Positions 1 to 64,000 of a stretch of DNA of 64,000 bases are shown piece after piece. Numbering within the stretch: position 1 is the first letter of the stretch; each line of letters starts with the position of its first letter. The stretch covers positions 1 through 64,000 of the forward strand of contig NZ_CAJXIV010000004.1 of the NCBI RefSeq assembly GCF_913054185.1, written 5' to 3'. Made by a program: the position numbers and the translations under genes. Origin of the DNA: an uncultured Shimia sp. GTDB taxonomy: Bacteria; Pseudomonadota; Alphaproteobacteria; Rhodobacterales; Rhodobacteraceae. The notes beneath the pieces are model-generated. The model saw nothing but the letters and a program-made list of their open reading frames with translations. It was not told the DNA's origin and did no database searches.

Positions 1-603
1 AAAGCGGGGGCCTTGCCGGTCACCATTGGCGGGGATCATTCGATCAACATCCCCTGCATCAATGCGTTTGACGATCAGGGGCCTATCCACATTCTGCAGA
101 TCGACGCGCATCTGGATTTTGTTGATGAGCGCCACGGGGTGCGCTTTGGCCATGGCAACCCGATGCGGCGGGCGGCGGAAAAGGACTATGTCACCGGTTT
201 CACGCAAGTGGGCATTCGCAATGTCAGCTCCACTGCCAAAGAGGGCTACGCGGATGCGCGGGCTATGGGCAGCGACATCTTGAGCGTGCGACAGGCGCGC
301 AAGCTTGGGGCGGAGGCGTTGATCAATCGTATTCCCGAGGGCGCGCGGGTCTATGTGACGGTGGACATTGATGCTTTCTGCCCGTCAATCGCACCGGGGA
401 CAGGTACGCCCAGCCATGGAGGCTTTCTCTATTACGATGTGCTGGAGATGATGCAGGCGCTGGCCAAACAGCATGAGGTGGTTGGCATTGATCTTGTCGA
501 AGTGGCTCCGGATTATGACCCAACAGGCTCGACAGCCATCCTCGCAGCGCAGCTTTTACTCAACACATTGGGCTTTATTTTCCACGCCCGCGGTACGCGC
601 TGA
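1..603 (+). CDS. Ureohydrolase (agmatinase/guanidino-acid amidinohydrolase family), 5' truncated
   Basis: The reading frame is open from base 1, so the gene starts upstream of the window and about 200 C-terminal residues are visible. All Mn ligands of the arginase/agmatinase family are present: the His of GGDHS, the Asp-Ala-His-x-Asp set in IDAHLDF, and the two Asp of VDIDAF. The glycine-rich APGTGTPSHGG loop follows. These enzymes hydrolyse a guanidinium group to urea plus an amine. The usual DIDxLDP signature reads DIDAFCP here, so Leu-Asp is replaced by Phe-Cys at positions that are not metal ligands. The substrate (agmatine, guanidinobutyrate or another) cannot be told from this fragment. 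A second, canonical member lies at 53981-54940. Confidence 0.85.
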   Translation, partial: KAGALPVTIGGDHSINIPCINAFDDQGPIHILQIDAHLDFVDERHGVRFGHGNPMRRAAEKDYVTGFTQVGIRNVSSTAKEGYADARAMGSDILSVRQARKLGAEALINRIPEGARVYVTVDIDAFCPSIAPGTGTPSHGGFLYYDVLEMMQALAKQHEVVGIDLVEVAPDYDPTGSTAILAAQLLLNTLGFIFHARGTR

Positions 604-611
604 CCCGATTC

Positions 612-650
612 TTCTCCTTCTCAAAATATCTCGGGGGTGAATTGGCGCCG
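612..650 (+). repeat. Dispersed intergenic motif, copy 1
   Basis: A C-rich lead is followed by CAAAATATCTCGGGGGTG and AATTGGCGCCG, just after the stop of the ureohydrolase. Close relatives occur at 30053-30094, at 27272-27301 on the opposite strand, and in a shortened form at 35529-35555. All lie in intergenic DNA immediately 3' of a gene. The function is unknown. Confidence 0.5.
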
Positions 651-711
651 CTTGCGATCAACGCCATACGCCCTAAGTTAAGCACAAACATTTGTGACAG
701 GATGATCTCCC

Positions 712-1755
712 ATGAAAATGAACCCTTTGGGTCAAACCGGCATCGACGTGTCGGAGTTTTGCCTTGGTACCATGACCTTCGGCACACAAACCGATGAAGC
801 GGAGGCGCATCAGCAGATTGATATGTCGCTGGATGCGGGTATCAATTTTGTGGACGCGGCGGAGATGTATCCCGTCAACCCGGTAAGCCCTGAAACCCAA
901 GGCCGCACCGAAGAGATCATTGGCACGTGGTTTGCCAAGACAGGGCGGCGCAAAGATATGATCCTCGCGACCAAGCACTCCGGTGCAGGTTTGGCGCATG
1001 TTCGGGGTGGGGCGCAGATCTCCGCCAAGACCATTCCGGAAGCGATTGAAGGCTCGCTCAATCGGCTCCAGACCGATTATATCGACCTCTACCAGTTCCA
1101 CTGGCCCAACCGCGGCTCTTATATGTTCCGCCAAAACTGGGATTATGATCCGTCGGGCCAAAACAAGGCGGACACGCTGACGCATATGGGAGAGGTGCTG
1201 GAGGCCTTGCAGAAAGAGGTCGACAAAGGGCGTATTCGTGCCTTTGGGCTATCAAACGAAAGCACTTGGGGCACGGCGCAATGGCTACGGATGTCTGAAG
1301 ACAAAGGTGGGCCACGGGTGGCGTCGATTCAGAACGAGTATTCGCTGCTCTGTCGCATGGGAGACACCGATCTGGCGGAGCTTTGTGTGAATGAGGACGT
1401 TGGTTGGCTGGCATTTTCTCCGCTGGCCACCGGGTTGCTGACCGGAAAATATCAGGACGGCGCAACGCCAGACGGCTCGCGCAAATCAATCAACGGTGAT
1501 TTGGGAGGGCGGGTTGGCCCACGCGTGTTTGACGCGGTGCAGGCCTATTTGGACATCGCGGGCAAACACGGGCTGGATCCGGTGCATATGGCGATGGCCT
1601 TCACCGTGCAGCGGCCATTTATGTGCTCGTCGATTTTTGGGGCCACAACTGTGGATCAACTAAAGCACATTTTGGCAGGGGCTGATTTGCGACTGGGCGC
1701 AGAAGTGCTTAAAGACATCAGCGCCGCACATCGCGCGCATCCGATGCCGTATTAA
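712..1755 (+). CDS. Aldo/keto reductase (Tas/YajO-like)
   Basis: This 347-residue protein is an NAD(P)H-dependent oxidoreductase with the AKR (beta/alpha)8 barrel. The catalytic tetrad is visible: Asp and Tyr in FVDAAEMYP, Lys in ILATKHSG and His in YQFHWPNR. The N-terminal GLGT-type cofactor strand appears as FCLGTMTFG, and the inserted segment after the Tyr (PVNPVSPETQGRTEEI) is typical of the E. coli Tas group. The start is supported by AGGA about nine bases upstream. The natural substrate is not predictable. The neighbouring small membrane protein begins 17 bases downstream and may be co-transcribed. Confidence 0.88.
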   Translation: MKMNPLGQTGIDVSEFCLGTMTFGTQTDEAEAHQQIDMSLDAGINFVDAAEMYPVNPVSPETQGRTEEIIGTWFAKTGRRKDMILATKHSGAGLAHVRGGAQISAKTIPEAIEGSLNRLQTDYIDLYQFHWPNRGSYMFRQNWDYDPSGQNKADTLTHMGEVLEALQKEVDKGRIRAFGLSNESTWGTAQWLRMSEDKGGPRVASIQNEYSLLCRMGDTDLAELCVNEDVGWLAFSPLATGLLTGKYQDGATPDGSRKSINGDLGGRVGPRVFDAVQAYLDIAGKHGLDPVHMAMAFTVQRPFMCSSIFGATTVDQLKHILAGADLRLGAEVLKDISAAHRAHPMPY

Positions 1756-1771
1756 CTCCGTCAGGACAGAC

Positions 1772-2275
1772 ATGACCACGCAAGACACTTCGGACCTCCC
1801 AGAGGTTCTGGCCACCATCACCGCTTCCCCTATGCGCCGCCTGTTTGGCCTCGCGACTTTGTCTGTTTTGGGGGGCGTGTTGATCTACATTGCCCTGACA
1901 ACAGCGCCTGCGCTGCACTGGCGGATGTTTCTGTTGGTCCTGGGCGGGTTGGTGCTTTGGTTGGCAGATGCCACCCGTCGGGCGACGGAGCACCGCATTG
2001 AGCTTACTCACCAGGGTCTTCGCAGCACGTCAGGTGAGATGATTGCACCGCTGGACAATATTGCCGCGATCAAAGTTGGCATGTTTGATCTCAAACCGTC
2101 CAATGGCTTTACGGTGCACCTTAAAAAGCCCCGGTCGCGCAAGTGGCAACCGGGGCTTTGGTGGGCGTTTGGCCGTCGGGTGGGCATTGGCGGCGTAACA
2201 CCCGGATCTGAGGCAAAGTCTATGGCTCAGATCATTGAAGCACTGATGGCGGAGCGGAGTCAAACCGAGGGGTAA
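1772..2275 (+). CDS. Small membrane protein with a soluble C-terminal domain
   Basis: The protein has 167 residues. Two hydrophobic segments (about residues 25-45 and 50-70) are followed by about 95 polar residues with alternating beta-like pattern (GLRSTSGEMIAPL, GFTVHLKK), resembling a bacterial PH-like domain. I do not recognise a named family. It follows the aldo/keto reductase with AGGACAGAC as ribosome-binding site and converges on the TadE-like operon. Its coding sequence contains a perfect 11-base inverted repeat (2125-2159) that looks like a terminator on the opposite strand. Confidence 0.7.
   Translation: MTTQDTSDLPEVLATITASPMRRLFGLATLSVLGGVLIYIALTTAPALHWRMFLLVLGGLVLWLADATRRATEHRIELTHQGLRSTSGEMIAPLDNIAAIKVGMFDLKPSNGFTVHLKKPRSRKWQPGLWWAFGRRVGIGGVTPGSEAKSMAQIIEALMAERSQTEG
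2125..2159 (-). terminator. Candidate terminator of the TadG/TadE operon, embedded in the opposing gene
   Basis: Perfect 11-base arms AAAGCCCCGGT (2125-2135) and ACCGGGGCTTT (2149-2159) are separated by 13 bases. Read on the minus strand the hairpin ends in five T. It lies about 145 bases beyond the stop of the last minus-strand TadE gene and inside the plus-strand gene 1772-2275. Confidence 0.45.
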
Positions 2276-2282
2276 AGGCTCC

Positions 2283-2297
2283 GCGCTGCAACAGCGC
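2283..2297. terminator. Hairpin between convergent genes
   Basis: GCGCTG-CAA-CAGCGC is a perfect six-pair hairpin in the 27-base gap between two convergent genes. No T-run follows on either strand, so intrinsic termination is uncertain. Confidence 0.3.
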
Positions 2298-2302
2298 CTG
2301 TC

Positions 2303-2890
2303 TTAGCTGTTGCTCCAGGCCAATTGTGGCGCAAAGCGGGGGCGGGTGAACACAAATGTCTCGATATCCATGTTCAGCGCGCTTTCTTCACCGTAGGGGC
2401 GCTTGCCATTCCAGCCGGCTAGAATTGGCGGCGAATAATGAGCCGATGTTTCCACAACGATCAAACTTTCGCCGTCCACCAGGACTGGCAATTTGCCCTT
2501 CATCGCTTCAAACTCTGATGCCGTGATGCCGCTGCCACTGCCATTACTGCGAGACCAAGACAGTTCATAGTCGCCGGAAACCGGGCTCCAAAACACATGA
2601 CTCACAGTGAGCGTGTGCTCGCTACGAACTGTGGAGATTTCCTCCAATACGGCGTGCACACCATCAAGGTAATCTGCGTTTACGGCGGTGGTTTCGCGCG
2701 ACAACATGTCGGATACGGCAAATGCGGCTTTCTCCGTGGTCGACTTTGCGCGGTAGGCGTCAAAGATGTTCATCATGACAAACAGACAGAACAGCAGGGT
2801 CGGGAAAATGATTGCAGATTCGACTGCAACAGAGCCCGAGGCGTCCTTGCGGAACGTCGCAAGAGATTTGCGTAGGTTCATTACAGACAT
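2303..2890 (-). CDS. TadE/TadG-like pilus-associated protein (second TadE-like)
   Basis: 195 residues. A short basic N-terminus (RKDASGSVAVESAI) leads into one hydrophobic segment (about residues 25-45, IIFPTLLFCLFVMMNIFDAY), the classic TadE topology in which the Glu of AVE lies at the membrane border. The rest is predicted extracytoplasmic. TadE-like pseudopilins associate with Flp pilus secretion systems. It is the last gene of a three-gene minus-strand operon, four bases after the previous stop. The main tad/cpa locus is not in this window. Confidence 0.75.
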   Translation of the reverse strand: MSVMNLRKSLATFRKDASGSVAVESAIIFPTLLFCLFVMMNIFDAYRAKSTTEKAAFAVSDMLSRETTAVNADYLDGVHAVLEEISTVRSEHTLTVSHVFWSPVSGDYELSWSRSNGSGSGITASEFEAMKGKLPVLVDGESLIVVETSAHYSPPILAGWNGKRPYGEESALNMDIETFVFTRPRFAPQLAWSNS

Positions 2891-2893
2891 GGA

Positions 2894-3439
2894 TCAACGA
2901 GGCTCCTGAACAAAGGTGTTTTCAACAACTAAGGCGTACTCGCCCTCGCTGTTGCGGACGGCGACCGGCACAAACAAGGCGCCGGGGAAGATGGCCTGAA
3001 CCGAGGCGCAGGCCCGCACGAACATCATCTCATTGGCTGCGCCATCGTCAAAGCGTACCACTGGATCAACGGTTGCGTTGTCTTCGTGCAACGTGCCGCA
3101 GGTGCTGGCCTCAGGCACTTCGGTCCAATTGCGAGGGTCGCGTTGGAACATCTGCAGAGACAGATTGTTTGTGCAATCCGGGATGACGCTGGCCTGATCG
3201 CAAATTTGCTGGACCAGTTCATCGTGGGACGGTGCATGCCCAGTGGAGAGGCGAATGTCGCGCACCGCCACATCAAGTGACCTTTCCAGATAAGCGTAAC
3301 GCAGGGACATCAAGCCAAGTTCGGCGGATGCCAGGAAAACGCTCAAGTAGAAGGGTACCATGATGACAAAGTCGACCGTGACGGCACCATCTTCCTTGCG
3401 CAGGATTGAGCGGGCTTTTTTGAGAACCGTATGGATCAT
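2894..3439 (-). CDS. TadE-like pilus-associated protein (first TadE-like)
   Basis: 181 residues with the same architecture as its neighbour: a charged start (RSILRKEDGAVTVDFV), one membrane segment near residues 22-42 and an exported remainder. Three to four cysteines in the exported half (ICDQ, PDCTN, STCG) could form disulfides. Its ATG overlaps the stop of the upstream VWA gene by four bases (ATGA), indicating translational coupling. Confidence 0.75.
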   Translation of the reverse strand: MIHTVLKKARSILRKEDGAVTVDFVIMVPFYLSVFLASAELGLMSLRYAYLERSLDVAVRDIRLSTGHAPSHDELVQQICDQASVIPDCTNNLSLQMFQRDPRNWTEVPEASTCGTLHEDNATVDPVVRFDDGAANEMMFVRACASVQAIFPGALFVPVAVRNSEGEYALVVENTFVQEPR

Positions 3440-5292
3440 TGGATCAACCTCAGCTGACGGATGGATGTTGCGATGGCGGCAAAGGCGTCGCGGATTTCGA
3501 GGCCCTGCACGTCGAAGTAGTGGCTGTCAGAGCTGGCGCAGTCTTTGAGAACCACACGCGCTGCATCAGGTGCTTCGAAACCAATTGCGAAGACAATGAC
3601 GCCTTGTTCTTTGGCGGCCTCACAAACGCTGCGGGTGCGGGCGTCTTTGGTGCCGTAGCCCACATCGTCGATCACCGGGTAATACCATTCGTTCCGAGCG
3701 GCACTTTCGCCCATCAGAGGACCATAGATATTGTCGGCCACGTATTTCGGTGTCGTGTAGGCCCACAGGTCTGCATAGGACAGAACTTTGGCTTCGCCTG
3801 GTTCGTTCACTGTCACGGTTTTTTTGATCTTGTAGTACCGCTTGCAGCTGCCGTTGCGACGATAAGACCGACACACGTCCGAGTTCACAGTTTCCGTGGT
3901 CTCGTAGCTGCCTTCGCCATAGGCGTGGTCTTTGTACTTGTACTGCGACGGCCAGAAATAGATCGGTTCATTGTAGATGCCGTCATTGTCGTCGTCCCAT
4001 TCGTCTTCACCGAGATAGATCGAATAGAAGTCTTCTTGCGCGTTGTACCAAACGTTGGAGTCATCGTAACGGTAGTTTTCGGTCACAAAGTGCTGACGCG
4101 TGTTTTGACCATCCGACATCAGGACCACAATTTTCAAAGATTCATTGCTGCCGTAGTCATATGGGCGTCCCTCAAACACATTGGAAATGGTGCCTGTGTC
4201 TCCATCGGTGCTGTCGATCATGCTTGAGACCACCGGTTGAAATGCCGGATCAAGCAGGGCGGTGCCCCATTTCATGCCGGTGTCGATGGAGGTGTTGCCT
4301 TTGGCAAAAAAGCTGTCGATGTAGTTCTTCAACGCCTGTGTGTCGTTCTGCATCAGCGCCAATTCACGAGAGCTCTCTTGTCGGCAATCGATGTAGCTAT
4401 CGTTGACCACAGAATTGCTGGAGCGATTGTCGTACTCGCTGCTGCTCCAGGTGAAGTGAAGCGTGCGATCGTATGTATCGGTTGGGGAGATAGAGTTGGT
4501 GTTGTAATCTGCGGCACTAAAATTCAGACAATTTGCAACCGGGTTTTCACCCTGGGTTTGCAACGCTGCCATAACTTCGTCCGGGGCAGATACCTGCGCG
4601 GAGTAGGGGACAATCGAGATCGACATGGTGGCGTCCTCGGTGTTGTCGTCCATGGTCTGCACAAACTCTTTTGCGGCAATCTTCAGGTTGCTCAAGCGAC
4701 TGTTGTTGCCCATTGAGCCGGACACATCGAGCACCATCGAAATTTCGATGTTGCCGATACGCTCCTCTGCGGTGCCACTTGCGCCGATGGTCAGGCTGGT
4801 GCGTGCGGGGAGCTTGGTTGCCAGTCCTTGTGCTTCAGCGCTGGTGTATACGTCTCCGGCGGGTTGCTCGGGCCGCAGCGTGTCGAAGTCCCGTCCAACC
4901 GTGCTGTACACGAGGTTGGATTCGATTTGTGCCGTTGCGCTCACACTGCGATGGTTGAGGGACTGGGACACGGTCACTTCGTTGAGCGTGTGTGCAACGC
5001 CTGCCTTGTCAAAGTAATCCGCTACAACCACATCGGCGGCGCGCGTTTGATCCAGATCCGCGGCGGCCAAAATGGCGCGATCCAATGTGTGCTGCAGCTG
5101 TGTGCGCCGCATTTCTGCGAGCATGATGTCGGCGCCAATGCCACCAATCATGATCATCATAATGATGAGAAAAACGCTAAAGCCGACCATGACACCGTCT
5201 TCTTCCTTGCGGAAACGGTGTGTGCCCAACCGCCAAAGGGCCTTTGGCAGGGGCGTAACAGGTGGCCTTTTCGGTGCCTGAAACTGTTTCAT
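3436..5292 (-). CDS. TadG-like protein with von Willebrand factor A domain
   Basis: About 618 residues. A basic N-terminus with RKEEDGVMVGFS precedes a single membrane segment (about residues 38-58, FLIIMMIMIGGIGADIML) typical of TadG. A VWA domain follows, with the MIDAS motif VLDVSGSMG near residue 187; further VWA signatures are FVQTMDDN and IVVLMSDGQNT. A long Tyr/Asp-rich insertion (YRYDDSNVWYN, DDDNDGIY) sits in the VWA domain. The longer frame begins at 5316, but AGAGAGG lies eight bases before the ATG at 5292. TadG-type proteins act in Flp pilus assembly or surface adhesion. It heads a three-gene operon. Confidence 0.8.
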   Translation of the reverse strand: MKQFQAPKRPPVTPLPKALWRLGTHRFRKEEDGVMVGFSVFLIIMMIMIGGIGADIMLAEMRRTQLQHTLDRAILAAADLDQTRAADVVVADYFDKAGVAHTLNEVTVSQSLNHRSVSATAQIESNLVYSTVGRDFDTLRPEQPAGDVYTSAEAQGLATKLPARTSLTIGASGTAEERIGNIEISMVLDVSGSMGNNSRLSNLKIAAKEFVQTMDDNTEDATMSISIVPYSAQVSAPDEVMAALQTQGENPVANCLNFSAADYNTNSISPTDTYDRTLHFTWSSSEYDNRSSNSVVNDSYIDCRQESSRELALMQNDTQALKNYIDSFFAKGNTSIDTGMKWGTALLDPAFQPVVSSMIDSTDGDTGTISNVFEGRPYDYGSNESLKIVVLMSDGQNTRQHFVTENYRYDDSNVWYNAQEDFYSIYLGEDEWDDDNDGIYNEPIYFWPSQYKYKDHAYGEGSYETTETVNSDVCRSYRRNGSCKRYYKIKKTVTVNEPGEAKVLSYADLWAYTTPKYVADNIYGPLMGESAARNEWYYPVIDDVGYGTKDARTRSVCEAAKEQGVIVFAIGFEAPDAARVVLKDCASSDSHYFDVQGLEIRDAFAAIATSIRQLRLIQ

Positions 5293-5620
5293 TTTACATA
5301 CCTCTCTGCGACACACCCGACATGGGACTCCCCGTCTCCAGACGGTCTGCGTCGCAAATTCTTATTTCAATGGATTGGGGCGCAATTGGGGCGAAACCTA
5401 GCAGTTCGTTAGGCGATGATTAAGATTTTTCTCAATTATTGCAGATGGTTGGATACAGTTCTGGCCGCTTGGGGGCTTCTGTTTCCAAGATGGAGACAGA
5501 GACAAGTTATGGTGTTGCGAATTTTCAACTGTTATCTTTGCGGCTGTTATGACCTTACTCATACTTAAGTCGGTAAGTGTGGCAGTGAGTCGCAGTGTGT
5601 TGCTTGTCGGGAGGATAATG
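5293..5620. other. Divergent intergenic region between the TadG operon and glutamate dehydrogenase
   Basis: About 330 bases with no gene I can support. The middle (5400-5560) is AT-rich compared with the surroundings and probably carries both promoters. I see no riboswitch or terminator. Confidence 0.5.
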
Positions 5621-7051
5621 ATGAGCGCTATTAAAGAACCGAGTTTTCGGGAAAGTGTTGACCTAATGTTCAATCGCGCGGTGGCGCTGATGGACTTGCC
5701 ACCGGGCTTGGAAGAAAAAATTCGCGTGTGTAACGCGACCTACACCGTGCGCTTTGGGGTACGTTTGCGCGGGCAAATCCAAACGTTCACGGGCTATCGG
5801 TCTGTGCACTCAGAGCACATGGAGCCTGTCAAAGGTGGTATCCGTTTTGCGCCTAGTGTGAACCAGAACGAAGTCGAAGCACTGGCGGCATTGATGACGT
5901 ACAAATGTGCGCTTGTGGAAGCGCCGTTTGGTGGGTCCAAAGGTGGGCTGTGCATTGATCCGCGTAAATACGACGAACATGAGTTGGAACGCATCACGCG
6001 CCGCTTTGCTTATGAGTTGGCCAAGCGTGATCTGATCCACCCATCGCAAAACGTGCCCGCGCCTGACATGGGCACCGGCGAGCGTGAGATGGCCTGGATT
6101 GCAGACCAATACGCGCGCATGAACACCACAGACATCAATGCGCGCGCCTGTGTCACTGGCAAACCGCTTAACGCGGGGGGGATTTCTGGTCGTGTCGAAG
6201 CGACCGGCCGGGGCGTGCAGTATGCGCTGCAAGAGTTCTTCCGGGATGAGCGTGGCGTTGCAAAGGCAGGCTTGGAAGGCACGCTTGATGGCAAGCGCGT
6301 CATTGTGCAGGGTCTCGGCAATGTGGGTTTCCACGCGGCGAAGTTCCTGTCGGATGAAGACGGATCAAAGATCGTCGGCGTTATTGAGCGCGATGGTGCG
6401 CTATACAACGAAGACGGCATTGACGTTGACGCGGTGCAGCAGTGGCTGGCCAAACATGGTGGTGTGTCCGGGTACCCGGATGCAACCTACACCCGCGAAG
6501 GCGGCAAAGTGTTGGAAGAGGCCTGTGACATCCTTATTCCGGCGGCGCTGGAAGGGGTGATCAACATGGAGAATGCGGCGCGCATTCAGGCCCCGTTGAT
6601 CATTGAAGCTGCGAACGGTCCGGTGACTGCCGGGGCGGATGATATCCTGCGCAAAAAGGGCACCGTGATCATTCCCGATATGTATGCCAACGCCGGTGGT
6701 GTGACCGTGTCCTACTTTGAGTGGGTCAAAAACCTCAGCCACATCCGCTTTGGCCGCATGCAGCGTCGCCAGGAAGAGGCGCGTCACCAGTTGGTGGTGG
6801 ATGAGCTTGAGCAGATCAGTCAAGCGCTGGGCAACCAGTACAGTTTGACCGACAGATTTAAGCAGAAGTATCTGCGTGGGGCGGATGAGCTGGAGCTTGT
6901 GCGGTCTGGGCTTGATGACACCATGCGCATTGCCTATCAATCTATGCGAGATGTGTGGCACGACCGTGCCGATGTAGAGGATTTGCGCACAGCGGCCTAC
7001 CTCGTGTCGATTGAGAAGGTGGCAGCCAGCTATCGCGCAAAAGGACTTTGA
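5621..7051 (+). CDS. Glutamate dehydrogenase (Glu/Leu/Phe/Val dehydrogenase family)
   Basis: 476 residues. The enzyme interconverts glutamate and 2-oxoglutarate plus ammonia with NAD(P). Visible signatures are PVKGGIRFAP for substrate binding, the catalytic-lysine region KCALVEAPFGGSKGG, PAPDMGTGE, and a Rossmann motif VQGLGNVGFHAAKF near residue 227. The length fits the short hexameric class. A longer in-frame start exists at 5549, but GGGAGGA at 5609-5615 sits six bases before the ATG at 5621 and only three before the ATG at 5618. The cofactor preference cannot be decided by eye. Its stop overlaps the start of the next gene. Confidence 0.92.
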   Translation: MSAIKEPSFRESVDLMFNRAVALMDLPPGLEEKIRVCNATYTVRFGVRLRGQIQTFTGYRSVHSEHMEPVKGGIRFAPSVNQNEVEALAALMTYKCALVEAPFGGSKGGLCIDPRKYDEHELERITRRFAYELAKRDLIHPSQNVPAPDMGTGEREMAWIADQYARMNTTDINARACVTGKPLNAGGISGRVEATGRGVQYALQEFFRDERGVAKAGLEGTLDGKRVIVQGLGNVGFHAAKFLSDEDGSKIVGVIERDGALYNEDGIDVDAVQQWLAKHGGVSGYPDATYTREGGKVLEEACDILIPAALEGVINMENAARIQAPLIIEAANGPVTAGADDILRKKGTVIIPDMYANAGGVTVSYFEWVKNLSHIRFGRMQRRQEEARHQLVVDELEQISQALGNQYSLTDRFKQKYLRGADELELVRSGLDDTMRIAYQSMRDVWHDRADVEDLRTAAYLVSIEKVAASYRAKGL

Positions 7052-7638
7052 TGGTTGATTTGACGATTGGCTGCCGGTGTGGGCAGTTTGGTGCAAAACT
7101 AAAAAATGTGAGCCCGAAAACGGGCTCACATGTGCAATGTCACTGCAAAGATTGTCAGGCTGGCGCACATGCGCTGGGTGCGGAAGAGACGCTTTTGCCG
7201 CGTGGTGGCTCTGATATCTTTCAGACCATTCCCGCAAATTTGGAACTCACCAAGGGTCAGGATCATCTGGCCTGCCTGCGGTTGTCACCCAAAGGGCTTA
7301 TGCGGTGGTACGCAAGCTGCTGTAACACGCCGGTGTTCAACACGTTGGGTGGCACGAAGTTGGCTTTTATTGGTGTGTCGGTACCGACGATGCAAGGCGA
7401 CGGTGTTGGCAAGGCCATCGGTAAGGTGATTGCAGTGGTGCAGACCAAGGATGCGCCGTTTGGCACGGAACCTCTCAAGGATTACGGGTTCAACAAAGCT
7501 GGATTTAATGTGTTGGCGCGGCATTTTGGGGCGCTGATGCGCGGCCAGGTGAAGGACAATCCATTGTTTGAGGGTGGCGCGCCTGTCGTGGAACCTCGTG
7601 TGTTAAGTAAGGCAGAGCGCAAAGCGGCGACACCTTAA
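7051..7638 (+). CDS. DUF6151-like, GFA-related zinc protein
   Basis: 195 residues. The N-terminal CRCGQF and CHCKDCQ cysteine/histidine clusters match the zinc-binding layout of glutathione-dependent formaldehyde-activating (GFA) relatives. The conserved blocks GGSDIFQT, GQDHLACLRL, KGLMRWYASCCNTP and FIGVSV fit the DUF6151 family as I remember it. The start is an ATG overlapping the gdh stop (TGATG), which suggests coupling to glutamate dehydrogenase. The biochemical role is unknown. A perfect 11-base inverted repeat lies inside its first 30 codons. Confidence 0.75.
   Translation: MVDLTIGCRCGQFGAKLKNVSPKTGSHVQCHCKDCQAGAHALGAEETLLPRGGSDIFQTIPANLELTKGQDHLACLRLSPKGLMRWYASCCNTPVFNTLGGTKLAFIGVSVPTMQGDGVGKAIGKVIAVVQTKDAPFGTEPLKDYGFNKAGFNVLARHFGALMRGQVKDNPLFEGGAPVVEPRVLSKAERKAATP
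7106..7131 (-). terminator. Terminator-shaped hairpin inside a coding region
   Basis: ATGTGAGCCCG (7106-7116), AAAA, then CGGGCTCACAT (7121-7131) is a perfect 11-pair stem with a four-base loop. Six A precede it on the plus strand, so on the minus strand it is followed by six T. It lies 55 bases into the DUF6151-like gene, and no minus-strand gene ends there. Confidence 0.4.
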
Positions 7639-7680
7639 GCAAGCCTTGTAGAACTTCTCCAAAACCCTGATTGCAATTGA

Positions 7681-7711
7681 CCGTTTAGCGACGCATTCTG
7701 TCGCTAAGCGG
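7681..7711. promoter_or_regulatory. Inverted repeat upstream of soxB
   Basis: CCGTTTAGCGAC (7681-7692) and GTCGCTAAGCGG (7700-7711) pair along all 12 positions with one G-T, around a seven-base centre. No T-run follows. It sits about 90 bases before soxB, so it could be an operator for the sarcosine operon or the terminator remnant of the gdh operon. Confidence 0.45.
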
Positions 7712-7801
7712 CCATCCTTGCGCGGAAATTATGCGCCTGATGTCAGGAGGTCGTGTCGGATTTGAAGGCACACCTTCACTGGGTAATCAGGGGACAAAAA
7801 C

Positions 7802-9058
7802 ATGCGGTTTTCCGGCCTCAAGGTTTTGGCAGAGGGACTGACTGGCAACAAAGGCTGGTCCGCGCATTGGCGTGATGCTCAGCCCAAGCCGGAATATGAC
7901 ATGGTGATCATTGGCGGCGGTGGGCATGGTTTGTCGACCGCCTATTACCTTGCCAAGAACCACGGCATGACCAATATCGCCGTGCTGGAGAAAGGCTACC
8001 TTGGCGGCGGCAATGTCGGGCGCAACACCACCATTGTGCGGGCCAACTACTTTTTGCAGGGCAATAGCGAGTTTTACTCCCATTCGATGAAGCTCTGGGA
8101 AGGGCTTGAACAGGACCTCAACTACAATGTGATGTTTTCCCAACGTGGATTGGTCAACCTGTTTCACAGTGACGGGCAGCGGGATGCGTTTGCGCGGCGT
8201 GGCAACATGATGATCAATCAGGGGGATGATGCGGAACTGCTAGATCGGGAAGGGGTGCGCAAGAAGCTGCCTTACCTGGACTTTGAGCAGGGACGATTTC
8301 CGATCTATGGCGGGCTGTATCATCCACGCGGCGGTACGGCCCGCCATGATGCGGTGGCCTGGGGTTATGCCAGGGGGGCCTCTGATCGCGGTGTGGATCT
8401 GGTGCAGAATTGTGAAGTCACGGGCATCGACATCGAAGAGGGTGTTGTGAAAGGGGTGCAGACCAGCAAAGGCGTGATCCGGGCCAAGAAGGTTGGGATC
8501 ATTGTGGCTGGTCGGTCCGGATTGGTGGCGGGCATGGCCGGACGGCGGTTGCCAATTGAGAGCCATGTGTTGCAGGCCTTTGTGACCGAGGGACTCAAGC
8601 CGGTGATGGATCATGTGATCAGTTTTGGCATGGGGCACTTCTATATCAGTCAGTCGGACAAAGGTGGATTGGTGTTTGGTGGCGATCTGGATTTCTACAG
8701 CTCCTATGCCCAGCGCGGCAACCTGCCGATGAAAGAACATGTTATGGAAGCGGGCATGACACTGATGCCGATGATTGGCAAAGCGAAGGTGCTGCGGTCT
8801 TGGGGCGGGATCATGGATATGACGCCAGATGGTTCGCCCATTATTGATAAGATGGAGGGTATTGACGGGCTCTACATCGATTGTGGTTGGAACTACGGCG
8901 GGTTCAAAGCGGTGCCGGCTTCTGGCTGGTGTATGGCGCATTTGATGGCGACGGATCAGCACCATGACCATGCCGCGAAGTTCCGGATGGATCGGTTCCG
9001 CACTGGCGTGGGGATCATGGATGAAGAGGGCACCGGCTCTCAGCACAATTTGCATTGA
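7802..9058 (+). CDS. soxB: Sarcosine oxidase beta subunit
   Basis: 418 residues, a DAO-fold flavoprotein. The FAD dinucleotide-binding motif MVIIGGGGHGLSTAYY starts near residue 37. GGNVGRNTTIVRANY contains the region that binds the FMN shared with the alpha subunit, and the late motif YIDCGWNYGGFKA is typical of soxB. In heterotetrameric sarcosine oxidase this subunit demethylates sarcosine to glycine, and the one-carbon unit passes to tetrahydrofolate on the alpha subunit. It is the first gene of soxB-(exported protein)-soxD-soxA-soxG. Confidence 0.95.
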   Translation: MRFSGLKVLAEGLTGNKGWSAHWRDAQPKPEYDMVIIGGGGHGLSTAYYLAKNHGMTNIAVLEKGYLGGGNVGRNTTIVRANYFLQGNSEFYSHSMKLWEGLEQDLNYNVMFSQRGLVNLFHSDGQRDAFARRGNMMINQGDDAELLDREGVRKKLPYLDFEQGRFPIYGGLYHPRGGTARHDAVAWGYARGASDRGVDLVQNCEVTGIDIEEGVVKGVQTSKGVIRAKKVGIIVAGRSGLVAGMAGRRLPIESHVLQAFVTEGLKPVMDHVISFGMGHFYISQSDKGGLVFGGDLDFYSSYAQRGNLPMKEHVMEAGMTLMPMIGKAKVLRSWGGIMDMTPDGSPIIDKMEGIDGLYIDCGWNYGGFKAVPASGWCMAHLMATDQHHDHAAKFRMDRFRTGVGIMDEEGTGSQHNLH

Positions 9059-9068
9059 GGGCGTGGTG

Positions 9069-9629
9069 ATGAAAGTTTTGATCAGGAGTTTGGCGTTGAG
9101 TGGGGTAATGCTGGCGGGGCCTGTGTTGGCTGAAGGGCCAGATGCAGGGTGTTATGTGCGTGATTACTCCGATGCGCATTTGGCAGGGCAACCTGCGCAG
9201 GTGGTCGATTGGATGCAGTTGTGGATCTATCAAGACGACAATCAGAACAAGCTGGCCAACATGCTGGTTGGCTTTTCCAATCAAGGTCATGTGGCGGGTA
9301 CCGAACACGCGGGGCAGGTGTTGGATCAGTTTCTGCTGTGCTTTGACTACGACGGCCGAAAAGGCTGCGCGGTAGAATGTGATGGCGGCAATTTCTATGT
9401 GGCACGCGACACCGGCGAGGCCATGACCATTGAGACCGACAATTTGTGGGTGGGCGAAACCGACAGTTGTGGTGGCGCAGTGGATCTGGCGGAGGTGCCA
9501 GGCAAACCCGTGAAGTACAAGCTCAACCGAGTGGCGGCGCATCAATGTGAGGCTGCGCGCAGCGTTTATGATTTTAAGCAGAACAGCACCTCGGAAGCAG
9601 AACAGAGCAGCTCTGAGGACAGCAAATGA
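9069..9629 (+). CDS. Exported cysteine-containing protein inserted between soxB and soxD
   Basis: 186 residues, starting at the ATG ten bases after the soxB stop. A signal peptide is clear (KVLIRSLALSGVMLAGPVLA, cleavage near residue 21). The mature part has about six cysteines (GCYVRDY, LLCFDYDG, KGCAVECDGG, DSCGGA, HQCEAA), suggesting disulfides, and ends in a Ser/Glu-rich tail (TSEAEQSSSEDS). I do not recognise a family. The ATGA overlap with soxD places it firmly in the operon, yet the enzyme subunits are cytoplasmic. Confidence 0.75.
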   Translation: MKVLIRSLALSGVMLAGPVLAEGPDAGCYVRDYSDAHLAGQPAQVVDWMQLWIYQDDNQNKLANMLVGFSNQGHVAGTEHAGQVLDQFLLCFDYDGRKGCAVECDGGNFYVARDTGEAMTIETDNLWVGETDSCGGAVDLAEVPGKPVKYKLNRVAAHQCEAARSVYDFKQNSTSEAEQSSSEDSK

Positions 9630-9898
9630 GATTGACCTGTCCGCATTGTGGCGAACGTGATCGGCGCGAGTTTTACTATCAGGGCGATGCGGTGGCGTTG
9701 AACCGTCCTGATCCGGACGCCAGTGATGTGGTGTGGGATGACTATTTGCACAACCGCGACAATCCGGCGGGGATGACACGAGACCTTTGGTATCATGAAG
9801 GCGGTTGCGGCGCCTGGATTGTGGTCTCGCGCAACACAGTGACCCATGAGGTTTTGACCACGGCGTTGGCATCTGATGTGAAGGAGGCCAGCGCATGA
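9626..9898 (+). CDS. soxD: Sarcosine oxidase delta subunit
   Basis: 90 residues. The zinc-binding N-terminus is RLTCPHCGERDRREF, followed by the conserved WDDYLHNRDNPAG and WYHEGGCGAW, the His and Cys of which complete the zinc site. The length fits the family. Both ends overlap the neighbouring genes by four bases, the classical coupling of this operon. Confidence 0.95.
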   Translation: MRLTCPHCGERDRREFYYQGDAVALNRPDPDASDVVWDDYLHNRDNPAGMTRDLWYHEGGCGAWIVVSRNTVTHEVLTTALASDVKEASA

Positions 9899-12825
9899 GG
9901 ATTGCGGGCAGGGGCCGTGTGGATCGGAGCAAGCCGGTCAGTTTTACTTTTGATAGTCATCGCGTGCAGGGCTTTGCGGGAGACACAGTGGCCTCTGCGT
10001 TGTTGGCCAACGACATCAAGCTTGTGGCACGGTCGTTCAAATATCACCGTCCACGCGGCGTGATGGGCGCGGGCTCAGAGGAGGCCAATGCGTTGGTCAC
10101 CGTGGGGCGGGCGGCACATCAGGACCCGAATGTGCGGGCCACGATGCAGGAAATCTATGATGGTCTTGAAGTGCGCAGCCAGAACCGTTGGCCCAGTCTG
10201 GATGTGGACCTTTTGGCAATCAACGATCTTGCAGCCCCGTTTCTTGGGGCGGGATTTTATTACAAGACATTCATGTGGCCCAAGGCATTTTGGGAGCGGG
10301 TGTATGAGCCGATCATTCGCCGGTCGGCTGGCCTGGGCGCGCTGTCCGGTGCGCACAATGAAGACCTGTATGAGAAAGCCTTTGCCTTCTGTGATGTGCT
10401 GGTGATTGGCGCCGGGCCTGCGGGTCTGATGGCGGCTTTGACGGCGGCGCGGGCTGGGGCTGACGTTCTGTTGGCCGATGAGGACAGCGAACTTGGCGGG
10501 CGCTTGAACAGCGAGAACGAAGAGGTGGATGGTATTTCCGCGTCGGAATGGGCGGCGGATGTGGTGGATGAGCTGTCTGCCATGCCCAATGTGCGGATGA
10601 TGCCGCGCACCACGGTGACTGGTGCTTATGATCAGGGCACCTTCGGAGCATTGGAGCGGGTCAGCCATCATTTGAATGACGCAAGTGGACGACCGTTGGA
10701 GTGTTTCTGGCGCATCGTGGCGAAGCGTACAATCCTGTGTACTGGGGCCATTGAGCGGCCTATTGCGTTTCGCAACAACGACCGGCCCGGCATTATGAGT
10801 GCGGCGGCGGTGCGCACCTATGTGAACCGTTACGGTGTGGCCCCGGGGCGTGCGGTAACCGTGTTCACCAACAATGACGACGGCCATCGCACGGCGCGGG
10901 ATTTGAGGGCTGCGGGTGTGCATGTGACGGCGGTGTTGGACAGTCGAAAAGATGCGCCAGAGGGGCAGGGTTACCAGGTGATTCCTGGGGCTGAGGTCTG
11001 TGACGCAGGAGGGCGTAAGGCGCTCGAAAGTGTCACCTACCGAACGGTTAGCGGCGAAGAGAAGCTTGGCACGGATTGTCTGGCGGTGTCTGGCGGTTGG
11101 AACCCATCGGTGCATTTGACCTGCCATATGAATGGGCGGCCAGAGTGGAGCGAGGACATTCAGAGTTTTGGCCCAGTGGAGGGCATGGTGCCGGGCATGA
11201 CCACAGCGGGGGCGTGTAACGGCACATTCTCGACGCTGGGTGCGCTGAACGAAGGGGCTGAGAAAGCCAATGAGGCTGTGGAGGCGCTGGGTTTCAAGGC
11301 TGTGGAAACGGAGCGGCTCGTGGCAGAGGACGCGCCTTACAACTTGGAACCGCTTTGGGCAGTGGCAGGACGTGGCCGCGCGTGGTTGGATTTTCAGAAC
11401 GACGTGACCGTGAAGGATGTGAAGCAGGCTGCGAAGGAGAACTTTCGCTCTGTGGAACATATGAAACGCTACACCACTCAGGGCATGGCACCGGATCAGG
11501 GAAAAACCTCCAGCATGGGTGCATTGGCTGTGCTGGCGGATGCCACAGGGCGGGGCATTCCGGAAACGGGAACCACGACATTCCGCCCGCCGTTTGTGCC
11601 GGTGAGCATTGCCGCGCTGGGTGCTGGTGGGCAGGGCATTGGCTTTTCGCCGGAGCGGTTCACAACCAGCCATGAGGCCAGCGTCACTGATGGCGCGCCG
11701 ATGATTGAGGCGGGGCTTTGGTATCGTCCGAGCTATTTCCCAAAGACGGGCGAAACCAAGTGGCGGCAAAGCTGTGACCGTGAGGTGCAGATGGTACGCA
11801 ATGCGGTTGGGGTGTGTGATGTGTCCACGCTAGGCAAGATCGACATTCAAGGCTCGGACGCGGGGGCGTTTCTGGATTTTGTCTACACCAATACGTTTAG
11901 CACGCTGAAGCTGGGCAAGGTGCGCTATGGTTTGATGCTGCGTGAAGACGGCACGGTGTTGGATGACGGCACAACCGCGCGTTTGGGCGAAGAGCATTTT
12001 GTCATGACTACCACCACGGCGGCGGCGGGGCCGGTGATGCGGCATCTGGAGTATGTGCATCAATGTTTGCGGCCAGAACTGGATGTGTCGATGGTGTCGG
12101 TGACCGAACATTGGGCGCAGTTTGCGGTTGCGGGGCCAAAGTCGCGGGAGCTGCTGTCTGGTATTGTGGGCGAGGAGATCGACAACGAGCGCATTCCGTT
12201 CATGGGCTGCGGAGAGATCACAGTTGGCGGCATACGCGGGCGATTGTTCCGCATTTCATTCAGCGGAGAACATGCATACGAAATTGCGGTGCCCGCGCGT
12301 TATGGTGAGAGCCTGTATCAGGCGCTGGTGCAAAAGGCGGAGGCGCTGGGCGGCGGGGCTTATGGCATGGAAGCGCTTAATGTGCTGCGCATAGAAAAAG
12401 GCTTCATCACCCATTCGGAAATCCACGGGCGCACGACGGCTTTTGATATTGGCATGGAACGCATGGTGAGCGCCAAGAAAGATTGCATCGGCAAAACAAT
12501 GAGTGAGCGGCCCGGCCTATATGGCGATGAGCGTGAGCAGTTGGTGGGCTTAAAGCCGGTGGGGGCAGTGAAGCAATTAACCGCCGGGGCACATTTGTTT
12601 GAGGTGGACGCAGACCCCGTGCGCGAGAATGAGCAGGGGTATACCACCTCCGTCGGCTTCTCGACGACCTTTGAGAGTTTCCTTGGGCTGGCGTTTTTGC
12701 GCAATGGGCGGGCGCGGCATGGGGAGCAGGTGGTGATGGTGGACCATTTGCGCGGCGTGACTGCGCGCTGTGAGGTGTGTGATCCGGTTTTTTTTGACCC
12801 CGAAGGAGGGCGGATGCGTGGTTGA
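9895..12825 (+). CDS. soxA: Sarcosine oxidase alpha subunit
   Basis: 976 residues. The N-terminal domain has the ferredoxin-like fold (FTFDSHRVQGFAGDTVASAL) and RSFKYHRPRG. A pyridine-nucleotide/FAD domain follows with VLVIGAGPAGLMAALTAA near residue 165 and LCTGAIERPIAFRNNDRPG. From about residue 600 there is a GcvT-like aminomethyltransferase domain (VCDVSTLGKIDIQG, FISFSGEHAYEI-type blocks) that transfers the methylene to tetrahydrofolate. The length is normal for heterotetrameric SoxA. It overlaps soxD by ATGA and soxG by eight bases. Confidence 0.95.
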   Translation: MRIAGRGRVDRSKPVSFTFDSHRVQGFAGDTVASALLANDIKLVARSFKYHRPRGVMGAGSEEANALVTVGRAAHQDPNVRATMQEIYDGLEVRSQNRWPSLDVDLLAINDLAAPFLGAGFYYKTFMWPKAFWERVYEPIIRRSAGLGALSGAHNEDLYEKAFAFCDVLVIGAGPAGLMAALTAARAGADVLLADEDSELGGRLNSENEEVDGISASEWAADVVDELSAMPNVRMMPRTTVTGAYDQGTFGALERVSHHLNDASGRPLECFWRIVAKRTILCTGAIERPIAFRNNDRPGIMSAAAVRTYVNRYGVAPGRAVTVFTNNDDGHRTARDLRAAGVHVTAVLDSRKDAPEGQGYQVIPGAEVCDAGGRKALESVTYRTVSGEEKLGTDCLAVSGGWNPSVHLTCHMNGRPEWSEDIQSFGPVEGMVPGMTTAGACNGTFSTLGALNEGAEKANEAVEALGFKAVETERLVAEDAPYNLEPLWAVAGRGRAWLDFQNDVTVKDVKQAAKENFRSVEHMKRYTTQGMAPDQGKTSSMGALAVLADATGRGIPETGTTTFRPPFVPVSIAALGAGGQGIGFSPERFTTSHEASVTDGAPMIEAGLWYRPSYFPKTGETKWRQSCDREVQMVRNAVGVCDVSTLGKIDIQGSDAGAFLDFVYTNTFSTLKLGKVRYGLMLREDGTVLDDGTTARLGEEHFVMTTTTAAAGPVMRHLEYVHQCLRPELDVSMVSVTEHWAQFAVAGPKSRELLSGIVGEEIDNERIPFMGCGEITVGGIRGRLFRISFSGEHAYEIAVPARYGESLYQALVQKAEALGGGAYGMEALNVLRIEKGFITHSEIHGRTTAFDIGMERMVSAKKDCIGKTMSERPGLYGDEREQLVGLKPVGAVKQLTAGAHLFEVDADPVRENEQGYTTSVGFSTTFESFLGLAFLRNGRARHGEQVVMVDHLRGVTARCEVCDPVFFDPEGGRMRG

Positions 12826-13363
12826 GTTGATTGCAAAGACGCCTTGTGAAACCTTGCTGCCGCTGACCGTTGGCGATGTGTCGTTGACCGAAGAACTGCC
12901 GGTGAGCCTGACGATGATCACCGCCCGCAAGGAACGGTTCGCAGCCTGTTCCGATCTCTTGAAGTCCGCGCATGGCATGGCAATGCCAAAACCCAATCGG
13001 GCGACGGGCACGGCTGCGAGCCGTGCTGTCTGGTTCGGGCCTGGTCAGGCCATGTTGCTTGGACCTACGCCAAACTGGATCCTGCAGAACGAGGCCACTG
13101 TGGTGGATCAAAGCGATGCTTGGACGGTTGTGAAGCTGGAAGGCGCAGAGGCAGAGGGTGTGTTGGCACGGCTTGTGCCTGTTGACTTGCGCGCGACGAC
13201 CTTCAAACGCGGGAACACGGCGCGTACGATGCTGGGACATATGACGGTGTCGGTGACCCGTGTCGGGGAGCAGGTGTTTCAGATCATGACGTTCCGCTCC
13301 ATGGCCAAAACACTTGTTCACGATTTGCAAAGGGCCATGGAAAGCCTTGCCGCACGCGGGTAG
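12818..13363 (+). CDS. soxG: Sarcosine oxidase gamma subunit
   Basis: 181 residues with the soxG pattern (AVWFGPGQAMLLG, VVDQSDAWTVVKLEG, VLARLVPVDLR, VTRVGEQVFQIMTFRSMA). The gene is distantly related to GcvT and caps the oxidase complex. The frame opens at 12770, but AAGGAGGG at 12803-12810 lies eight bases before a GTG at 12818, which I take as the start; it overlaps the end of soxA by eight bases. Last subunit gene of the operon. Confidence 0.9.
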   Translation: MVELIAKTPCETLLPLTVGDVSLTEELPVSLTMITARKERFAACSDLLKSAHGMAMPKPNRATGTAASRAVWFGPGQAMLLGPTPNWILQNEATVVDQSDAWTVVKLEGAEAEGVLARLVPVDLRATTFKRGNTARTMLGHMTVSVTRVGEQVFQIMTFRSMAKTLVHDLQRAMESLAARG

Positions 13364-13397
13364 TCTCGCTGGGTCTAAAGTGATTCAGGAGGCCTTG

Positions 13398-13733
13398 ATG
13401 GTCCGTTATACTCTCGTGGCGCTGATGCTAAGCAGTGCAGCCTATGCAGCCGATGGCAAAGAAGACACCTGTATGTATCAGGGTCAGGTTATCAAAGCGA
13501 TCCAGGACGCGCGCCTGGACAAGGTGAAGGCTAAAGATTTGGAAGAGTATCTGCTGGCTAGCGAGCCAACTTGGCCCGAAAACTACAACGCGGCAATTCT
13601 GCATTTTGCGCCGGTGGTCTATGGTGCCAAAAAGCGAGACCTGAAAAAGATCGATCTGGGTGCACAAGTTGAGCAACAGTGTCTGGACAATTGGGACCAA
13701 ATTCAGGAAATGCAGAAGTCCGCTTCAAACTGA
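13398..13733 (+). CDS. Small exported protein downstream of soxG
   Basis: 111 residues with a short signal peptide (VRYTLVALMLSSAAYA, cleavage near residue 18). The mature chain is charged and probably helical, with one N-terminal and one C-terminal cysteine (DTCMYQG, EQQCLDNW) that could pair. CAGGAGG lies just upstream of the ATG. The family is not recognised. It may be read through from the sox operon, 34 bases after soxG, or transcribed with dnaG. Confidence 0.65.
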   Translation: MVRYTLVALMLSSAAYAADGKEDTCMYQGQVIKAIQDARLDKVKAKDLEEYLLASEPTWPENYNAAILHFAPVVYGAKKRDLKKIDLGAQVEQQCLDNWDQIQEMQKSASN

Positions 13734-13748
13734 CCTAATCGGATCAAC

Positions 13749-15710
13749 ATGTCCTTACCGCCCGGATTCCTAGATGAGCTTCGCAGCCGCACCTCCATCG
13801 TTCAGGTGGTGGGGCGCAAAGTCATGTGGGAAGCGCGCAAGTCCAATCAGGGCAAGGGTGACATGTGGGCGCCGTGCCCGTTTCACCATGAAAAAACCGC
13901 GTCTTTTCATGTCGATGATCGCAAGGGGTATTATTACTGTTTTGGCTGTCAGGCCAAGGGCGACGCGATCAAGTTTGTGACCGAAACCGAGAACGTCGGC
14001 TTTATGGAAGCGGTGGAAATTCTGGCGGAAGAAGCTGGGATGACCATGCCCAAGCGTGATCCGCAGGCGCAACAGAAAGCTGACCGTCGCACGCAGCTGT
14101 CGGATGTCATGGAAATGGCTGTGCAGCATTTCCGGCTGATGTTGAATGCTGGGGCAGGGAGCGAGGCGCGGGCTTACCTTGATCGGCGCGGCATGGCGCA
14201 GGAGACGCGGGACAGATTTGACATCGGTTTTGCACCGGACGGGTGGCAGGGCCTTTGGGATGCGTTGACCGGCAAAGGCGTGGACCCGGACTTGATCATG
14301 GGCGCTGGGCTGGCAAAGCCGTCCAACAAAGGTGGCAAGCCCTATGACACCTTCCGCAATCGGATTATGTTCCCCATCCGGGATGCGCGCGGCAAATGCA
14401 TTGCCTTTGGTGGGCGGGCGATGGACCCAAATGACAATGCCAAATATCTCAACAGTCCGGAGACGGAGCTGTTTGACAAAGGACGCAGCCTCTACAACCA
14501 TGGTCCGGCACGGGAAGCTGCAGGTAAAGGCCAGCCTTTGATTGTGGCGGAAGGCTACATGGATGTGATTGCCTTGTGTGACGCTGGCTTTGGCGCCTCG
14601 GTGGCGCCGCTGGGGACAGCGGTAACAGAAAACCAGTTGCAGTTGCTGTGGCGGATTTCAGATGAGCCAATCATCGCGCTTGATGGTGATAAGGCGGGCA
14701 TTCGCGCGGCCATGCGGGTTGTTGATTTGGCTTTGCCCTTGCTGGAAGCCGGCAAATCTCTACGCTTTGCGATCATGCCAGATGGGCAAGACCCTGACGA
14801 CCTGATCAAGGCAAAAGGCGCAAGTGCTGTGCAAAAGGTGCTCGATGCGGCCATGCCAATGGTGAACCTGCTCTGGCAACGTGAAATCGAAGGCAAGGTG
14901 TTTGACAGTCCGGAGAGACGGGCTGCGCTCGACAAACTGCTCAAACAGAAGATTAAATTGATCCAGGACCCTTCGATCCGCAGCCACTACGGCGAAGCGA
15001 TTAAGGAGTTGCGTTTCCATTTGTTCCGACCGCAACGGGGCGGCGGAAAAGGCACATTCAAAAAAGGCAAATGGAGCGCGGAGCCGACGGTGCAAGCCCA
15101 CACCAAGACGTCGATGTTGGCGGCCAGCGAAGGGCCCGTGGAGAGACGGGTGCGCGAGGCCGTGGTTTTGGCCGTGGCCTTGGTCAATCCAGAACTGCTG
15201 GATGATTTTGAGTATGAGATCGAAAGCATGAACTGTTTGGATCAGGACAACGCGCATTTGCGAGATGTTTTGCTGCGTTATGCCAACACTCCTGATCCAC
15301 GTAGCAATGTAGAAATGGCTTTGGGGCTGGAGATGGTTGAAAACCTGCTGCGCCAACCCCATGTCGCCATCACCCCCGCGGTACGTAAGCCCGGCGACAT
15401 GGCGCTGGCGCGCATGACGCTGACCGAGGAGCTCGCAAAGCTCAAAACCGAGCGGGGGTTGAGCGAAGAAATCGCCGAAGCCGAAGAAGATCTCCTAAGT
15501 GTTGCTGATGAGGCAATGACGTGGCGGTTGGGACAAGCGGCTGAGGCGCGAAACAGAGCAATGCAAAGCGGTCTCGACGAAGAAGGCGGGGGCGATTTTG
15601 CTGTTGGCGACAATGGGGCGCCAATTGACAAGGATGAACGCGCGGCGTTGGATGCGCTGCGGGAAATGATCGATTTTACGAGGGGTGGGAAGCCACCACG
15701 CAAGGGATAA
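13749..15710 (+). CDS. dnaG: DNA primase
   Basis: 653 residues. It synthesises RNA primers at the replication fork. The N-terminal CHC2 zinc finger is CPFHHEKTASFHV plus YYYCFGCQAKGD (about residues 42-70). The RNA polymerase core follows, with TOPRIM residues in LIVAEGYMDVIAL near residue 265 and DGDKAG. A helicase-binding C-terminal domain completes it. Immediately followed by rpoD, the usual alphaproteobacterial macromolecular-synthesis order. Confidence 0.96.
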   Translation: MSLPPGFLDELRSRTSIVQVVGRKVMWEARKSNQGKGDMWAPCPFHHEKTASFHVDDRKGYYYCFGCQAKGDAIKFVTETENVGFMEAVEILAEEAGMTMPKRDPQAQQKADRRTQLSDVMEMAVQHFRLMLNAGAGSEARAYLDRRGMAQETRDRFDIGFAPDGWQGLWDALTGKGVDPDLIMGAGLAKPSNKGGKPYDTFRNRIMFPIRDARGKCIAFGGRAMDPNDNAKYLNSPETELFDKGRSLYNHGPAREAAGKGQPLIVAEGYMDVIALCDAGFGASVAPLGTAVTENQLQLLWRISDEPIIALDGDKAGIRAAMRVVDLALPLLEAGKSLRFAIMPDGQDPDDLIKAKGASAVQKVLDAAMPMVNLLWQREIEGKVFDSPERRAALDKLLKQKIKLIQDPSIRSHYGEAIKELRFHLFRPQRGGGKGTFKKGKWSAEPTVQAHTKTSMLAASEGPVERRVREAVVLAVALVNPELLDDFEYEIESMNCLDQDNAHLRDVLLRYANTPDPRSNVEMALGLEMVENLLRQPHVAITPAVRKPGDMALARMTLTEELAKLKTERGLSEEIAEAEEDLLSVADEAMTWRLGQAAEARNRAMQSGLDEEGGGDFAVGDNGAPIDKDERAALDALREMIDFTRGGKPPRKG

Positions 15711-15767
15711 TTCCCTTACGGCGCAGCCTTGTAAGCAACACATGAAGAAAACGGACGCGGTGGGGTT

Positions 15768-15812
15768 GCGAATCACCCTATTGCGGGGTTGATTCGGAGC
15801 CAGCGAATCACC
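15768..15812. promoter_or_regulatory. Repeated CGAATCA elements upstream of rpoD
   Basis: GCGAATCACCCTA at 15768 and GCGAATCACCTTA at 15803 are 13-base direct repeats with one difference. Between them GGTTGATTCG (15787-15796) carries the same core in inverse orientation. They end 26 bases before the rpoD start. A regulatory site is plausible; the binding factor is unknown. Confidence 0.4.
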
Positions 15813-15838
15813 TTAGCCCGAACTTGCAGGAGCATTGA

Positions 15839-17833
15839 ATGGCCGCCAAGGACACCGACGACCAGAAGCCCGCCGATCAGGACGCCGAAATCTCGCTCGA
15901 TATGAGCCAGACAGCCGTCAAGAAAATGATCGCTGAGGCCCGGGAGAAGGGCTACATCACGTACGATCAGCTGAACCAAGTTCTGCCGCCTGATCAAGTG
16001 AGCTCCGAGCAAATTGAAGACGTGATGTCGATGCTGTCTGAAATGGGCATCAACATCATCGAAGACGAAGAAGAAGAAGAAGAGGCAAAATCCACCGCAG
16101 TTGTGGATACGTCTTCGGCCAATCGCGGCGTGGCTGTTTCCAGCGGCGCTAACGAGAAGCTGGATCGTACCGATGACCCGGTGCGCATGTATCTGCGCGA
16201 GATGGGCTCGGTTGAACTGCTGAGCCGCGAAGGCGAGATTGCGATTGCCAAGCGCATTGAGGCTGGCCGCAACACAATGATCGCCGGTCTGTGCGAAAGC
16301 CCGTTGACCTTCCAAGCGATTACAATCTGGCGTGACGAACTTCTGTCTGAAGATATTCTGTTGCGCGACGTGATTGATCTGGAAACCACCTTTGGCAACC
16401 AGATGGGTGAAGACGAAGAGGAGGGCGAGTCTACGCCTGTGGCCGCTGAAGCTGCCAATGTGACCTCGGCGCCGAAATCGGAAGACGGACAGCAGGAACT
16501 CGACGCTGACGGCAATCCAATTGCCAAAGACGACGACGATGATGATGAAGACGAGCAGGCCAACATGTCGCTTGCAGCGATGGAAGCCGCGCTGAAGCCG
16601 CGCGTGCTGGAAACGCTGGATGTCATTGCCCGCGACTTTGCGATGCTCTCGGATATGCAGGATGCACGGATTTCTGCGACATTGAATGAAGACGGGTCTT
16701 TTTCCAAAAAAGACGAAAGCATCTATCAAAAGCTGCGGTCCGAGATTGTGGAGTTGGTGAATGAACTTCACCTGCACAACAACCGTATCGACGCATTGAT
16801 TGACCAGTTGTACGGCATCAACCGCCGCGTGATGCAGATCGACAGCTCCATGGTGAAGCTGGCCGACCAAGCGCGCATCAACCGCCGTGAATTCATCGAA
16901 GCCTACCGTGGTCGCGAGCTGGATCCAAACTGGCTGGACGACATGTCGTCAAAATCCGGTCGTGGTTGGCAGATGTTTATGGAGCGCTCCGTCGACAAAG
17001 TGACCGAGCTGCGCAACGACATGGCGCAAGTGGGTCAATACGTTGGTCTGGATATCCCGGAATTCCGCCGCATCGTGCAGCAGGTTCAGAAGGGTGAAAA
17101 AGAGGCGCGTCAGGCCAAGAAAGAGATGGTCGAGGCCAACCTGCGTTTGGTGATCTCGATTGCCAAAAAATACACCAACCGTGGCCTGCAATTTCTTGAT
17201 CTCATTCAAGAAGGTAACATCGGCCTGATGAAGGCGGTGGACAAGTTTGAATACCGTCGCGGGTACAAATTTTCCACTTATGCGACTTGGTGGATCCGTC
17301 AGGCGATCACCCGTTCGATTGCCGACCAAGCCCGTACCATCCGTATTCCTGTGCATATGATTGAGACGATCAACAAACTGGTGCGGACCTCACGTCAGAT
17401 GCTGCACGAAATTGGCCGCGAGCCCACGCCAGAAGAGCTGGCTGAAAAGCTGCAGATGCCACTGGAGAAAGTCCGCAAGGTGATGAAGATCGCCAAAGAG
17501 CCGATCTCTCTGGAAACCCCAATTGGGGACGAGGAAGACAGCCAGCTGGGTGACTTCATTGAGGACAAGAATGCTGTGCTGCCGCTGGACAGCGCCATTC
17601 AGGAAAACCTCAAAGAGACCACAACACGGGTGCTTGCGAGCCTCACACCACGTGAAGAACGTGTTCTGCGGATGCGTTTTGGCATTGGCATGAACACTGA
17701 CCACACTCTTGAAGAAGTTGGTCAGCAGTTCAGCGTGACGCGGGAACGTATTCGTCAGATTGAAGCCAAAGCTCTGCGCAAACTGAAACATCCAAGCCGT
17801 TCGCGGAAGCTGCGCAGTTTCCTGGACCAGTAA
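15839..17833 (+). CDS. rpoD: RNA polymerase primary sigma factor
   Basis: 664 residues, sigma-70 group 1. Region 1.1 is at the N-terminus, then region 1.2 ([17 protein letters not shown]), a long non-conserved region with acidic runs ([18 protein letters not shown]), and region 2 ([32 protein letters not shown]). Regions 3 and 4 follow, with [18 protein letters not shown] as the -35 binding helix. Its length matches alphaproteobacterial RpoD. It follows dnaG by 128 bases. Confidence 0.97.
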
Positions 17834-17836
17834 GCG

Positions 17837-18121
17837 ATGTCGTTGTTCAAAAAACTTTTCGGTGGTGGTGACAGCAAAGATGCTGCCTCCGAAAAGACTG
17901 CTCAGCCGGTGGAGTATAAGGGGTTCCAGATCACCCCTTGTCCAATTTCGGAAAGTGGTCAGTTTCGCATCTCTGCGCGAATTGATGGTGTTGTGAACGG
18001 TGAGGCCAAAAGCCACACGTTGATCCGGGCGGATGTAATCCGCGATCATGGCGAGGCTGTTGAGGCCTCAATTGGCAAAGCAAAACAGATGATTGATCAG
18101 ATGGGTGATCAAATTTTCTGA
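17837..18121 (+). CDS. HlyU family protein
   Basis: 94 residues, starting three bases after the rpoD stop. The N-terminal SLFKKLFGGG and the pattern YKGFQITPCPISESGQFRI...IRADVI are characteristic of HlyU-family small transcriptional regulators, which in Vibrio activate hemolysin genes. In roseobacters this gene commonly follows rpoD; its target is unknown. A strong terminator follows at 18166-18190. Confidence 0.8.
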   Translation: MSLFKKLFGGGDSKDAASEKTAQPVEYKGFQITPCPISESGQFRISARIDGVVNGEAKSHTLIRADVIRDHGEAVEASIGKAKQMIDQMGDQIF

Positions 18122-18165
18122 GTGTATCTAGGGTGATGGCCCGGACATATGCAGTAAACGTGACC

Positions 18166-18193
18166 AGGCCAGCAGCTTTGCTGGCCTTTTCTC
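18166..18193 (+). terminator. Intrinsic terminator after rpoD and the HlyU-family gene
   Basis: Nine-pair stem AGGCCAGCA (18166-18174), loop GCTT, TGCTGGCCT (18179-18187), then TTTTCTCTT. It ends the dnaG-rpoD region transcript and lies upstream of the first lipoprotein gene. Confidence 0.85.
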
Positions 18194-18261
18194 TTGCGCC
18201 ATTTGCAGGTAGGTTGATCTTGTTCACCACGTTGGGTGGACGACAACCCCAGAGTTTTTTG

Positions 18262-18687
18262 ATGAAACGATTTTCCGCTTTAGCGATTTTTCTAGTAGCT
18301 GGCTGCTCCGAGGCAGGTGGTTTGGGCACCAGTGATTTTACAACTGTCGGCAATATTCGAGTGAATCAGGTGTCTGCGGATGTTTTCGAAGTGGCTCCAA
18401 GGCCTGGCGGTAATCCAACGGCGCAGTTGTGGTGTGGGGCTGGAAACTATGCAGGGCAAGTGCTAGGCGCGCCTGCGGGCGCAAGAGTTTATGTGGTTGG
18501 TGAAGCGGGACCTGGTGTGACCAGCGACGCGCGCGACACAGCGCAATTCTCCCTAAAACCTGCGGGGCAGGCGGTTGGGGCCACGGGACGCAACGGGACG
18601 TTTGGCCCTCGCATTGGTGAAGATGAATTTGTGGCTGATGCGCGCCGGTATTGCCGTATCATCGGCGACCCTTTTGCCGTTTTCTAA
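18262..18687 (+). CDS. Tandem lipoprotein paralogue 1
   Basis: 141 residues. The lipobox is LVAGC (Cys near residue 15), so the mature protein is a predicted lipoprotein. It shares a core with the next two genes: NIRVNQVSADVFEV, RP, LWCGAGNYA, LGAP, ARVYVVG, AQFSLKP, GATGR and GP, and a final Cys near the end. Two conserved cysteines (in WCGAG and near the C-terminus) may form a disulfide. I do not recognise the family. The longer frame from 18133 runs through a terminator, so I start at the ATG at 18262. Confidence 0.75.
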   Translation: MKRFSALAIFLVAGCSEAGGLGTSDFTTVGNIRVNQVSADVFEVAPRPGGNPTAQLWCGAGNYAGQVLGAPAGARVYVVGEAGPGVTSDARDTAQFSLKPAGQAVGATGRNGTFGPRIGEDEFVADARRYCRIIGDPFAVF

Positions 18688-18756
18688 ACCCGCCGCTCAG
18701 TTTTCCCGACATGGGATAAACTCCCTGGCTAGCCACTACGGCAATGGAGAAAAAGA

Positions 18757-19179
18757 ATGAAGACACTCCCAGTATGTATGATGGTTGGCTCCCTGGTGCT
18801 GAGCGCCTGCATGGATGCCAGCGGAGGCGGCGGATTTGTCTCACGTGGTGGCGTACAAGTGACGCCGGTGAACGCTGACGTTTTTGAAGTGGGCGTGCGG
18901 CCCAATGCCATCGAGGCTAATTTTTGGTGTGCAGCGGGCGATTACGCGAGCCGCCGTCTGGGGGCGCCCAACAATGCGCGGGTATACGTCGTCGGTGGCA
19001 CCGGGCCAGGTACGGTAACGGCCAATCCCGAAACGGCGCAGTTTTCCCTGAAGCCTCCGCAAGTTGCACAGGGTGCCACCGGTCGATCGGGCCGTTGGGG
19101 GCCTCGGTTAGGCGCGAGCAAATCAGTAGGATCCGCTCGGCAGGACTGCAACATCGATCAGAACAGTTTCTGGTCCTAA
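18757..19179 (+). CDS. Tandem lipoprotein paralogue 2
   Basis: 140 residues. Lipobox VLSAC is followed by a Gly-rich linker (DASGGGGF). The same core as its neighbours is seen: GVQVTPVNADVFEVGVRP, FWCAAGDYA, LGAPNNARVYVVGG, GPG, AQFSLKPP and GATGRSGRWGPRLG, with a final Cys (RQDC). It is closer to paralogue 3 than to paralogue 1. The function is unknown. Confidence 0.75.
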   Translation: MKTLPVCMMVGSLVLSACMDASGGGGFVSRGGVQVTPVNADVFEVGVRPNAIEANFWCAAGDYASRRLGAPNNARVYVVGGTGPGTVTANPETAQFSLKPPQVAQGATGRSGRWGPRLGASKSVGSARQDCNIDQNSFWS

Positions 19180-19200
19180 AGCCTGACGGTTGGGGGTGTT

Positions 19201-19626
19201 ATGAAACATGAGGTTCTCACCGGGATTTCTGCGTTGTCGCTCTTGTCATTAGTTGCGTGCCAGACCGGAGGCAGCGCGGCGTTTACGGCGCGCAACGGGG
19301 TGCGTGTGAATCCGGTGAATACCGATGTGTTTGAGGTGATTGCACGGCCAAATGGCCGGAAGTCCGATTTCTGGTGCGGAGCGGGCTCCTACGCGAGCGG
19401 TGCGCTTGGGGCACCAGACAATGCGCTGGTTTATACTGTCGGTGGGGCTGGGCAAGGCGTGACCATGAAAAGCCCAGATGCCGCGCAGTTTTCTCTGAAG
19501 CCACCGGAGCAGGTTTCAGGGGCCACAGGGCGGGCAGGTAACTGGGGGCCAAGTGTCGGTCAGGCAAACAGCGTTGGTCGTGCGCGCAACAGCTGCGCTC
19601 CGCCGCGCAACAGCGACACCAGCTAA
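19201..19626 (+). CDS. Tandem lipoprotein paralogue 3
   Basis: 141 residues. Lipobox LLSLVAC, then the shared core GVRVNPVNTDVFEV, RPNG, FWCGAGSYA, LGAPDNALVYTVGG, AQFSLKPPEQ and GATGRAGNWGPSVG with the C-terminal Cys. It begins 21 bases after paralogue 2, so the two are probably co-transcribed. Confidence 0.75.
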   Translation: MKHEVLTGISALSLLSLVACQTGGSAAFTARNGVRVNPVNTDVFEVIARPNGRKSDFWCGAGSYASGALGAPDNALVYTVGGAGQGVTMKSPDAAQFSLKPPEQVSGATGRAGNWGPSVGQANSVGRARNSCAPPRNSDTS

Positions 19627-19633
19627 CAGGCAA

Positions 19634-20056
19634 ATGCCAATGCAGACAGAGTTTCAGATATCCACCCGTGGGCCAGCGCTCTACGAGTTTACACAGGATG
19701 TTGCGCGTTGGGTCGCCCAAAGTGAACGTTCAGGATTGTTAACGCTGTTTGTGCGGCACACCTCCTGTAGTTTGCTCATTCAGGAAAATGCCGACCCGGA
19801 AGTGCAGACCGATTTGCAAAATTTCTTTCATCGGTTGGTGCCGCCAACAACAGACCCAGCGATGCACTACCTGACGCATACCTATGAAGGCCCGGACGAT
19901 ATGCCGGCTCATATCAAAGCGGCGATGATGCCTGTGTCGTTGTCGATCCCAATCACGGATGGGGGTTTGGCACTGGGAACCTGGCAGGGAATTTACCTGT
20001 TTGAACACAGGAATGCGCCGCACACCAGGAGTGTGACGGCGCATTTAGGTGCATGA
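19634..20056 (+). CDS. YjbQ (UPF0047) family protein
   Basis: 140 residues. The conserved UPF0047 signatures are present: VRHTSCSLLIQENADPEV, HYLTHTYEGPDDMPAHIK and LALGTWQGIYLFEHR, with the buried His/Cys cluster typical of the trimeric fold. Members have been reported to have weak thiamine-phosphate synthase activity, but the physiological role is open. The start may be the ATG at 19634 or 19640; ACAGG precedes both. Confidence 0.85.
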   Translation: MPMQTEFQISTRGPALYEFTQDVARWVAQSERSGLLTLFVRHTSCSLLIQENADPEVQTDLQNFFHRLVPPTTDPAMHYLTHTYEGPDDMPAHIKAAMMPVSLSIPITDGGLALGTWQGIYLFEHRNAPHTRSVTAHLGA

Positions 20057-20201
20057 TTGGAAGACCGTCAGGTCTATGAAAGTGATATAGCGGCGTGTTG
20101 AAAAATCATCAGGGGGAAATCAAAGCGTGGCTTCCCAGTATCGCCTATCTTGGGGTGGCTTTTTGCCTCTACCCAAAGAGTTGTAGCTCTCCTATAGTGC
20201 C

Positions 20202-20210
20202 TGTGGATAA
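20202..20210 (-). promoter_or_regulatory. Perfect DnaA-box sequence upstream of nrdR
   Basis: TGTGGATAA on the plus strand is TTATCCACA on the minus strand, the exact consensus DnaA nine-mer. It lies 75 bases before nrdR in a 228-base gene-free stretch. A single box is not an origin, but it could tie nrdR transcription to DnaA. Confidence 0.35.
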
Positions 20211-20284
20211 CTTGGGAAAATACCCAACCCACGCCGTAACCTATTGCGGCACAGGCAAAGAGCAGTTGGAACAAGGGGAAGTCT

Positions 20285-20752
20285 ATGCGCTGTCCGTTTT
20301 GCGGAAACATCGACACTCAGGTGAAAGATTCACGGCCTGCGGAGGATCACGTTTCGATCCGGCGCCGGCGGTTTTGTCCAGCATGCGGCGGACGGTTTAC
20401 CACTTATGAACGCGTGCAACTGCGTGATCTTGTTGTGGTGAAAACCAACGGTCGTCGCGAAGACTTTGACCGTGACAAGCTTGAACGCTCGATCCGCATC
20501 TCCATGCAGAAGCGCCCAGTTGAACCAGAGCGCATTGATCAGATGATCAGCGGCATCGTGCGGCGACTTGAAAGCATGGGAGAGACGGATATCCCGTCTA
20601 AAACCATTGGTGAGATTGTCATGGAAGCCTTGGCGCGGATTGATACCGTGGCCTATGTGCGCTTTGCCAGCGTCTACAAAAACTTCCAAGCGGCCGATGA
20701 TTTTGATAAATTTGTAAGCGAACTGCGTCCCGACCAATCTCCTGAGGAGTAA
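20285..20752 (+). CDS. nrdR: Transcriptional repressor NrdR
   Basis: 155 residues. The zinc ribbon is MRCPFCG with CPACGG (Cys 3, 6, 31, 34), and an ATP-cone domain follows ([20 protein letters not shown] through [14 protein letters not shown]). NrdR senses ATP/dATP and represses ribonucleotide reductase genes. It precedes ribD by two bases, the common nrdR-ribD arrangement. Confidence 0.95.
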
Positions 20753-20754
20753 AC

Positions 20755-21864
20755 GTGACTGATCGCCGTTACATGGCGTTGGCCCTCTCGATGGGCCGGC
20801 GCGGTCAAGGTGTCTGCTGGCCAAACCCGGCCGTGGGCTGCGTTATTGTGAAAGATGGACGTGTTGTTGGCCGCGGCTGGACCCAGCCAGGTGGGCGTCC
20901 ACACGCGGAACCCGTGGCGCTTGCTCAGGCCGGACAAGCCGCGCGTGGGGCCACTGTTTATGTAACGCTTGAACCTTGTGCCCATCATGGACAAACGCCG
21001 CCGTGTGCAGAGGCGCTGATCGCGGCCAAGGTTGCTCGGGTTGTTGTCGCGGTCGAGGATAGCGACGCGCGGGTGTCTGGTCGTGGCTTGGCGATGCTGC
21101 GTGACGCGGGCATTGAGGTGACCACCGGTGTTCTGGCGGATGAGGCCGCGCGGGACTTACAGGGGTTCTTCCTAAAAACCGATCTTGGCCGCCCGTTTTT
21201 GACATTAAAACTGGCAACCACTTTGGATGGACGGATTGCCACTGCAACGGGTGAAAGCCGCTGGATCACCGGGCCGGACTCTCGGCGGGCAGTACATGGC
21301 ATGCGTCTGCGCCATGACGCGGTGATGGTTGGCGGCGGCACCGCGCGGGCGGATGATCCGACTCTGACAGTGCGCGAGTTTGGCGAGGTGGCGCAGCCGG
21401 TGCGGGTGGTGGTCTCGCGACGGTTGGACCTGCCTTTGATGAGTGTCTTGGCGCAGACCGCGAAGGACGTCCCGTTGTGGCTTGTGCACGGTGCGGACGC
21501 AGATGTGTCATTGCAGAAAACCTGGCGCGACCTTGGGGCAGAGTTGTTGCCCTGTCCGTTGGATGGTGTGCATTTGTCCGCAAAAGGTGTGCTGGAGGCG
21601 CTTGGGAAACAAGGGCTTACGCGCGTGTTCTGCGAGGGAGGCGGGGCGCTGGCCGCGTCGCTGATGGCGGCCGATATGGTGGATGAGTTGATCACCTTTT
21701 CCGCAGGTGTGGTGATTGGCGCGGAAGGTCATCCGGCGATTGGTGCGATGGGTTTGGCACGTTTGGGCGAAGCGCCGCGATTTGACTTGGTGTCACATCA
21801 GCACATGGGGCAGGACATCATGAGTGTCTGGCACCGCATCGAAGCGCAGCGAAACCCGCGCTAA
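20755..21864 (+). CDS. ribD: Bifunctional riboflavin deaminase/reductase
   Basis: 369 residues, GTG start. The N-terminal deaminase domain has the zinc site PHAEPVAL and LEPCAHHGQTPPC. The C-terminal reductase domain begins near residue 145 (FLTLKLATTLDGRIATATGES, FCEGGGALAASLM). It converts the GTP-derived pyrimidine to the ribitylamino intermediate of riboflavin synthesis. It is separated from ribE by a minus-strand capsule operon. Confidence 0.95.
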   Translation: MTDRRYMALALSMGRRGQGVCWPNPAVGCVIVKDGRVVGRGWTQPGGRPHAEPVALAQAGQAARGATVYVTLEPCAHHGQTPPCAEALIAAKVARVVVAVEDSDARVSGRGLAMLRDAGIEVTTGVLADEAARDLQGFFLKTDLGRPFLTLKLATTLDGRIATATGESRWITGPDSRRAVHGMRLRHDAVMVGGGTARADDPTLTVREFGEVAQPVRVVVSRRLDLPLMSVLAQTAKDVPLWLVHGADADVSLQKTWRDLGAELLPCPLDGVHLSAKGVLEALGKQGLTRVFCEGGGALAASLMAADMVDELITFSAGVVIGAEGHPAIGAMGLARLGEAPRFDLVSHQHMGQDIMSVWHRIEAQRNPR

Positions 21865-21867
21865 CGT

Positions 21868-23874
21868 CTAACGCCAAAGCGATTGATAGCTGGCAAAGCG
21901 GCCCTGTAGTTTGGACAATAAGCGATTGCCCCAGCTTGGATGGGGGATTTCGCCAGATGCCAATCGGTCCAGTGCAACTTCGACAGAGCAGGGTAGGCCG
22001 GATACCGGATCTCGGTAAAGCGGATAGTCAATGAGTGCTGCGTGTATGAGGCCTTCGAGACTGCTTTGTGCGGTGCGGCGCGCGGGAACATCGCCGCGAT
22101 CATCCGTCAGCCCCCAACCTGAATAAAATGGTGCGCCAAGCGTGGTGACCTTGCGACCGTGCAAGAGGGCTTCAAACCCGGTGAGAGAGGTCATGGTCCA
22201 GACTTCATCAACCTTCTCTAGAAGAGGTGCCATATCGGCTTGATCCAGCACTATGTCTGCATAGGTTGCGGCCTCTTCAGGAGGAATTTGGCCCTTGCGC
22301 AGGCCTGCTTCCACGTCGGGGTGCGGTTTGTAGAGAATACGAGCCGTTGGGTTGGCTGCACGTGTGGTTTTCAGAAGGTCGAGGTTGGTTTTGATTTTGG
22401 TGGTGCCGGTGAGGATAGACGCGTCGTCCTCGACTTGGCCGGGCACGAGAATGCGGTGACCTTCGGGGAGATCAAAGGTGGCCCCGCCGAGGTTGTACTT
22501 GGTAATGCGATGCTTTTTCAGCGACTTGGTCAGTCGCTCCACCCGTAGCTGCTGATCTGGTCGCAGGCTGGTGCGTTGGCAAATCAGGTGCTCCAGGCGG
22601 CTTTCCTGGTTGGGGTCGTAGTAGATGCCGAGGTCGTCGCAGACCAAGGACATCGGGGGGACGAGTTCTGCGCCAAGGCCGCGGGAGCGTAAGAAGCCAT
22701 CCTCGATACGGGTGGCGCCATCTGGGCCCTGCTTGCTGGCCCAGACCATAGCGGGACGGGTAGATTTGCGCTTGTCAAAGGTGAGCGCTTTGTGGCGGCC
22801 AAAGAAGCTTTGCAACGGTTTGCGCTTCCACAGGCGCATGCCAAAGGCGTTCCACCCGTGACGATCCTCGCGCCAGGTACGGGTTTGGGCGGCAAGCTGT
22901 TCTAGGCTGTCTTCGAGTTCGCAAAGTCGGTCACGGCAGGGATCATACCAGGTCGGGTAGAGGATCATCGCGGCGGCAAAGAGCTGAGCCCGAGTCAGGC
23001 GGCGTTGGCGGCGGTAGATCGGAAATTCGTCTTGGGTGAGCTCCCATCCAGCGTAAAACGGCTGCCCAAAGACGCGGGGCTTGTGACCTGCAAGGATGGC
23101 TTCAAAGCCAAGTTGGGAGGACACTGTATAGACGGCAATGGCGCCCTCTAAAAGCAGCCACGGGCTGATTGCGTCGGTGTAAAGGCGCACGTTGTCACGC
23201 GTATCTTTTTCGCCATAGTACCCTGCGCGTGCGCCGTGTTGGGTTTCTGGATGGGTCTTGATCAGGACGCGTGCGCCGGGATTTTCTTCCTGCGCCATCA
23301 CCAGCATTTCCTGAAAACGCAATTTGTCTGCGCCGCTGGCAGTTACGGCGGCATCGTCGCGGGTTTGATCGATGACCAGAACATAACCCGGATCGGGGGG
23401 CGGCAGGTGTGGATCGACTGCAGCGTATTTGGTGAGATGGGATTCCTTGAGGCGTTCAATTGCGCCGCGCGCTCGGTTTAGAAGTGCCGTGTCATCCAGC
23501 GGTTCATGTTTAAGAAGCTTTTCCAAATCAGAGGGTTGGCTGGGATCAAAGTGCGGGCAGGTGGTGTCGATCATCAAGCCGATGGGAGGCTCTTTGCCAA
23601 CCCGGCCAGGGAAGAGGGAGCGCAGGAAGGCATCTTCGACGTAGAGCTGAGATGCGCCGGTTTTCTGAGCCATTGCATGGCCGCGATGGGCGGTGGGGCT
23701 GTTGCCCCAAATGGCAATTAAGTCCTCTGGAGTGGGGCGGCCGAAACGGAGGTCATAACCAGCAAGAGAAAGAATGCGGCGCAGGCGTTTTTGAAAAAAG
23801 AAACCGCCGTTGAATGCAAAAAGCCGCCGGGGGTCGTCGCCCCCGGCGGTTTGATTTTCAGAATGGTTCTGCAC
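21868..23874 (-). CDS. kpsC: Capsular polysaccharide beta-Kdo transferase KpsC
   Basis: 668 residues, GTG start. Two homologous glycosyltransferase modules are visible: module 1 with YVEDAFLRS (about residues 78-86) and VLIKTHPETQ, module 2 with RIEDGFLRSRGLG (near 390) and ILYKPHPDVEAG. KpsC proteins build the beta-Kdo linker on phosphatidylglycerol onto which group 2 capsules are polymerised. It is the third gene of a minus-strand operon with kpsS and a kpsD-like gene. A 10-pair terminator-like hairpin lies within its first 17 codons. KpsM/KpsT exporter genes are not in the window. Confidence 0.88.
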   Translation of the reverse strand: MQNHSENQTAGGDDPRRLFAFNGGFFFQKRLRRILSLAGYDLRFGRPTPEDLIAIWGNSPTAHRGHAMAQKTGASQLYVEDAFLRSLFPGRVGKEPPIGLMIDTTCPHFDPSQPSDLEKLLKHEPLDDTALLNRARGAIERLKESHLTKYAAVDPHLPPPDPGYVLVIDQTRDDAAVTASGADKLRFQEMLVMAQEENPGARVLIKTHPETQHGARAGYYGEKDTRDNVRLYTDAISPWLLLEGAIAVYTVSSQLGFEAILAGHKPRVFGQPFYAGWELTQDEFPIYRRQRRLTRAQLFAAAMILYPTWYDPCRDRLCELEDSLEQLAAQTRTWREDRHGWNAFGMRLWKRKPLQSFFGRHKALTFDKRKSTRPAMVWASKQGPDGATRIEDGFLRSRGLGAELVPPMSLVCDDLGIYYDPNQESRLEHLICQRTSLRPDQQLRVERLTKSLKKHRITKYNLGGATFDLPEGHRILVPGQVEDDASILTGTTKIKTNLDLLKTTRAANPTARILYKPHPDVEAGLRKGQIPPEEAATYADIVLDQADMAPLLEKVDEVWTMTSLTGFEALLHGRKVTTLGAPFYSGWGLTDDRGDVPARRTAQSSLEGLIHAALIDYPLYRDPVSGLPCSVEVALDRLASGEIPHPSWGNRLLSKLQGRFASYQSLWR
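23824..23849 (-). terminator. Attenuator-like hairpin inside the start of kpsC
   Basis: On the minus strand CCGCCGGGGG, a six-base loop and CCCCCGGCGG form a perfect GC-rich 10-pair stem, immediately followed by CTTTTTG. It starts about 25 bases into kpsC, after the kpsD-like gene. The shape is that of a strong intrinsic terminator, yet it lies in codons 9-17 of a conserved protein. Confidence 0.5.
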
Positions 23875-23876
23875 GT

Positions 23877-25013
23877 TTAGAGACCGCCGAGGCTGCTCAA
23901 TGTGTCAGCAGATGTCAGAGTACCCGTGACCGCTGAGATGGTTTTATCCCATGTCGTGATTGGGGCTTCGGTCACATAGAGCGTGTCGCCGTCTCGGATG
24001 ATGAAGTCGCGCGCCATGAACATGCCGTTTGGCTTGGTCAGGTCGAGCACATAGACCATGCGCTGTGCACCGGTGAGGTCTTTGCGGCCCAGCACGTTAT
24101 TGGCAACTTTGTCTGCCTCGTTGCGAAAGATGAACACGCCGGTTGGGTCAGAGCTGGTCGGGGTCAAACCGCCAACCTGCGCCAAGGCTTCAATGGCCGA
24201 CAGATCTTTGGTGAAGAAGTTTACACGGCTTTGGGTGCCGGTGGCGCCAAGGGCTGTAAAGGCGCGGGTGTCTTCTTCGACCAGAATGCGATCCCCGCCG
24301 CGCAGGGCGATGTCGAGTTTCGGATCGTCGTAAAGATCCTGAAACCAGATGTGACCGGTTTCTTTGCCACGCAAAACGGTGATCTGGGCGATCTCTGGCA
24401 CGATGGTCACACCACCGGCCTGCGCCAGCATGGTGGAGAGTGTGCGGGTCGGGCGCTCGATCGGGTAGACGCCTTGTGCACCAACAGCGCCAACCAAAGA
24501 CACGGTGGCACCGTCACCAGCAGCCCGGCGGACTTCGACTTGTGGATCAGGTGTTTGTTCCTCGAGTTTTGCGGAGATGATGCGGCGAATGCCTTCAGGC
24601 GTGTTGCCTGCGGCACGGATGCGGCCGGCATATGGAACAAAGATAAAGCCAGCGCCGTCGACCTGAACTTCTTCAAGCACGGCAGCCACTTGGCCTTCCG
24701 GACCCAAAAGCGGTTTGTCGACGTTTTCCCAAATGGTCAGCGCCAGAATGTCGCCGGGTCGAATCGTGTCAGATCCAAGTTGGCCTGCGTTCTGGAAACC
24801 GTCAGAGAAGCCAAGTGCGGGCACTACGGCGGTGGCACGGGAGACGCGGTCGTTCACGGCAACAATGAAGGCGTCGCCTTCTCGCTGCACAGAGCCTGCG
24901 TAGATTTCGCGTTTGTTGGGGCCGGAGCGCGGCACAAGGCTACACGACGCCAAAACGGTCGCCATAGTCAGCACGACGGCGCACTTCCCCACTCGGGATG
25001 CAAAGGATTTCAC
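23877..25013 (-). CDS. Capsule polysaccharide export lipoprotein (Wza/KpsD-like)
   Basis: 378 residues. The lipobox TVLASC puts the acylated Cys at about residue 24. A polysaccharide biosynthesis/export domain (RPGDILALTIWENV, VPYAGRIRAAGNTPEGI) is followed by SLBB repeats (VSLVGAVGAQGVYPI, FIIRDGDTLYVTEAP). Such proteins form the outer-membrane channel for capsule. The gene ends three bases before kpsC and starts 94 bases after kpsS. Confidence 0.85.
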   Translation of the reverse strand: MKSFASRVGKCAVVLTMATVLASCSLVPRSGPNKREIYAGSVQREGDAFIVAVNDRVSRATAVVPALGFSDGFQNAGQLGSDTIRPGDILALTIWENVDKPLLGPEGQVAAVLEEVQVDGAGFIFVPYAGRIRAAGNTPEGIRRIISAKLEEQTPDPQVEVRRAAGDGATVSLVGAVGAQGVYPIERPTRTLSTMLAQAGGVTIVPEIAQITVLRGKETGHIWFQDLYDDPKLDIALRGGDRILVEEDTRAFTALGATGTQSRVNFFTKDLSAIEALAQVGGLTPTSSDPTGVFIFRNEADKVANNVLGRKDLTGAQRMVYVLDLTKPNGMFMARDFIIRDGDTLYVTEAPITTWDKTISAVTGTLTSADTLSSLGGL

Positions 25014-25107
25014 TGCTCGGTCTCCTCGACCTGATTATTCTGCCTCAGTTTTTTGAGACAACTTACAGAAATCCTAACCAAAAATCCAGCGCTAGACCTT
25101 GTGGGGG

Positions 25108-26400
25108 TCACTTCACAAGCCGCAACTGTTGCCTTGGTGCCGCTGTGCCGGCGGCGAGAGCCTGGTACGGATCATCATCTGACAGCATCATATCGACCAC
25201 TTGACGCAGCAGACGGCGGCGGCCACGGGCGGAATAAAACCCACCAGGAACTTGACTGGTTTCAAGCAGATAGCGGCGATAGGTCTTGTAAGCGCGGCTG
25301 TCGGGCCGGGTCGCGGCAGAGAAGAAATCCGTCAAAGATTGCGTGCTGACAAACTCCGGCTGGTTATAAACTGCGTCGCCAAAAGCTTTGATCGGGATGC
25401 CGCGCCAGAGCACCTGTTGCGCAGCAGTGGAGTTCACTGTGACAGCGGTGCGGGTGTCGTTCAAAAGTTGCGCCAGCTTGCCGCCACGCACGTAGTGCAC
25501 ACGGTTTTCAATGCCGTAAGATTTGGCCAATCTGCGAATTTCCTTGCGCAGAGGCACGCGGCCATCTTCGAGCGGGTGCGCTTTGAACACCAGATGATGA
25601 TGTTTGGGGGCGCTTTCCGCAAAGTTCTCGATCACCAACGACAGAAAGTCGGTCATGGTGGCAAACGGCGAATGTTTCTGAAAGCTGCTGTCATGTTCAA
25701 GTTGCAGCAACGCGAGGTGATACGGAAAACCGCCGTAGCGAATGCGCAAAGTGGCGATGCGGCGTTGAATGGCGAGAAAAGGCATCAGCAGAAGGCGTTG
25801 TAAATACAGCTGAAATTCGCGTGTGACCGAGAGCGCTCGGTGCGGGCGGAAATTGCGAAACTTGCGGTTGGTGAACATCACAAACCAGTGATACAGGGCG
25901 CCGTAAAACACGTGATGGCGCATGTCGCCCCAGTGCCCCGGAGGCATAGGAGTTTCCATATCGGAGCCTTCCAGCGCCTTTTCCATCTGCGCAAGGTTCA
26001 TGGTCATCAAACGGGAGTTTCCGTTGGAGCCGCCGCGCTCGTACGTCACCCAGTAGGGCCGCAAATAGCCTTCTTCAAAGACATGTACGCGGATGCCCGC
26101 ATCTTTGGCGATCTCCACCGCTTGGGCATGGATTGGACGCACGTCACCGTAGAGGACAATATCAGTAACGCCTTTGTCAGACAGGATATTTTTGTAGGTC
26201 TCAGGCCAGGCCTCAGGCGTACCTAGATAGGGAATAAAGCTTTTTTGATGTGGCCAGAACGCGCGATCTCCAGCGTTAAAGCCAACCCGCCAGACCGTGG
26301 CATCAGAGCGTCGCAACATGCGTGCCAGCGCTGCAAAAAACGGCCCGTGCGGGCCTTGCAGGAACAAGAACACTTTGTTGTCGCCGGTCGGAATTGTCAT
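25108..26400 (-). CDS. kpsS: Capsular polysaccharide biosynthesis protein KpsS
   Basis: 430 residues. The N-terminal VFLFLQGPHGPFFAALA and the motif HVFEEGYLRPYWVTYE are characteristic of KpsS, the Kdo transferase that adds the first residue to the lipid anchor. The later VTVNSTAAQQVLWRGIPIKAFG is shared with KpsC-type folds. The frame allows a TTG start at 26409; I prefer the ATG at 26400, though neither has a strong ribosome-binding site. It heads the minus-strand capsule operon and is divergent from ribE. Confidence 0.87.
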   Translation of the reverse strand: MTIPTGDNKVFLFLQGPHGPFFAALARMLRRSDATVWRVGFNAGDRAFWPHQKSFIPYLGTPEAWPETYKNILSDKGVTDIVLYGDVRPIHAQAVEIAKDAGIRVHVFEEGYLRPYWVTYERGGSNGNSRLMTMNLAQMEKALEGSDMETPMPPGHWGDMRHHVFYGALYHWFVMFTNRKFRNFRPHRALSVTREFQLYLQRLLLMPFLAIQRRIATLRIRYGGFPYHLALLQLEHDSSFQKHSPFATMTDFLSLVIENFAESAPKHHHLVFKAHPLEDGRVPLRKEIRRLAKSYGIENRVHYVRGGKLAQLLNDTRTAVTVNSTAAQQVLWRGIPIKAFGDAVYNQPEFVSTQSLTDFFSAATRPDSRAYKTYRRYLLETSQVPGGFYSARGRRRLLRQVVDMMLSDDDPYQALAAGTAAPRQQLRLVK

Positions 26401-26550
26401 AACGCTCAACCCTATACGCCTTCTGTTAAAGGAATGTTAGACCAACGCCGTGGCAAAATTATGGTCGCCATCTGCCAGGCTATGGACAGCTTGTCTTGAT
26501 GCGGTTCGGGCTGTAGGACTTTGGCAGATCACAGCTATGGAGCGCGGCCC

Positions 26551-27141
26551 GTGTTTACTGGAATTATCACTGACGTTGGCGAAATTGTTGCGCTGGAGCA
26601 GCGCGGCGACCTGAAGGCACGCATCAAAACGGCTTATGACACCAGCGGCATTGAACTGGGCGCGTCGATTGCCAGTGAGGGGGTTTGCCTGACCGTTATC
26701 GCCTTGGGTGACGATTGGTATGATGTTGAAATTTCAGCGGAAACAGTCTCCAAAACCAATCTTGGTGATTGGAGTGAAGGCCGGGCCGTGAACCTTGAGC
26801 GGGCACTGAAGGTTGGTGACGAGCTGGGCGGGCATATCGTGTCTGGGCACGTTGATGGTGTGGCCGAGATTGTTGCTATGACCGATGAGGGTGACAGCAC
26901 GCGGTTTACCTTTAAGGCACCGGAAACTCTGGCAAAGTTCATTGCTCCCAAGGGATCTGTGGCGCTCAATGGCACGTCTTTGACGGTGAATGAGGTGGAC
27001 GGCTGTGACTTTGGTGTGAACATCATTCCACACACCAAAGATGTCACCACCTGGGGCAACGCCAAGGTCGGTGATAAGATCAACCTCGAGATCGACACGC
27101 TGGCGCGCTATGTGGCGCGGCTGTCGGAGATGTCGTCTTAA
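26551..27141 (+). CDS. ribE: Riboflavin synthase alpha chain
   Basis: 196 residues. GTG start with GGAG eight bases upstream, giving the invariant MFTGIITDVGEI. The two lumazine-binding barrels are visible as a repeat: SIASEGVCLTVI and SVALNGTSLTVNEV, with GGHIVSGHVDG in between. It dismutates two lumazines to riboflavin. Divergent from kpsS; the other rib genes are 3 kb downstream. Confidence 0.95.
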   Translation: MFTGIITDVGEIVALEQRGDLKARIKTAYDTSGIELGASIASEGVCLTVIALGDDWYDVEISAETVSKTNLGDWSEGRAVNLERALKVGDELGGHIVSGHVDGVAEIVAMTDEGDSTRFTFKAPETLAKFIAPKGSVALNGTSLTVNEVDGCDFGVNIIPHTKDVTTWGNAKVGDKINLEIDTLARYVARLSEMSS

Positions 27142-27271
27142 GCCACCGAACGGCGGTGGCAACGCGTCGGTATTACGGCTGTATCGCAGCTGTTTTGCGG
27201 AGGTGCGTTTTTGGCGCCTGTTGCATGGGCCGCCTGCGTTAAGACTTGCAAGGCGGGGGGGCAGCCCGCAG

Positions 27272-27301
27272 ACCCCCGAGGTATTTTTGGAGTGAGAAAG
27301 C
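27272..27301 (-). repeat. Dispersed intergenic motif, copy 2 (inverted)
   Basis: CCCCCGAGGTATTTTTGGAG, here on the opposite strand to copies 1 and 3, lies in the 243-base gap between ribE and sigZ. That gap also holds a seven-pair hairpin right after the ribE stop (27142-27160) without a T-run. Confidence 0.5.
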
Positions 27302-27384
27302 AAGGCTGCGCTTTGGGCGGCGGCCCTTGCAGTCTTTTGTCCGACGCCCCAATTTTGAGTTGAAAGACGCGCGAGGCAGATAAC

Positions 27385-27930
27385 ATGCAGCTGGATCAGA
27401 TTTGGCAGGACTACAGCGGCGCCTTGCGCGGCTTTCTGCGCAAGCGGGTGGCCAATGAGGCGGATGTGGAAGATCTGTTGCAGGACATCCTGATCAAGAC
27501 CCATGCGCATTTGTCCGACGTGCGAGACCCAGCGGCGCTTCGGGCTTGGCTGTTTCAAGTGGCGCGCAATGCGACCATTGATTTCTACCGCGCGCGCGGC
27601 AAGGCGCGGGCCGTTGATGCGGATGACCTTTGGTACGGCGACGCCGAGGAAGCAGGGGCGCTGCGGGAGTTGGAGGGCTGCGTGAGCGTGTTCCTGTCCG
27701 CTCTGCCAGAGCAAGATGCCGAATTGTTGCGGGCGGTGGACCTTGACGGACGACCGCAGAAAGACGTCGCGACGGAGATGGGGCTGGCCTACAGCACGCT
27801 CAAGTCCCGGGTGCAGGCCGCGCGGGAGAAAATGGCGGATCAGTATCGGGCGTGTTGTGCGATGGAACTGGGCGCCAGGGGAGAGATCCTAGAGGCGACG
27901 CCCAGAGAAAAGCGCTGTGGCGGTTGCTGA
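27385..27930 (+). CDS. sigZ: RNA polymerase sigma factor SigZ-like
   Basis: 181 residues. Region 2 (ANEADVEDLLQDILIKTH, LRAWLFQVARNATIDFYRAR) and region 4 (DLDGRPQKDVATEMGLAYSTLKSRV) are clear, and the C-terminus is cysteine-rich (RACCAMELG, KRCGGC) as in SigZ proteins. The cysteines could make it redox- or metal-responsive. No anti-sigma gene lies next to it; the adjacent genes are an M19-like protein and a glutathione transferase. Confidence 0.85.
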   Translation: MQLDQIWQDYSGALRGFLRKRVANEADVEDLLQDILIKTHAHLSDVRDPAALRAWLFQVARNATIDFYRARGKARAVDADDLWYGDAEEAGALRELEGCVSVFLSALPEQDAELLRAVDLDGRPQKDVATEMGLAYSTLKSRVQAAREKMADQYRACCAMELGARGEILEATPREKRCGGC

Positions 27931-27936
27931 GCTGGA

Positions 27937-29184
27937 TCAGCGGTTGAAGAACTTGCCCTCAAGTTCCTGACGCAGGCGCAGGCGTTCCGGGTATTCTTGC
28001 AGGAACTGCTCTGGCGGTTTGCCTTCCCAGACCTGGGCAAAGACCCGCATCTTGTTGCCGCCGTAGATTTTGGCGAGGTCTTCGTTGGTATAGCCGCGCG
28101 CCCAGAGATCGTCGGTCATGGCGGCGAGCATTTTGGCAAGTTCGCCATTGCCGGTGGCGCCTTTGTCAAACGCGTCAATCATATAGCCGCCATCATTGTA
28201 CATATCGGCATTGGCTGTGGCGAAAGCGACCACAAGCTCGGTGGAGAACATATCGTCCGTGGCGATACCCACATGGTCCACGCCAACCAGTTTCACATAA
28301 TAGTCGATCATGTCGGCAGCTTGCGCGGGGGAGATATCATCTGGCCAAATGCCATCCAACATCCACTCGGTAAACGTCGGTGAGATGTAGCCGCCAGATT
28401 TTGCCGCTCGCAGGGCTTCGTCATCCGGAATGGCGCGGTAGCAGCCTTGCGGCGTGGCGTTGGGTTCATTTGTGTAAAGGCCCGCCGGGACCGAGTGGGT
28501 GTAGACGTAGGGCACGCCGGGGTAGGTTTCATCCATGTAGTCCATGGCGTCATTGGCGGTTTTGGAGCCGGTGTGGCTCAGATCAAGCAAGATGCCAAAG
28601 CGCACCATTTCGTCGATGACTTTTTTGCCCCAGGGGGTGAGGCCAATGTCGCGGCCGTTTTGAGCAGCCAATTGGCCGGAGCCGGTGCGGAAGATGTCGT
28701 TGTAGGCCAGGATCATGGATTTTACGCCAATGTCCTTGAGCGCGGCCATCTTTTTCAAGTCACCGTTGAGAATGGTTGCGGTCTGACTGTTCCAGATCAC
28801 GGCGGTTTTGCCTTGAAGATGCGCGGCTTCGATGTCGCGGGTTTCATTCACGATCAGGTAGTTTTCCGGCTGTTGCGCCATGGCGGCGCGGAAGTGGTAG
28901 TGCTGCTCCAGAAAGGTCTCCCAGGACTGGTCCGCGGCGGCCAGGGTCATTTCGTGGCCGGTGATGCCGTTGTCCCGCGCCCGTTGGAAGTAGGTGTGCA
29001 GTTGCTCATATTCAGTCCAGCCGGTGCCGTAGGGACTGGCCAACATGCCAAGCACAATGGTGTCTTTCACAAACTGCGTGGCCTCCGGACTGGCCTCCCA
29101 GGTTTTGCTTTCTTCGCTGCCCAATGCGGGCAAGGCCAGACAGGCGGCGGTCAGGGCGGCAAAAGACACGGTGCGCAAAGACAT
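27937..29184 (-). CDS. Exported M19 (membrane dipeptidase)-like protein with altered metal site
   Basis: 415 residues. A signal peptide ([20 protein letters not shown]) and GGAGAG before the ATG at 29184 fix the start. The M19 fold is recognisable in [29 protein letters not shown] and [11 protein letters not shown]. The usual first His-x-Asp of M19 enzymes is replaced by the segment [13 protein letters not shown], and the bridging Glu region reads [12 protein letters not shown]. It may therefore bind one metal or have another reaction. The second M19 protein of the window (59164-60351) keeps all ligands. Confidence 0.75.
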
Positions 29185-29333
29185 GGGGCTCTCCAATAAA
29201 TATGTGAAATTTGAACGTAGTATGCGGCGGGATGGCGATAAAACCAAAGGGGTTCGGAAAAACTTTGCGAAACTTGTCGTCTTTTTCCACTCTCCCGCGT
29301 CTTCAGGTCAAAGAGATCAAAAGGACACAGACA

Positions 29334-30050
29334 ATGATCAAAATTGTGAGCTTCAAAATCTGCCCGTTTGTGCAGCGAGTGACTGCGCTTCTGGAGGCCA
29401 AAGGGCTGGACTATCAGGTCGACTACATCTCGCTGTCGGACAAGCCGCAGTGGTTTTTGGACATTTCGCCCAACGGGCAGGTGCCGGTGATGGTGACCGA
29501 AGGCGGCGTGGCGCTGTTTGAGAGTGAGGCCATCATTGAATACATCGAAGAGGCCTATGCACCGCTAGAAGCGAATGTCTCGCTGGAGCAGAAGGCGTTG
29601 AACCGCGCGTGGTGTTACTTGGCGGCCAAGAACTACCTTGTGCAATGTGGCACCATGCGCAGCCGGGATGCGGAGACCTTGGCGGAGAAGTCGGCCAAGC
29701 TGGGCGCGGCGTTTGACAAGATCGAAAAGGCACTTGGGGACGGGCCGTTTTTTGGCGGTGACCAGCTTGGGGTCGTGGATATTGCCTGGCTGGTGCTGCT
29801 GCACCGGGCGCAGATCATCAAGGACCACACGGGGTATGATTTCCTGGACGGTCGTCCAAAAGTGCAGGCCTGGCAGGCGGAAATCATGGCGACTGGGCTA
29901 GCGCAGAAAGCCGGGGCGGAGGACTTTGAGGCGGCCTTCATCAATTTCTATCTGGCGGACGTGACTTATCTTGGGCGTGGCCTGAAAGAGGAAGCGCCAC
30001 AAGTGGCCGCCGCGGGTGGCTGTGGCACCGCAACCTCAGGATGTTGTTAG
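29334..30050 (+). CDS. Glutathione S-transferase family protein
   Basis: 238 residues. The thioredoxin-like N-terminal domain carries SFKICPFVQRV (probable catalytic Cys10, omega-like) and NGQVPVMV with the Glu-Ser glutathione-binding pair LFESEAI. An all-helical C-terminal domain follows (DQLGVVDIAWLVLL). The tail is unusual: AAAGGCGTATSGCC, with three cysteines. AAGGA lies eight bases before the ATG. The substrate is unknown. Confidence 0.88.
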   Translation: MIKIVSFKICPFVQRVTALLEAKGLDYQVDYISLSDKPQWFLDISPNGQVPVMVTEGGVALFESEAIIEYIEEAYAPLEANVSLEQKALNRAWCYLAAKNYLVQCGTMRSRDAETLAEKSAKLGAAFDKIEKALGDGPFFGGDQLGVVDIAWLVLLHRAQIIKDHTGYDFLDGRPKVQAWQAEIMATGLAQKAGAEDFEAAFINFYLADVTYLGRGLKEEAPQVAAAGGCGTATSGCC

Positions 30051-30052
30051 GC

Positions 30053-30094
30053 TTTCTCTTTCCGCAAATACCTCGGGGATGAATTGGCATCGCC
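30053..30094 (+). repeat. Dispersed intergenic motif, copy 3
   Basis: TTTCTCTTTCCGCAAATACC then TCGGGGATGAATTGGCATCG, closely matching copy 1 at 612-650. Located directly after the glutathione transferase stop. Confidence 0.5.
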
Positions 30095-30097
30095 AAA

Positions 30098-30140
30098 AAG
30101 GGGCAGCGCCCCTTCACAGGCTCAGCGCAGGCTGAGCCTG
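30098..30140 (+). terminator. Two adjacent hairpins after the glutathione transferase gene
   Basis: AAGGGGC-AGC-GCCCCTT (30098-30114) is followed at once by CAGGCTCAGC-GCAG-GCTGAGCCTG (30117-30140), the second with perfect 10-base arms and then TCTTC. Together they probably stop the upstream transcript; the T-run is weak. The rest of the 240-base gap to ribBX shows no FMN riboswitch. Confidence 0.45.
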
Positions 30141-30290
30141 TCTTCAAGATCAAAGCGCAAGCGCTAACATCCCGGAAGCTCTGCATGTGCGCACAGTGTC
30201 GTTGCGTTTTTGAGCCTTCGGGTGTCGTGGCTGCACTTTTATTTATGGCCCGCATGGTCTATCTCAGCCGCAACACAGCGGAGACAGCCC

Positions 30291-31412
30291 ATGTCCTTTG
30301 AAAATCCCGGCCCCGTCGAGCAAAGCCTGCGTGACGCGATCAGCCCCATTGAAGAAATCATCGAAGAGGCTCGTCAGGGCCGCATCTATATTCTTGTGGA
30401 TCATGAGGATCGCGAAAACGAGGGTGACTTTATCATCCCGGCTGAATTTGCGGATGCGACTGCGATCAATTTTATGGCCACGCATGGCCGCGGGTTGATC
30501 TGTCTGCCGATGACAGCAGAACGCATTGACCATCTTGATCTGCCGATGATGGCGGTAAACAACTCGTCGCGGCATGAGACAGCTTTCACTGTATCGATTG
30601 AGGCACGTGAAGGTGTGAGCACCGGGATTTCTGCTGGCGACCGGGCGCTGACCATTGCCACAGCAATCAATGAGCAGAACACCATGGCAGCTTTGGCAAC
30701 ACCGGGGCATGTGTTCCCGCTGCGTGCCAAACGTGGTGGGGTGCTGGTGCGGGCAGGGCATACTGAGGCCTCCGTTGACATTTCCCGTCTGGCAGGGTGT
30801 CACCCAAGCGCAGTGATCTGTGAGATCATGAACGACGACGGCACCATGGCGCGTCTGCCAGAGCTGGTTGAAGTGGCCAAGAAACATGGCCTGAAAATTG
30901 GCACCATCAGCGATTTGATTGCCTACCGCTCGCGTGTGGACAACGAAGTGGTTGAGACCTCGCGCGAAACAGTGGCGTCGGAATACGGCGGTGACTGGGA
31001 CATGCGGATTTTCACCGATCAGATCCACGGCATTGAGCATGTGGTGATGATCAAAGGCGATATCACCACACCGGAGCCGGTGTTGGCGCGGACCCATGCG
31101 TTACATGAGGCCAGCGACGTGTTGGGGCTAGGGCCGAAGTCTGTAAACGAGCTTCCAGCGGCGATGCGCAAAATTGCCGATGAGGGGCGGGGTGTTGTCT
31201 GCCTGTTCCGCGAGGTGCGCCACAGCCTCTATGCCGAAGAGGATGAAGGCCCACGCACGGTGAAGCGCACCGGTCTGGGCGCGCAAATCCTGTCCAATCT
31301 GGGCTGCAAAAAGTTGATCCTGCTGACAGACAGCCCACAAACAAAGTATCTTGGTCTGGACGCTTACGGGCTGTCCATTGTGGGCACCCGCCCGATCCTG
31401 ACGGAGGAATAA
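30291..31412 (+). CDS. ribB: 3,4-dihydroxy-2-butanone 4-phosphate synthase with degenerate GTP cyclohydrolase II domain (RibBX type)
   Basis: 373 residues. The RibB half is complete: VDHEDRENEGDFI (residues 36-48), THGRGLICLPM, TGISAGDRA and HTEASVDISRLAG. The C-terminal half aligns with GTP cyclohydrolase II but lacks the zinc-site block SECLTGD...RCDCG: at that place it reads ARTHALHEASDVLGLGP with no cysteine. The fold-end motif LTDSPQTKYLGLDAYGL is kept. This fits the RibBX fusion described in proteobacteria, so GTP cyclohydrolase II activity should come from a separate ribA elsewhere. Next gene is ribH, three bases away. Confidence 0.9.
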   Translation: MSFENPGPVEQSLRDAISPIEEIIEEARQGRIYILVDHEDRENEGDFIIPAEFADATAINFMATHGRGLICLPMTAERIDHLDLPMMAVNNSSRHETAFTVSIEAREGVSTGISAGDRALTIATAINEQNTMAALATPGHVFPLRAKRGGVLVRAGHTEASVDISRLAGCHPSAVICEIMNDDGTMARLPELVEVAKKHGLKIGTISDLIAYRSRVDNEVVETSRETVASEYGGDWDMRIFTDQIHGIEHVVMIKGDITTPEPVLARTHALHEASDVLGLGPKSVNELPAAMRKIADEGRGVVCLFREVRHSLYAEEDEGPRTVKRTGLGAQILSNLGCKKLILLTDSPQTKYLGLDAYGLSIVGTRPILTEE

Positions 31413-31415
31413 GTC

Positions 31416-31967
31416 ATGGCTGGCGCTGAAATACACTACATCATGCCACGTGCGGAGTTTGATAAGCCGGTGAAGCTCGCGATTGTGATCTCGCCTTACT
31501 ACAAAGATATCGCCGACAATATGCTGGCGGGGGCTGTGGCAGAGATCGAAGCGGCTGGCGGCACCTATGAAGTGGTGCAAGTGCCAGGTGCGTTGGAAAT
31601 CCCAACCGCGATTGGCATTGCTGAACGTATGAGCAACTTTGATGGCTATGTCGCTTTGGGTTGTGTCATTCGTGGTGAGACCACGCATTATGAGACCGTG
31701 TGTAACGACAGTTCCCGCGCGATTCAGATGCTGGGCCTGCAAGGCCTGTGCATCGGCAATGGTATCCTGACCGTGGAAAACCGCACCCAGGCCGAAGTGC
31801 GGGCGGATCCTGAGGATCAGAACAAAGGCGGCGGCGCGGCCGCTGCGGCCTTGCATCTTGTGGCGTTGGGCCGTAAGTGGGGCGCTCAGCGCAAAGGCGT
31901 TGGGTTTTTGCCCGATGCTGAGGAATATAAGCTGGCAGGCGAACTCAAGGACAACCCAACAGCATGA
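31416..31967 (+). CDS. ribH: 6,7-dimethyl-8-ribityllumazine synthase
   Basis: 183 residues. Conserved lumazine synthase blocks are VVQVPGALEIPTAI, GYVALGCVIRGETTHYE and GLCIGNGILTVE, with ENRTQAEVRAD near the C-terminus. It condenses the RibB product with the ribitylamino pyrimidine. It overlaps nusB by four bases. Confidence 0.95.
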   Translation: MAGAEIHYIMPRAEFDKPVKLAIVISPYYKDIADNMLAGAVAEIEAAGGTYEVVQVPGALEIPTAIGIAERMSNFDGYVALGCVIRGETTHYETVCNDSSRAIQMLGLQGLCIGNGILTVENRTQAEVRADPEDQNKGGGAAAAALHLVALGRKWGAQRKGVGFLPDAEEYKLAGELKDNPTA

Positions 31968-32434
31968 CCCTATCCGGTAACCAGAAACGTAAGATGAAAT
32001 CGGCCTCCCGCTTGTATGCGGTGCAGGCGCTCTTTCAGATGGAAAGCTCGGGCCAGACTGTGGATCAGGTGCGGGTGGAGTTTCTGGATCACCGGTTTGG
32101 TGCCGAAGTGGACGACAATTCCGACATGATTGAGGGCGATGTGGATCACTTCCGCAAGACGCTTGAAGATGCGGTGAATTATCAGGCGCCCATTGACCAG
32201 ATGACCGACCGCGCCTTGGTCGCCGCATGGCCAATTGACCGGATTGATCCTACTATCCGGGCATTGTTCCGGGCGGCTGGTGCTGAATTGCTGCAAAGCG
32301 ATGTGCCCGCCAAAGTGGCGATCACCGAATATGTGGCGATTGCCAATGCCTTCTTCCCGGAAGGCAAAGAGGGCAAGTTTGTGAACGCCGTGCTCGATCA
32401 TATGGCACGCGAAGCCAAGCCGGAGGCGTTTTAA
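31964..32434 (+). CDS. nusB: Transcription antitermination protein NusB
   Basis: 156 residues with the NusB pattern: ASRLYAVQALFQME, RALVAAWPIDRIDPTIRALFRAAGAEL, VAITEYVAIANAFFPEGKEGKFVNAVLD. It acts with NusE in rRNA antitermination. Its stop overlaps the stop of the convergent HxlR gene (TTAA), so the two transcripts overlap tail to tail. Confidence 0.93.
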   Translation: MTLSGNQKRKMKSASRLYAVQALFQMESSGQTVDQVRVEFLDHRFGAEVDDNSDMIEGDVDHFRKTLEDAVNYQAPIDQMTDRALVAAWPIDRIDPTIRALFRAAGAELLQSDVPAKVAITEYVAIANAFFPEGKEGKFVNAVLDHMAREAKPEAF

Positions 32435-32835
32435 GCGCCTCTGTCCGGCTGGTGGTTTGCGCCAGCCTTTGCCGCTTGTTGCGGCGTCATTTCCATAAAA
32501 TAGGCCGGTGGGGTCCAGGTGTGCGCCAAATGCGCATTGGACCAGCGTGTGAGGCTTTGCACCAGAGGCAGTAAATCCGCACCTTTTTGGGTGAGGTAAT
32601 AGCTGTAGCGCGTTGGATTTGTTTGATATTCACGCTTAAGAATAAGTCCGTTTTCTTCCATCTGCGACAGCCGTGATGCCAGAATATTGGTGGTGATCTT
32701 TTCCGGGCTGTCGATGAAATCCGCGTATTTGCATTTGCCGGTCAGCATGTCCCGCAGGACCACCAACGTCCAACGATCCCCAACAATTTCAAGGCCTGAG
32801 GCAATTGGGCACCCGGATCTGTTTTTCTTGGCCAT
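32431..32835 (-). CDS. HxlR family transcriptional regulator
   Basis: 134 residues. The HxlR winged helix is complete: CPIASGLEIVGDRWTLVVLRD, KITTNILASRLSQMEENGLI and YYLTQKGADLLPLV. Cys9 near the N-terminus is the position that acts as a redox sensor in some relatives. It is divergent from a GFA-family gene, with a 10-base palindrome between them that is the likely operator. Confidence 0.88.
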   Translation of the reverse strand: MAKKNRSGCPIASGLEIVGDRWTLVVLRDMLTGKCKYADFIDSPEKITTNILASRLSQMEENGLILKREYQTNPTRYSYYLTQKGADLLPLVQSLTRWSNAHLAHTWTPPAYFMEMTPQQAAKAGANHQPDRGA

Positions 32836-32862
32836 GTAAGGGCTCTCTCCGCCTGTTTAAGA

Positions 32863-32887
32863 AGTCACTTGCATTTTGCAAGCGACT
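32863..32887. promoter_or_regulatory. Probable HxlR operator
   Basis: AGTCACTTGC (32863-32872), five bases, GCAAGCGACT (32878-32887): nine of ten positions pair. It lies in the 90-base gap between divergent HxlR and GFA genes, about 28 bases from the HxlR start and 39 from the GFA start. Confidence 0.65.
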
Positions 32888-32925
32888 CACTCTAGGGTCA
32901 AGCCAAATCAGCAAGGAGAGACGAT

Positions 32926-33369
32926 ATGGCGGTAGCATTTTCGGGAAGTTGTTTGTGTGGATCGGTGACATTTGAGAGCACGATGGAGCCGATGGCCGTG
33001 GGTCATTGCCATTGTGAAGATTGCCGCAAATCCAGCGGCACGGGGCATTGCACCCATGTCGCGGTGCGGGAGGATGCACTGACGTTGAGCGGCGCGGTGA
33101 CCGCGTTTGAGAAACCGGCGGACAGCGGCAACCTGGTGAGCCGGCACTTCTGCGGCACTTGTGGGTCGCCCGTTTATTCCACCAATGCGGCTCAGCCAGG
33201 ATCGATCTTTCTGCGGGCGTCGATTTTGGATCAACTTGAGAAATACACCGCCCAACTTGCGGTGTGGACCAACCGCGCCACAGCCTTTGATCCGGTGGAC
33301 AAAACGCTGATGGGGTTTGAAGCGGAAATTCCGCCGGAGGTCATGGCGGAGATGATGGCGGCAGAGTGA
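32926..33369 (+). CDS. GFA family protein (glutathione-dependent formaldehyde-activating enzyme-like)
   Basis: 147 residues. Zinc-binding cysteines are seen in GSCLCGSV, GHCHCEDCRKSSG and RHFCGTCGSP. The family binds zinc and, in Gfa itself, accelerates S-hydroxymethylglutathione formation; most members have no proven substrate. Divergent from, and probably controlled by, the HxlR regulator. Confidence 0.85.
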   Translation: MAVAFSGSCLCGSVTFESTMEPMAVGHCHCEDCRKSSGTGHCTHVAVREDALTLSGAVTAFEKPADSGNLVSRHFCGTCGSPVYSTNAAQPGSIFLRASILDQLEKYTAQLAVWTNRATAFDPVDKTLMGFEAEIPPEVMAEMMAAE

Positions 33370-33519
33370 GGTCGCACAGGTTTTAAGCAGTTGTTAAGGA
33401 TGGCAGGGCAGGGTGGCGCGCACGACGGGCTGCCCTGTGTCATTGTGGCGCGTGTCGCGCAGCTGTGACTTGCCGTTCTGATGGCGCTGTCGTTTAATGG
33501 TGTTTGAGGAGGCACTGCC

Positions 33520-33846
33520 ATGCCAAAGCTGATTTCGCTCTATATTCGTCAAGTGGCTATTGGGTTCGCCATTTCCGCCGCTTTTGTGACGATGCTGCTT
33601 TACTTCAACATTGCCAATCTCTGGCATCTGGTGAGCAGCAGCTCTGACGGCATTCTGGCGGTGGGTGTGATGTGGGTGCTCAATGGTATTGTGTTTGCCG
33701 GCGTGCAATTTGGCATCGCAGTCATGCGCATGAAAGAGGATGACCATCCGGGTGGCGGAAAACGCGGCATGCTGCCAGTGATGCTGGCAGAGCCGGTGCC
33801 GGTGAAGATTGATCGCAAGCCGCAGACGCGCCAGACCCACCGCTAA
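33520..33846 (+). CDS. Small two-helix membrane protein
   Basis: 108 residues. Two transmembrane segments are predicted (about 12-33 and 45-68, FAISAAFVTMLLYFNI and ILAVGVMWVLNGIVFAG), then a polar tail rich in Pro and Arg. GAGGAGG lies before the ATG. The family is not recognised. The preceding 150 bases (33370-33519) hold no other gene. A strong terminator follows. Confidence 0.7.
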   Translation: MPKLISLYIRQVAIGFAISAAFVTMLLYFNIANLWHLVSSSSDGILAVGVMWVLNGIVFAGVQFGIAVMRMKEDDHPGGGKRGMLPVMLAEPVPVKIDRKPQTRQTHR

Positions 33847-33870
33847 ACCCTTTAGAACGTCGTACGTTTA

Positions 33871-33900
33871 AGCGCCCCGCAATTGGGGCGCTTTTGTTTT
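33871..33900 (+). terminator. Intrinsic terminator
   Basis: AGCGCCCC (33871-33878), loop GCAATT, GGGGCGCT (33885-33892), then TTTGTTTT. Separates the membrane-protein gene from the convergent SRPBCC gene, which begins on the other strand three bases later. Confidence 0.9.
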
Positions 33901-33902
33901 GG

Positions 33903-34340
33903 TCACTGCATGTCATGCAGGTTGGACAGGAAGCCGTGCCAGCCTTTGTCGAGCGCCATAACCAGGCCAAAGCCGTCGACATTGGTGGGTAGGCCAGAAT
34001 GGATCAGCGTCAGCCGCGTGCCGCCGGGGGCTTCGGAAAGTTCCCACTCCACGGTGCTCATGGCGCCGTCCATCGGCCCCACTGTGAAATCCCACTTCAT
34101 GTAGTCATGTGGGGTGGCTTTCACCACTTTACCCCAGCACATGCGGTCGCCATCTTTTTGCGACGTCAGCGTGTAGTCTTCGCCCTCTGCGAGGTCTTTC
34201 TCAGCTGGGTGAAACCATTCGTTGAGCAGGTCAGCTTTGGTCAGGAACTCCCAGACGCGGGTCTTGGGTGCGGCCAGAAAAACCGATTTGCGAATGGTGG
34301 TGTCTTGGGAAAGCTCAGCCATTGTTGTGTCCAGTGTCAT
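33903..34340 (-). CDS. SRPBCC/AHSA1 domain protein
   Basis: 145 residues. The typical AHSA1 pattern is RVWEFLTKADLLNEWFHP, GEDYTLTSQKDGDRMCWGKVV and STVEWELSEAPGGTRLTLIHSG, a START-like ligand-binding fold. AGGA eight bases before the ATG at 34340 supports that start, which overlaps the upstream ArsR gene by 26 bases. ArsR/AHSA1 pairs are common; the ligand is unknown. Confidence 0.85.
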   Translation of the reverse strand: MTLDTTMAELSQDTTIRKSVFLAAPKTRVWEFLTKADLLNEWFHPAEKDLAEGEDYTLTSQKDGDRMCWGKVVKATPHDYMKWDFTVGPMDGAMSTVEWELSEAPGGTRLTLIHSGLPTNVDGFGLVMALDKGWHGFLSNLHDMQ

Positions 34341-34659
34341 CTGTGGTGTCCTTTTCAATTGCGGTTTTCAATGCGTCGAGACGGTCGTCCCAGAATTGAT
34401 CAAACCATCCCATCCATTCCAGCGCAGGTTTGAGGGCCAAGGCGTTGAGAGAATTGACCTTTTCTCGGCCGCGCGGGGCAACCTCGATCAATCCGCCGTC
34501 ACTGAGCACCACAAGGTGCTTTTTCACAGCGGCGCGGGTCATATCAAAGTTCTCAGCCACTTCGGCTATGGTCATCGGCTCCTGTCCTAAAAGGCGCAGG
34601 ATGTCGCGACGGGTGGGATCGCCAAGGGCGCGGAACACGGGTTGTAGGTGATCGGGCAT
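34315..34659 (-). CDS. ArsR family transcriptional regulator
   Basis: 114 residues. Winged helix of the ArsR/SmtB class: VFRALGDPTRRDILRLL, MTIAEVAENFDMTRAAVKKHLVVL and GGLIEVAPRGREKVNSL. Metal-binding cysteines of ArsR proper are absent, as in the AHSA1-linked subgroup. A TTG at 34674 is possible; the ATG at 34659 is preferred. Two copies of a palindrome lie upstream, overlapping an AT-rich -10 region, so autorepression is likely. Confidence 0.88.
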   Translation of the reverse strand: MPDHLQPVFRALGDPTRRDILRLLGQEPMTIAEVAENFDMTRAAVKKHLVVLSDGGLIEVAPRGREKVNSLNALALKPALEWMGWFDQFWDDRLDALKTAIEKDTTDDTGHNNG

Positions 34660-34676
34660 AACAGTCTCGCTCAAGT

Positions 34677-34718
34677 GATACCATTTGGTATCTCAATATA
34701 TATGATACCATTTGGTAC
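34677..34718. promoter_or_regulatory. Double operator of the ArsR gene
   Basis: GATACCATTTGGTATC (34677-34692) and GATACCATTTGGTAC (34704-34718) repeat the same palindrome 27 bases apart, flanking TATATAT, a likely -10 element for the minus-strand ArsR gene. Confidence 0.75.
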
Positions 34719-34786
34719 TGAGTCAAGTGGCCTCTGACATAACGCAAGCGCGGACCAAAAAGGCAGCCGCTGATGGGGGGATTTGA

Positions 34787-34968
34787 AGGGAGGTAAGTGG
34801 CGGGCCCGCAAACGCAGCCGTAGGGTTATCTCATTCCCGAGGACCTGTATGTACAGGTGGGTGCCAGGTAATCAGGCCAGGACCAGAACAGAGCCAGCTC
34901 CCTCGGAATTGCTTAAGGCCACCGGAATGCAACCGAATTACGAGAAGGGCAGAACCCGCCGCCTCTCT
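34787..34968 (+). ncRNA. Candidate structured RNA, family not recognised
   Basis: The 335-base gap before mmcB holds no convincing gene but has long-range complementarity: AGGGAGG (34787-34793) with CCTCTCT (34962-34968), and GGCGGG (34799-34804) with CCCGCC (34955-34960). The outer stem contains a G-U pair only on the plus strand. Inside, CCGAGG (34837-34842) pairs with CCTCGG (34901-34906) and encloses the palindrome ACCTGTA-TG-TACAGGT (34843-34858). It does not match the cores of RNase P, SRP, tmRNA or 6S RNA that I know. A weak promoter (TTGGTA near 34712, GACATA near 34736) could serve it. Confidence 0.3.
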
Positions 34969-35027
34969 ATCTATGCCTGAGGGTGGCACGGCGCAAGGGG
35001 TTGGGCAAAAATTGCGACTTGCATTTT

Positions 35028-35042
35028 GTTCTCTAAATGTTC
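35028..35042 (+). promoter_or_regulatory. Alphaproteobacterial SOS (LexA) box
   Basis: GTTC-TCTAAAT-GTTC matches the alphaproteobacterial LexA site GTTC-N7-GTTC exactly. It ends 11 bases before the mmcB start codon, so LexA binding would block its transcription. Confidence 0.85.
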
Positions 35043-35053
35043 ACGTTGGGAGC

Positions 35054-35521
35054 ATGGGTGACACAGCAACACAAACCTTACAGCCGGGGCAGTTACTTGC
35101 CCGTGGTGTGAGCCGCCATCTGCGCAGCCATGGCTATGTGTCGATTGAGGAATTTGTGCCCACACGGGGATTGCGAGTGGATGTGATGGCGCTTGGCCCC
35201 AAGGGTGAGATTTGGGTGATTGAGTGCAAATCCAGTCGCGCGGATTTTCAATCGGATACCAAGTGGGAGGGGTATCTGGAGTGGTGTGATCGGTATTTCT
35301 GGGCGGTGGACACCGAGTTTCCCACGGATCTGCTGCCAGAGGGCACGGGGCTGATTTTTGCGGATGCTTATGATGCGGAGATCATCCGAATGGCGCCGGA
35401 GGACAAGCTGGCGCCTGCGCGACGCAAAAAGATGATCCAGAAGTTTGCCACCGATGCGGCGCGGCGGCTGCACCGTTTTCGGGATCCCAAACTGGCGCCG
35501 ATGCCGGACGAGTCCCTCTAA
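35054..35521 (+). CDS. mmcB: MmcB-family DNA repair protein
   Basis: 155 residues. The family core is visible: LLARGVSRHLRSHGYVSIEEFVPTRG cut at VDVMALGPKGE, then WVIECKSSRADFQSDTKWEGY, with the Asp, Glu and Lys of a PD-(D/E)xK nuclease-like fold (VDVMAL, IECK). In Caulobacter mmcB is LexA-regulated and contributes to mitomycin C resistance. The perfect SOS box just upstream supports the assignment. I start at the ATG at 35054 with GGGAG upstream; the longer frame from 34973 would run through the SOS box. Confidence 0.85.
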   Translation: MGDTATQTLQPGQLLARGVSRHLRSHGYVSIEEFVPTRGLRVDVMALGPKGEIWVIECKSSRADFQSDTKWEGYLEWCDRYFWAVDTEFPTDLLPEGTGLIFADAYDAEIIRMAPEDKLAPARRKKMIQKFATDAARRLHRFRDPKLAPMPDESL

Positions 35522-35528
35522 CAGTCAC

Positions 35529-35555
35529 ATTTCCCAAATATCCCGAGGAGGGGGT
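35529..35555 (+). repeat. Dispersed intergenic motif, copy 4 (shortened)
   Basis: TTTCCCAAATATCCCGAGGA and a G-run, directly after the mmcB stop, resembles copies 1-3 but lacks the AATTGGC part. Confidence 0.35.
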
Positions 35556-35594
35556 ACAGTGGGATGTCCCGGAGGGGCTGGCCCTCCGAGAGGT

Positions 35595-35783
35595 TTACTT
35601 GGCCATCTGCCGTGCCGTGGCGGCAGCTGCACGAATTTCTTCGGCAATTTCTTCGGCTTCCTCAGGGTCAAAATCCATTGGGATTTCAATGCCCTCGCCT
35701 TCGATGAAAATACGCACAAACCCCTGATCGGTTGGGCCGATTTGCAGGTTGGCTTCGATGTCGCTTTCGGTGTTGATGCCCAT
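35595..35783 (-). CDS. Small conserved protein (DUF6324-like)
   Basis: 62 residues, acidic. It reads GINTESDIEANLQIGPTDQG and ends in a helical segment DPEEAEEIAEEIRAAAATAR. I recall this as a small roseobacter family (DUF6324). AGGAGA lies upstream of the ATG. No function is known. Confidence 0.7.
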   Translation of the reverse strand: MGINTESDIEANLQIGPTDQGFVRIFIEGEGIEIPMDFDPEEAEEIAEEIRAAAATARQMAK

Positions 35784-35907
35784 AGTGATCTCCTGGTGGA
35801 TTGGGGGCCCAAAAGGGCTGCGTTCTCATATGTTGCCAAATCGGGTATCCTGATCGTGACCCAAAGGCAAGAATGCGGGCCGTCCTGCGTTGGGCGGGGA
35901 GGAAAAA

Positions 35908-36396
35908 ATGCTTGGCAGTGTTGCTGTTCGTTCCTTTGAAGAGGCTGATCTGGATTGGCTGGTCGAGGCCCATGCCACGCTCTATGCGCGCGACGAAGGC
36001 TTTGATGACAGCTTTGGGCCACTGGTGGAGACCATCCTAAAGCGATTTTTGTTGGACCACGATTTTGCACGGGAACGAGGCTGGGTTGCAGATTGGGATG
36101 GTCACAGGTTGGGCAGTGTGTTTTGCGTTCAGGGCCCCCAAGAAAACTGGGCCAAGCTGCGGCTGTTTTTGGTGCTGCCGCAGGCGCGGGGATTCGGTCT
36201 TGGGCAACATCTGCTGGACACATGTTTGGGGTTTGCGCGCGGCGTGGGGTATGACGGTTTGACGCTTTGGACCCACAAAAGCCACGAGGCGGCCTGTGCG
36301 CTCTATGAAAAAAACGGCTTTGCGCTTGAGGCGGAGAAACCGGCGCAAAGCTTTGGCTGCGATCTGATCGAACAAACCTACAAAATTGTGTTTTAG
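35908..36396 (+). CDS. GNAT family acetyltransferase
   Basis: 162 residues. The acetyl-CoA loop is QARGFGLGQHLLDTC, followed by the conserved CALYEKNGFAL near the C-terminus. GGGGAGGA six bases before the ATG at 35908 decides the start. The substrate is unknown. It lies just upstream of tRNA-His on the same strand. Confidence 0.85.
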   Translation: MLGSVAVRSFEEADLDWLVEAHATLYARDEGFDDSFGPLVETILKRFLLDHDFARERGWVADWDGHRLGSVFCVQGPQENWAKLRLFLVLPQARGFGLGQHLLDTCLGFARGVGYDGLTLWTHKSHEAACALYEKNGFALEAEKPAQSFGCDLIEQTYKIVF

Positions 36397-36438
36397 ATGC
36401 TTGCAATCCCCGAACGGGGGCGGTAAATCGCCCTTGTT

Positions 36439-36515
36439 GCCGCCTTAGCTCAGTTGGTTAGAGCACTGGTTTGTGGAACCAGGGGTCCCCCGTTCGAGCC
36501 GGGGAGGCGGTACCA
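36439..36515 (+). tRNA. tRNA-His (GTG)
   Basis: Cloverleaf with acceptor GCCGCCT/AGGCGGT, D arm with TTAGCTCAGTTGGTTAGAGC, anticodon stem CTGGT/ACCAG with loop TTGTGGA (anticodon GTG at 36473-36475), T arm with GTTCGAG, and an encoded CCA (36513-36515). The discriminator is A73 and the first pair G1-U72, and no encoded G-1:C73 pair is present. This is the unusual alphaproteobacterial tRNA-His type. Confidence 0.97.
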
Positions 36516-36587
36516 CCCCCCTCAATACATGTGAAGTTCAATTGCCTGCGCACGTGGTGTTGCGGGTTGTTTGCGTCCCAAAAATTT

Positions 36588-36718
36588 GGGGCGGTTGCGG
36601 GGGGACAGACCCGGCAACCGCCCCGGATGTTGAAACACCAATGGGGATGTAAGTGTCTCAACAAGTGCTGACGGGGGGATGACCCATCAGCGGGAGGAAC
36701 GCGGCTTTTGATCGCGTT
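36588..36718. other. Run of hairpins between tRNA-His and a minus-strand gene
   Basis: Four inverted repeats follow one another: GGGGCGGTTGC/GCAACCGCCCC (36588-36598, 36614-36624), TTGAAACAC/GTGTCTCAA (36630-36638, 36653-36661), GCTGA/TCAGC (36667-36671, 36687-36691), AACGCG/CGCGTT (36698-36703, 36713-36718). None has a clear T-run. It may be a tRNA 3' processing or terminator region, or a small RNA. Confidence 0.35.
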
Positions 36719-36723
36719 TGGCT

Positions 36724-37353
36724 TTAAGGCGCTTTGCCCTGTGCCAGCCATTGTTCAAACAGCGCGATGTCGCTGGCGGGCCAGGGGCCGTCGCTGGGCA
36801 TGCTGCCGTCTTTTAGGCGTGACAAAATCAACGCTCCGTGTTGGCTCACAGCTTCATAAGACCCGAGGTCCAGATCACGCACCATGATCATCATGGCGAT
36901 GTCGTAGGGGCGAAACAGCGGGCGGATGTCGCGGGAAAACTGGGGGCAAAAATCCTCCGACATGGTGATTTTTGGGATTAGGGTGACTTCTGGAATGCCA
37001 AGTTTGGGCTGTAAAAGCGCCAGTTTGGCGTTGCTTTGGGCATGGCAGCGCACCCCAACCAACGGCTGATCTACGCCCCAGAAATTGCCAAGGTCCACGT
37101 CTGGCAAAACCGTGTCAGCGCAAGTGTGGGTGAGCACGGGCAGCGTGGTGCTGAGCGAATCCGGGGCGGTGCCGATCATATCAAACGCCAAAATGCCGTC
37201 TTCTGGCGGTTGCCGGTAGCGGTGCAACGCCAAAGTGGGTGCACGCCAACCGGAGGAGACCGCTCTGGCTTGCACCTGGACCAGCAGGTTGGGCGGTTGG
37301 CCTTCCTGTTGGGTCAGCGTCACCGTGTCGATGGCGTAGATGCGTTGGCTCAT
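36724..37353 (-). CDS. Uncharacterised protein linked to the YcaO/peroxidase cluster
   Basis: 209 residues. The ATG at 37353 has AGGA upstream. The C-terminal third reads FSRDIRPLFRPYDIAMM, SYEAVSQHGALILSRLKDGS and MPSDGPWPASDIALFEQWLAQG. That pattern is familiar from the ends of several bacterial peroxidase- and oxidase-associated proteins and recalls a c-type-cytochrome fold without a CxxCH haem motif. I cannot name a family. It is the downstream partner of the protease gene (35-base gap). Confidence 0.65.
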   Translation of the reverse strand: MSQRIYAIDTVTLTQQEGQPPNLLVQVQARAVSSGWRAPTLALHRYRQPPEDGILAFDMIGTAPDSLSTTLPVLTHTCADTVLPDVDLGNFWGVDQPLVGVRCHAQSNAKLALLQPKLGIPEVTLIPKITMSEDFCPQFSRDIRPLFRPYDIAMMIMVRDLDLGSYEAVSQHGALILSRLKDGSMPSDGPWPASDIALFEQWLAQGKAP

Positions 37354-37388
37354 GTGGCTGGTGTCCTTTGGCGTGTTCTCGGCAGATC

Positions 37389-38774
37389 TTAGGCGGTGAC
37401 GCAATAGCCACGGGCGCGATAGGTTTCAGCAATGCGGAAACACACGCCGCGGAAGGTCACTTCTTTGGTCAGCACGTCGATGTTGGGCACCGCGCCGTCG
37501 CGCAGGAACTCTGCAGAGGCCAGGATGATGGTGTGCAGCGCCTCACCGGAGGTGCCGTAACCAAAGTAGTCCGCCACGGCATCTTCGATGTCGAAGGGCA
37601 CCTGCGAGAATTCCGGGTGTTGAGCCAACATGGTGCGTAATAATTCGGCCCAAATGTTGCCTTGTACACTGAACACACGATGTGGTTCCGAGATGCTTTG
37701 GGGAGCAAAAGTGTGGGTGGGGCGCATCATCATATGCAGTGGTGGCGCGGTTTTGGAGAGGTCGGAAGTGGCGTCTGAGAGGGCCTGTCTGGGCAGGTCA
37801 CACGGGGTTGCCAATCGTAAATCAAGCTGGTCCAGAACGCCGTGCATGTGGCACGCCAAGGCACACTCGCCGCCAGGCCAGTCGTCACCTTCGCCTGCCA
37901 TATGCAAACCCACGGCAGCGCCAGTGTCCGGATCTATCCAGCAGGCCCCACTGTCACCGGGTAGGGACAAGGCGGTCATTGGGGCCGAAATGTCTTGTGG
38001 GACAAGACGGAAGCCGTCGACCTCGACAGTTTTGCTGCCGCCGTTGGCAAAGTTGTGCACCACTTTGTAGGTGCCAATACCATCCACGCGGGCGTGGGTC
38101 AGGCCGGTGGTGCGGCCATATTTGCAGAGATTGCGGCCCAGAGCTGCTGACGCCACACCGGTCAAGGTCAGATTGAGGTGTTTCAAGGTGGGCTGCCATG
38201 GGGTTGCGCCGGTCAAGGGCGCAAAAGCGGCGTCGCCATGACGGGACAACATGGATTTGCTCAGCCGGGCAATGGGCAGATCAGTGGTGGTGCCGCCATA
38301 GACCAGATCGCTGTCGGCGCCTTCGGGGGAGGACAGCACATGCCAGTTCGACAAAACCCCGGGTGAGCCGGTGGCGCGGTCAATGGCTATTGCGCCGATG
38401 GTGCCCCCGTGGGCGCCACGGCGTTGGCAGGGGCTTCCTGAAAGTAAAGTGGCGGTGTAACTGCTTTGCCCATCCGCCTGTTCGCGATGCACCTTGTAGG
38501 TGCTGGCAACCACATCCACAGGAAAGCCGTTGATGCGGCGCACGATACGTTGGCCCGGGTCAAGCTCGTCGTCGGGCAGCTTGGCCTGCACATGCACCCG
38601 CAGGCATAGTTTGTTGGTCGCCAGACCACCAACACGTTTGAAGCCGATGTCATAACCGGTCACGTCAGAACGGTCACAATACATGTCGCGCAGCGCTTCT
38701 AATGCCTCTTTGTGGGCGTCGTTGGCGACAGTTTGGGCTGCGGCTGTGGTCTCTGTTGAGAGGGGGCGGGCCAT
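37389..38774 (-). CDS. Trypsin-like (chymotrypsin-fold) serine protease
   Basis: 461 residues. The catalytic triad is His145 (VLSNWHVLSS), Asp181 (SRHGDAAFAPL) and Ser275 (SLPGDSGACW), in the right order and spacing. The first 90 residues carry a conserved-looking non-catalytic domain, and a C-terminal domain of about 130 residues follows (HPEFSQVPFDIEDAVADYF, EVTFRGVCFRIAETYRARG). There is no signal peptide, so it should be cytoplasmic. GGAGG lies before the ATG. It may process the product of the adjacent YcaO enzyme. The motif TTTGAGACAAA sits 23 bases upstream of its start. Confidence 0.82.
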   Translation of the reverse strand: MARPLSTETTAAAQTVANDAHKEALEALRDMYCDRSDVTGYDIGFKRVGGLATNKLCLRVHVQAKLPDDELDPGQRIVRRINGFPVDVVASTYKVHREQADGQSSYTATLLSGSPCQRRGAHGGTIGAIAIDRATGSPGVLSNWHVLSSPEGADSDLVYGGTTTDLPIARLSKSMLSRHGDAAFAPLTGATPWQPTLKHLNLTLTGVASAALGRNLCKYGRTTGLTHARVDGIGTYKVVHNFANGGSKTVEVDGFRLVPQDISAPMTALSLPGDSGACWIDPDTGAAVGLHMAGEGDDWPGGECALACHMHGVLDQLDLRLATPCDLPRQALSDATSDLSKTAPPLHMMMRPTHTFAPQSISEPHRVFSVQGNIWAELLRTMLAQHPEFSQVPFDIEDAVADYFGYGTSGEALHTIILASAEFLRDGAVPNIDVLTKEVTFRGVCFRIAETYRARGYCVTA

Positions 38775-38796
38775 TGGATCCTCCAGTTTGGTCGTC

Positions 38797-38807
38797 TTTG
38801 AGACAAA
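38797..38807 (-). promoter_or_regulatory. Shared promoter motif, protease copy
   Basis: TTTGAGACAAA, identical to 44045-44055 upstream of the peroxidase. Both are 23 and 48 bases upstream of minus-strand start codons, in the same orientation. Within the 148-base divergent region between protease and YcaO genes. Confidence 0.4.
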
Positions 38808-38922
38808 TGTGCCAAACCCACCGTTATTCTTGCGTGATTTGGCGGGATTACCTTGTATCTTTGGGGCCGGAGCGGGTGATTGACGGTATATTTTTCCGGG
38901 TTGTGAGGGGAATCAGGACGGG

Positions 38923-39975
38923 ATGTTCACGGAACTGCAGGAGTACGAGCGGTCTGCGTCGGGCGAGATGGCGTTGCCGAAAGCGATGCCGGGGTTTTGC
39001 GCGCCGGTTCTAAGACGGTTGGACTATGTCTTTGTTGGGCGTCCTGCCTGTGTGCCTGCGATTGTGATTGCAGGCGGTGTTCTCAAGGATGGCACACCAG
39101 TGTCAGGCGCGGGGGATCTGGTTGAGAACGCCTTGGTGCGACTGGCCGGCGAGGCGGCGGAGCAAATTGGGCTGCGCGCATTTGTCGGCGGATTGTCGGA
39201 TCAGGCGCCTGTTCTGGCGCACGATTTCAGTGAGCAGGTGGAAGTATCGGTGGCGCGGGCGGTTTTGCCCAAGTCAGAGGCGGAGACTGCTGGGTTTTCG
39301 GAAGGCTTAGCCGCGCACACAGACGTCGATGCGGCGCAAAGGCACGGCGTGTTGGAGCTTTTTGAACGGGACGCGGCGACGCATTGGTGGGCCGGGGCAA
39401 CAGAGGCTGTGGAACTGTTGGGCATTGAGGCGCTTGTGGCTCAGGTTCTGGGGGGCAGGATTGGACGACAGACGCGGGTGTTGGATGTGACCTGTGACAC
39501 CGGGGTGCCGGTGGCTCTGGCCGCGTCGTTTGATGCACGTGGCGGCGGATTTTGTTTTGGCGCAGCTGCAGGCATGCATTTACAAGAAGCAGTGGTGTCC
39601 GCGTTGCGCGAACTGGGGGCGGCGGAATTTGGGCATCAGTTGGAAGCTTCTCGGGGCGCCTTGCCCGAGTCCAAAGGATCAAATCTGACCGTCAACACAC
39701 TGACATTGGACAAGTTTAAAGCTGCATTTGTGACGCAGAAAGCTGCGCTTGGGGGGCAGGTTGAAATGCGGGGTGTGATCACGAACGAGGCGTGGGGCGC
39801 GGTTTGTGCCAAAAGCGCCATAAGTATTGTCGATCTGGGTTGTGTTGAAGCGCATTTTCGGGCCATCAAAGCAGTGAGTGCCACGTTGCAGACTGGGCGG
39901 GAAACACATGTAAGCCCACGGCTTCAGATGGCACTTCTGGAAAAAAGACGATGGACGCAGGGGCCTCTTTACTAA
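38923..39975 (+). CDS. YcaO-domain protein
   Basis: 350 residues. The YcaO ATP-binding signature is visible at residues 126-150: FSEGLAAHTDVDAAQRHGVL then ELFERDA, with the Glu of ERD in place. The second signature is AVVSALRELGAAEFG near residue 225. YcaO enzymes use ATP to activate backbone amides, forming azolines, thioamides or amidines on peptides, or act on ribosomal protein S12. The proline-rich PxPxP end of azoline-forming types is missing (it ends KRRWTQGPLY). No partner E1-like gene is near. AGGA precedes the ATG. Overlaps the next gene. Confidence 0.82.
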   Translation: MFTELQEYERSASGEMALPKAMPGFCAPVLRRLDYVFVGRPACVPAIVIAGGVLKDGTPVSGAGDLVENALVRLAGEAAEQIGLRAFVGGLSDQAPVLAHDFSEQVEVSVARAVLPKSEAETAGFSEGLAAHTDVDAAQRHGVLELFERDAATHWWAGATEAVELLGIEALVAQVLGGRIGRQTRVLDVTCDTGVPVALAASFDARGGGFCFGAAAGMHLQEAVVSALRELGAAEFGHQLEASRGALPESKGSNLTVNTLTLDKFKAAFVTQKAALGGQVEMRGVITNEAWGAVCAKSAISIVDLGCVEAHFRAIKAVSATLQTGRETHVSPRLQMALLEKRRWTQGPLY

Positions 39976-42002
39976 TGGAGCAGGACCAAACCAGTTTTGA
40001 GGCGCCGGACAAGCCATCGGAGCGGCTTCAGATCGACGTGATCGGCGGGTTTCAGGCCCGGTGTGATGGCGGGCGTGTTGAGATCAAAAAGAAGAAAGCG
40101 GCGGCGATTTTGGTGCTGCTGTCGCTGTCACCTGATCTGCGCATGACGCGGGAAAAACTGCGCGGTGTGCTGTGGCCGGACAGCTCCGAGACAGCGGCGC
40201 AGACCAGCTTGCGCAACGCAGTTTGGGCCCTAAAAGCAGCGTTGAATGACGCGGGGTTTGACGGGATCTCCAGCGATCGCAGTGATGTGTGGTTGGCGGA
40301 GAAGCGGGTTGACGTGGATCTGGATGTGCTGCTCGACGCGGCGGAGCACGGTGACATGGCGCCGATTTTGCGGGTGGATCCGCAAAAGTTGGCGCGGTTT
40401 GATCGTGATCAGGTTGAAATCAACGACATGTTTTCTGTGCGAGTGACAGACTCGGTTCAACATGTTTGTGGGTTGATGCGGCACCGCCTAAATGCGGCGG
40501 CAGATGCGGCTGGCACGCCAGAAGAGCAGCTCGCCATCCTGCAGTTTGTCGCAAGCATGGACACGGCCGATGAGGGTGCGGCGCGGCGGTTGATCAAAGC
40601 GTATTGGCAGAGTGGCCAAATGGCCAATGCGTTGACTGTGTATCAGTCGCTGTGGAGCCTGCTCGATCAGGAGTATGGCGAAGAGCCGTCTGAGGAAACC
40701 CAGCAACTGGTGGTCGAGATTAAGTCGCCGGCAAGTGCGCCGGTGCCCAAGACCTTGCGCCCGGTGATTGTTGTGGCCCAGCCGAGCTATGGCCATTTGT
40801 CAGCGGAGCGGGCGGGTGAGGCCGAAGCGCTGCGTCAAGCGCTCTGTGCCAACCTCTCTAGGTTCCGTGAGTGGCAGATTTTTGATGCAGCTTTGATGGC
40901 CTCTAACGCGCAGGTAGGAGAACCAGGCGCGGCGAGTTACTCATTGGTGCTACAGCCGCAGCTCCGTGGTGACAGCTTGGCCTGTCGCGCGGTTCTGTCC
41001 GACCGCAGTTCTGGTGAGTTGTTGTGGTCTGAGGCGCTGAGCGACGCGGGGCAGATGACGTTGGCCGAAGGGCCGGGGGCGGCAGAGCGGTTGGCGGTGG
41101 CGTTAAACCTGCATCTGTCGGCCTTCAAGGGACCGCTGATTGCCACCAACAAAACCGCACCAAGCGCGTATGAGCGTTGGGTTGAGGCGCAGGGGCATAT
41201 TCTGCAGTTTACTCTGGACGGATGGAAGACCGCCGAAGGGTTGCTTGACGCACTGATCCGAGATTACCCGGAGTTCAGTCGGGCGTATTCCAGCCGCGCG
41301 TCGATTGAAAACATGCGGCAGATTTCCTTTCCGGGGCTGTATAGTTCGCCGAATTTACATGTCGAAGGGCTGCGACTGGCGCGACGGGCGATTGAACTGG
41401 ACCCAATGGACAGTCGGGGGCAGCTGGCCATGGGCTGGTCCGCTGCGATGTCACGGCAGTTTGAGCAGGCAGAATTGGCCTTTGATCTGGCGTTTCAGTA
41501 CAATGAAAATGACCCTTGGACGATGACGTCCTCTGCTGTGGGGCTGGCCTTTTGTGATCAGCTTGAGGCCTCAAATCGGTTGCTGGATCTGCTGTTCAAA
41601 CTGAACTTCCGATTGCAGCCGTCCCACTGGAGCTACGTGGCGGCTTCGCGGTTTATGGCGGGGGATTATGAGGGCTGCATTGCTGCGTCTGAGAAATCGG
41701 ACGAGATTTCCCATGACGTGCCTGCGTGGCATGCGTCAGCGCTGGGATTGGTCGGGCGCTTGCCTGAGGCGGCTTCGGTGGCGCGGCGGTTTGAAAGCAT
41801 TGCGCGGGCCAATTGGGTCGCAGAAGGGCCGCCGGAGCGGGCCGAAATCACACGCTGGTTGGTGTCTGGCTTCCCGATCCGCAATCGCAAAGTCTGGCTT
41901 GCGCTGCGGGACGGGTTGCGATTGGCGGATATGCCGGTGCCAGATTTGATTCAAAGCGACAAAATTGCGCTTGGATATCAATTAGATCCCGGCAAATCCT
42001 AA
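39951..42002 (+). CDS. SARP/BTAD-type transcriptional regulator with TPR repeats
   Basis: 683 residues from the ATG at 39951; the ATG at 39975 overlapping the ycaO stop is also possible. An N-terminal winged helix (LQIDVIGGFQARCDGG, TREKLRGVLWPDSSETAA, SLRNAVWALKAALNDAGF) is followed by a BTAD-like helical domain (residues about 130-255, RRLIKAYWQSGQMANALTVY). A central domain recalls TolB/adenylate-cyclase-linked folds, and the C-terminal 270 residues look like TPR repeats (ALIRDYPEFSRAYSSRASI, LARRAIELDPMDSRGQLAMG). Probably activates the neighbouring genes. Confidence 0.8.
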   Translation: MDAGASLLMEQDQTSFEAPDKPSERLQIDVIGGFQARCDGGRVEIKKKKAAAILVLLSLSPDLRMTREKLRGVLWPDSSETAAQTSLRNAVWALKAALNDAGFDGISSDRSDVWLAEKRVDVDLDVLLDAAEHGDMAPILRVDPQKLARFDRDQVEINDMFSVRVTDSVQHVCGLMRHRLNAAADAAGTPEEQLAILQFVASMDTADEGAARRLIKAYWQSGQMANALTVYQSLWSLLDQEYGEEPSEETQQLVVEIKSPASAPVPKTLRPVIVVAQPSYGHLSAERAGEAEALRQALCANLSRFREWQIFDAALMASNAQVGEPGAASYSLVLQPQLRGDSLACRAVLSDRSSGELLWSEALSDAGQMTLAEGPGAAERLAVALNLHLSAFKGPLIATNKTAPSAYERWVEAQGHILQFTLDGWKTAEGLLDALIRDYPEFSRAYSSRASIENMRQISFPGLYSSPNLHVEGLRLARRAIELDPMDSRGQLAMGWSAAMSRQFEQAELAFDLAFQYNENDPWTMTSSAVGLAFCDQLEASNRLLDLLFKLNFRLQPSHWSYVAASRFMAGDYEGCIAASEKSDEISHDVPAWHASALGLVGRLPEAASVARRFESIARANWVAEGPPERAEITRWLVSGFPIRNRKVWLALRDGLRLADMPVPDLIQSDKIALGYQLDPGKS

Positions 42003-42017
42003 ACCATTTTTTTGCGG

Positions 42018-42389
42018 TTAGACGCACTTGCGCAGTGCGTAATCCGCGATGCGTTTGGAGCGGAAATTGTGCTCTTCCTCCGATGGAGTGACCAGCGTTG
42101 CATCATAGGCTTCGTCGTAAAAATCCGGCAGCGTGTAAGGGCTGGGTGGTGGCAGGTCGAGGTCGTCTGGATGTGGCAGCATGATGCTCACCACTTTCTG
42201 ATCCGGCGCGTTGAAGATTTTAAGTGGATCTTCGCTGGCAAATTCCTCGGCTAGTTCTGCAACATTGCTGGGCACTTGATCGCGAAAGTCACCGACCGTT
42301 TGCGGCACAGTGTCCGCTTCGCGCGCCCATCCTTGCAGGATTTCGCCCATTTTCAGGTAGTTTTTGATTTTGATTTCATAGGGATCCAT
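42018..42389 (-). CDS. Small acidic protein downstream of the heme peroxidase
   Basis: 123 residues with a very strong ribosome-binding site (AAGGAGG, eight bases before the ATG), so it is surely translated. The N-terminal half is amphipathic-helical (MDPYEIKIKNYLKMGEILQG, NVAELAEEF). The middle is Pro/Asp-rich (HPDDLDLPPPSPYTLPDFYD) and the C-terminus basic with one Cys (RIADYALRKCV). It is 30 bases after the peroxidase gene. The family is not recognised. It is the best candidate in this cluster for a substrate or partner of the YcaO or peroxidase, but nothing proves that. Confidence 0.75.
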   Translation of the reverse strand: MDPYEIKIKNYLKMGEILQGWAREADTVPQTVGDFRDQVPSNVAELAEEFASEDPLKIFNAPDQKVVSIMLPHPDDLDLPPPSPYTLPDFYDEAYDATLVTPSEEEHNFRSKRIADYALRKCV

Positions 42390-42419
42390 TGTTCGTCCTC
42401 CTTGTTTGAACAGTGTTTT

Positions 42420-43997
42420 TCAGGTGATGGGGGTGGTCGCGACCAGCGTGGGCATGTCGCGAATTGGCGTGCTGCCATAGGCGGCAGTTTCGAGGGCCTG
42501 GGCGATCTGCGCGTCCGTGTCGGATGGCGTGTCATCCTCAAAGACCGGGGCAAAGGCCGCGCCAAGGATGAGGCCGCCAAGCGGGCCGTAGGTGGCACCG
42601 TTGTTTCCATCGATTTGCGCTTCCAAGGCAAGGAACGTAACCAGCGGCAGGTTGGCGGTTATGGTCGCTTTGTCTGCATCTGACATGGGTGGTTTGTGGC
42701 CTGGGCGCACGGCAGCCTCAAGGGCGGCCATGCCGGTTGTGGCGATCCGGTCGTAGTGGGTTGCGGCGTCAAACGGTGCCGTGAGGCCCTGCGCGGTCAG
42801 AGCATCAGCTGCGGATTGGATCAGGTCTTGCACGCGTCCCAAGCCAACCCATTTTTCGCGCAACAGATCGCGCATTGCGGTGCCCGCGGGGTAGTGGTCT
42901 TTGGTGGGCTTGCCCGCGGTGGCAATGGTCATGCCATCTGCGGCGTGTGGTCCAAAACGAATGGCCCAGTTGAAATTGTCCGGCAGCTGCGCGCCAGTCG
43001 CGGTGAAGAACAGATCCCAGTCGATCTTCCAGTCAATTGGCGTGGGCACCATGCCCGGTTCATGCAGCGAGGAATGGTTGATGATCTTACGCAGATCAAC
43101 TTCGCCAAGGATATGATCGCCGACGCCATTGTTCAGCATGTACTCGGGGCGCACCATGCTGTGCGCCATGCGGGCAATGCCATAAGCGAACAGGTCGTTT
43201 GTTTGTGAAGGTGTACGGCCAAGCGGTTGCAGATCGGGGGTGGCGTCAAACAATGCCAGGATGTCCGCAGCCATGATGCGCGGCAGCAGGTCGTGGCGCA
43301 GAATGCGGCGGTAGAGGCGCGCCGTGGCCAGCCGCGCCACGCGTGCGCGATGATGCGGTGGAATCGGGTCTCCGGTGCCGGGCATTGGAGTGGTCGCTGC
43401 TTGCGCCACAAGCATGTTGTAAACCGCATGAAAAAACGCAGTGAGTTGGGCGAGGATATTGTTGTCATCGTTGCGCGAGTCGGGGATCAGCACGTCGGTA
43501 AAAGGCCCATCTGCATCCGGCCCATCGGCGCTGTAGCGATTGCGGGGCAGGTCCGCTGACGGGGACAAACGGTCATCTGACATGCGACCAGCTGGGCGGA
43601 ATTTGCCCAAGCGCAACCGATGGGTACCGTCTTGAGGTTTCATGTCAAAGGCGTGTGGGCACACAACAGGGCCGCCGCCAAACAGAGTTTCCAGCGCGAG
43701 CTTTTCCTGGCGCAGGTTTTGGGACCGCCCGCCGATATCGTCATAGGCACGGGGCACCAGCGAACTGAACACCAGATCATGACCAGCAAGTTGGAACAGG
43801 TAGGAATAGCCGGCGGGCACGCCGAGGTGGCTGCCGTTTGGTTGGTTGAGGAAGCCTTTGGCGGTGTTGGTGGAACTGTTGTTGTTGTTGAGCAAAGTCG
43901 CCAGATAGACCGTCATCTCTTCGGTGAGAGGTGACGGTTGTGATGGTCCACCGGTTGCGGCGAAGACATCGTCGATTTCGAGGTCACGGTGCGACAT
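42420..43997 (-). CDS. Animal-type heme peroxidase
   Basis: 525 residues. The peroxidase-cyclooxygenase superfamily signatures are present: distal His73 in FQLAGHDLVFSSL, the catalytic Arg175 in IPDSRNDDNNIL with FFHAVYNML after it, and proximal His280 in IARMAHSMVRPEYML. There is no signal peptide, so a cytoplasmic location is likely, which is unusual for a bacterial peroxidase of this class. It could cross-link or oxidise a peptide or protein. It is transcribed away from the YcaO/regulator pair, with the shared motif TTTGAGACAAA 48 bases upstream. Confidence 0.85.
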   Translation of the reverse strand: MSHRDLEIDDVFAATGGPSQPSPLTEEMTVYLATLLNNNNSSTNTAKGFLNQPNGSHLGVPAGYSYLFQLAGHDLVFSSLVPRAYDDIGGRSQNLRQEKLALETLFGGGPVVCPHAFDMKPQDGTHRLRLGKFRPAGRMSDDRLSPSADLPRNRYSADGPDADGPFTDVLIPDSRNDDNNILAQLTAFFHAVYNMLVAQAATTPMPGTGDPIPPHHRARVARLATARLYRRILRHDLLPRIMAADILALFDATPDLQPLGRTPSQTNDLFAYGIARMAHSMVRPEYMLNNGVGDHILGEVDLRKIINHSSLHEPGMVPTPIDWKIDWDLFFTATGAQLPDNFNWAIRFGPHAADGMTIATAGKPTKDHYPAGTAMRDLLREKWVGLGRVQDLIQSAADALTAQGLTAPFDAATHYDRIATTGMAALEAAVRPGHKPPMSDADKATITANLPLVTFLALEAQIDGNNGATYGPLGGLILGAAFAPVFEDDTPSDTDAQIAQALETAAYGSTPIRDMPTLVATTPIT

Positions 43998-44379
43998 GGC
44001 TCAGTCCTTTTGGTTGCTGAGACCACTTTATCGGGAATTTCGAATTTGAGACAAAATCAATCAAACTCGCGCAAACACGCGTATTTACGAAGAAAATAAG
44101 GGGAAAATTGGCTGGATTGTGTCACATGTGATGCGGAGAAATTAGCGGAATCACGATTTGTTAACGGCCAGAGGACTCAAGATGAGTGCATTGTGACTGG
44201 TGTTTTTAACAGGGCGACTGGACACCATTTGCACGAAAATACTTGGAGAGACGCGCAAAAGCGCGGAATCTGTTTCCATTTTTGGGGTAATGTTGGCGTT
44301 TTCTCACCTTTGTTTCCGGGTGTGGGGCGCACCAATGCAGAACCCTTTGCGTAGCGTGTTGCGGCGGTGCAGCCCTTGT
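43998..44379. promoter_or_regulatory. AT-rich intergenic region upstream of the peroxidase
   Basis: About 380 bases between the peroxidase start and the stop of the DUF6476 gene. It is AT-rich near 44040-44170 and holds the shared 11-base motif at 44045-44055 plus a GCGC-AAAA-GCGC hairpin near 44256. A 119-codon open frame crosses it but has no family or start support. Confidence 0.5.
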
Positions 44380-44703
44380 TTATTCGCTCACAGATGCCCC
44401 AAACGCCTCAGGAGACAGAACCACTTCTTGGCGCAACGCGCCGGTGATGCGATCGTGAATCAAGATGCGGTTGTCATCGGTGACAACGGCCACCCAACCG
44501 TCCCCCATGGTCACTGCCTGGGCGGTCACACCGTCTTGCAAAGCGAAGTTTTCTGGTAAGATGGGACCATCATCACGGAAGCGCATGACAATCAGCGCAA
44601 CCACGGTTACAAGCCCGACCATCATCACCACCGTCAGCCCTGTCACCAGCAGGCGCAGGAAGCGCAGGTTGGCAGGTTCAATTGGTTCCGGAGACTCATC
44701 CAT
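44380..44703 (-). CDS. DUF6476 membrane protein
   Basis: 107 residues. A transmembrane helix (FLRLLVTGLTVVMMVGLVTV, about residues 14-38) is followed by a small soluble domain (TMGDGWVAVVTDDNRILIHD, GALRQEVVL). This is the DUF6476 pattern of Rhodobacteraceae. The ATG is at 44703; AAGGG lies eight bases upstream, inside the divergent pseudouridine synthase gene. Its start codon overlaps that gene's start codon. Confidence 0.78.
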   Translation of the reverse strand: MDESPEPIEPANLRFLRLLVTGLTVVMMVGLVTVVALIVMRFRDDGPILPENFALQDGVTAQAVTMGDGWVAVVTDDNRILIHDRITGALRQEVVLSPEAFGASVSE

Positions 44704-45730
44704 GGCAGAGGCCCTTGTAGAATTTGTGATTGCGGACAATCCGCCCAAGCGTCTTGATAAGGCGCTTTCGCGGGATGTGCCAGTGGAAGCGAGCTTGAGC
44801 CGCACCCGGCTGGCAAAGTTGATTGCAGGTGGCAGCGTGACGTTGGATGGCTCGGTGGTGAACGACCCCAAACACAAGGTGGCTGGCGGTGAAGCGGTTG
44901 CGATCACTGTGCCGCTTGCCGAAGACAGTCACATTGGGCCAGAAGACATCCCGCTGGATGTGATCTGGGAAGATGACGATCTGATTGTGATTAATAAGCC
45001 CGCCGGCATGGTGGTGCATCCGGCACCGGGCACGCCTAATGGAACGCTTGTAAATGCGCTCTTGCATCACTGTGGGGATACTCTGTCTGGCGTGGGTGGC
45101 ATGAAGCGGCCCGGGATTGTGCACCGGATCGACAAAGAGACCAGTGGCTTGTTGGTTGTCGCGAAGACCGATGCAGCCCACCAAGGGTTGGCGGCGCAGT
45201 TTGAGGCCCACACGGTGGAGCGCTACTACCGCGCGGTGTGTTACGGGGTGCCGGATGCCAATGACCCAAGGCTGCGCGGGGTGCGGGGGGTGAATTTCGA
45301 GCCGGGCAACATCATGAAAGTCACAACCCATCTGGCGCGGCATAAAACGGATCGACAGAGACAGGCGGTGTTGTTTGAAGGCGGACGGCATGCGGTGACC
45401 CGTGTGCGGATTGTGGAGCCGCTTGGTGACCCGGCCGTGGCCTGCTTGGTGGAATGCTGGCTGGAAACTGGACGCACGCATCAAATTCGCGTGCATATGA
45501 CCCATGCAGGGCACGGCTTGATTGGCGATCCGGTTTACGGCGGGCGGCGCAAGCTGGCTGAGAAAGCCATTGGCCCCAAAGGGGTGATGGCAGCAAAGTC
45601 TTTTGAGCGGCAAGCATTGCACGCTGCGGTATTGGGCTTTGAGCATCCGGTGACAGGCGAAGATTTGCGGTTTGAAGCGCCTTTGCCAGAAGATATGGCG
45701 GAGTTGATCGCTGATCTGGGCGGGGCGTGA
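44702..45730 (+). CDS. RluC/RluD-family pseudouridine synthase
   Basis: 342 residues. An N-terminal S4 RNA-binding domain (RTRLAKLIAGGSVTLDG) precedes the catalytic domain with IVHRIDKETSGLLVVAKT, the Asp of which is the nucleophile, and TGRTHQIRVHMTHAGHGLIGDPVYGG. It most resembles RluD, which modifies helix 69 of 23S rRNA, but RluC cannot be excluded. GGAGA upstream of the ATG at 44702 lies within the divergent DUF6476 gene. Confidence 0.9.
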   Translation: MAEALVEFVIADNPPKRLDKALSRDVPVEASLSRTRLAKLIAGGSVTLDGSVVNDPKHKVAGGEAVAITVPLAEDSHIGPEDIPLDVIWEDDDLIVINKPAGMVVHPAPGTPNGTLVNALLHHCGDTLSGVGGMKRPGIVHRIDKETSGLLVVAKTDAAHQGLAAQFEAHTVERYYRAVCYGVPDANDPRLRGVRGVNFEPGNIMKVTTHLARHKTDRQRQAVLFEGGRHAVTRVRIVEPLGDPAVACLVECWLETGRTHQIRVHMTHAGHGLIGDPVYGGRRKLAEKAIGPKGVMAAKSFERQALHAAVLGFEHPVTGEDLRFEAPLPEDMAELIADLGGA

Positions 45731-45754
45731 ATAGGAAATTTCACGCCATAAGAA

Positions 45755-45802
45755 TGACTTGGCGATCTCACTTTCCCTGAGATGCCAAGTCACGTGATTT
45801 TT
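45755..45802 (+). terminator. Intrinsic terminator after the pseudouridine synthase
   Basis: TGACTTGGC-g-ATCTCA (45755-45770), seven-base loop, TGAGAT-GCCAAGTCA (45778-45792): 15 pairs with one bulge, then CGTGATTTTT. It ends at the stop codon of the convergent NTF2-like gene. Confidence 0.75.
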
Positions 45803-46199
45803 ATGTGTTGAGCGGCACGACGTTGGTTACGGTTTCGCGAAAGAAATCGACTTGGCCGTCGGCCTCATGGGAAATGATGTAGGTGATGCTGTTGCAAAGG
45901 CAGTTGCGCACACCATAGAAAAACTCCTGTTCAAATGTGGTCATAACCCAGCCAGATTGATCCAGTGCGGTGCTCTCGATTCGTTTGGCCTTGGTGCCCT
46001 GTGGAAACACCTCCGTGGCGAGGCGCTGCAGGATTGGCCCCATCGCATCAAGGCCTTGGCCAGATTGCCAGCTGACATCCTCGTCGTCCTGAAAGTGATC
46101 GATGCGAAAATCTATGTCAGCGGACATATGGGCCAACAGTGTCGCGTCACCTGCGGCAAATTTTCGAAGCAGGGTTTCGATGGCGGTTGGCGTGGTCAT
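45801..46199 (-). CDS. NTF2-like/SnoaL-like protein
   Basis: 132 residues with the NTF2-like profile: AIETLLRKFAAGDATLLAHM, DIDFRIDHF, VMTTFEQEFFYGVRN, VDFFRETVT. GGAGATCC lies just before the ATG at 46199. Family members are small cone-shaped barrels, some enzymatic. Divergent from a LysR regulator that probably controls it. Confidence 0.7.
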   Translation of the reverse strand: MTTPTAIETLLRKFAAGDATLLAHMSADIDFRIDHFQDDEDVSWQSGQGLDAMGPILQRLATEVFPQGTKAKRIESTALDQSGWVMTTFEQEFFYGVRNCLCNSITYIISHEADGQVDFFRETVTNVVPLNT

Positions 46200-46254
46200 T
46201 TTGGATCTCCGTATATGCGTGTCATTGCAAATGGAAATCGCAGAGTCCTGTGCT

Positions 46255-46278
46255 ATAAACAATTCAGGCAATGTTTAT
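46255..46278. promoter_or_regulatory. Probable LysR-type operator
   Basis: ATAAACA (46255-46261), ten bases, TGTTTAT (46272-46278) between the divergent NTF2-like and LysR genes, 21 bases before the LysR start. The spaced A/T-ended palindrome fits LysR-type sites. Confidence 0.6.
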
Positions 46279-46298
46279 GCTAAATATAGGTAACAACT

Positions 46299-47126
46299 AT
46301 GATTGAGCTGACTCCTTTGACCTATTTCAAAAGCGCGTTTGAGACCGGTTCATTCAGCGGTGCGGCCCGGGCAAATGGTGTGCGTCAACCAACGGTATCC
46401 ACTGCCATTCAAAAGCTCGAAGAGGCGCTTGGTGGCGCGGTGTTCCTCAGGGAACGGCGTGGATTGGTGGCCACTGAACTGGGCAAAAACCTCTACGATG
46501 AGATTTCGGACCCGGTTCGAAAGCTCACTGGCGTGACAGAGCGTATGCGCGCCAAGCCTCGCAAAAACCTGCGGATATACTGCCAGCCGGACGTTCTGGT
46601 TGCCCCCTTTGCACCCGTGTTCCGCAGCTTGCGTCAAGACGCTCCTGAATTGGTTCTGAATTTTTGCGACGGTGCAGATGATGCTGATATTGGGCTTGTT
46701 TCCGAGCTGTGTTGTCCCTCGGGTCATTCTTTCGATATGCTGCGCGAAGAGGTTTATGGCGTGGCGGTGGCTTGTGATCGGGCCTTAGCAAAGGCGCAGT
46801 CTTTGGGGCTGTCAGATATTGCCGGGGAACCGCGGATCGATAGGCCGTATTGCCCGCAAGCCAACCGGTTGCAGGGCATGGAAGCCGATGTTGATGTTGC
46901 GCCAGCGCAGGCAATCAATGATCAGCAAGTTCTTGATTTGGTCGCGGCCGGACTGGGCATTGCGTTTGTGCCCTTGTCCCACAGCGAGGCCCATAAGGGG
47001 GTTGTGGTGCAGCGTCTCCGGCAGGCACCTGAAATTCGACGCACCGTGGGTGTCTCCGCCCGAAAAACCGCTTTTGCACAGGATATTGCCAACCGGTTTG
47101 TCGCTCTTTTCAACCAAAATCAGTAG
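46299..47126 (+). CDS. LysR family transcriptional regulator
   Basis: 275 residues. N-terminal winged helix: YFKSAFETGSFSGAARANG, VRQPTVSTAIQKLEEALGG, VFLRERRGLVATELGK. The effector domain has AGLGIAFVPLSHSEAHKG. The inducer is unknown. Divergent from the NTF2-like gene with a palindromic operator between. Confidence 0.88.
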   Translation: MIELTPLTYFKSAFETGSFSGAARANGVRQPTVSTAIQKLEEALGGAVFLRERRGLVATELGKNLYDEISDPVRKLTGVTERMRAKPRKNLRIYCQPDVLVAPFAPVFRSLRQDAPELVLNFCDGADDADIGLVSELCCPSGHSFDMLREEVYGVAVACDRALAKAQSLGLSDIAGEPRIDRPYCPQANRLQGMEADVDVAPAQAINDQQVLDLVAAGLGIAFVPLSHSEAHKGVVVQRLRQAPEIRRTVGVSARKTAFAQDIANRFVALFNQNQ

Positions 47127-47253
47127 CACATGCGCAAGGGAGGCAGACCTTTGCGGTTGCAACATTGCGCACTTGCCCGTGAGGTAAGGCGGCAGCCATG
47201 GCATTGGCTTGGAAAAAACCTTACTCTGGGAGTCAGAAATTTGCGCGTGCTGG

Positions 47254-47281
47254 TTGAAACCTTCTGTGAGCGTCCTACATT
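47254..47281 (+). promoter_or_regulatory. Promoter candidate upstream of rpoH
   Basis: TTGAAA (47254-47259), 16 bases, TACATT (47276-47281). It fits a sigma-70 promoter and also resembles the heat-shock form (GTTGAA, CCTACAT). Within the 220-base gap before rpoH. Confidence 0.45.
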
Positions 47282-47346
47282 GATGTTAACAACATAAACA
47301 TACGCCCAAGACAATCAGCGTAAGACAGACAAGGGAGGCATTCGCC

Positions 47347-48243
47347 ATGAGCAATTACAAAAATCTGCCGGCACCCACACCAGAAGGTGGTCTCAACCGG
47401 TATCTTCAGGAAATTCGCAAATTCCCGCTATTGGAACCCGAAGAAGAGTACATGCTGGCCAAGCGCTGGGTGGAAGAGCAAGATGCTGATTCTGCGCACA
47501 AAATGGTCACCTCGCACCTGCGTCTCGCGGCCAAAATTGCCATGGGCTATCGCGGCTACGGCCTGCCACAGGCTGAGGTGATCTCCGAGGCCAACGTTGG
47601 TCTGATGCAAGCTGTGAAGAAGTTTGACCCAGAAAAAGGTTTCCGTCTGGCGACTTATGCGATGTGGTGGATCCGCGCGAGCATTCAGGAATATGTGCTG
47701 CGCAGTTGGTCCATGGTGAAACTTGGCACCACGTCGGCGCAGAAAAAGCTGTTCTTCAACCTGCGGAAAGCCAAAGCGCGGATTGGCGCGTTGGAAGATG
47801 GCGATATGCGCCCGGAAAACGTGCAGCGGATTGCAACTGACCTTGGTGTGACTGAGAAAGAAGTGATCTCGATGAACCGGCGCATGTCCGGTGGGGATGC
47901 TTCGCTGAACGCGCAGGTTGGCACCGAGGGTGAAGGCACCATGGAGTGGCTGGATTGGCTGGAGGATGAAACCGCCAACCAAGCGCGAGACTATGAGGCC
48001 AAAGATGAGCTGGATGCCCGTCGTGAGCTTCTGACGGAGGCCATGGACGTGCTGAACGATCGGGAGAAAGACATCCTGACCCAACGCCGTTTGACAGAGA
48101 AGGCGGTCACATTGGAAGACCTGAGTGGTCAATATGATGTGAGCCGTGAGCGGATCCGTCAGATTGAAGTGCGGGCCTTTGAGAAGCTGCAGAAACGCAT
48201 GCGCGAGTTGGCTGCCACACGCGGGATGCTGGCGGCGCACTAA
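47347..48243 (+). CDS. rpoH: RNA polymerase heat-shock sigma factor RpoH
   Basis: 298 residues. Sigma-32 type: region 2 (RLATYAMWWIRASIQEYVLR), the RpoH box QKKLFFNLRK at residues 132-141 that separates it from other sigmas, and region 4 with [20 protein letters not shown]. It directs the heat-shock and general stress regulon. Alphaproteobacteria often have two RpoH proteins; I cannot say which this is. A terminator follows. Confidence 0.94.
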   Translation: MSNYKNLPAPTPEGGLNRYLQEIRKFPLLEPEEEYMLAKRWVEEQDADSAHKMVTSHLRLAAKIAMGYRGYGLPQAEVISEANVGLMQAVKKFDPEKGFRLATYAMWWIRASIQEYVLRSWSMVKLGTTSAQKKLFFNLRKAKARIGALEDGDMRPENVQRIATDLGVTEKEVISMNRRMSGGDASLNAQVGTEGEGTMEWLDWLEDETANQARDYEAKDELDARRELLTEAMDVLNDREKDILTQRRLTEKAVTLEDLSGQYDVSRERIRQIEVRAFEKLQKRMRELAATRGMLAAH

Positions 48244-48266
48244 CGCGTCTAAGTGAAAGCTATGAG

Positions 48267-48295
48267 AACCGGCCCAATTTCGGGCCGGTTTTTTT
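48267..48295 (+). terminator. Intrinsic terminator after rpoH
   Basis: AACCGGCCC (48267-48275), loop AATTTC, GGGCCGGTT (48282-48290), then TTTTT. Confidence 0.92.
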
Positions 48296-48356
48296 GTGTG
48301 TTGGGACCTGCGCGCTGCAACTAGACGTGGTGTGCTCAGGGTGCCATGAAGAGACC

Positions 48357-49295
48357 ATGACGCGCTTTGTTTTGCATTTACCAGCCCACCAGCTGCCCGG
48401 TGTCCGCAACGGCCCGGCGGAGTTTTATCGCATTTTGGAAGCTGCGCTGACAAAGGCAGGTGGTGAGGTGGAGCTGCGCGAGCGGTTGTACTTGCGGGCA
48501 CATGCCGGGTTTGAGCCAGAGGCGTTCCATTTTGTGCATCAAGGCCTGGTTGAGATGCCCAATGTGCTCAACACAGGCCCAAGTTATTTGCAAGATTTCT
48601 GGTATGCCGATCCCAAAGGCGTATTTGGGTTGAGCTCGATTTATGATCTGAAGTTTGACCCTGAAACTGTGCGGCCCGAACGCGTGGCCAAGTTTAATGG
48701 GTGGTTGCGTGAGCGGTTACTGGAGACGCGCCTGTCCAAACATGGGCAGCCTGCAGAGGCAACCAAGCATCCGGCGAATGCAATCGCAGTGTTTTTGCAA
48801 GGCGAGTCGCTGCCGGTAAAGCGGGCTGCGTATACCGATGAAGTCAGCATGGCGGCGGCGTTGATTGCCGCGCGGGGTGGGCGTGAGGTGTTGATCAAGC
48901 GCCATCCCCGCAACAAGGCTGAGGAAAGTTGGCCACAAATTGAGGCGCTGGTGGCGCAGTCAGATGGCGTGCAAATTGTGGATGGTAATCTGCATGATAT
49001 CTTGCAAGACGCAGCGCTCTGCGCGTCGATCAGTTCCAGCGTGGCGGTGGAAGCGATGTTGCACAAAGTCCCGTCGCTCACTTTTGGACGGGTGGATTTC
49101 CATCACTGTACGCAAACCGTGCAGAACTTGACGGATGTGCCCGCCGCAATTGACACTGCTCTCGATACAGACTGGCCGTTTGAACCTTTCCTGTTTTGGT
49201 TCTTCCGCCATCATTGTCTGGATATGAAGGCCAAGACTTGGCTCGACAAGCTGAACAAACGCATGGGTGCGTTTTCCCTTAAAGAGCTGCGCTAA
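48357..49295 (+). CDS. Putative capsule-type glycosyltransferase (KpsC/KpsS-like fold)
   Basis: 312 residues, start at the ATG at 48357. The C-terminal half resembles the Kdo-transferase modules of KpsC and KpsS: VLIKRHPRNKAEESWP, VQIVDGNLHDILQDAA and ISSSVAVEAMLHKVPSLTFG match VLIKTHPETQ and VYTVSSQLGFEAILAGHK of KpsC in this window. The N-terminal half does not show their EDxFLRS motif. It may modify a surface polysaccharide; it is alone, not in an operon with capsule genes. Confidence 0.5.
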   Translation: MTRFVLHLPAHQLPGVRNGPAEFYRILEAALTKAGGEVELRERLYLRAHAGFEPEAFHFVHQGLVEMPNVLNTGPSYLQDFWYADPKGVFGLSSIYDLKFDPETVRPERVAKFNGWLRERLLETRLSKHGQPAEATKHPANAIAVFLQGESLPVKRAAYTDEVSMAAALIAARGGREVLIKRHPRNKAEESWPQIEALVAQSDGVQIVDGNLHDILQDAALCASISSSVAVEAMLHKVPSLTFGRVDFHHCTQTVQNLTDVPAAIDTALDTDWPFEPFLFWFFRHHCLDMKAKTWLDKLNKRMGAFSLKELR

Positions 49296-49370
49296 ACCAC
49301 CTGGTTATTTGTGCGCTTGCACGCCAAGAGCCTGCGGCATAGCCTCCCAACATCAAATGGGAGCGCTATC

Positions 49371-50339
49371 ATGACCACCTCACCTGTCCGTTGGGGCATC
49401 CTCGGGGCCGCCAATTTTGCCAAAACCACCATGGGGCCAGCGATCCACGCGGCGCATGGCGCAGTGCTTGCGGCAGTGGCATCGTCTAGTGCTGCGAAAG
49501 TCGCGGGATTTGCCGCCTTTGCACCTGGAGTGCGGCACCATGAGAGCTATGAGGATCTGCTGAACGATCCAGACATTGACGCGGTTTACATTCCACTGCC
49601 CAACCATCTGCATGTGGAGTGGGGCATCAAGGCGCTTGAGGCGGGCAAGCCTGTGTTGATCGAGAAACCGGTTGGCATGGATGTGGCCGAGATAGATCGC
49701 CTGATTGCGGCGCGGGACACGGCGGGGCTCTTGGCAGCGGAAGCTTACATGATTGTGCATCACCCACAGTGGCAGCGGGCCAAGGCGTTGTTGGCGGACG
49801 GAACCATTGGCAAGCTGGTGCATGTGAACGGGGCGTTTTCGTTTTTCAACGACGACACCGACAATATCCGCAATCAGGCGGCGTCCGGTGGTGGTGGGCT
49901 GCGTGACATTGGCGTTTATGTGCTGGGCGGCGTGCGGTTTGCCACGGGGCAGGAGCCGGTGCAGCTCGATTATGCTCGGGTGCAGTGGGAGCATGGGGTG
50001 GATACATTTGCGGATATGGGGTTTGGCTTTGAGGGGTTCACCTATCAGGCTTACACCTCGATCCGGTCAGCACCGCGGCAAGAGATGCATTTTCACGGTG
50101 AGAAAGGCCTGATGACACTGACCTGTCCGTTTAACGCGGGCAAGTTTGATCAGGCGGAATTGCATCTGTCGATGCCAGATCAAACTGTGCACATTGAGCG
50201 GTTTCCGGTGGTGAACCAATATGTGCAGCAGGTGGAAGCTTTTGGCCGGGCGATCCGCGCGGGCGAGACTTACGCCTGGCCGCTGGAGCAGGCGCGTGGC
50301 ACCCAAGCAATGATGGATCAGGTTCTGGCGCACGGATAA
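49371..50339 (+). CDS. Gfo/Idh/MocA family oxidoreductase
   Basis: 322 residues. The Rossmann domain begins VRWGILGAANFAKTTMGPA. The family motif is VLIEKPVGMDVAEID, with the Glu-Lys-Pro of the active region. The C-terminal substrate domain has GGGGLRDIGVYVLGGVRFATG. NAD(P)-dependent dehydrogenase acting on a sugar, polyol or trans-dihydrodiol-like substrate. GGGAG eight bases before the ATG. Confidence 0.88.
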   Translation: MTTSPVRWGILGAANFAKTTMGPAIHAAHGAVLAAVASSSAAKVAGFAAFAPGVRHHESYEDLLNDPDIDAVYIPLPNHLHVEWGIKALEAGKPVLIEKPVGMDVAEIDRLIAARDTAGLLAAEAYMIVHHPQWQRAKALLADGTIGKLVHVNGAFSFFNDDTDNIRNQAASGGGGLRDIGVYVLGGVRFATGQEPVQLDYARVQWEHGVDTFADMGFGFEGFTYQAYTSIRSAPRQEMHFHGEKGLMTLTCPFNAGKFDQAELHLSMPDQTVHIERFPVVNQYVQQVEAFGRAIRAGETYAWPLEQARGTQAMMDQVLAHG

Positions 50340-50355
50340 GCGCCTGACCAAAAGA

Positions 50356-50393
50356 AAACCCCTCGCAGGTGAGAACCGGCGAGGGGTTTTTTT
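50356..50393. terminator. Bidirectional intrinsic terminator
   Basis: AAACCCCTCGC and GCGAGGGGTTT arms (50356-50366 and 50379-50389) around a 12-base centre; seven T follow on the plus strand and an A-rich stretch precedes it. It serves both the oxidoreductase and the convergent DUF4167 gene. Confidence 0.88.
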
Positions 50394-50411
50394 GTGTCTA
50401 GCAGTGGAGGA

Positions 50412-51080
50412 TCACTCGGCCGCTTTGCTGTCTTCAGCCGGAGCGGCGGCAGGCTCTGCTGCGGCTTCGGTTTTCTTTGGCGCACGGCGTGGCTTCTTTT
50501 CGGTCTTTTCACCGGACGCCTCAGCCTTGTCTTCGGGCTTTTTGCGCGGCGTGCGTTTGCGCGGCGGTTTTTTGGGTGCTGGTGCTTCCGCCTCTGGGGT
50601 GTCCACCACCAGATTGCTTTCAGCCACGTCCACGATCAGATCAGGCTGATCGGCCTCAGAGAGGTCCACCGGTGCGGCCGCTGTGTCTTGGGGGGCAGGG
50701 GCCTTGTCGCGGTTGCCACCGCCACTGTTGCCTTCGCGCTCCTGACGTTCCATGCGTTCGCGCCGTTCGCGGTCCCGCTCGGCCTGACGTTCGCGGTTCT
50801 GACGGTCTTGTTCCTCGCGGCGCGCGTCTTGTTCGCGTTGTGCCTCGTTCAACATGCGCTGGTAATGTTCGGCGTGCTGCTGGAAGTTTTCCGTGGCAAC
50901 GCGGTCATTGCCCAGCTGGCTGTCGCGCGCAAGCTGATTGTATTTGTCGATCACCTGTTGAGGGGTGCCGCGCACTTTGCCTTCCGGACCGGAGCTGTCA
51001 AACACACGGTTGACGATATTGCCCGACGTGGGGCGATTGCGGTTTGACTTATTCCGCGAGCGTGACTTCGAAGATCTCAT
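50412..51080 (-). CDS. DUF4167 protein
   Basis: 222 residues. The N-terminal RSRNKSNRNRPTSGNIVNRV and FDSSGPEGKVRGTPQQVIDK match the DUF4167 domain of alphaproteobacteria. The rest is low complexity: an Arg/Glu/Gln coiled segment (residues about 80-115, DRQNRERQAERDRERRERME) and a Lys/Ala/Pro/Glu tail. It is probably RNA- or DNA-binding, given the basic N-terminus; no function is established to my knowledge. The 222 bases upstream show no gene. Confidence 0.85.
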   Translation of the reverse strand: MRSSKSRSRNKSNRNRPTSGNIVNRVFDSSGPEGKVRGTPQQVIDKYNQLARDSQLGNDRVATENFQQHAEHYQRMLNEAQREQDARREEQDRQNRERQAERDRERRERMERQEREGNSGGGNRDKAPAPQDTAAAPVDLSEADQPDLIVDVAESNLVVDTPEAEAPAPKKPPRKRTPRKKPEDKAEASGEKTEKKPRRAPKKTEAAAEPAAAPAEDSKAAE

Positions 51081-51302
51081 TTTATCTGCAATCCAGCCTT
51101 AAATAATTGCGGTCGCTCGTCCCGTTTCACGCCTCTTGCGATCAGTATTCCGGGGGCGACAATTTGTGGCTTGATGTCCAATCGGGACCGCCCGCAGAAC
51201 GGGCATCCACCAGAAGGACAAGAACTTGATATTGTGCCTTTGGCGTTCGCACAAGTGCTTTTATCACGTCAAAGCTTGCAAAAAGGAAAATTTGCGTGGG
51301 AT

Positions 51303-52136
51303 TTAGCCCTTTTGGCCCACAACAACGCGGTCGCGGTGGTCCAGGTCAGCATGAATGTCGACATTCTGGAAACCGGCCTCGTGAAAAAGCGCTTCTACAG
51401 CAGGTCCTTGTTTCCAGCCGATTTCCACCATGAGCCAGCCGTCTGAGGTGAGGCGCGCAGCGGCACCGTCGATGATTGTGCGGTAAGCGGACAGGCCGTC
51501 ACCTTCATCGGTGAGCGCCATGCGTGGCTCATAGGAAAGTTCACGGCCGAGATAAGGCATCTCGTCGAGCGCGATGTAAGGCGGGTTGGACACGATTAGG
51601 TCAAAAGTGCCTGTCACAGCGGCGTACCAGTCGCTTTCCAGTAGGGTCAGCCGATCGGTGAGGCCAATTTGGTCTGCGTTCCGGCGGGCGACTTTCAGGG
51701 CTGCGGGGGAAAGGTCGGTCGCCACACCTGTTGTGTCGGGCCGTTCAGCAAGCAGCGAAAGGATGATTGCGCCGGTACCTGTACCCATATCAAGCACGGT
51801 TGAAAACCGTGCCCCAAGCGCCTGCAGGACAAGCGCTTCCGTGTCGGGACGGGGGTCTAATGCGTCCGGTGTGACGATAAATTCGTGATTAAAGAAGGCG
51901 CGCTTTCCAAGTATATGGGAGATGGGTTCGCGGGCTGTGCGCCGCGTGAGAAGGGCTTCTAGGGCAGCTTCCTGAGCTTCACTAGCGGGTTCGCGAAGTT
52001 CCAGCGTCAAACGGTCCACAGGAACGCCGGTTGCATGGCTGACCAAAAGGCGGGCCTCGCCAACGGGGTTGTCGACGGGGATGTCCTGCAACACCGACAC
52101 GGCCCGCTTTACCAAGGCTGCGATGGTGCCTTTCAC
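51303..52136 (-). CDS. prmC: Release factor glutamine methyltransferase
   Basis: 277 residues. The methyltransferase motif is [16 protein letters not shown] and the substrate motif is LIVSNPPYI near residue 185. PrmC N5-methylates the Gln of the GGQ motif of RF1 and RF2. It overlaps prfA by four bases (ATGA), as in many bacteria. Confidence 0.95.
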
Positions 52137-53182
52137 CCGTTCATCTCCGCCAGTGCTGTGGCCTGTGCATCTGCTGTGAGCGCGTCGATGATTTCATCGA
52201 GGTCGCCCTGCATGATCTGATCGAGCTTATAGAGCGTCAGGTTGATGCGGTGGTCACTCATACGGCCTTGCGGGAAATTGTAGGTGCGGATGCGTTCAGA
52301 GCGGTCGCCGGAGCCAACCTGACCTGCGCGGTCAGCGGCGCGCTCATCGTCGATACGCTGGCGTTCCAGATCAAACAGGCGGGTTTTTAACACCTGCATC
52401 GCAATCTCGCGGTTGCGGTGTTGGGACTTTTCCGAGCTGACCACAATGATGCCGGTGGGCAGGTGGGTGATGCGCACGGCGGAGTCGGTGGTGTTGACGT
52501 GCTGACCGCCAGATCCAGAGGCGCGCATGGTATCGATGCGAATGTCACCCGCGTCGATTTTCACATCCACATCTTCGGCTTCGGGTAACACAGCCACGGT
52601 GGCTGCCGAGGTGTGAATGCGCCCGCCGCTTTCGGTGGTGGGCACGCGCTGCACCCGGTGCACGCCGGATTCGTATTTCATGCGGGCAAAGACGTTTTCG
52701 CCTTTGATATGGGCCACCACCTCTTTGATACCGCCCAGTTCAGTGGCGTTCTCTTCGAGGATGTCGAGTTTCCAACCTCGGTTTTCGGCGTAGCGCTGAT
52801 ACATGCGCAGTAAATCGCCCGCAAATAGCGCGGCTTCATCGCCGCCAGTGCCGGGACGGATTTCCAGAATGGCAGGGCGGGCGTCAGCAGAGTCTTTCGG
52901 AAGCAAGGACAGCTGCAAGGCGTGTTCGGCCTCCGGCAAGGCGGCACGCAGGTCGGGCAGCTCTTCCTCGGCGAGGTCTTTCATGTCCGGATCAGACAGC
53001 ATTTCTTCGGCGTCTTCGATATCGCTCAGAAGCTTTTGGTAGGCAAGAACTTGCTCCACCACGGGCTTGAGGTCGGAATACTCTTTGGCCAGCGCAGCAA
53101 TGTCGCCGCTGCCTTCGGCCATTTGCGCCTCAAGGAACTCAAAACGTTGGGTGATCTGATGCAGTCGTTCTATTGGTACCAT
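52133..53182 (-). CDS. prfA: Peptide chain release factor 1
   Basis: 349 residues. The class I release factor GGQ motif is in [17 protein letters not shown] (near residue 230). The RF1 codon-recognition motif PxT is visible around [15 protein letters not shown]. Decodes UAA and UAG. First gene of prfA-prmC. Confidence 0.95.
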
Positions 53183-53243
53183 GTCGCTAAGTGAGACAAT
53201 ACGCGGGTTTGGTCAAGGGCGCGGTTTGCGCTATACTGGGCAT

Positions 53244-53555
53244 ATGCGACACCTAACTTTGATATTTGCTCTGCTGGCCACCTCAGCGACTGCTGATGGG
53301 ATGATGAATGGCGTGCCGGTGGATTGTTATTGCACCGACAAACAAGGCCAGCGCATTGAGGTTGGCGAGACCATTTGTTTGCAGGTGGATGGGCGCATGT
53401 TCATGGCGCAATGTCAGATGTCGCTGAACGTACCGATGTGGCGGGAAATTTCGCCGGGCTGTTTGAGTTCAAGTCTGGACGCGCCGTTACAGAGCGTCGA
53501 TCCAAGCCTCGACACGGGCGGCGTTCACACCAAAATCCTTGCGTCCAAATCGTGA
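53244..53555 (+). CDS. Small exported cysteine-rich protein
   Basis: 103 residues. Signal peptide RHLTLIFALLATSATA, then a compact Cys-containing domain: VPVDCYCTDKQGQRIEVGET, ICLQVDGRMFMAQCQM, ISPGC. The family is unrecognised. TATACT lies about ten bases upstream of the ATG, so the transcript may be almost leaderless. The last 69 bases overlap the convergent DUF1499 gene. Confidence 0.65.
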   Translation: MRHLTLIFALLATSATADGMMNGVPVDCYCTDKQGQRIEVGETICLQVDGRMFMAQCQMSLNVPMWREISPGCLSSSLDAPLQSVDPSLDTGGVHTKILASKS

Positions 53556-53882
53556 GCGACCGTAGATTTTGAGCATGTCGCCGTCCTGATAAGCGGTGGT
53601 GTAGTCGGGGTAGGCCATGAGGTTGGAGCGGGTCACATAAGTGACCATGCCGTGTTCCACGGAGCCTTCAAGCACGGTTGTGCGTGGTGTGCCGACAGCC
53701 ACCTGATGAAAGCGAGCTAGGCCGTCGCGGCCAGACATAACAAGACGGCGTGCTGAGTTCTCGGTGTCGCTGTCATGAGCGACTTGAGGTTCTTTGTGCC
53801 AGCGGGCTGGATCGCTGGGCGCCAAACGCACGTAAAGAGCAAAGCCGATAGCCAGTATTGGAATGAGCCAGAGAAAATTCAT
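53487..53882 (-). CDS. DUF1499 family membrane protein
   Basis: 131 residues. One N-terminal membrane helix (FLWLIPILAIGFALYV) and a domain with VTYVTRSNLMAYPDYTTAYQ, RSRFGRKDFGVNAARVEAW that matches DUF1499. Start at the ATG at 53882. Its 3' end overlaps the convergent exported-protein gene by 69 bases. Confidence 0.8.
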   Translation of the reverse strand: MNFLWLIPILAIGFALYVRLAPSDPARWHKEPQVAHDSDTENSARRLVMSGRDGLARFHQVAVGTPRTTVLEGSVEHGMVTYVTRSNLMAYPDYTTAYQDGDMLKIYGRSRFGRKDFGVNAARVEAWIDAL

Positions 53883-53980
53883 GTTCCGCACACCTGAAAT
53901 CATACGCTTGAGAACGCCGGAAAATCGCCCGACGCCTGCAACTTATGCGGTGGTTTGGTGATTTTCCAGAGGGGTGCGTA

Positions 53981-54940
53981 CTAACGCCGCGTCCATCCCC
54001 ACAGGCAGATCAGTTCCAGCGCAATATGTGCACCGGCGATAGCCGTTGCACCTGTGGTGTCAAACGGTGGGGAAACCTCGACCACATCACCGCCAACAAG
54101 GTTGATACCGGCAATGTCGCGCAGGATGATGCTGGCCTGGCCACTGGTTAGACCGCCCCAGACTGGCGTTCCGGTGCCTGGCGCAAAGGCCGGGTCCAGA
54201 CCATCAATATCAAACGTTAGGTAGGTTGGGTGGTCGCCAAGGATGTCGCGGATTTTCTGTGCCACAGCTAAGGGGCCGGTCTCATGCACTTCGCGGGCGT
54301 CAATGATGTTGAAACCCAACGTGTCCGGGTTCTCTGTGCGGATGCCCACTTGCACAGAGCGTTTGGGGTCGATCAGACCGTCCTTCACCGCCTTATAAAA
54401 CATAGTGCCATGATCAATGCGGTCTGGTTCGTCGTCCGCCCAGGTGTCTGTGTGGGCGTCAAATTGCAACAGACTCAGTGGGCCAAATTTTTCAGCGTAG
54501 GCTTTGAGGATTGGGTAGGTGATGTAGTGATCGCCACCCAAAGCGATGCTGGCCGCGCCGCCCGCAAGAATGCCGCGAATGTGGTTGGTCAGCGCCTCGG
54601 GGAAGTCGGCCACGCGGGCGTAGTCAAAGGCCACATCGCCGTAGTCAACGATATTCAATTCGCTCATTGGGTCATAGCCCCAGCCGTAGGGCGGATCAAA
54701 CGCCTGAATGGCGCTGGCCTCGCGGATGGCACGCGGGCCAAGGCGGGTGCCGGGGCGGTTGGTCACGGCCTGATCAAACGGGATGCCGGTCACGGCGATG
54801 TCCACGCCAGTCAGGTCTTTGGAATAGCGGCGGCGCAGGAACGAGGTGGCCCCGCCAAAGGTGTTTTCAAAGCTCAAACCGCGCGGGTTATCGCGGGTGA
54901 AGGCCATATCAACATGGGTTTTTGCGTCTTCCAGAGCCAC
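53981..54940 (-). CDS. speB: Agmatinase
   Basis: 319 residues. All ureohydrolase metal ligands are present: GGDHYITYP, QFDAHTDTW and FDIDGLDPAFAPGTG. Converts agmatine to putrescine and urea; guanidinobutyrase cannot be excluded. The frame opens at 54997, but AGGAAGGA eight bases before a GTG at 54940 gives the natural start. Second ureohydrolase of the window. Confidence 0.85.
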   Translation of the reverse strand: MALEDAKTHVDMAFTRDNPRGLSFENTFGGATSFLRRRYSKDLTGVDIAVTGIPFDQAVTNRPGTRLGPRAIREASAIQAFDPPYGWGYDPMSELNIVDYGDVAFDYARVADFPEALTNHIRGILAGGAASIALGGDHYITYPILKAYAEKFGPLSLLQFDAHTDTWADDEPDRIDHGTMFYKAVKDGLIDPKRSVQVGIRTENPDTLGFNIIDAREVHETGPLAVAQKIRDILGDHPTYLTFDIDGLDPAFAPGTGTPVWGGLTSGQASIILRDIAGINLVGGDVVEVSPPFDTTGATAIAGAHIALELICLWGWTRR

Positions 54941-55048
54941 GGGCGAGTCCTTCCTGCAGAATTTGATCAAATTTCGCAAATCTAACAGAAAGGTCAAGCC
55001 TGAAGACGATGTGCGGGCGATCTTGTGCCAAGACCGCCCGAAAATTGC

Positions 55049-56209
55049 CTACAGCGGCTGCGCTGTTTCCACCAGACGCGCAAAGAATGAGGCGCCGATC
55101 GGAGAGATGTCGTCGTTAAAATCAAACGCCGGATGGTGCAGGCCAGCGCCTTCGCCTGCGCCCAGGAACAGGTAGGCACCAGGGCGGGATTCCAACATGT
55201 AGGAGAAATCCTCTGCGCCCATTTCCATGCCCTGATCCGCATTCACAGCCACATCACCGGCAATGTCACGCGCTACATCGGCGGCAAAGGCGGTTTGTGT
55301 CTCGTGGTTGACGGTGGCGGGGTAGCCGATGTCGATGTCGAGCACTGCTTCGAGACCGTAAGCGGCGGCGGTGCCTGTGGTGATTTCTTTCAAACGGTGG
55401 TGAATCATCGCCTGCACCTCTTTGTCAAAGGTGCGGATGGTGCCGTTGATGAAGCCGCCATCAGGGATCACGTTGTCGGCGGAGCCTGCGTGGATTTGGG
55501 TGACGGAGACAACACATTCGTTGCGCGTGTCGTGGTTGCGGCTGACGATGGTTTGGATGGCGTTGACCATGGCAACGGCGGCCACCACCGGATCAACTGT
55601 GTCTTGTGGGTATGCACCATGGCCACCTTTGCCTTGAAGGCGAATGGTGAAACTGTCCACCGCCGCCATGATCGGGCCGGGCGTGGTGTGGAACTCGCCA
55701 AGGGGCAGGCCAGGCACGTTGTGGATGGCATAAACGTCCTTCACACCAAAGGTGTCCATGACGCCTTCTTCGACCATGACACCTGCACCGCCACCATCTT
55801 CTTCAGCTGGCTGGAAGATCAGCGCCACACGGCCAGCGAACTTGCGAGTCTCCGTGAGGTATTTCGCGGCGCCCAGCAGCATGGTGGTGTGGCCGTCATG
55901 GCCGCAGGCGTGCATTTTGCCCGCAACAGTGCTGGCATAGTCCGCGCCAGTGATTTCATCCATCGGCAGCGCGTCCATGTCCGCGCGCAGGCCAATAGTG
56001 GGTCCGTCGCCTTGGCCGTTGATGATCGCGACAACGCCAGATGTGGCGATGCCCTCGTGGATTTCATCAACACCGAACTCTTTGAGACGCTGCACCACAA
56101 AGGCGGCGGTCTCATGGCAATTGAACTCAAGTTCGGGATGGGCGTGCAGGTGACGCCGCCAGCCCTTCATTTCGTCGGCAAAATCGGCAATACGGTTAAC
56201 TACAGGCAT
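55049..56209 (-). CDS. M20 family amidohydrolase (hippurate hydrolase-like)
   Basis: 386 residues. M20D metallopeptidase with HAHPELEFNCHETAAFV, the metal site MHACGHDGHTTMLLG and FQPAEEDGGGAGVMVEEG. It should hydrolyse N-acyl amino acids, such as hippurate. The dimerisation domain is GGHGAYPQDTVDPV. Substrate unknown. Confidence 0.9.
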   Translation of the reverse strand: MPVVNRIADFADEMKGWRRHLHAHPELEFNCHETAAFVVQRLKEFGVDEIHEGIATSGVVAIINGQGDGPTIGLRADMDALPMDEITGADYASTVAGKMHACGHDGHTTMLLGAAKYLTETRKFAGRVALIFQPAEEDGGGAGVMVEEGVMDTFGVKDVYAIHNVPGLPLGEFHTTPGPIMAAVDSFTIRLQGKGGHGAYPQDTVDPVVAAVAMVNAIQTIVSRNHDTRNECVVSVTQIHAGSADNVIPDGGFINGTIRTFDKEVQAMIHHRLKEITTGTAAAYGLEAVLDIDIGYPATVNHETQTAFAADVARDIAGDVAVNADQGMEMGAEDFSYMLESRPGAYLFLGAGEGAGLHHPAFDFNDDISPIGASFFARLVETAQPL

Positions 56210-56273
56210 GGGTGGACACCTTCTCTGAATGGTCGTTCATTAACATCAAAAGCAAATTCCGGAGCATGACGCA

Positions 56274-57107
56274 ATGGCCGAAGATCCTCTTATCCTCAAT
56301 CCCAACGGCGGATTGCCGCGTCTTTTGGAAATTATGCGCCGATTGCGCGATCCGGAGACCGGGTGTCCGTGGGATATTGAGCAGGATTTTGCGACCATCG
56401 CGCCTTACACCATCGAGGAAGCCTATGAAGTGGCGGATGCGATTGAGCGCGGGGCCTGGGGTGAGTTGAAAGGTGAGCTGGGCGATTTGCTGTTCCAATC
56501 AGTGTTTCATGCACAGATGGCTTCTGAGCGGGGCCTGTTCACCTTTGATGAGGTGGCGGACACCATGTCGGACAAGATGGTGGCGCGCCATCCACATGTG
56601 TTTGGCGACGAAAATCGCGACAAATCAGCAGAGCAGCAGATCCGCGATTGGGAAACCGTGAAGGCGGAGGAGCGGGCAGGGAAGGCGCAGCAAGGCACGT
56701 TGGACGGCGTGGCGCTGGGATTGCCAGCCTTGTTGCGGGCGGTGAAACTGCAGAACCGCGCCGCGCGTGTGGGGTTTGACTGGCCGGATATCTCGCAAGT
56801 GGTGGACAAGATTGTCGAGGAGGCTGGTGAGTTGGCCGAAGCCCGAGACAAGCTGACGCAGGCAGAAGTTGAGGAAGAGTTTGGCGACATGCTGTTTGTG
56901 ATCGCCAACTTGGCGCGTCATCTGAAGATTGAACCGGAAGCGGCGCTACGCGCCACAAACGCCAAGTTTGTCAGGCGTTTTGAGGGCGTTGAAGCCAAGC
57001 TGAAAGCCCGTGGAAAGACGCCTCAAGAGAGTGATTTGGAAGAGATGGATGCGCTGTGGGATGAGGTGAAAGCTGAGGAGAAAGCACGGAAAAGTAATCC
57101 TGAATAA
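56274..57107 (+). CDS. mazG: Nucleoside triphosphate pyrophosphohydrolase MazG
   Basis: 277 residues with tandem MazG domains. The first has CPWDIEQDFATIAPYTIEEA, YEVADAI and ELGDLLFQSVFHAQM; the second has KIVEEAGELAEA and EEEFGDMLFVIANLARHL. Hydrolyses NTPs/dNTPs to NMP and pyrophosphate as a house-cleaning enzyme. Confidence 0.95.
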   Translation: MAEDPLILNPNGGLPRLLEIMRRLRDPETGCPWDIEQDFATIAPYTIEEAYEVADAIERGAWGELKGELGDLLFQSVFHAQMASERGLFTFDEVADTMSDKMVARHPHVFGDENRDKSAEQQIRDWETVKAEERAGKAQQGTLDGVALGLPALLRAVKLQNRAARVGFDWPDISQVVDKIVEEAGELAEARDKLTQAEVEEEFGDMLFVIANLARHLKIEPEAALRATNAKFVRRFEGVEAKLKARGKTPQESDLEEMDALWDEVKAEEKARKSNPE

Positions 57108-57112
57108 ATCAT

Positions 57113-57128
57113 TCAGGTATTGACCTGA
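57113..57128. promoter_or_regulatory. Palindrome overlapping the promoter of the iron-binding protein gene
   Basis: TCAGGT-ATTG-ACCTGA, perfect six-base arms. TTGACC within it (57120-57125) could be a -35 element, so a bound regulator would block transcription. It lies 5 bases after the mazG stop. The regulator (iron or other) is unknown. Confidence 0.4.
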
Positions 57129-57184
57129 TTAAAAAACTCGGATTAAAGCTGCGACATCGAAACCGTTCCACCGTGAGTGATGAC

Positions 57185-58198
57185 ATGACCAAAGCTTTTT
57201 CCACGTCGATCTTCTTTGCCGCCGCCGCAGCTGTTGCTGCGCCTGTAATGGCTGACGAAGTCAACGTTTATTCCTATCGCCAGCCTGAGCTGATCAAGCC
57301 GCTGACCGATGCCTTCACCGCCGAAACCGGCATCAAAGTGAACGTGGCTTACCTGAAAAAAGGTATGATCGAGCGTCTGGAAGCGGAAGGCGACCGTTCC
57401 CCTGCGGACATGGTTCTGACCGTGGATATCTCGCGTCTGGCCGGTGTTGTGAACGCAGGCCTGACTCAGCCAGTTGTCAGCGAAAGCATCAACAAAAACG
57501 TGCCAGCGCAGTACCGTGACCCAGAGAACCACTGGTTTGGTCTGACCACCCGCGCACGCATCGTGTACGCGTCCAAAGACCGCGTTGCAGACGGCGAAGT
57601 CACCACCTACGAAGATCTGGCTGACCCAAAGTGGGCGGGTCGCATTTGTACCCGTTCCGGCACCAACGCCTATAACGTGGCACTGACCTCTGCCATGATT
57701 GAGCATCACGGCGAAGAAGGTGCGAAGACATGGCTGGAAGGCGTAAAAGCCAACCTCGCCCGCAAACCACAGGGCAATGACCGCGCACAGGTCAAAGCGA
57801 TCTGGGCTGGCGAATGTGACATCTCCGTGGGCAACACCTACTACATGGGTAAAATGCTCAACGACGAAGAGCAGAAAGAATGGGCCGACAGCGTGCGCAT
57901 CGTGTTCCCAACCTTTGAAAACGCAGGCACCCACGTGAACGTGTCTGGTGTGGCGCTGACCAAATCCGCACCAAACAAAGAAAACGCCATCAAAATGATG
58001 GAATTCCTGGCGTCGCCAAAAGCGCAGGAAATCTACGCCAAAGCCAACTACGAGTACCCAATTGCACCGGGCACCGAAGCTGACGCGCTGGTTCAAGGCT
58101 GGGGTGAGTTCACCGCAGACGACGTGAACCTGATGACCCTCGCCGGTCATCGCTCCCAAGCACTGAAAATCACCGAGCAGGTTGATTTCGACGGCTAA
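57185..58198 (+). CDS. Iron(III) ABC transporter substrate-binding protein
   Basis: 337 residues. Signal peptide KAFSTSIFFAAAAAVAAPVM, then VNVYSYRQPELIKPLTDAF, RLEAEGDRSPADMVLTVDI and the adjacent tyrosines of CDISVGNTYYMGKM that bind ferric ion in FbpA/IdiA proteins. It captures Fe3+ in the periplasm. A GTG start at 57173 is also possible; neither start has a strong ribosome-binding site. The permease and ATPase genes are not adjacent. A terminator follows. Confidence 0.88.
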   Translation: MTKAFSTSIFFAAAAAVAAPVMADEVNVYSYRQPELIKPLTDAFTAETGIKVNVAYLKKGMIERLEAEGDRSPADMVLTVDISRLAGVVNAGLTQPVVSESINKNVPAQYRDPENHWFGLTTRARIVYASKDRVADGEVTTYEDLADPKWAGRICTRSGTNAYNVALTSAMIEHHGEEGAKTWLEGVKANLARKPQGNDRAQVKAIWAGECDISVGNTYYMGKMLNDEEQKEWADSVRIVFPTFENAGTHVNVSGVALTKSAPNKENAIKMMEFLASPKAQEIYAKANYEYPIAPGTEADALVQGWGEFTADDVNLMTLAGHRSQALKITEQVDFDG

Positions 58199-58222
58199 TA
58201 ACAGCTGTTGAGAGAGACAAGA

Positions 58223-58250
58223 AAGGTGGCCTTTGGGCCGCCTTGTTTGT
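58223..58250 (+). terminator. Intrinsic terminator after the iron-binding protein gene
   Basis: AAGGTGGCC (58223-58231), TTTG loop, GGCCGCCTT (58236-58244), one G-U pair, then GTTTGT. Confidence 0.75.
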
Positions 58251-58356
58251 GGGAGAAGAAGGCCACGCGAAAGACTTGAGTGTAATGCCTGAGACAGAAC
58301 GACAGTGCACTTTGCTAGCGCGGATCCAAGTCAATGAGTTCCCGCGAACGCTGTAT

Positions 58357-58902
58357 TTACTCTGAGCGAGAATGTCTGGGAAAGTCGATTATGATGCCGA
58401 GGCTCTCACGTGCTGAATCCTTGCAGCTCGGACAAATGGTATAACTTTTGGGGAAAAAGGCTTCTTCGGGGTGGGCGAAAGGGTCTATCCATTCGTCCCC
58501 GACCTTGAAGTGGCAGCACATGGAGCAGCGGTTGAAGCAGCGATGGTGCTCGAGAACTGCGAGTTTCCCCGCTGGTTGCAGTTCAGACTTTTGTAATAGC
58601 TCGTGATCGACTCTGACGCCTCCACCGCCGATCGGGCTTACAGTCATTGAAAAGAGGCGTTGAATGTCGCTGCTATCACATCTGTATTTTGTTTCGAACA
58701 CAGCACCAGAGCGTCGAACAAAGAAAAAGACCGCATTTAGGAAACTCTGAACTTCAAAGCCAACTGTGAAGTTCCAGATGGAATGTCCAACGACCTTGTC
58801 CTCGACTGCTTCCGTTCCATCGTTTTGCAACGCAAATTCATCCCACGGACCTTCAGTCCGGGTAATTTGATTTTCTGGGTTCAGGATGTATGTCGTCTGC
58901 AT
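58357..58902 (-). CDS. PAS-like protein with cysteine motifs
   Basis: 181 residues. The N-terminal two thirds (YILNPENQITRTEGPWDEFA, WNFTVGFEVQSFLNAVFFFV, RRSGAVFETKYRCDSSDIQR) have the profile of a PAS-like sensor. The C-terminus has a probable zinc site, NRCSMCCHF plus YTICPSCKD. GC looks lower than in neighbouring genes. No output domain is attached. The role is unknown; it may be a recent arrival. Confidence 0.6.
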   Translation of the reverse strand: MQTTYILNPENQITRTEGPWDEFALQNDGTEAVEDKVVGHSIWNFTVGFEVQSFLNAVFFFVRRSGAVFETKYRCDSSDIQRLFSMTVSPIGGGGVRVDHELLQKSELQPAGKLAVLEHHRCFNRCSMCCHFKVGDEWIDPFAHPEEAFFPKSYTICPSCKDSARESLGIIIDFPRHSRSE

Positions 58903-59163
58903 TCCGCGAACCTTGGGAAACCTCTAGAAGTTCTGGCGTGGTTGGTTTCAAAATGACTAGAGCATGAATGGTGTGCAGTACGATTATCGTACTTTTGTGC
59001 TCCAAAGTCTACTTTTTCTTGGCGCTTACAATGACTTGGCATTCGCCAGGAAAGTCAGCCCTCGTAAATGGCTTTGTGTTCGTAGCTTGATGCGCGCCGT
59101 CGCGGCATCCTGTTGTCGGAACACTTTGGAAAGGCCCCGACAACATTGGGTGGTCATTTTTTA
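58903..59163. other. Lower-GC intergenic stretch with a palindrome
   Basis: No gene I can support. GTACGAT-T-ATCGTAC (58978-58992) is a perfect palindrome with a single central base. The stretch lies between the PAS-like gene start and the 3' end of the dipeptidase. Confidence 0.45.
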
Positions 59164-60351
59164 TCACTGCAATCGCGCCCGCAGAACCCGCAGCATGTTC
59201 TCGCCCATGACTTTGCGAATTTGCGCTTCGCTCAACCCAGCGTCCATCAGCGCTTGGGTCAAGGCCGCCAGCTCAGACGTGTCAAACGCCGTGCCCACGG
59301 AGCCGTCAAAATCCGAGCCCAAGGACACGTGGTTTTCGCCCAGAAGGTCCACCGCCGCTTTTACGGTTTTGGCCACGCCCGCCGGGCTGTCGTCACAGGT
59401 CACATCCGCCCAATAGCCGATGCCAACCACGCCGCCGCCCTGGTCCATGCCGTTTTGCACAATCGCCTGCATCAGGTCGTCTTCGTAGTTCCGTTTCACC
59501 GGGCAGTTGCCGTAGATGCCGGTGTGGCTGACGATCATTGGCATGTTGGTCATCTCGATCACCTCGCGCGCCACCTGTGGGCTGGAGTGGGCCACGTCGA
59601 TCACCAGATTGCGTGCTTCCACAGCTTTCACCACCTCGCGGCCAAACTCGGTCAGACCTTTGTTGCCAATGCCATGCAGCGAGCCGCCAAGGGCGTTGTC
59701 AAAGAAATGCTGCAAGCCAATCACGCGGTAGCCAACGTCTTGCAGCTTTTGCAGGTTGTCGAGGTTGCCTTCCAGCGGGTGGGCGCCTTCGATGCCCAAC
59801 ATGCCCGCGACCACTGTTTTTCCTGCGGCACGATCCGCCAGCACAGCGTCGAGCTCGGCTTTGGTGCGCACGATACGCAGTTTGCCCTCTGAGTCAGCCT
59901 CTGCCTTGTGCAGGCGTTCGGCCTGATAAACCGCACGCTCAAAAATGCTGTCCCAGGTGCGGGGCGGCCACATCTGACCCACCGCCAGAAGCGTGATGTT
60001 GTCGCGCGCGTCTGCCGAGTTGCTGTCGTAGTTCTGACCCGCCGGGGATTTGGTCACAGCGGTGAACACTTGCACCGCGACGTTGCCTTCGATCAGGCGG
60101 GGCAGGTCGACCTGCCCGCGATTGGCCAATTCCAGCGGGTCACGCTTCCACAGCAACGTGTCGGCATGCCAGTCGCCCACGGTGAGGCTGGCGTGCAGGT
60201 CTTTGGCGGCGTCACTGACCTCATAGGGGGCATGGTCCTTCACGGTGTTGCGCGATTTTTCCACGTGTCCCGGTGCCACAACCAAAAAGGCAACCACAGC
60301 CACAATCACAATGAGCAGAAACCGGCCCAACCATTTCCCCAACGTGCGCAT
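59164..60351 (-). CDS. Membrane-anchored M19 dipeptidase
   Basis: 395 residues. N-terminal membrane anchor (WLGRFLLIVIVAVVAFLVVA). All M19 metal ligands appear in order: TVGDWHADTLLW (His, Asp), GMLGIEGAHPL (bridging Glu), VIDVAHSS and IVSHTGIYG (His), VSLGSDFDGS (Asp). Zinc peptidase cleaving dipeptides in the periplasm. Compare the altered paralogue at 27937-29184. Confidence 0.9.
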   Translation of the reverse strand: MRTLGKWLGRFLLIVIVAVVAFLVVAPGHVEKSRNTVKDHAPYEVSDAAKDLHASLTVGDWHADTLLWKRDPLELANRGQVDLPRLIEGNVAVQVFTAVTKSPAGQNYDSNSADARDNITLLAVGQMWPPRTWDSIFERAVYQAERLHKAEADSEGKLRIVRTKAELDAVLADRAAGKTVVAGMLGIEGAHPLEGNLDNLQKLQDVGYRVIGLQHFFDNALGGSLHGIGNKGLTEFGREVVKAVEARNLVIDVAHSSPQVAREVIEMTNMPMIVSHTGIYGNCPVKRNYEDDLMQAIVQNGMDQGGGVVGIGYWADVTCDDSPAGVAKTVKAAVDLLGENHVSLGSDFDGSVGTAFDTSELAALTQALMDAGLSEAQIRKVMGENMLRVLRARLQ

Positions 60352-60519
60352 GTTCTCTCCCCCAATGCGTGTGTTTGGTCGCAGCCTAGGAGCAAGGACG
60401 CAATTGTCAAAGCCTGACGTGACGAGAGCGGATTGTTGCGTGCGCTAGAGGTCGGGCTTTGAGATTGGGGTCAATCGTGTCAGTGTTCTTAGCATTAGAG
60501 CCTGTTAAGAGGACATAGG

Positions 60520-60885
60520 ATGATTTTGAAGCACGTTTTGACAGCGGCCCTTGCGGTATCCGTGAGCTTGTTTGCAGCTGATATGGCCATGGCAAAAGAC
60601 AAAGGTGGTCAGGGCAATAGCAAGAAGGTGAAGATCGACAAGCCGGGGAAAGGTAACGGTAATGGCAAAGCCATCCCGCCGGGGCAGATCAAACGCTACA
60701 CCCGAGGCGCCAAACTGCCGACGGATTTGAAGTGGGACGACATTGGTGATTTGGCTGACTGGAACCTGAAAGCACCGGGCAAAGGCAACCGCTATATCCG
60801 CGTGGATAATGAGATTTTGGAGGTCTCCGATGACCTCTCCACGGTGGTGGATGCGGTGGGTATTGTTGGCGACTTGATGAAATAG
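60520..60885 (+). CDS. RcnB-like periplasmic protein
   Basis: 121 residues. Signal peptide (HVLTAALAVSVSLFAADMAM), a Lys/Gly-rich linker (KDKGGQGNSKKVKIDKPGKG), then the RcnB-type domain with LPTDLKWDDI, APGKGNRYIRVDNEILEVSD. RcnB in E. coli modulates nickel/cobalt homeostasis; here the metal link is only by family. Confidence 0.75.
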   Translation: MILKHVLTAALAVSVSLFAADMAMAKDKGGQGNSKKVKIDKPGKGNGNGKAIPPGQIKRYTRGAKLPTDLKWDDIGDLADWNLKAPGKGNRYIRVDNEILEVSDDLSTVVDAVGIVGDLMK

Positions 60886-60894
60886 GGCCTGGGC

Positions 60895-61332
60895 TTACAT
60901 GCGCACGCAGTTGATGGGCACCTTGTCGGCGGACAGGATCATGTAGTTTTCAGACGTAAAGGTGACACTGGCGCTGGCCTCGCTGTCTTCCAACAGCGCT
61001 TGGCGCAGGGTTTCGGCGTGTTCACTGCGGCGGCCGTCCTGACCGTCGATAGAGAGCTTGCTGACGTAGGCAGAGACCGGCGTGTCGCTGAGCGTGCCGT
61101 TGATCAGCTGGTAGTCAGAGCGATAGCGGGCTTGGGCGACGACCTCTTGGTCCAGACCCAGGAAGGCGATGTTCACCAATGCATCAAGGCGGCCGCTTTC
61201 GGAAAACGTCACATTGGAGATGGCATCGTTGTCAGCGGTTGATCGCACACAAGTCCAGGTGCCGTGGATAGATTGCGCGGAACTAAGGGGCGCGGAAAGC
61301 AGCACCAGCGCGGCGGCAACAATGGCTTTCAT
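60895..61332 (-). CDS. Exported small protein, homologue A of a pair
   Basis: 145 residues; signal peptide KAIVAAALVLLSAPLSSA and AAGGAGA upstream of the ATG at 61332. The mature part shares its pattern with the protein at 61981-62436: IHGTWTC, F.ESGRLD, RSDYQLINGTL.D, a run before the end, and a final INCVR. Probable lipocalin-like beta sheet with one disulfide. No function is known. Confidence 0.68.
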   Translation of the reverse strand: MKAIVAAALVLLSAPLSSAQSIHGTWTCVRSTADNDAISNVTFSESGRLDALVNIAFLGLDQEVVAQARYRSDYQLINGTLSDTPVSAYVSKLSIDGQDGRRSEHAETLRQALLEDSEASASVTFTSENYMILSADKVPINCVRM

Positions 61333-61490
61333 ATCGGGTCTCCTTTGGACAAAACAAGCGCAAAACCAACGCAGAAACAACTACCACAAAGCGTAGAGCA
61401 GGCGGCGGAGGGCTTCAATCGTTGAGTGTGATTGTTTTGGCTTGGGGTGCGCGGGTAAGGTGGTCGGGAAGAAACGGCCGAGGGGCAGAC

Positions 61491-61976
61491 ATGGCGCAGG
61501 TTTTGATTGTCTATCATTCCCGCACTGGGGGGAGCCAGCAGATGGCTCAGGCGGCCTATGAGGCCGCGCAGACTGAGGGCGATGCACTGCTTTTGCGGGC
61601 AGAAGAGGCGTTGCCCGCGGATGTGCTCGCGGCGAACGGCTATTTGTTTTGCGCGCCGGAGAACCTTGCGGCCCTATCAGGCGCGATGAAAGAGTTCTTT
61701 GATCGCTGTTATTACCCTGTATTGGGGCAGATCGAGGGGCGACCGTATGCGCAGATGATTTGTGCGGGATCAGACGGGCAGGGGGCGGCGCGGCAGTTGG
61801 CGCGAATAGCCACTGGATGGCGGCTCAAAGAGGTGCAGCCGCCATTGATTGTTTGCACCCACGCGCAAACGCAGGACGAGATTTTGGCGGAGAAAGTGAT
61901 TGGCGCTGCGGAGTTGGCGCGTTGTTCAGAGCTGGGTGCGGCGTTGGCCGCAGGTGTCGCGATGGGGGCATATTGA
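61491..61976 (+). CDS. Flavodoxin/NADPH-dependent FMN reductase-like protein
   Basis: 161 residues. The FMN-phosphate loop is VLIVYHSRTGGSQQMA, and FCAPENLAALSGAMKEFFDR fits the isoalloxazine-contacting loop. GAGGGG precedes the ATG at 61491. The two flanking genes on the minus strand are homologous to each other. Confidence 0.8.
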   Translation: MAQVLIVYHSRTGGSQQMAQAAYEAAQTEGDALLLRAEEALPADVLAANGYLFCAPENLAALSGAMKEFFDRCYYPVLGQIEGRPYAQMICAGSDGQGAARQLARIATGWRLKEVQPPLIVCTHAQTQDEILAEKVIGAAELARCSELGAALAAGVAMGAY

Positions 61977-61980
61977 GGCC

Positions 61981-62436
61981 TCAGCCGCGGGTTCGATTGC
62001 AAGAAATGGTTTCGCCGTTAGACGTCAGAACCATCTTATTTTTTGTCAGATCCACAACGTTGGTGGGAGTGTCATCTTCGGCCAGCAGGTAAACTCGTAG
62101 CTCTTTGGCGTCCGGGTGGTTCTTGATGTCATACCCATCTGCGGTGAGCGAGATCAGCTCCTTCTGAGTGGTTTTGTCCTTCAGAATGCCAGACGACAAA
62201 AGCTCATAGGTGCTGCGCGTTTGAACGACGCCGCGTATTTCGAGGCCGTCTTCTTCAAAGACCAGTTCCAAACGTGTGTCCAGTTGACCATCGGCTCTGA
62301 AGTTCAAATTGATGTGCAACGCGCCGTCCACACTCTTGTCCGAACACTGCCAACGTCCCTCAATCGTGGTCTCCGCAGCGTATGATTGTGTCGTGAGGAG
62401 GGTGGTCACAATAAGGGGCAGAAGTATGGGGCGCAC
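61981..62436 (-). CDS. Exported small protein, homologue B of a pair
   Basis: 151 residues; GTG start at 62436 with AGGACATCCC upstream, and signal peptide PILLPLIVTTLLTTQSYA. Shares IEGRWQC, F.ADGQLD, RSTYELLSSGIL.D and a final ISCNR with homologue A at 60895-61332. Ends five bases after the flavodoxin gene on the opposite strand. Confidence 0.68.
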   Translation of the reverse strand: MRPILLPLIVTTLLTTQSYAAETTIEGRWQCSDKSVDGALHINLNFRADGQLDTRLELVFEEDGLEIRGVVQTRSTYELLSSGILKDKTTQKELISLTADGYDIKNHPDAKELRVYLLAEDDTPTNVVDLTKNKMVLTSNGETISCNRTRG

Positions 62437-62524
62437 GGGATGTCCTAGTAGCCTGTCGTGAATATGTGGTGGCGTCTGGCGTCGCGAGAGATCTAAGTTC
62501 GGAGCGGCTTGGCTTCCTATTTAT

Positions 62525-63100
62525 CTATTGAGAGAGCAGACTCATTGCCAAGTAGCTGGCCATGCCAAACAGAGCAACCAGGCTAACGCTCATAAAGATG
62601 CCGCGTAGACCGTCTTTGCCATTGAGATAGCAATACGCGTGACCCAGCCGGCCAAGGGCAAATCCAATCATCCAAAGGGACGCCAGGCTTTCTGTGGGCG
62701 AAATCAACATCATCGCCGGGGCAAGCACAGCGAAGTAGAGCGTGTTCTCTGATGCGTTGTTGTGGGCGTCGTGGTGGCGTTTTACTTCACGGACACCCGT
62801 TGGGTCCGCGTCAGTTTCCAGTTTTCCCGCCTTGGCCCATTCTTCAGGTGTGGCCTGCAACCCGTGTTTTAGGCGCGTGAGTTCGGTGCTGGTCATCAGC
62901 CAGACATGGTTGGCGAGCAACATCATGGCACTGATGGTGAGGGCGATCAGAAGCGATTTTGACGGCAATGCCGGGACAGCGGGCACGACGCCGAGCAGCC
63001 AGTTGAGCAGCACGGCTGCAGCAATCAGGGCAAATGGGTAGGCAATGATGATCCGGCGGACACGCCGCACGCGATTGGGGTCTATTCCTTTCTCGGTCAC
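62525..63100 (-). CDS. MAPEG family membrane protein
   Basis: 191 residues with four predicted transmembrane helices. The family motif is seen in REVKRHHDAHNNASENTLYF. MAPEG proteins include glutathione-dependent transferases; bacterial members are mostly uncharacterised. Helices about 17-35, 47-68, 120-140 and 165-188. Confidence 0.82.
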   Translation of the reverse strand: MTEKGIDPNRVRRVRRIIIAYPFALIAAAVLLNWLLGVVPAVPALPSKSLLIALTISAMMLLANHVWLMTSTELTRLKHGLQATPEEWAKAGKLETDADPTGVREVKRHHDAHNNASENTLYFAVLAPAMMLISPTESLASLWMIGFALGRLGHAYCYLNGKDGLRGIFMSVSLVALFGMASYLAMSLLSQ

Positions 63101-63188
63101 GCTGTATTCCTCCCATTCTCACCTGTGAGTTGTGAAATACATGGGCGCGTTCAATCCAGATAGCAAGTGTTGGGCGCGCACAGCGCCA

Positions 63189-63611
63189 TCAGCCTTGCTT
63201 TTGCGCGTAGGTTTTTTGCGCTTGATGGATGTCTGCTTCGTGCGCGACTGCCCAGTTGGCCAACCCAGTGATGTGTCCCAAAAGCGAGTGGCCCAATGGG
63301 GTGAGGCTGTACTCCACGGACGGCGGACGGGTGTCAAAGACTTCGCGGTGCACCAGGCCATCGCGCTCCAATCCGCGCAGAGTGACGGTCAACATGCGTT
63401 GCGAAATGCCCGCCACCGCGCGCAAGAGAGCACGAAACCGCTCTGGCCCGCGCCCCAGTCGCAACACCACCAGCACGCTCCATTTGTCGCCAACGCGATC
63501 CAGAACATCGCGCACCGGGCAGGTGCCGCTGAAGTCATTGGCGACCCAGGCGTCCACACCGTCGTTCATCTCCTGAATGTCAGAGGGGGTTACTTCTGTG
63601 TGCCTATCCAA
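63189..63611 (-). CDS. HxlR family transcriptional regulator
   Basis: 140 residues. Winged helix with GTCPVRDVLDRVGDKWSVLV, ISQRMLTVTLRGLERDGLV and SLTPLGHSLLGHI. The Cys in TCPV is at the redox-sensor position of some HxlR proteins. A TTG start at 63611 is chosen because AAAGGAGG lies ten bases upstream; the ATG at 63569 has GGAG touching it. Divergent from an NmrA-like gene, with an operator-like array between them. Confidence 0.85.
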   Translation of the reverse strand: MDRHTEVTPSDIQEMNDGVDAWVANDFSGTCPVRDVLDRVGDKWSVLVVLRLGRGPERFRALLRAVAGISQRMLTVTLRGLERDGLVHREVFDTRPPSVEYSLTPLGHSLLGHITGLANWAVAHEADIHQAQKTYAQKQG

Positions 63612-63654
63612 TGAATTAGTGCCTCCTTTTGCGTCCAAATCGGATCTCCTAAGT

Positions 63655-63693
63655 GTGGTTCTCAACAGTAACCACCGTATCACGGAGAACCAC
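63655..63693. promoter_or_regulatory. Operator-like GTGGTTCTC array
   Basis: GTGGTTCTC (63655-63663) and GAGAACCAC (63685-63693) are exact inverse complements, with another AACCAC at 63670-63675 between. They fill the 83-base divergent gap right before the NmrA-like start at 63695. Confidence 0.65.
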
Positions 63694-63694
63694 T

Positions 63695-64000
63695 ATGAAC
63701 CAGACCGTTGCTATTTTTGGCGCCACCGGAGCGCAAGGCGCCCCAGTTGTACAAGAAGCCTTGGCTAAGGGCCTGACTGTCCGCGCTGTTGCACGCGACG
63801 TGACCAAAGTCTCGGAAATGCATGCCGAGGCACAGGCCTATGCGGCCACATTGGATGATGTCGACGCCATCGCCCGCGCCTTGGACGGTGTGGATGCGGC
63901 ATTCCTGCACTTACCAGCGCCAGCCACACCAGAAGACCCACAAACATGGATGACCGCGTTTTTCACTGCGGCGCATCAAGTTGGCTTGCCGCTGTTGGTG
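63695..64000 (+). CDS. NmrA-like NAD(P)-binding protein, 3' truncated by the window end
   Basis: 102 codons are visible. The N-terminal VAIFGATGAQGAPVVQEAL is the glycine-rich nucleotide-binding loop of NmrA/HSCARG proteins, related to atypical short-chain dehydrogenases. AIARALDGVDAAFLHLPAPA follows. HxlR/NmrA pairs often handle quinone or electrophile stress; this is inference. GAGAACCAC of the operator touches the start. Confidence 0.8.
   Translation, partial: MNQTVAIFGATGAQGAPVVQEALAKGLTVRAVARDVTKVSEMHAEAQAYAATLDDVDAIARALDGVDAAFLHLPAPATPEDPQTWMTAFFTAAHQVGLPLLV

Follow-up and report, generated by a model that had tools for sequence, protein, structure and literature searches.

Gene content of the Shimia locus

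Six neighboring genes occupy a variable site between tRNA-His and a conserved DUF6476 gene in the window, the whole 64,000-nucleotide stretch of Shimia DNA that was analysed. An open reading frame (ORF) check of the window found all six open in the Shimia genome at the positions below, in agreement with the initial annotation.

36439..36515, + strand: tRNA-His(GTG), left boundary of the variable site (ARAGORN)
36724..37353, − strand: P0001, 209-226-aa protein, apparent accessory; no Pfam or NCBIfam match at E 0.1
37389..38774, − strand: P0002, trypsin-like serine protease, apparent accessory; triad His145/Asp181/Ser275
38923..39975, + strand: P0003, YcaO, core gene; PF02624, E 2.2e-19
39951..42002, + strand: P0004, BTAD (SARP-like) regulator with TPR-like repeats, core gene; PF03704, E 5.8e-10
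42018..42389, − strand: P0005 (pX), 123-aa small acidic protein, core gene, proposed substrate/carrier
42021..42053, − strand: codons of the conserved C-terminal pX tail RIADYALRKCV (Tyr117, 42039-42041; Cys122, 42024-42026)
42420..43997, − strand: P0006, predicted animal-type heme peroxidase, core gene; homologues pass PF03098
44380..44703, − strand: DUF6476 gene, right boundary, conserved flank (PF20082)
44702-45730: RluD, next after DUF6476 (PF00849)

For P0001, the ATG at 37353 is the likelier start of the 226-aa ORF and gives 209 aa. The module is also flanked by tRNA-His in L002-L006 and L036, and the gap from tRNA-His to DUF6476/RluD measures ~100-200 bases in Shimia G155, G160 and G161. 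A duplicated tRNA end of the kind left by an integrase was rejected, as the window contains, at up to three mismatches, just one copy of the 21-base stretch close to the tRNA-His 3' end. Among the ten flanking genes (33903-48243), one is without any family match, and E1-like, TfuA, flavin dehydrogenase and transporter families were not detected at E 0.001; the initial remark that neither an E1-like partner nor a transporter is nearby thus holds. A plain TOMM or TfuA cluster was rejected because neither partner family is found among these ten genes, and a known defence system because PADLOC gave no match for the six proteins. No immunity gene was seen among the window flanks.

A conserved four-gene core

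YcaO, the BTAD-TPR regulator, the animal-type heme peroxidase and pX constitute a conserved four-gene core, present in several gene orders at 21 alphaproteobacterial loci among the neighborhoods examined. These loci are counted one per genome and include some close kin (L141-L143 from one genus; L192 and L195 from Paracoccus); at one of them (L142) YcaO is decayed. The neighborhoods comprised all 12 non-own match genomes of the family search, 5 of the 25 match genomes of the class search, and 16 of the 30 non-own match genomes of the phylum search, for which G120 was already covered; in three of the scans the number of first candidates was limited. Eight plasmid records were examined among the 30, 22 and 17 listed matches of three plasmid searches. 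Plasmid-borne copies of the core come from Phaeobacter, Paracoccus, Mesorhizobium and Paroceanicella. Of the genes whose co-occurrence the initial annotation proposed to check, YcaO, peroxidase and the 123-aa protein do occur together beyond close relatives, in other genera and families. The Phaeobacter inhibens and Paracoccus carriers are strains recorded as cultured or as complete genomes.

At five further loci, YcaO and peroxidase are accompanied by another Cys-tailed small protein in place of pX, and YcaO adjoins the peroxidase in three module types. Two fusions were identified. In Shimia G165, YcaO and peroxidase form one 818-aa protein (module profiles: YcaO, E 5e-38, and peroxidase, E 2.7e-72; Pfam: YcaO, E 2.8e-14, and peroxidase, E 3.5e-4, the latter under its cut-off), and in G130 (L030) the peroxidase is joined to pX in a protein of 663 aa. 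Co-occurrence and fusions at other loci together argue for a more-than-chance gene set. The module is present in 9 of 25 Shimia genomes, a set separate from G149, which has a weak peroxidase match. Judged by titles and the beginnings of abstracts, no description of a YcaO-heme peroxidase pair was found among the open-access papers listed.

The trypsin-like protease and the 226-aa protein look like Shimia accessories. The triad of P0002, as first annotated, is invariant in six sequences, and the protein bears weak similarity to alpha-lytic protease (E 0.17) and, under the cut-off, to NAL1_N (E 0.086). Seven of 25 Shimia genomes matched the protease profile; among the module loci scanned, the protease was seen only at Shimia-type ones and in Shimia G163, where it occupies the tRNA-His site and the core is missing. 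On these grounds the protease was rejected as a core gene, and its supposed cutting of the product was not supported. P0001 is missing from two of the six window-type clusters (L005 and L006), and upstream of the L103 peroxidase there is a weak homologue (E 1.3e-4).

Active-site residues and the pX tail

The Pfam matches listed above uphold the YcaO and BTAD assignments. Residues E77, E80, E145, E148, R149 and E230, which we take to be the YcaO ATP/Mg site, are kept in all 25 aligned proteins (24 from modules and one, in G810, that is unlinked; the L101 sequence, which is cut off, and the decayed L142 one were left out), suggesting that the ATP/Mg site of the module YcaOs is intact. P0003 ends in TQGPLY and, as noted at the outset, is without a C-terminal PxPxP; Pfam and NCBIfam revealed no E1-like domain within it. 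That the YcaO might be of the ribosomal S12 type, a concern of the initial annotation, was checked and rejected: P0003 had no match to NF040716 at E 0.1, and the best of the other module YcaOs (E 0.07, 11.5 bits) scored far under its 700-bit equivalog level. The module YcaOs find their best NCBIfam match in the TOMM cyclodehydratase SagD/TIGR03604, although all nine scanned, at 23 to 200 bits, fall below its curated cut-off (219.25 bits). A PDB sequence search gave weak matches, with TruD at E 2e-4. In the YcaO tree, from which five duplicate rows were removed and which carries a long-branch warning, 20 of 21 group A YcaOs and the G810 copy split from the remainder (98/99), which speaks for the modification of pX. 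The Mesorhizobium huakuii YcaO (L188) lies outside the group A sequences, which counts against modification of pX by these enzymes.

P0004 has TPR matches under the Pfam cut-off and no Pfam match at E 0.1 to an N-terminal winged-helix DNA-binding domain. P0006 alone matched no Pfam model, and its homologues L028, L102 and L104 score above the cut-off of An_peroxidase (PF03098). All 26 aligned module peroxidases retain Gln69, His73 and the proximal His279, and 25 of the 26 retain Arg175; His73 and Arg175 had been assigned correctly, and the proximal His, first placed at 280, is residue 279. The exception, the fused L030 peroxidase without Arg175, weighs against the modification of pX. The module peroxidases otherwise possess the distal Gln/His, Arg and proximal His of the An_peroxidase superfamily, residues named in the available part of the family description of the peroxidase-cyclooxygenase superfamily (PMC4420034) and shared, as far as that text goes, with bacterial members (peroxicins and others). 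Unlike that superfamily, P0006 has Gly72, not Asp, directly before the distal His, and is linked to a YcaO. A PDB sequence search with the peroxidase gave no match.

In many of the genomes searched, peroxidases of the same superfamily are found with no YcaO. Nineteen of 20 solo-labelled peroxidases have no YcaO or pX in the examined stretch (lengths differ; L190 by annotation), and the remaining one adjoins the L145 module as a second peroxidase. In a tree of ORFs of at least 400 aa (long-branch warning; the 327-aa L041 match was left out, and L191-L195 and L220-L224 are not in it), a 23-row set (99/94) unites groups B and C with the 20 solo rows, and every one of the 21 group A rows falls outside it, which speaks for the modification of pX. 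The nesting of group B and C peroxidases among solo ones also counts against the modification of pX.

The 123-aa pX is acidic (24 D+E versus 12 K+R), as first described. All 21 core (group A) pX proteins end in a Y-x4-C tail, with Cys second from the end in 20; this position is also Cys in 3/3 group C small proteins, compared with 8 of 504 other genes used as a control. The tail consensus is [RSA]-[IVLF]-[AG]-[DI]-Y-x4-C-x, and pX often has one single Cys. Group B tails (HHLIRCCAAC and HHLIRSCASC) are unlike that of pX, a further point against its modification. Profiles made without the sequences concerned recovered pX at L141-L145 (E 2e-18 to 1e-33) and at L188, L189, L192, L194 and L195 (E 2e-6 to 7e-19). 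A tblastn search of plasmids with the L141 pX returned nothing, though profiles found pX on five plasmids. In a census of 385 class genomes, pX had four matches, all in the model's own source genomes, and was absent elsewhere. Of the genes in window-type Shimia clusters, pX is kept best, at 89-99% identity versus 57-76% for YcaO.

No GG leader-cleavage site was seen by eye in pX, including near the tail, and no TIGR03793 (NHLP leader) match was listed for P0005. Profile comparison with NHLP gave 73% with 12 rows chosen out of 17 and 93.5% for group B (0/100 shuffles as high in each case), and 44.7% with all 17 rows, for which 3/100 shuffles were as high, some up to 131.7, making this control unstable. 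A poor NHLP alignment from badly chosen ORFs gave 0.2%; domain stretches were used in the later comparisons. The apparent likeness of pX to nitrile-hydratase-like RiPP leaders is accordingly weak and depends on the rows chosen. AlphaFold models were poor (mean pLDDT 46.8 for pX and 35.6 for P0001), too low for a fold search.

Proposed mechanism and alternatives

What is observed directly is the gene linkage, both fusions, the preservation of active-site residues and an invariant Y-x4-C tail; from these we infer the substrate, the order of steps, their chemistry and the use of the product. The core is probably a RiPP-like protein-modification module, in which YcaO and then the peroxidase alter the C-terminal Cys, perhaps the Tyr, of pX. 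As leader/carrier, pX would present its last residues to the enzymes. YcaO would use ATP to activate the amide of the backbone that precedes the C-terminal Cys; the simplest product would be a thiazoline. The heme peroxidase would then oxidise the product, either converting thiazoline to thiazole, a conversion that a known pathway leaves to a flavin enzyme, or oxidising or cross-linking Tyr/Cys. The BTAD-TPR protein would control expression. Given the strong conservation of pX, and with neither an exporter nor a GG cleavage site seen, we think that the modified tail mostly remains on pX inside the cell. Conceivably, though we lean against it, a Cys-derived (perhaps Tyr-Cys cross-linked) group made by both enzymes at the pX C-terminus stays as a new protein-borne redox cofactor of the peroxidase. 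The modified peptide or protein postulated initially is supported for YcaO and peroxidase by their recurrence with pX beyond close relatives and by the two fusions, and not for the protease. The G810 genome points both ways: pX and peroxidase are kept beside a broken YcaO, which counts against modification, and a full module-type YcaO at another site counts for it.

YcaO enzymes work with E1-like, RRE, TfuA and flavin partners. The module resembles NHLP (proteusin-type) azol(in)e RiPP pathways such as mpr (MprC/MprD/MprE) in combining a YcaO, a long leader/carrier with a C-terminal Cys and an oxidase partner, and in the weak NHLP-like profile of part of the pX set. The mpr report (PMC12455567) describes a YcaO, MprC, and a flavin oxidase, MprD, whose target is a single Cys that follows an NHLP leader. 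Where mpr has a flavin oxidase, the present module has a heme peroxidase. It also differs from NHLP/TOMM azol(in)e RiPPs in its fixed Y-x4-C-x tail without a variable core or GG site, in the lack of an E1-like/ocin-ThiF domain or exporter in the window, and in the lack of a SagB-like FMN dehydrogenase in the window flanks. At L195, an FMN dehydrogenase lies beside the module, adjoining a second, ordinary YcaO. YcaO-TfuA thioamide RiPPs likewise have a YcaO with no E1-like partner, as in the window, but the TfuA family is absent from its ten flanking genes. As far as the available borosin text goes, a precursor both separate and fused behind its enzyme, as in L030, is shared with borosins; those are methyltransferase systems, with unrelated enzymes and chemistry, so this is an analogy only.

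Alternatively, pX would serve the peroxidase as a permanent subunit or activator, an idea that the peroxidase-pX fusion suits: the Cys modified by YcaO (thiazoline, thioamide or similar) would stay on pX as a built-in cofactor, ligand or redox relay, the peroxidase using the modification rather than making it. The single Cys at a fixed place, window flanks without exporter or E1 partner, and the strong conservation of pX, unlike that of a diversifying secreted peptide, fit this explanation. We nevertheless regard it as unlikely, given that the solo peroxidases indicate an enzyme class that needs no such partner and that fusion of a precursor to its modifying enzyme is also known from borosins, on the same partial text.

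More doubtful still is a secreted or toxic modified peptide, aimed at competitors or phages and freed by the Shimia protease or by another elsewhere. Patchy presence among Shimia genomes (9/25), plasmid location, the variable site beside tRNA-His and the likeness to YcaO RiPP pathways would agree with it; the fixed tail, the window flanks without visible exporter or immunity gene, the empty PADLOC result and a protease seen only in Shimia would not. An oxidative-stress island, in which peroxidase, regulator and thiol protein act together and YcaO modifies an unrelated target, seems very improbable: the YcaO-peroxidase fusion and the adjacency of the two genes in three module types oppose it, even though same-superfamily peroxidases without YcaO are widespread in the genomes searched and pX frequently has a single Cys.

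Modification of the pX tail by YcaO and peroxidase is on balance the best reading. The module proteins are small and look cytoplasmic by eye, which leaves the chemistry open to direct test in E. coli. A small Y-x4-C-tailed protein with two modifying enzymes may represent an undescribed way of altering the end of a protein. If this is true, ribosomal peptide modification would gain a new oxidant in a heme peroxidase that is the standing partner of YcaO, fused to it at one locus, and a new target site in the fixed Y-x4-C-x C-terminus.

The cluster in the window and its Shimia relatives

The initial annotation described six open reading frames at 36724-43997, and all six were confirmed as described, apart from two small corrections: the proximal histidine of the animal-type heme peroxidase, placed at residue 280, is residue 279, and the start of the 226-aa open reading frame is probably at 37353. 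When the six encoded proteins were scanned with Pfam, the YcaO and the BTAD-TPR regulator were matched and the other four had no match above cut-off. NCBIfam gave YcaO-type matches for the former and weak TPR-type matches for the latter, adding nothing else, and a PADLOC scan of the six proteins returned zero matches. The trypsin-like protease (37389-38774) has a faint match, below cut-off, to plant NARROW LEAF 1 (N-terminal domain; E 0.086).

The source genome shares its genus with Shimia sagamensis, and five further contigs of that genus have the cluster in identical gene order. Across these contigs, identity is 89–99% for pX, the 123-aa small acidic protein, versus 57–76% for YcaO; the 226-aa protein is absent from two of the same-order clusters. 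The protease occurs in 7 of 25 genus genomes. In the seventh (G163) it lies at the tRNA-His site with the rest of the cluster absent there, and a different version (L220) of the module, whose core comprises YcaO, regulator, peroxidase and pX, is on another contig. Some module version is present in 9 of the 25 genomes. G160 and G161 carry a module-like peroxidase and a nearby regulator-like gene, and neither YcaO nor pX was found beside that peroxidase.

The stretch from tRNA-His (36439-36515) to DUF6476 (44380) is a variable site in Shimia. It is occupied by the module in six Shimia genomes and is empty or nearly so in G155, G160 and G161, where tRNA-His lies 100–200 bases from DUF6476/RluD. 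Four genomes (G158, G169, G156 and G165) have about 9 kb of other DNA at this site, and G150 has about 1.4 kb. The module lies about 9.5 kb from DUF6476 in G164 and G168, and no tRNA was found within the 10 kb fetched in G153, G167 and G154.

Distribution beyond the genus

The peroxidase profile matched 13 of 149 family genomes. In 5 of the 12 other than the source genome, YcaO, the BTAD regulator and the small protein adjoin the peroxidase in altered orders (L028, L030, L032, L034 and L036); in the remaining seven, YcaO was not found within the stretch fetched around the peroxidase. Among 385 class genomes, at least 26 had a peroxidase match and at least 40 a YcaO match. The two occur together in the source genome, G264, G401, G267, G520 and G444, and far apart in G055, G319 and G549. 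At least 31 of 349 phylum genomes had a peroxidase match, and 6 of the 16 fetched contain the module (G742, G810, G727, G786, G798 and G828); a profile built without their small proteins recovered this protein in five of the six (E 2e-18 to 1e-33).

Eight plasmid records were examined. Six carry the module (Mesorhizobium huakuii, Paroceanicella profunda, Phaeobacter inhibens P78, Paracoccus aminovorans, P. denitrificans and strain QY30), a Microvirga plasmid has, by annotation, the peroxidase alone, and one has only the regulator. Because of these plasmid copies, and because a quite different module version in another genus (L036) also lies next to tRNA-His, the data suggest that the module is mobile.

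On the P. denitrificans plasmid, the module has as neighbors (L195:8093-13133) another YcaO, of the ordinary SagD type, together with a SagB-type dehydrogenase and two more genes. Next to the G038 module, L032:11338-16582 encodes two proteins: one of 833 aa is amidase-like, and in the other, of 892 aa, a trypsin-like protease is fused, as judged by eye, with an exo/endonuclease-phosphatase-like domain. Paracoccus sp. SMMA_5_TC retains a module-type BTAD regulator (L193:6585-8483), and YcaO, peroxidase and pX were not found in the 14 kb fetched around it.

Conserved tail, active sites and fusions

Y-x4-C was found in 21/21 pX proteins of group A, the loci with core pX (one per genome), which include close kin and thus do not represent 21 independent events. 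The cysteine is the penultimate residue in 20 of them and the third from the end in L103; the background rate of a cysteine second from the end was 8/504 among other genes called at the fetched loci. Groups B and C pair YcaO and peroxidase with a different Cys-tailed small protein. In group C (L156, L191 and L223) the cysteine is second from the end in 3/3, and the group A profile did not match these proteins; group B (L104 and L105) has a terminal cysteine and another fourth from the end. Group C modules have a larger regulator (L191:5380-7866; L223:5126-7606; L156:11560-14061), and in the one scanned, from L191, a nucleotide-cyclase domain precedes BTAD and TPR.

Gln69, His73 and His279 are kept in all 26 aligned peroxidases and Arg175 in 25, the exception being the L030 fusion. 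Six checked YcaO residues are kept in 25/25 proteins, of which 24 belong to modules and one is unlinked; L101, which is cut short, and L142, which is decayed, are not part of this count. In trees that both carry long-branch warnings, module labels need 3 changes versus a shuffled mean of 14.9 for the peroxidase (44 rows), and labels together need 5 versus 21.1 for YcaO (54 rows). Members of groups B and C branch within or beside other peroxidases and YcaOs, so their pairings may have arisen separately.

Two mutually independent fusions link all three partners. Shimia G165 encodes a single 818-aa YcaO–peroxidase protein (YcaO 57-270, peroxidase 391-816), with pX and the regulator after it, and G130 a single 663-aa peroxidase–pX protein. 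In G810, the YcaO next to the peroxidase has decayed to remnants, and a full copy at another site clusters with module YcaOs in the tree; peroxidase and pX were not found in the 18 kb around this copy.

Proposed modification of pX

NHLP (nitrile-hydratase-like RiPP) leaders are described as directing YcaO together with a flavin oxidase to just one cysteine (PMC12455567; TOMM survey, PMC4603692). Compared with 11 NHLP-like domains of the class, a profile of 12 chosen pX rows scored 73% (P 3e-5) and the group B profile 93.5% (P 2e-7), each exceeding 100/100 column shuffles; all 17 pX rows scored 44.7%, with 3/100 shuffles equally high. The likeness of pX to an NHLP leader, judged from sequence, is suggestive only. 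In a 226-aa open frame of the source genome, the NHLP leader model gives two matches below cut-off (G000:C10:10521-10916); similar paired matches also occur in other class genomes, with some match in 33 of 86 searched.

There is no justification for placing the module in a known RiPP class, because searches at the window for several of the defining parts found none of them. We propose that YcaO and the peroxidase would act on the C-terminal cysteine of pX, which would explain why the genes are linked and in two cases fused, why the active sites are intact and why the tail is fixed. We favor a reading in which the modification would stay on pX inside the cell.
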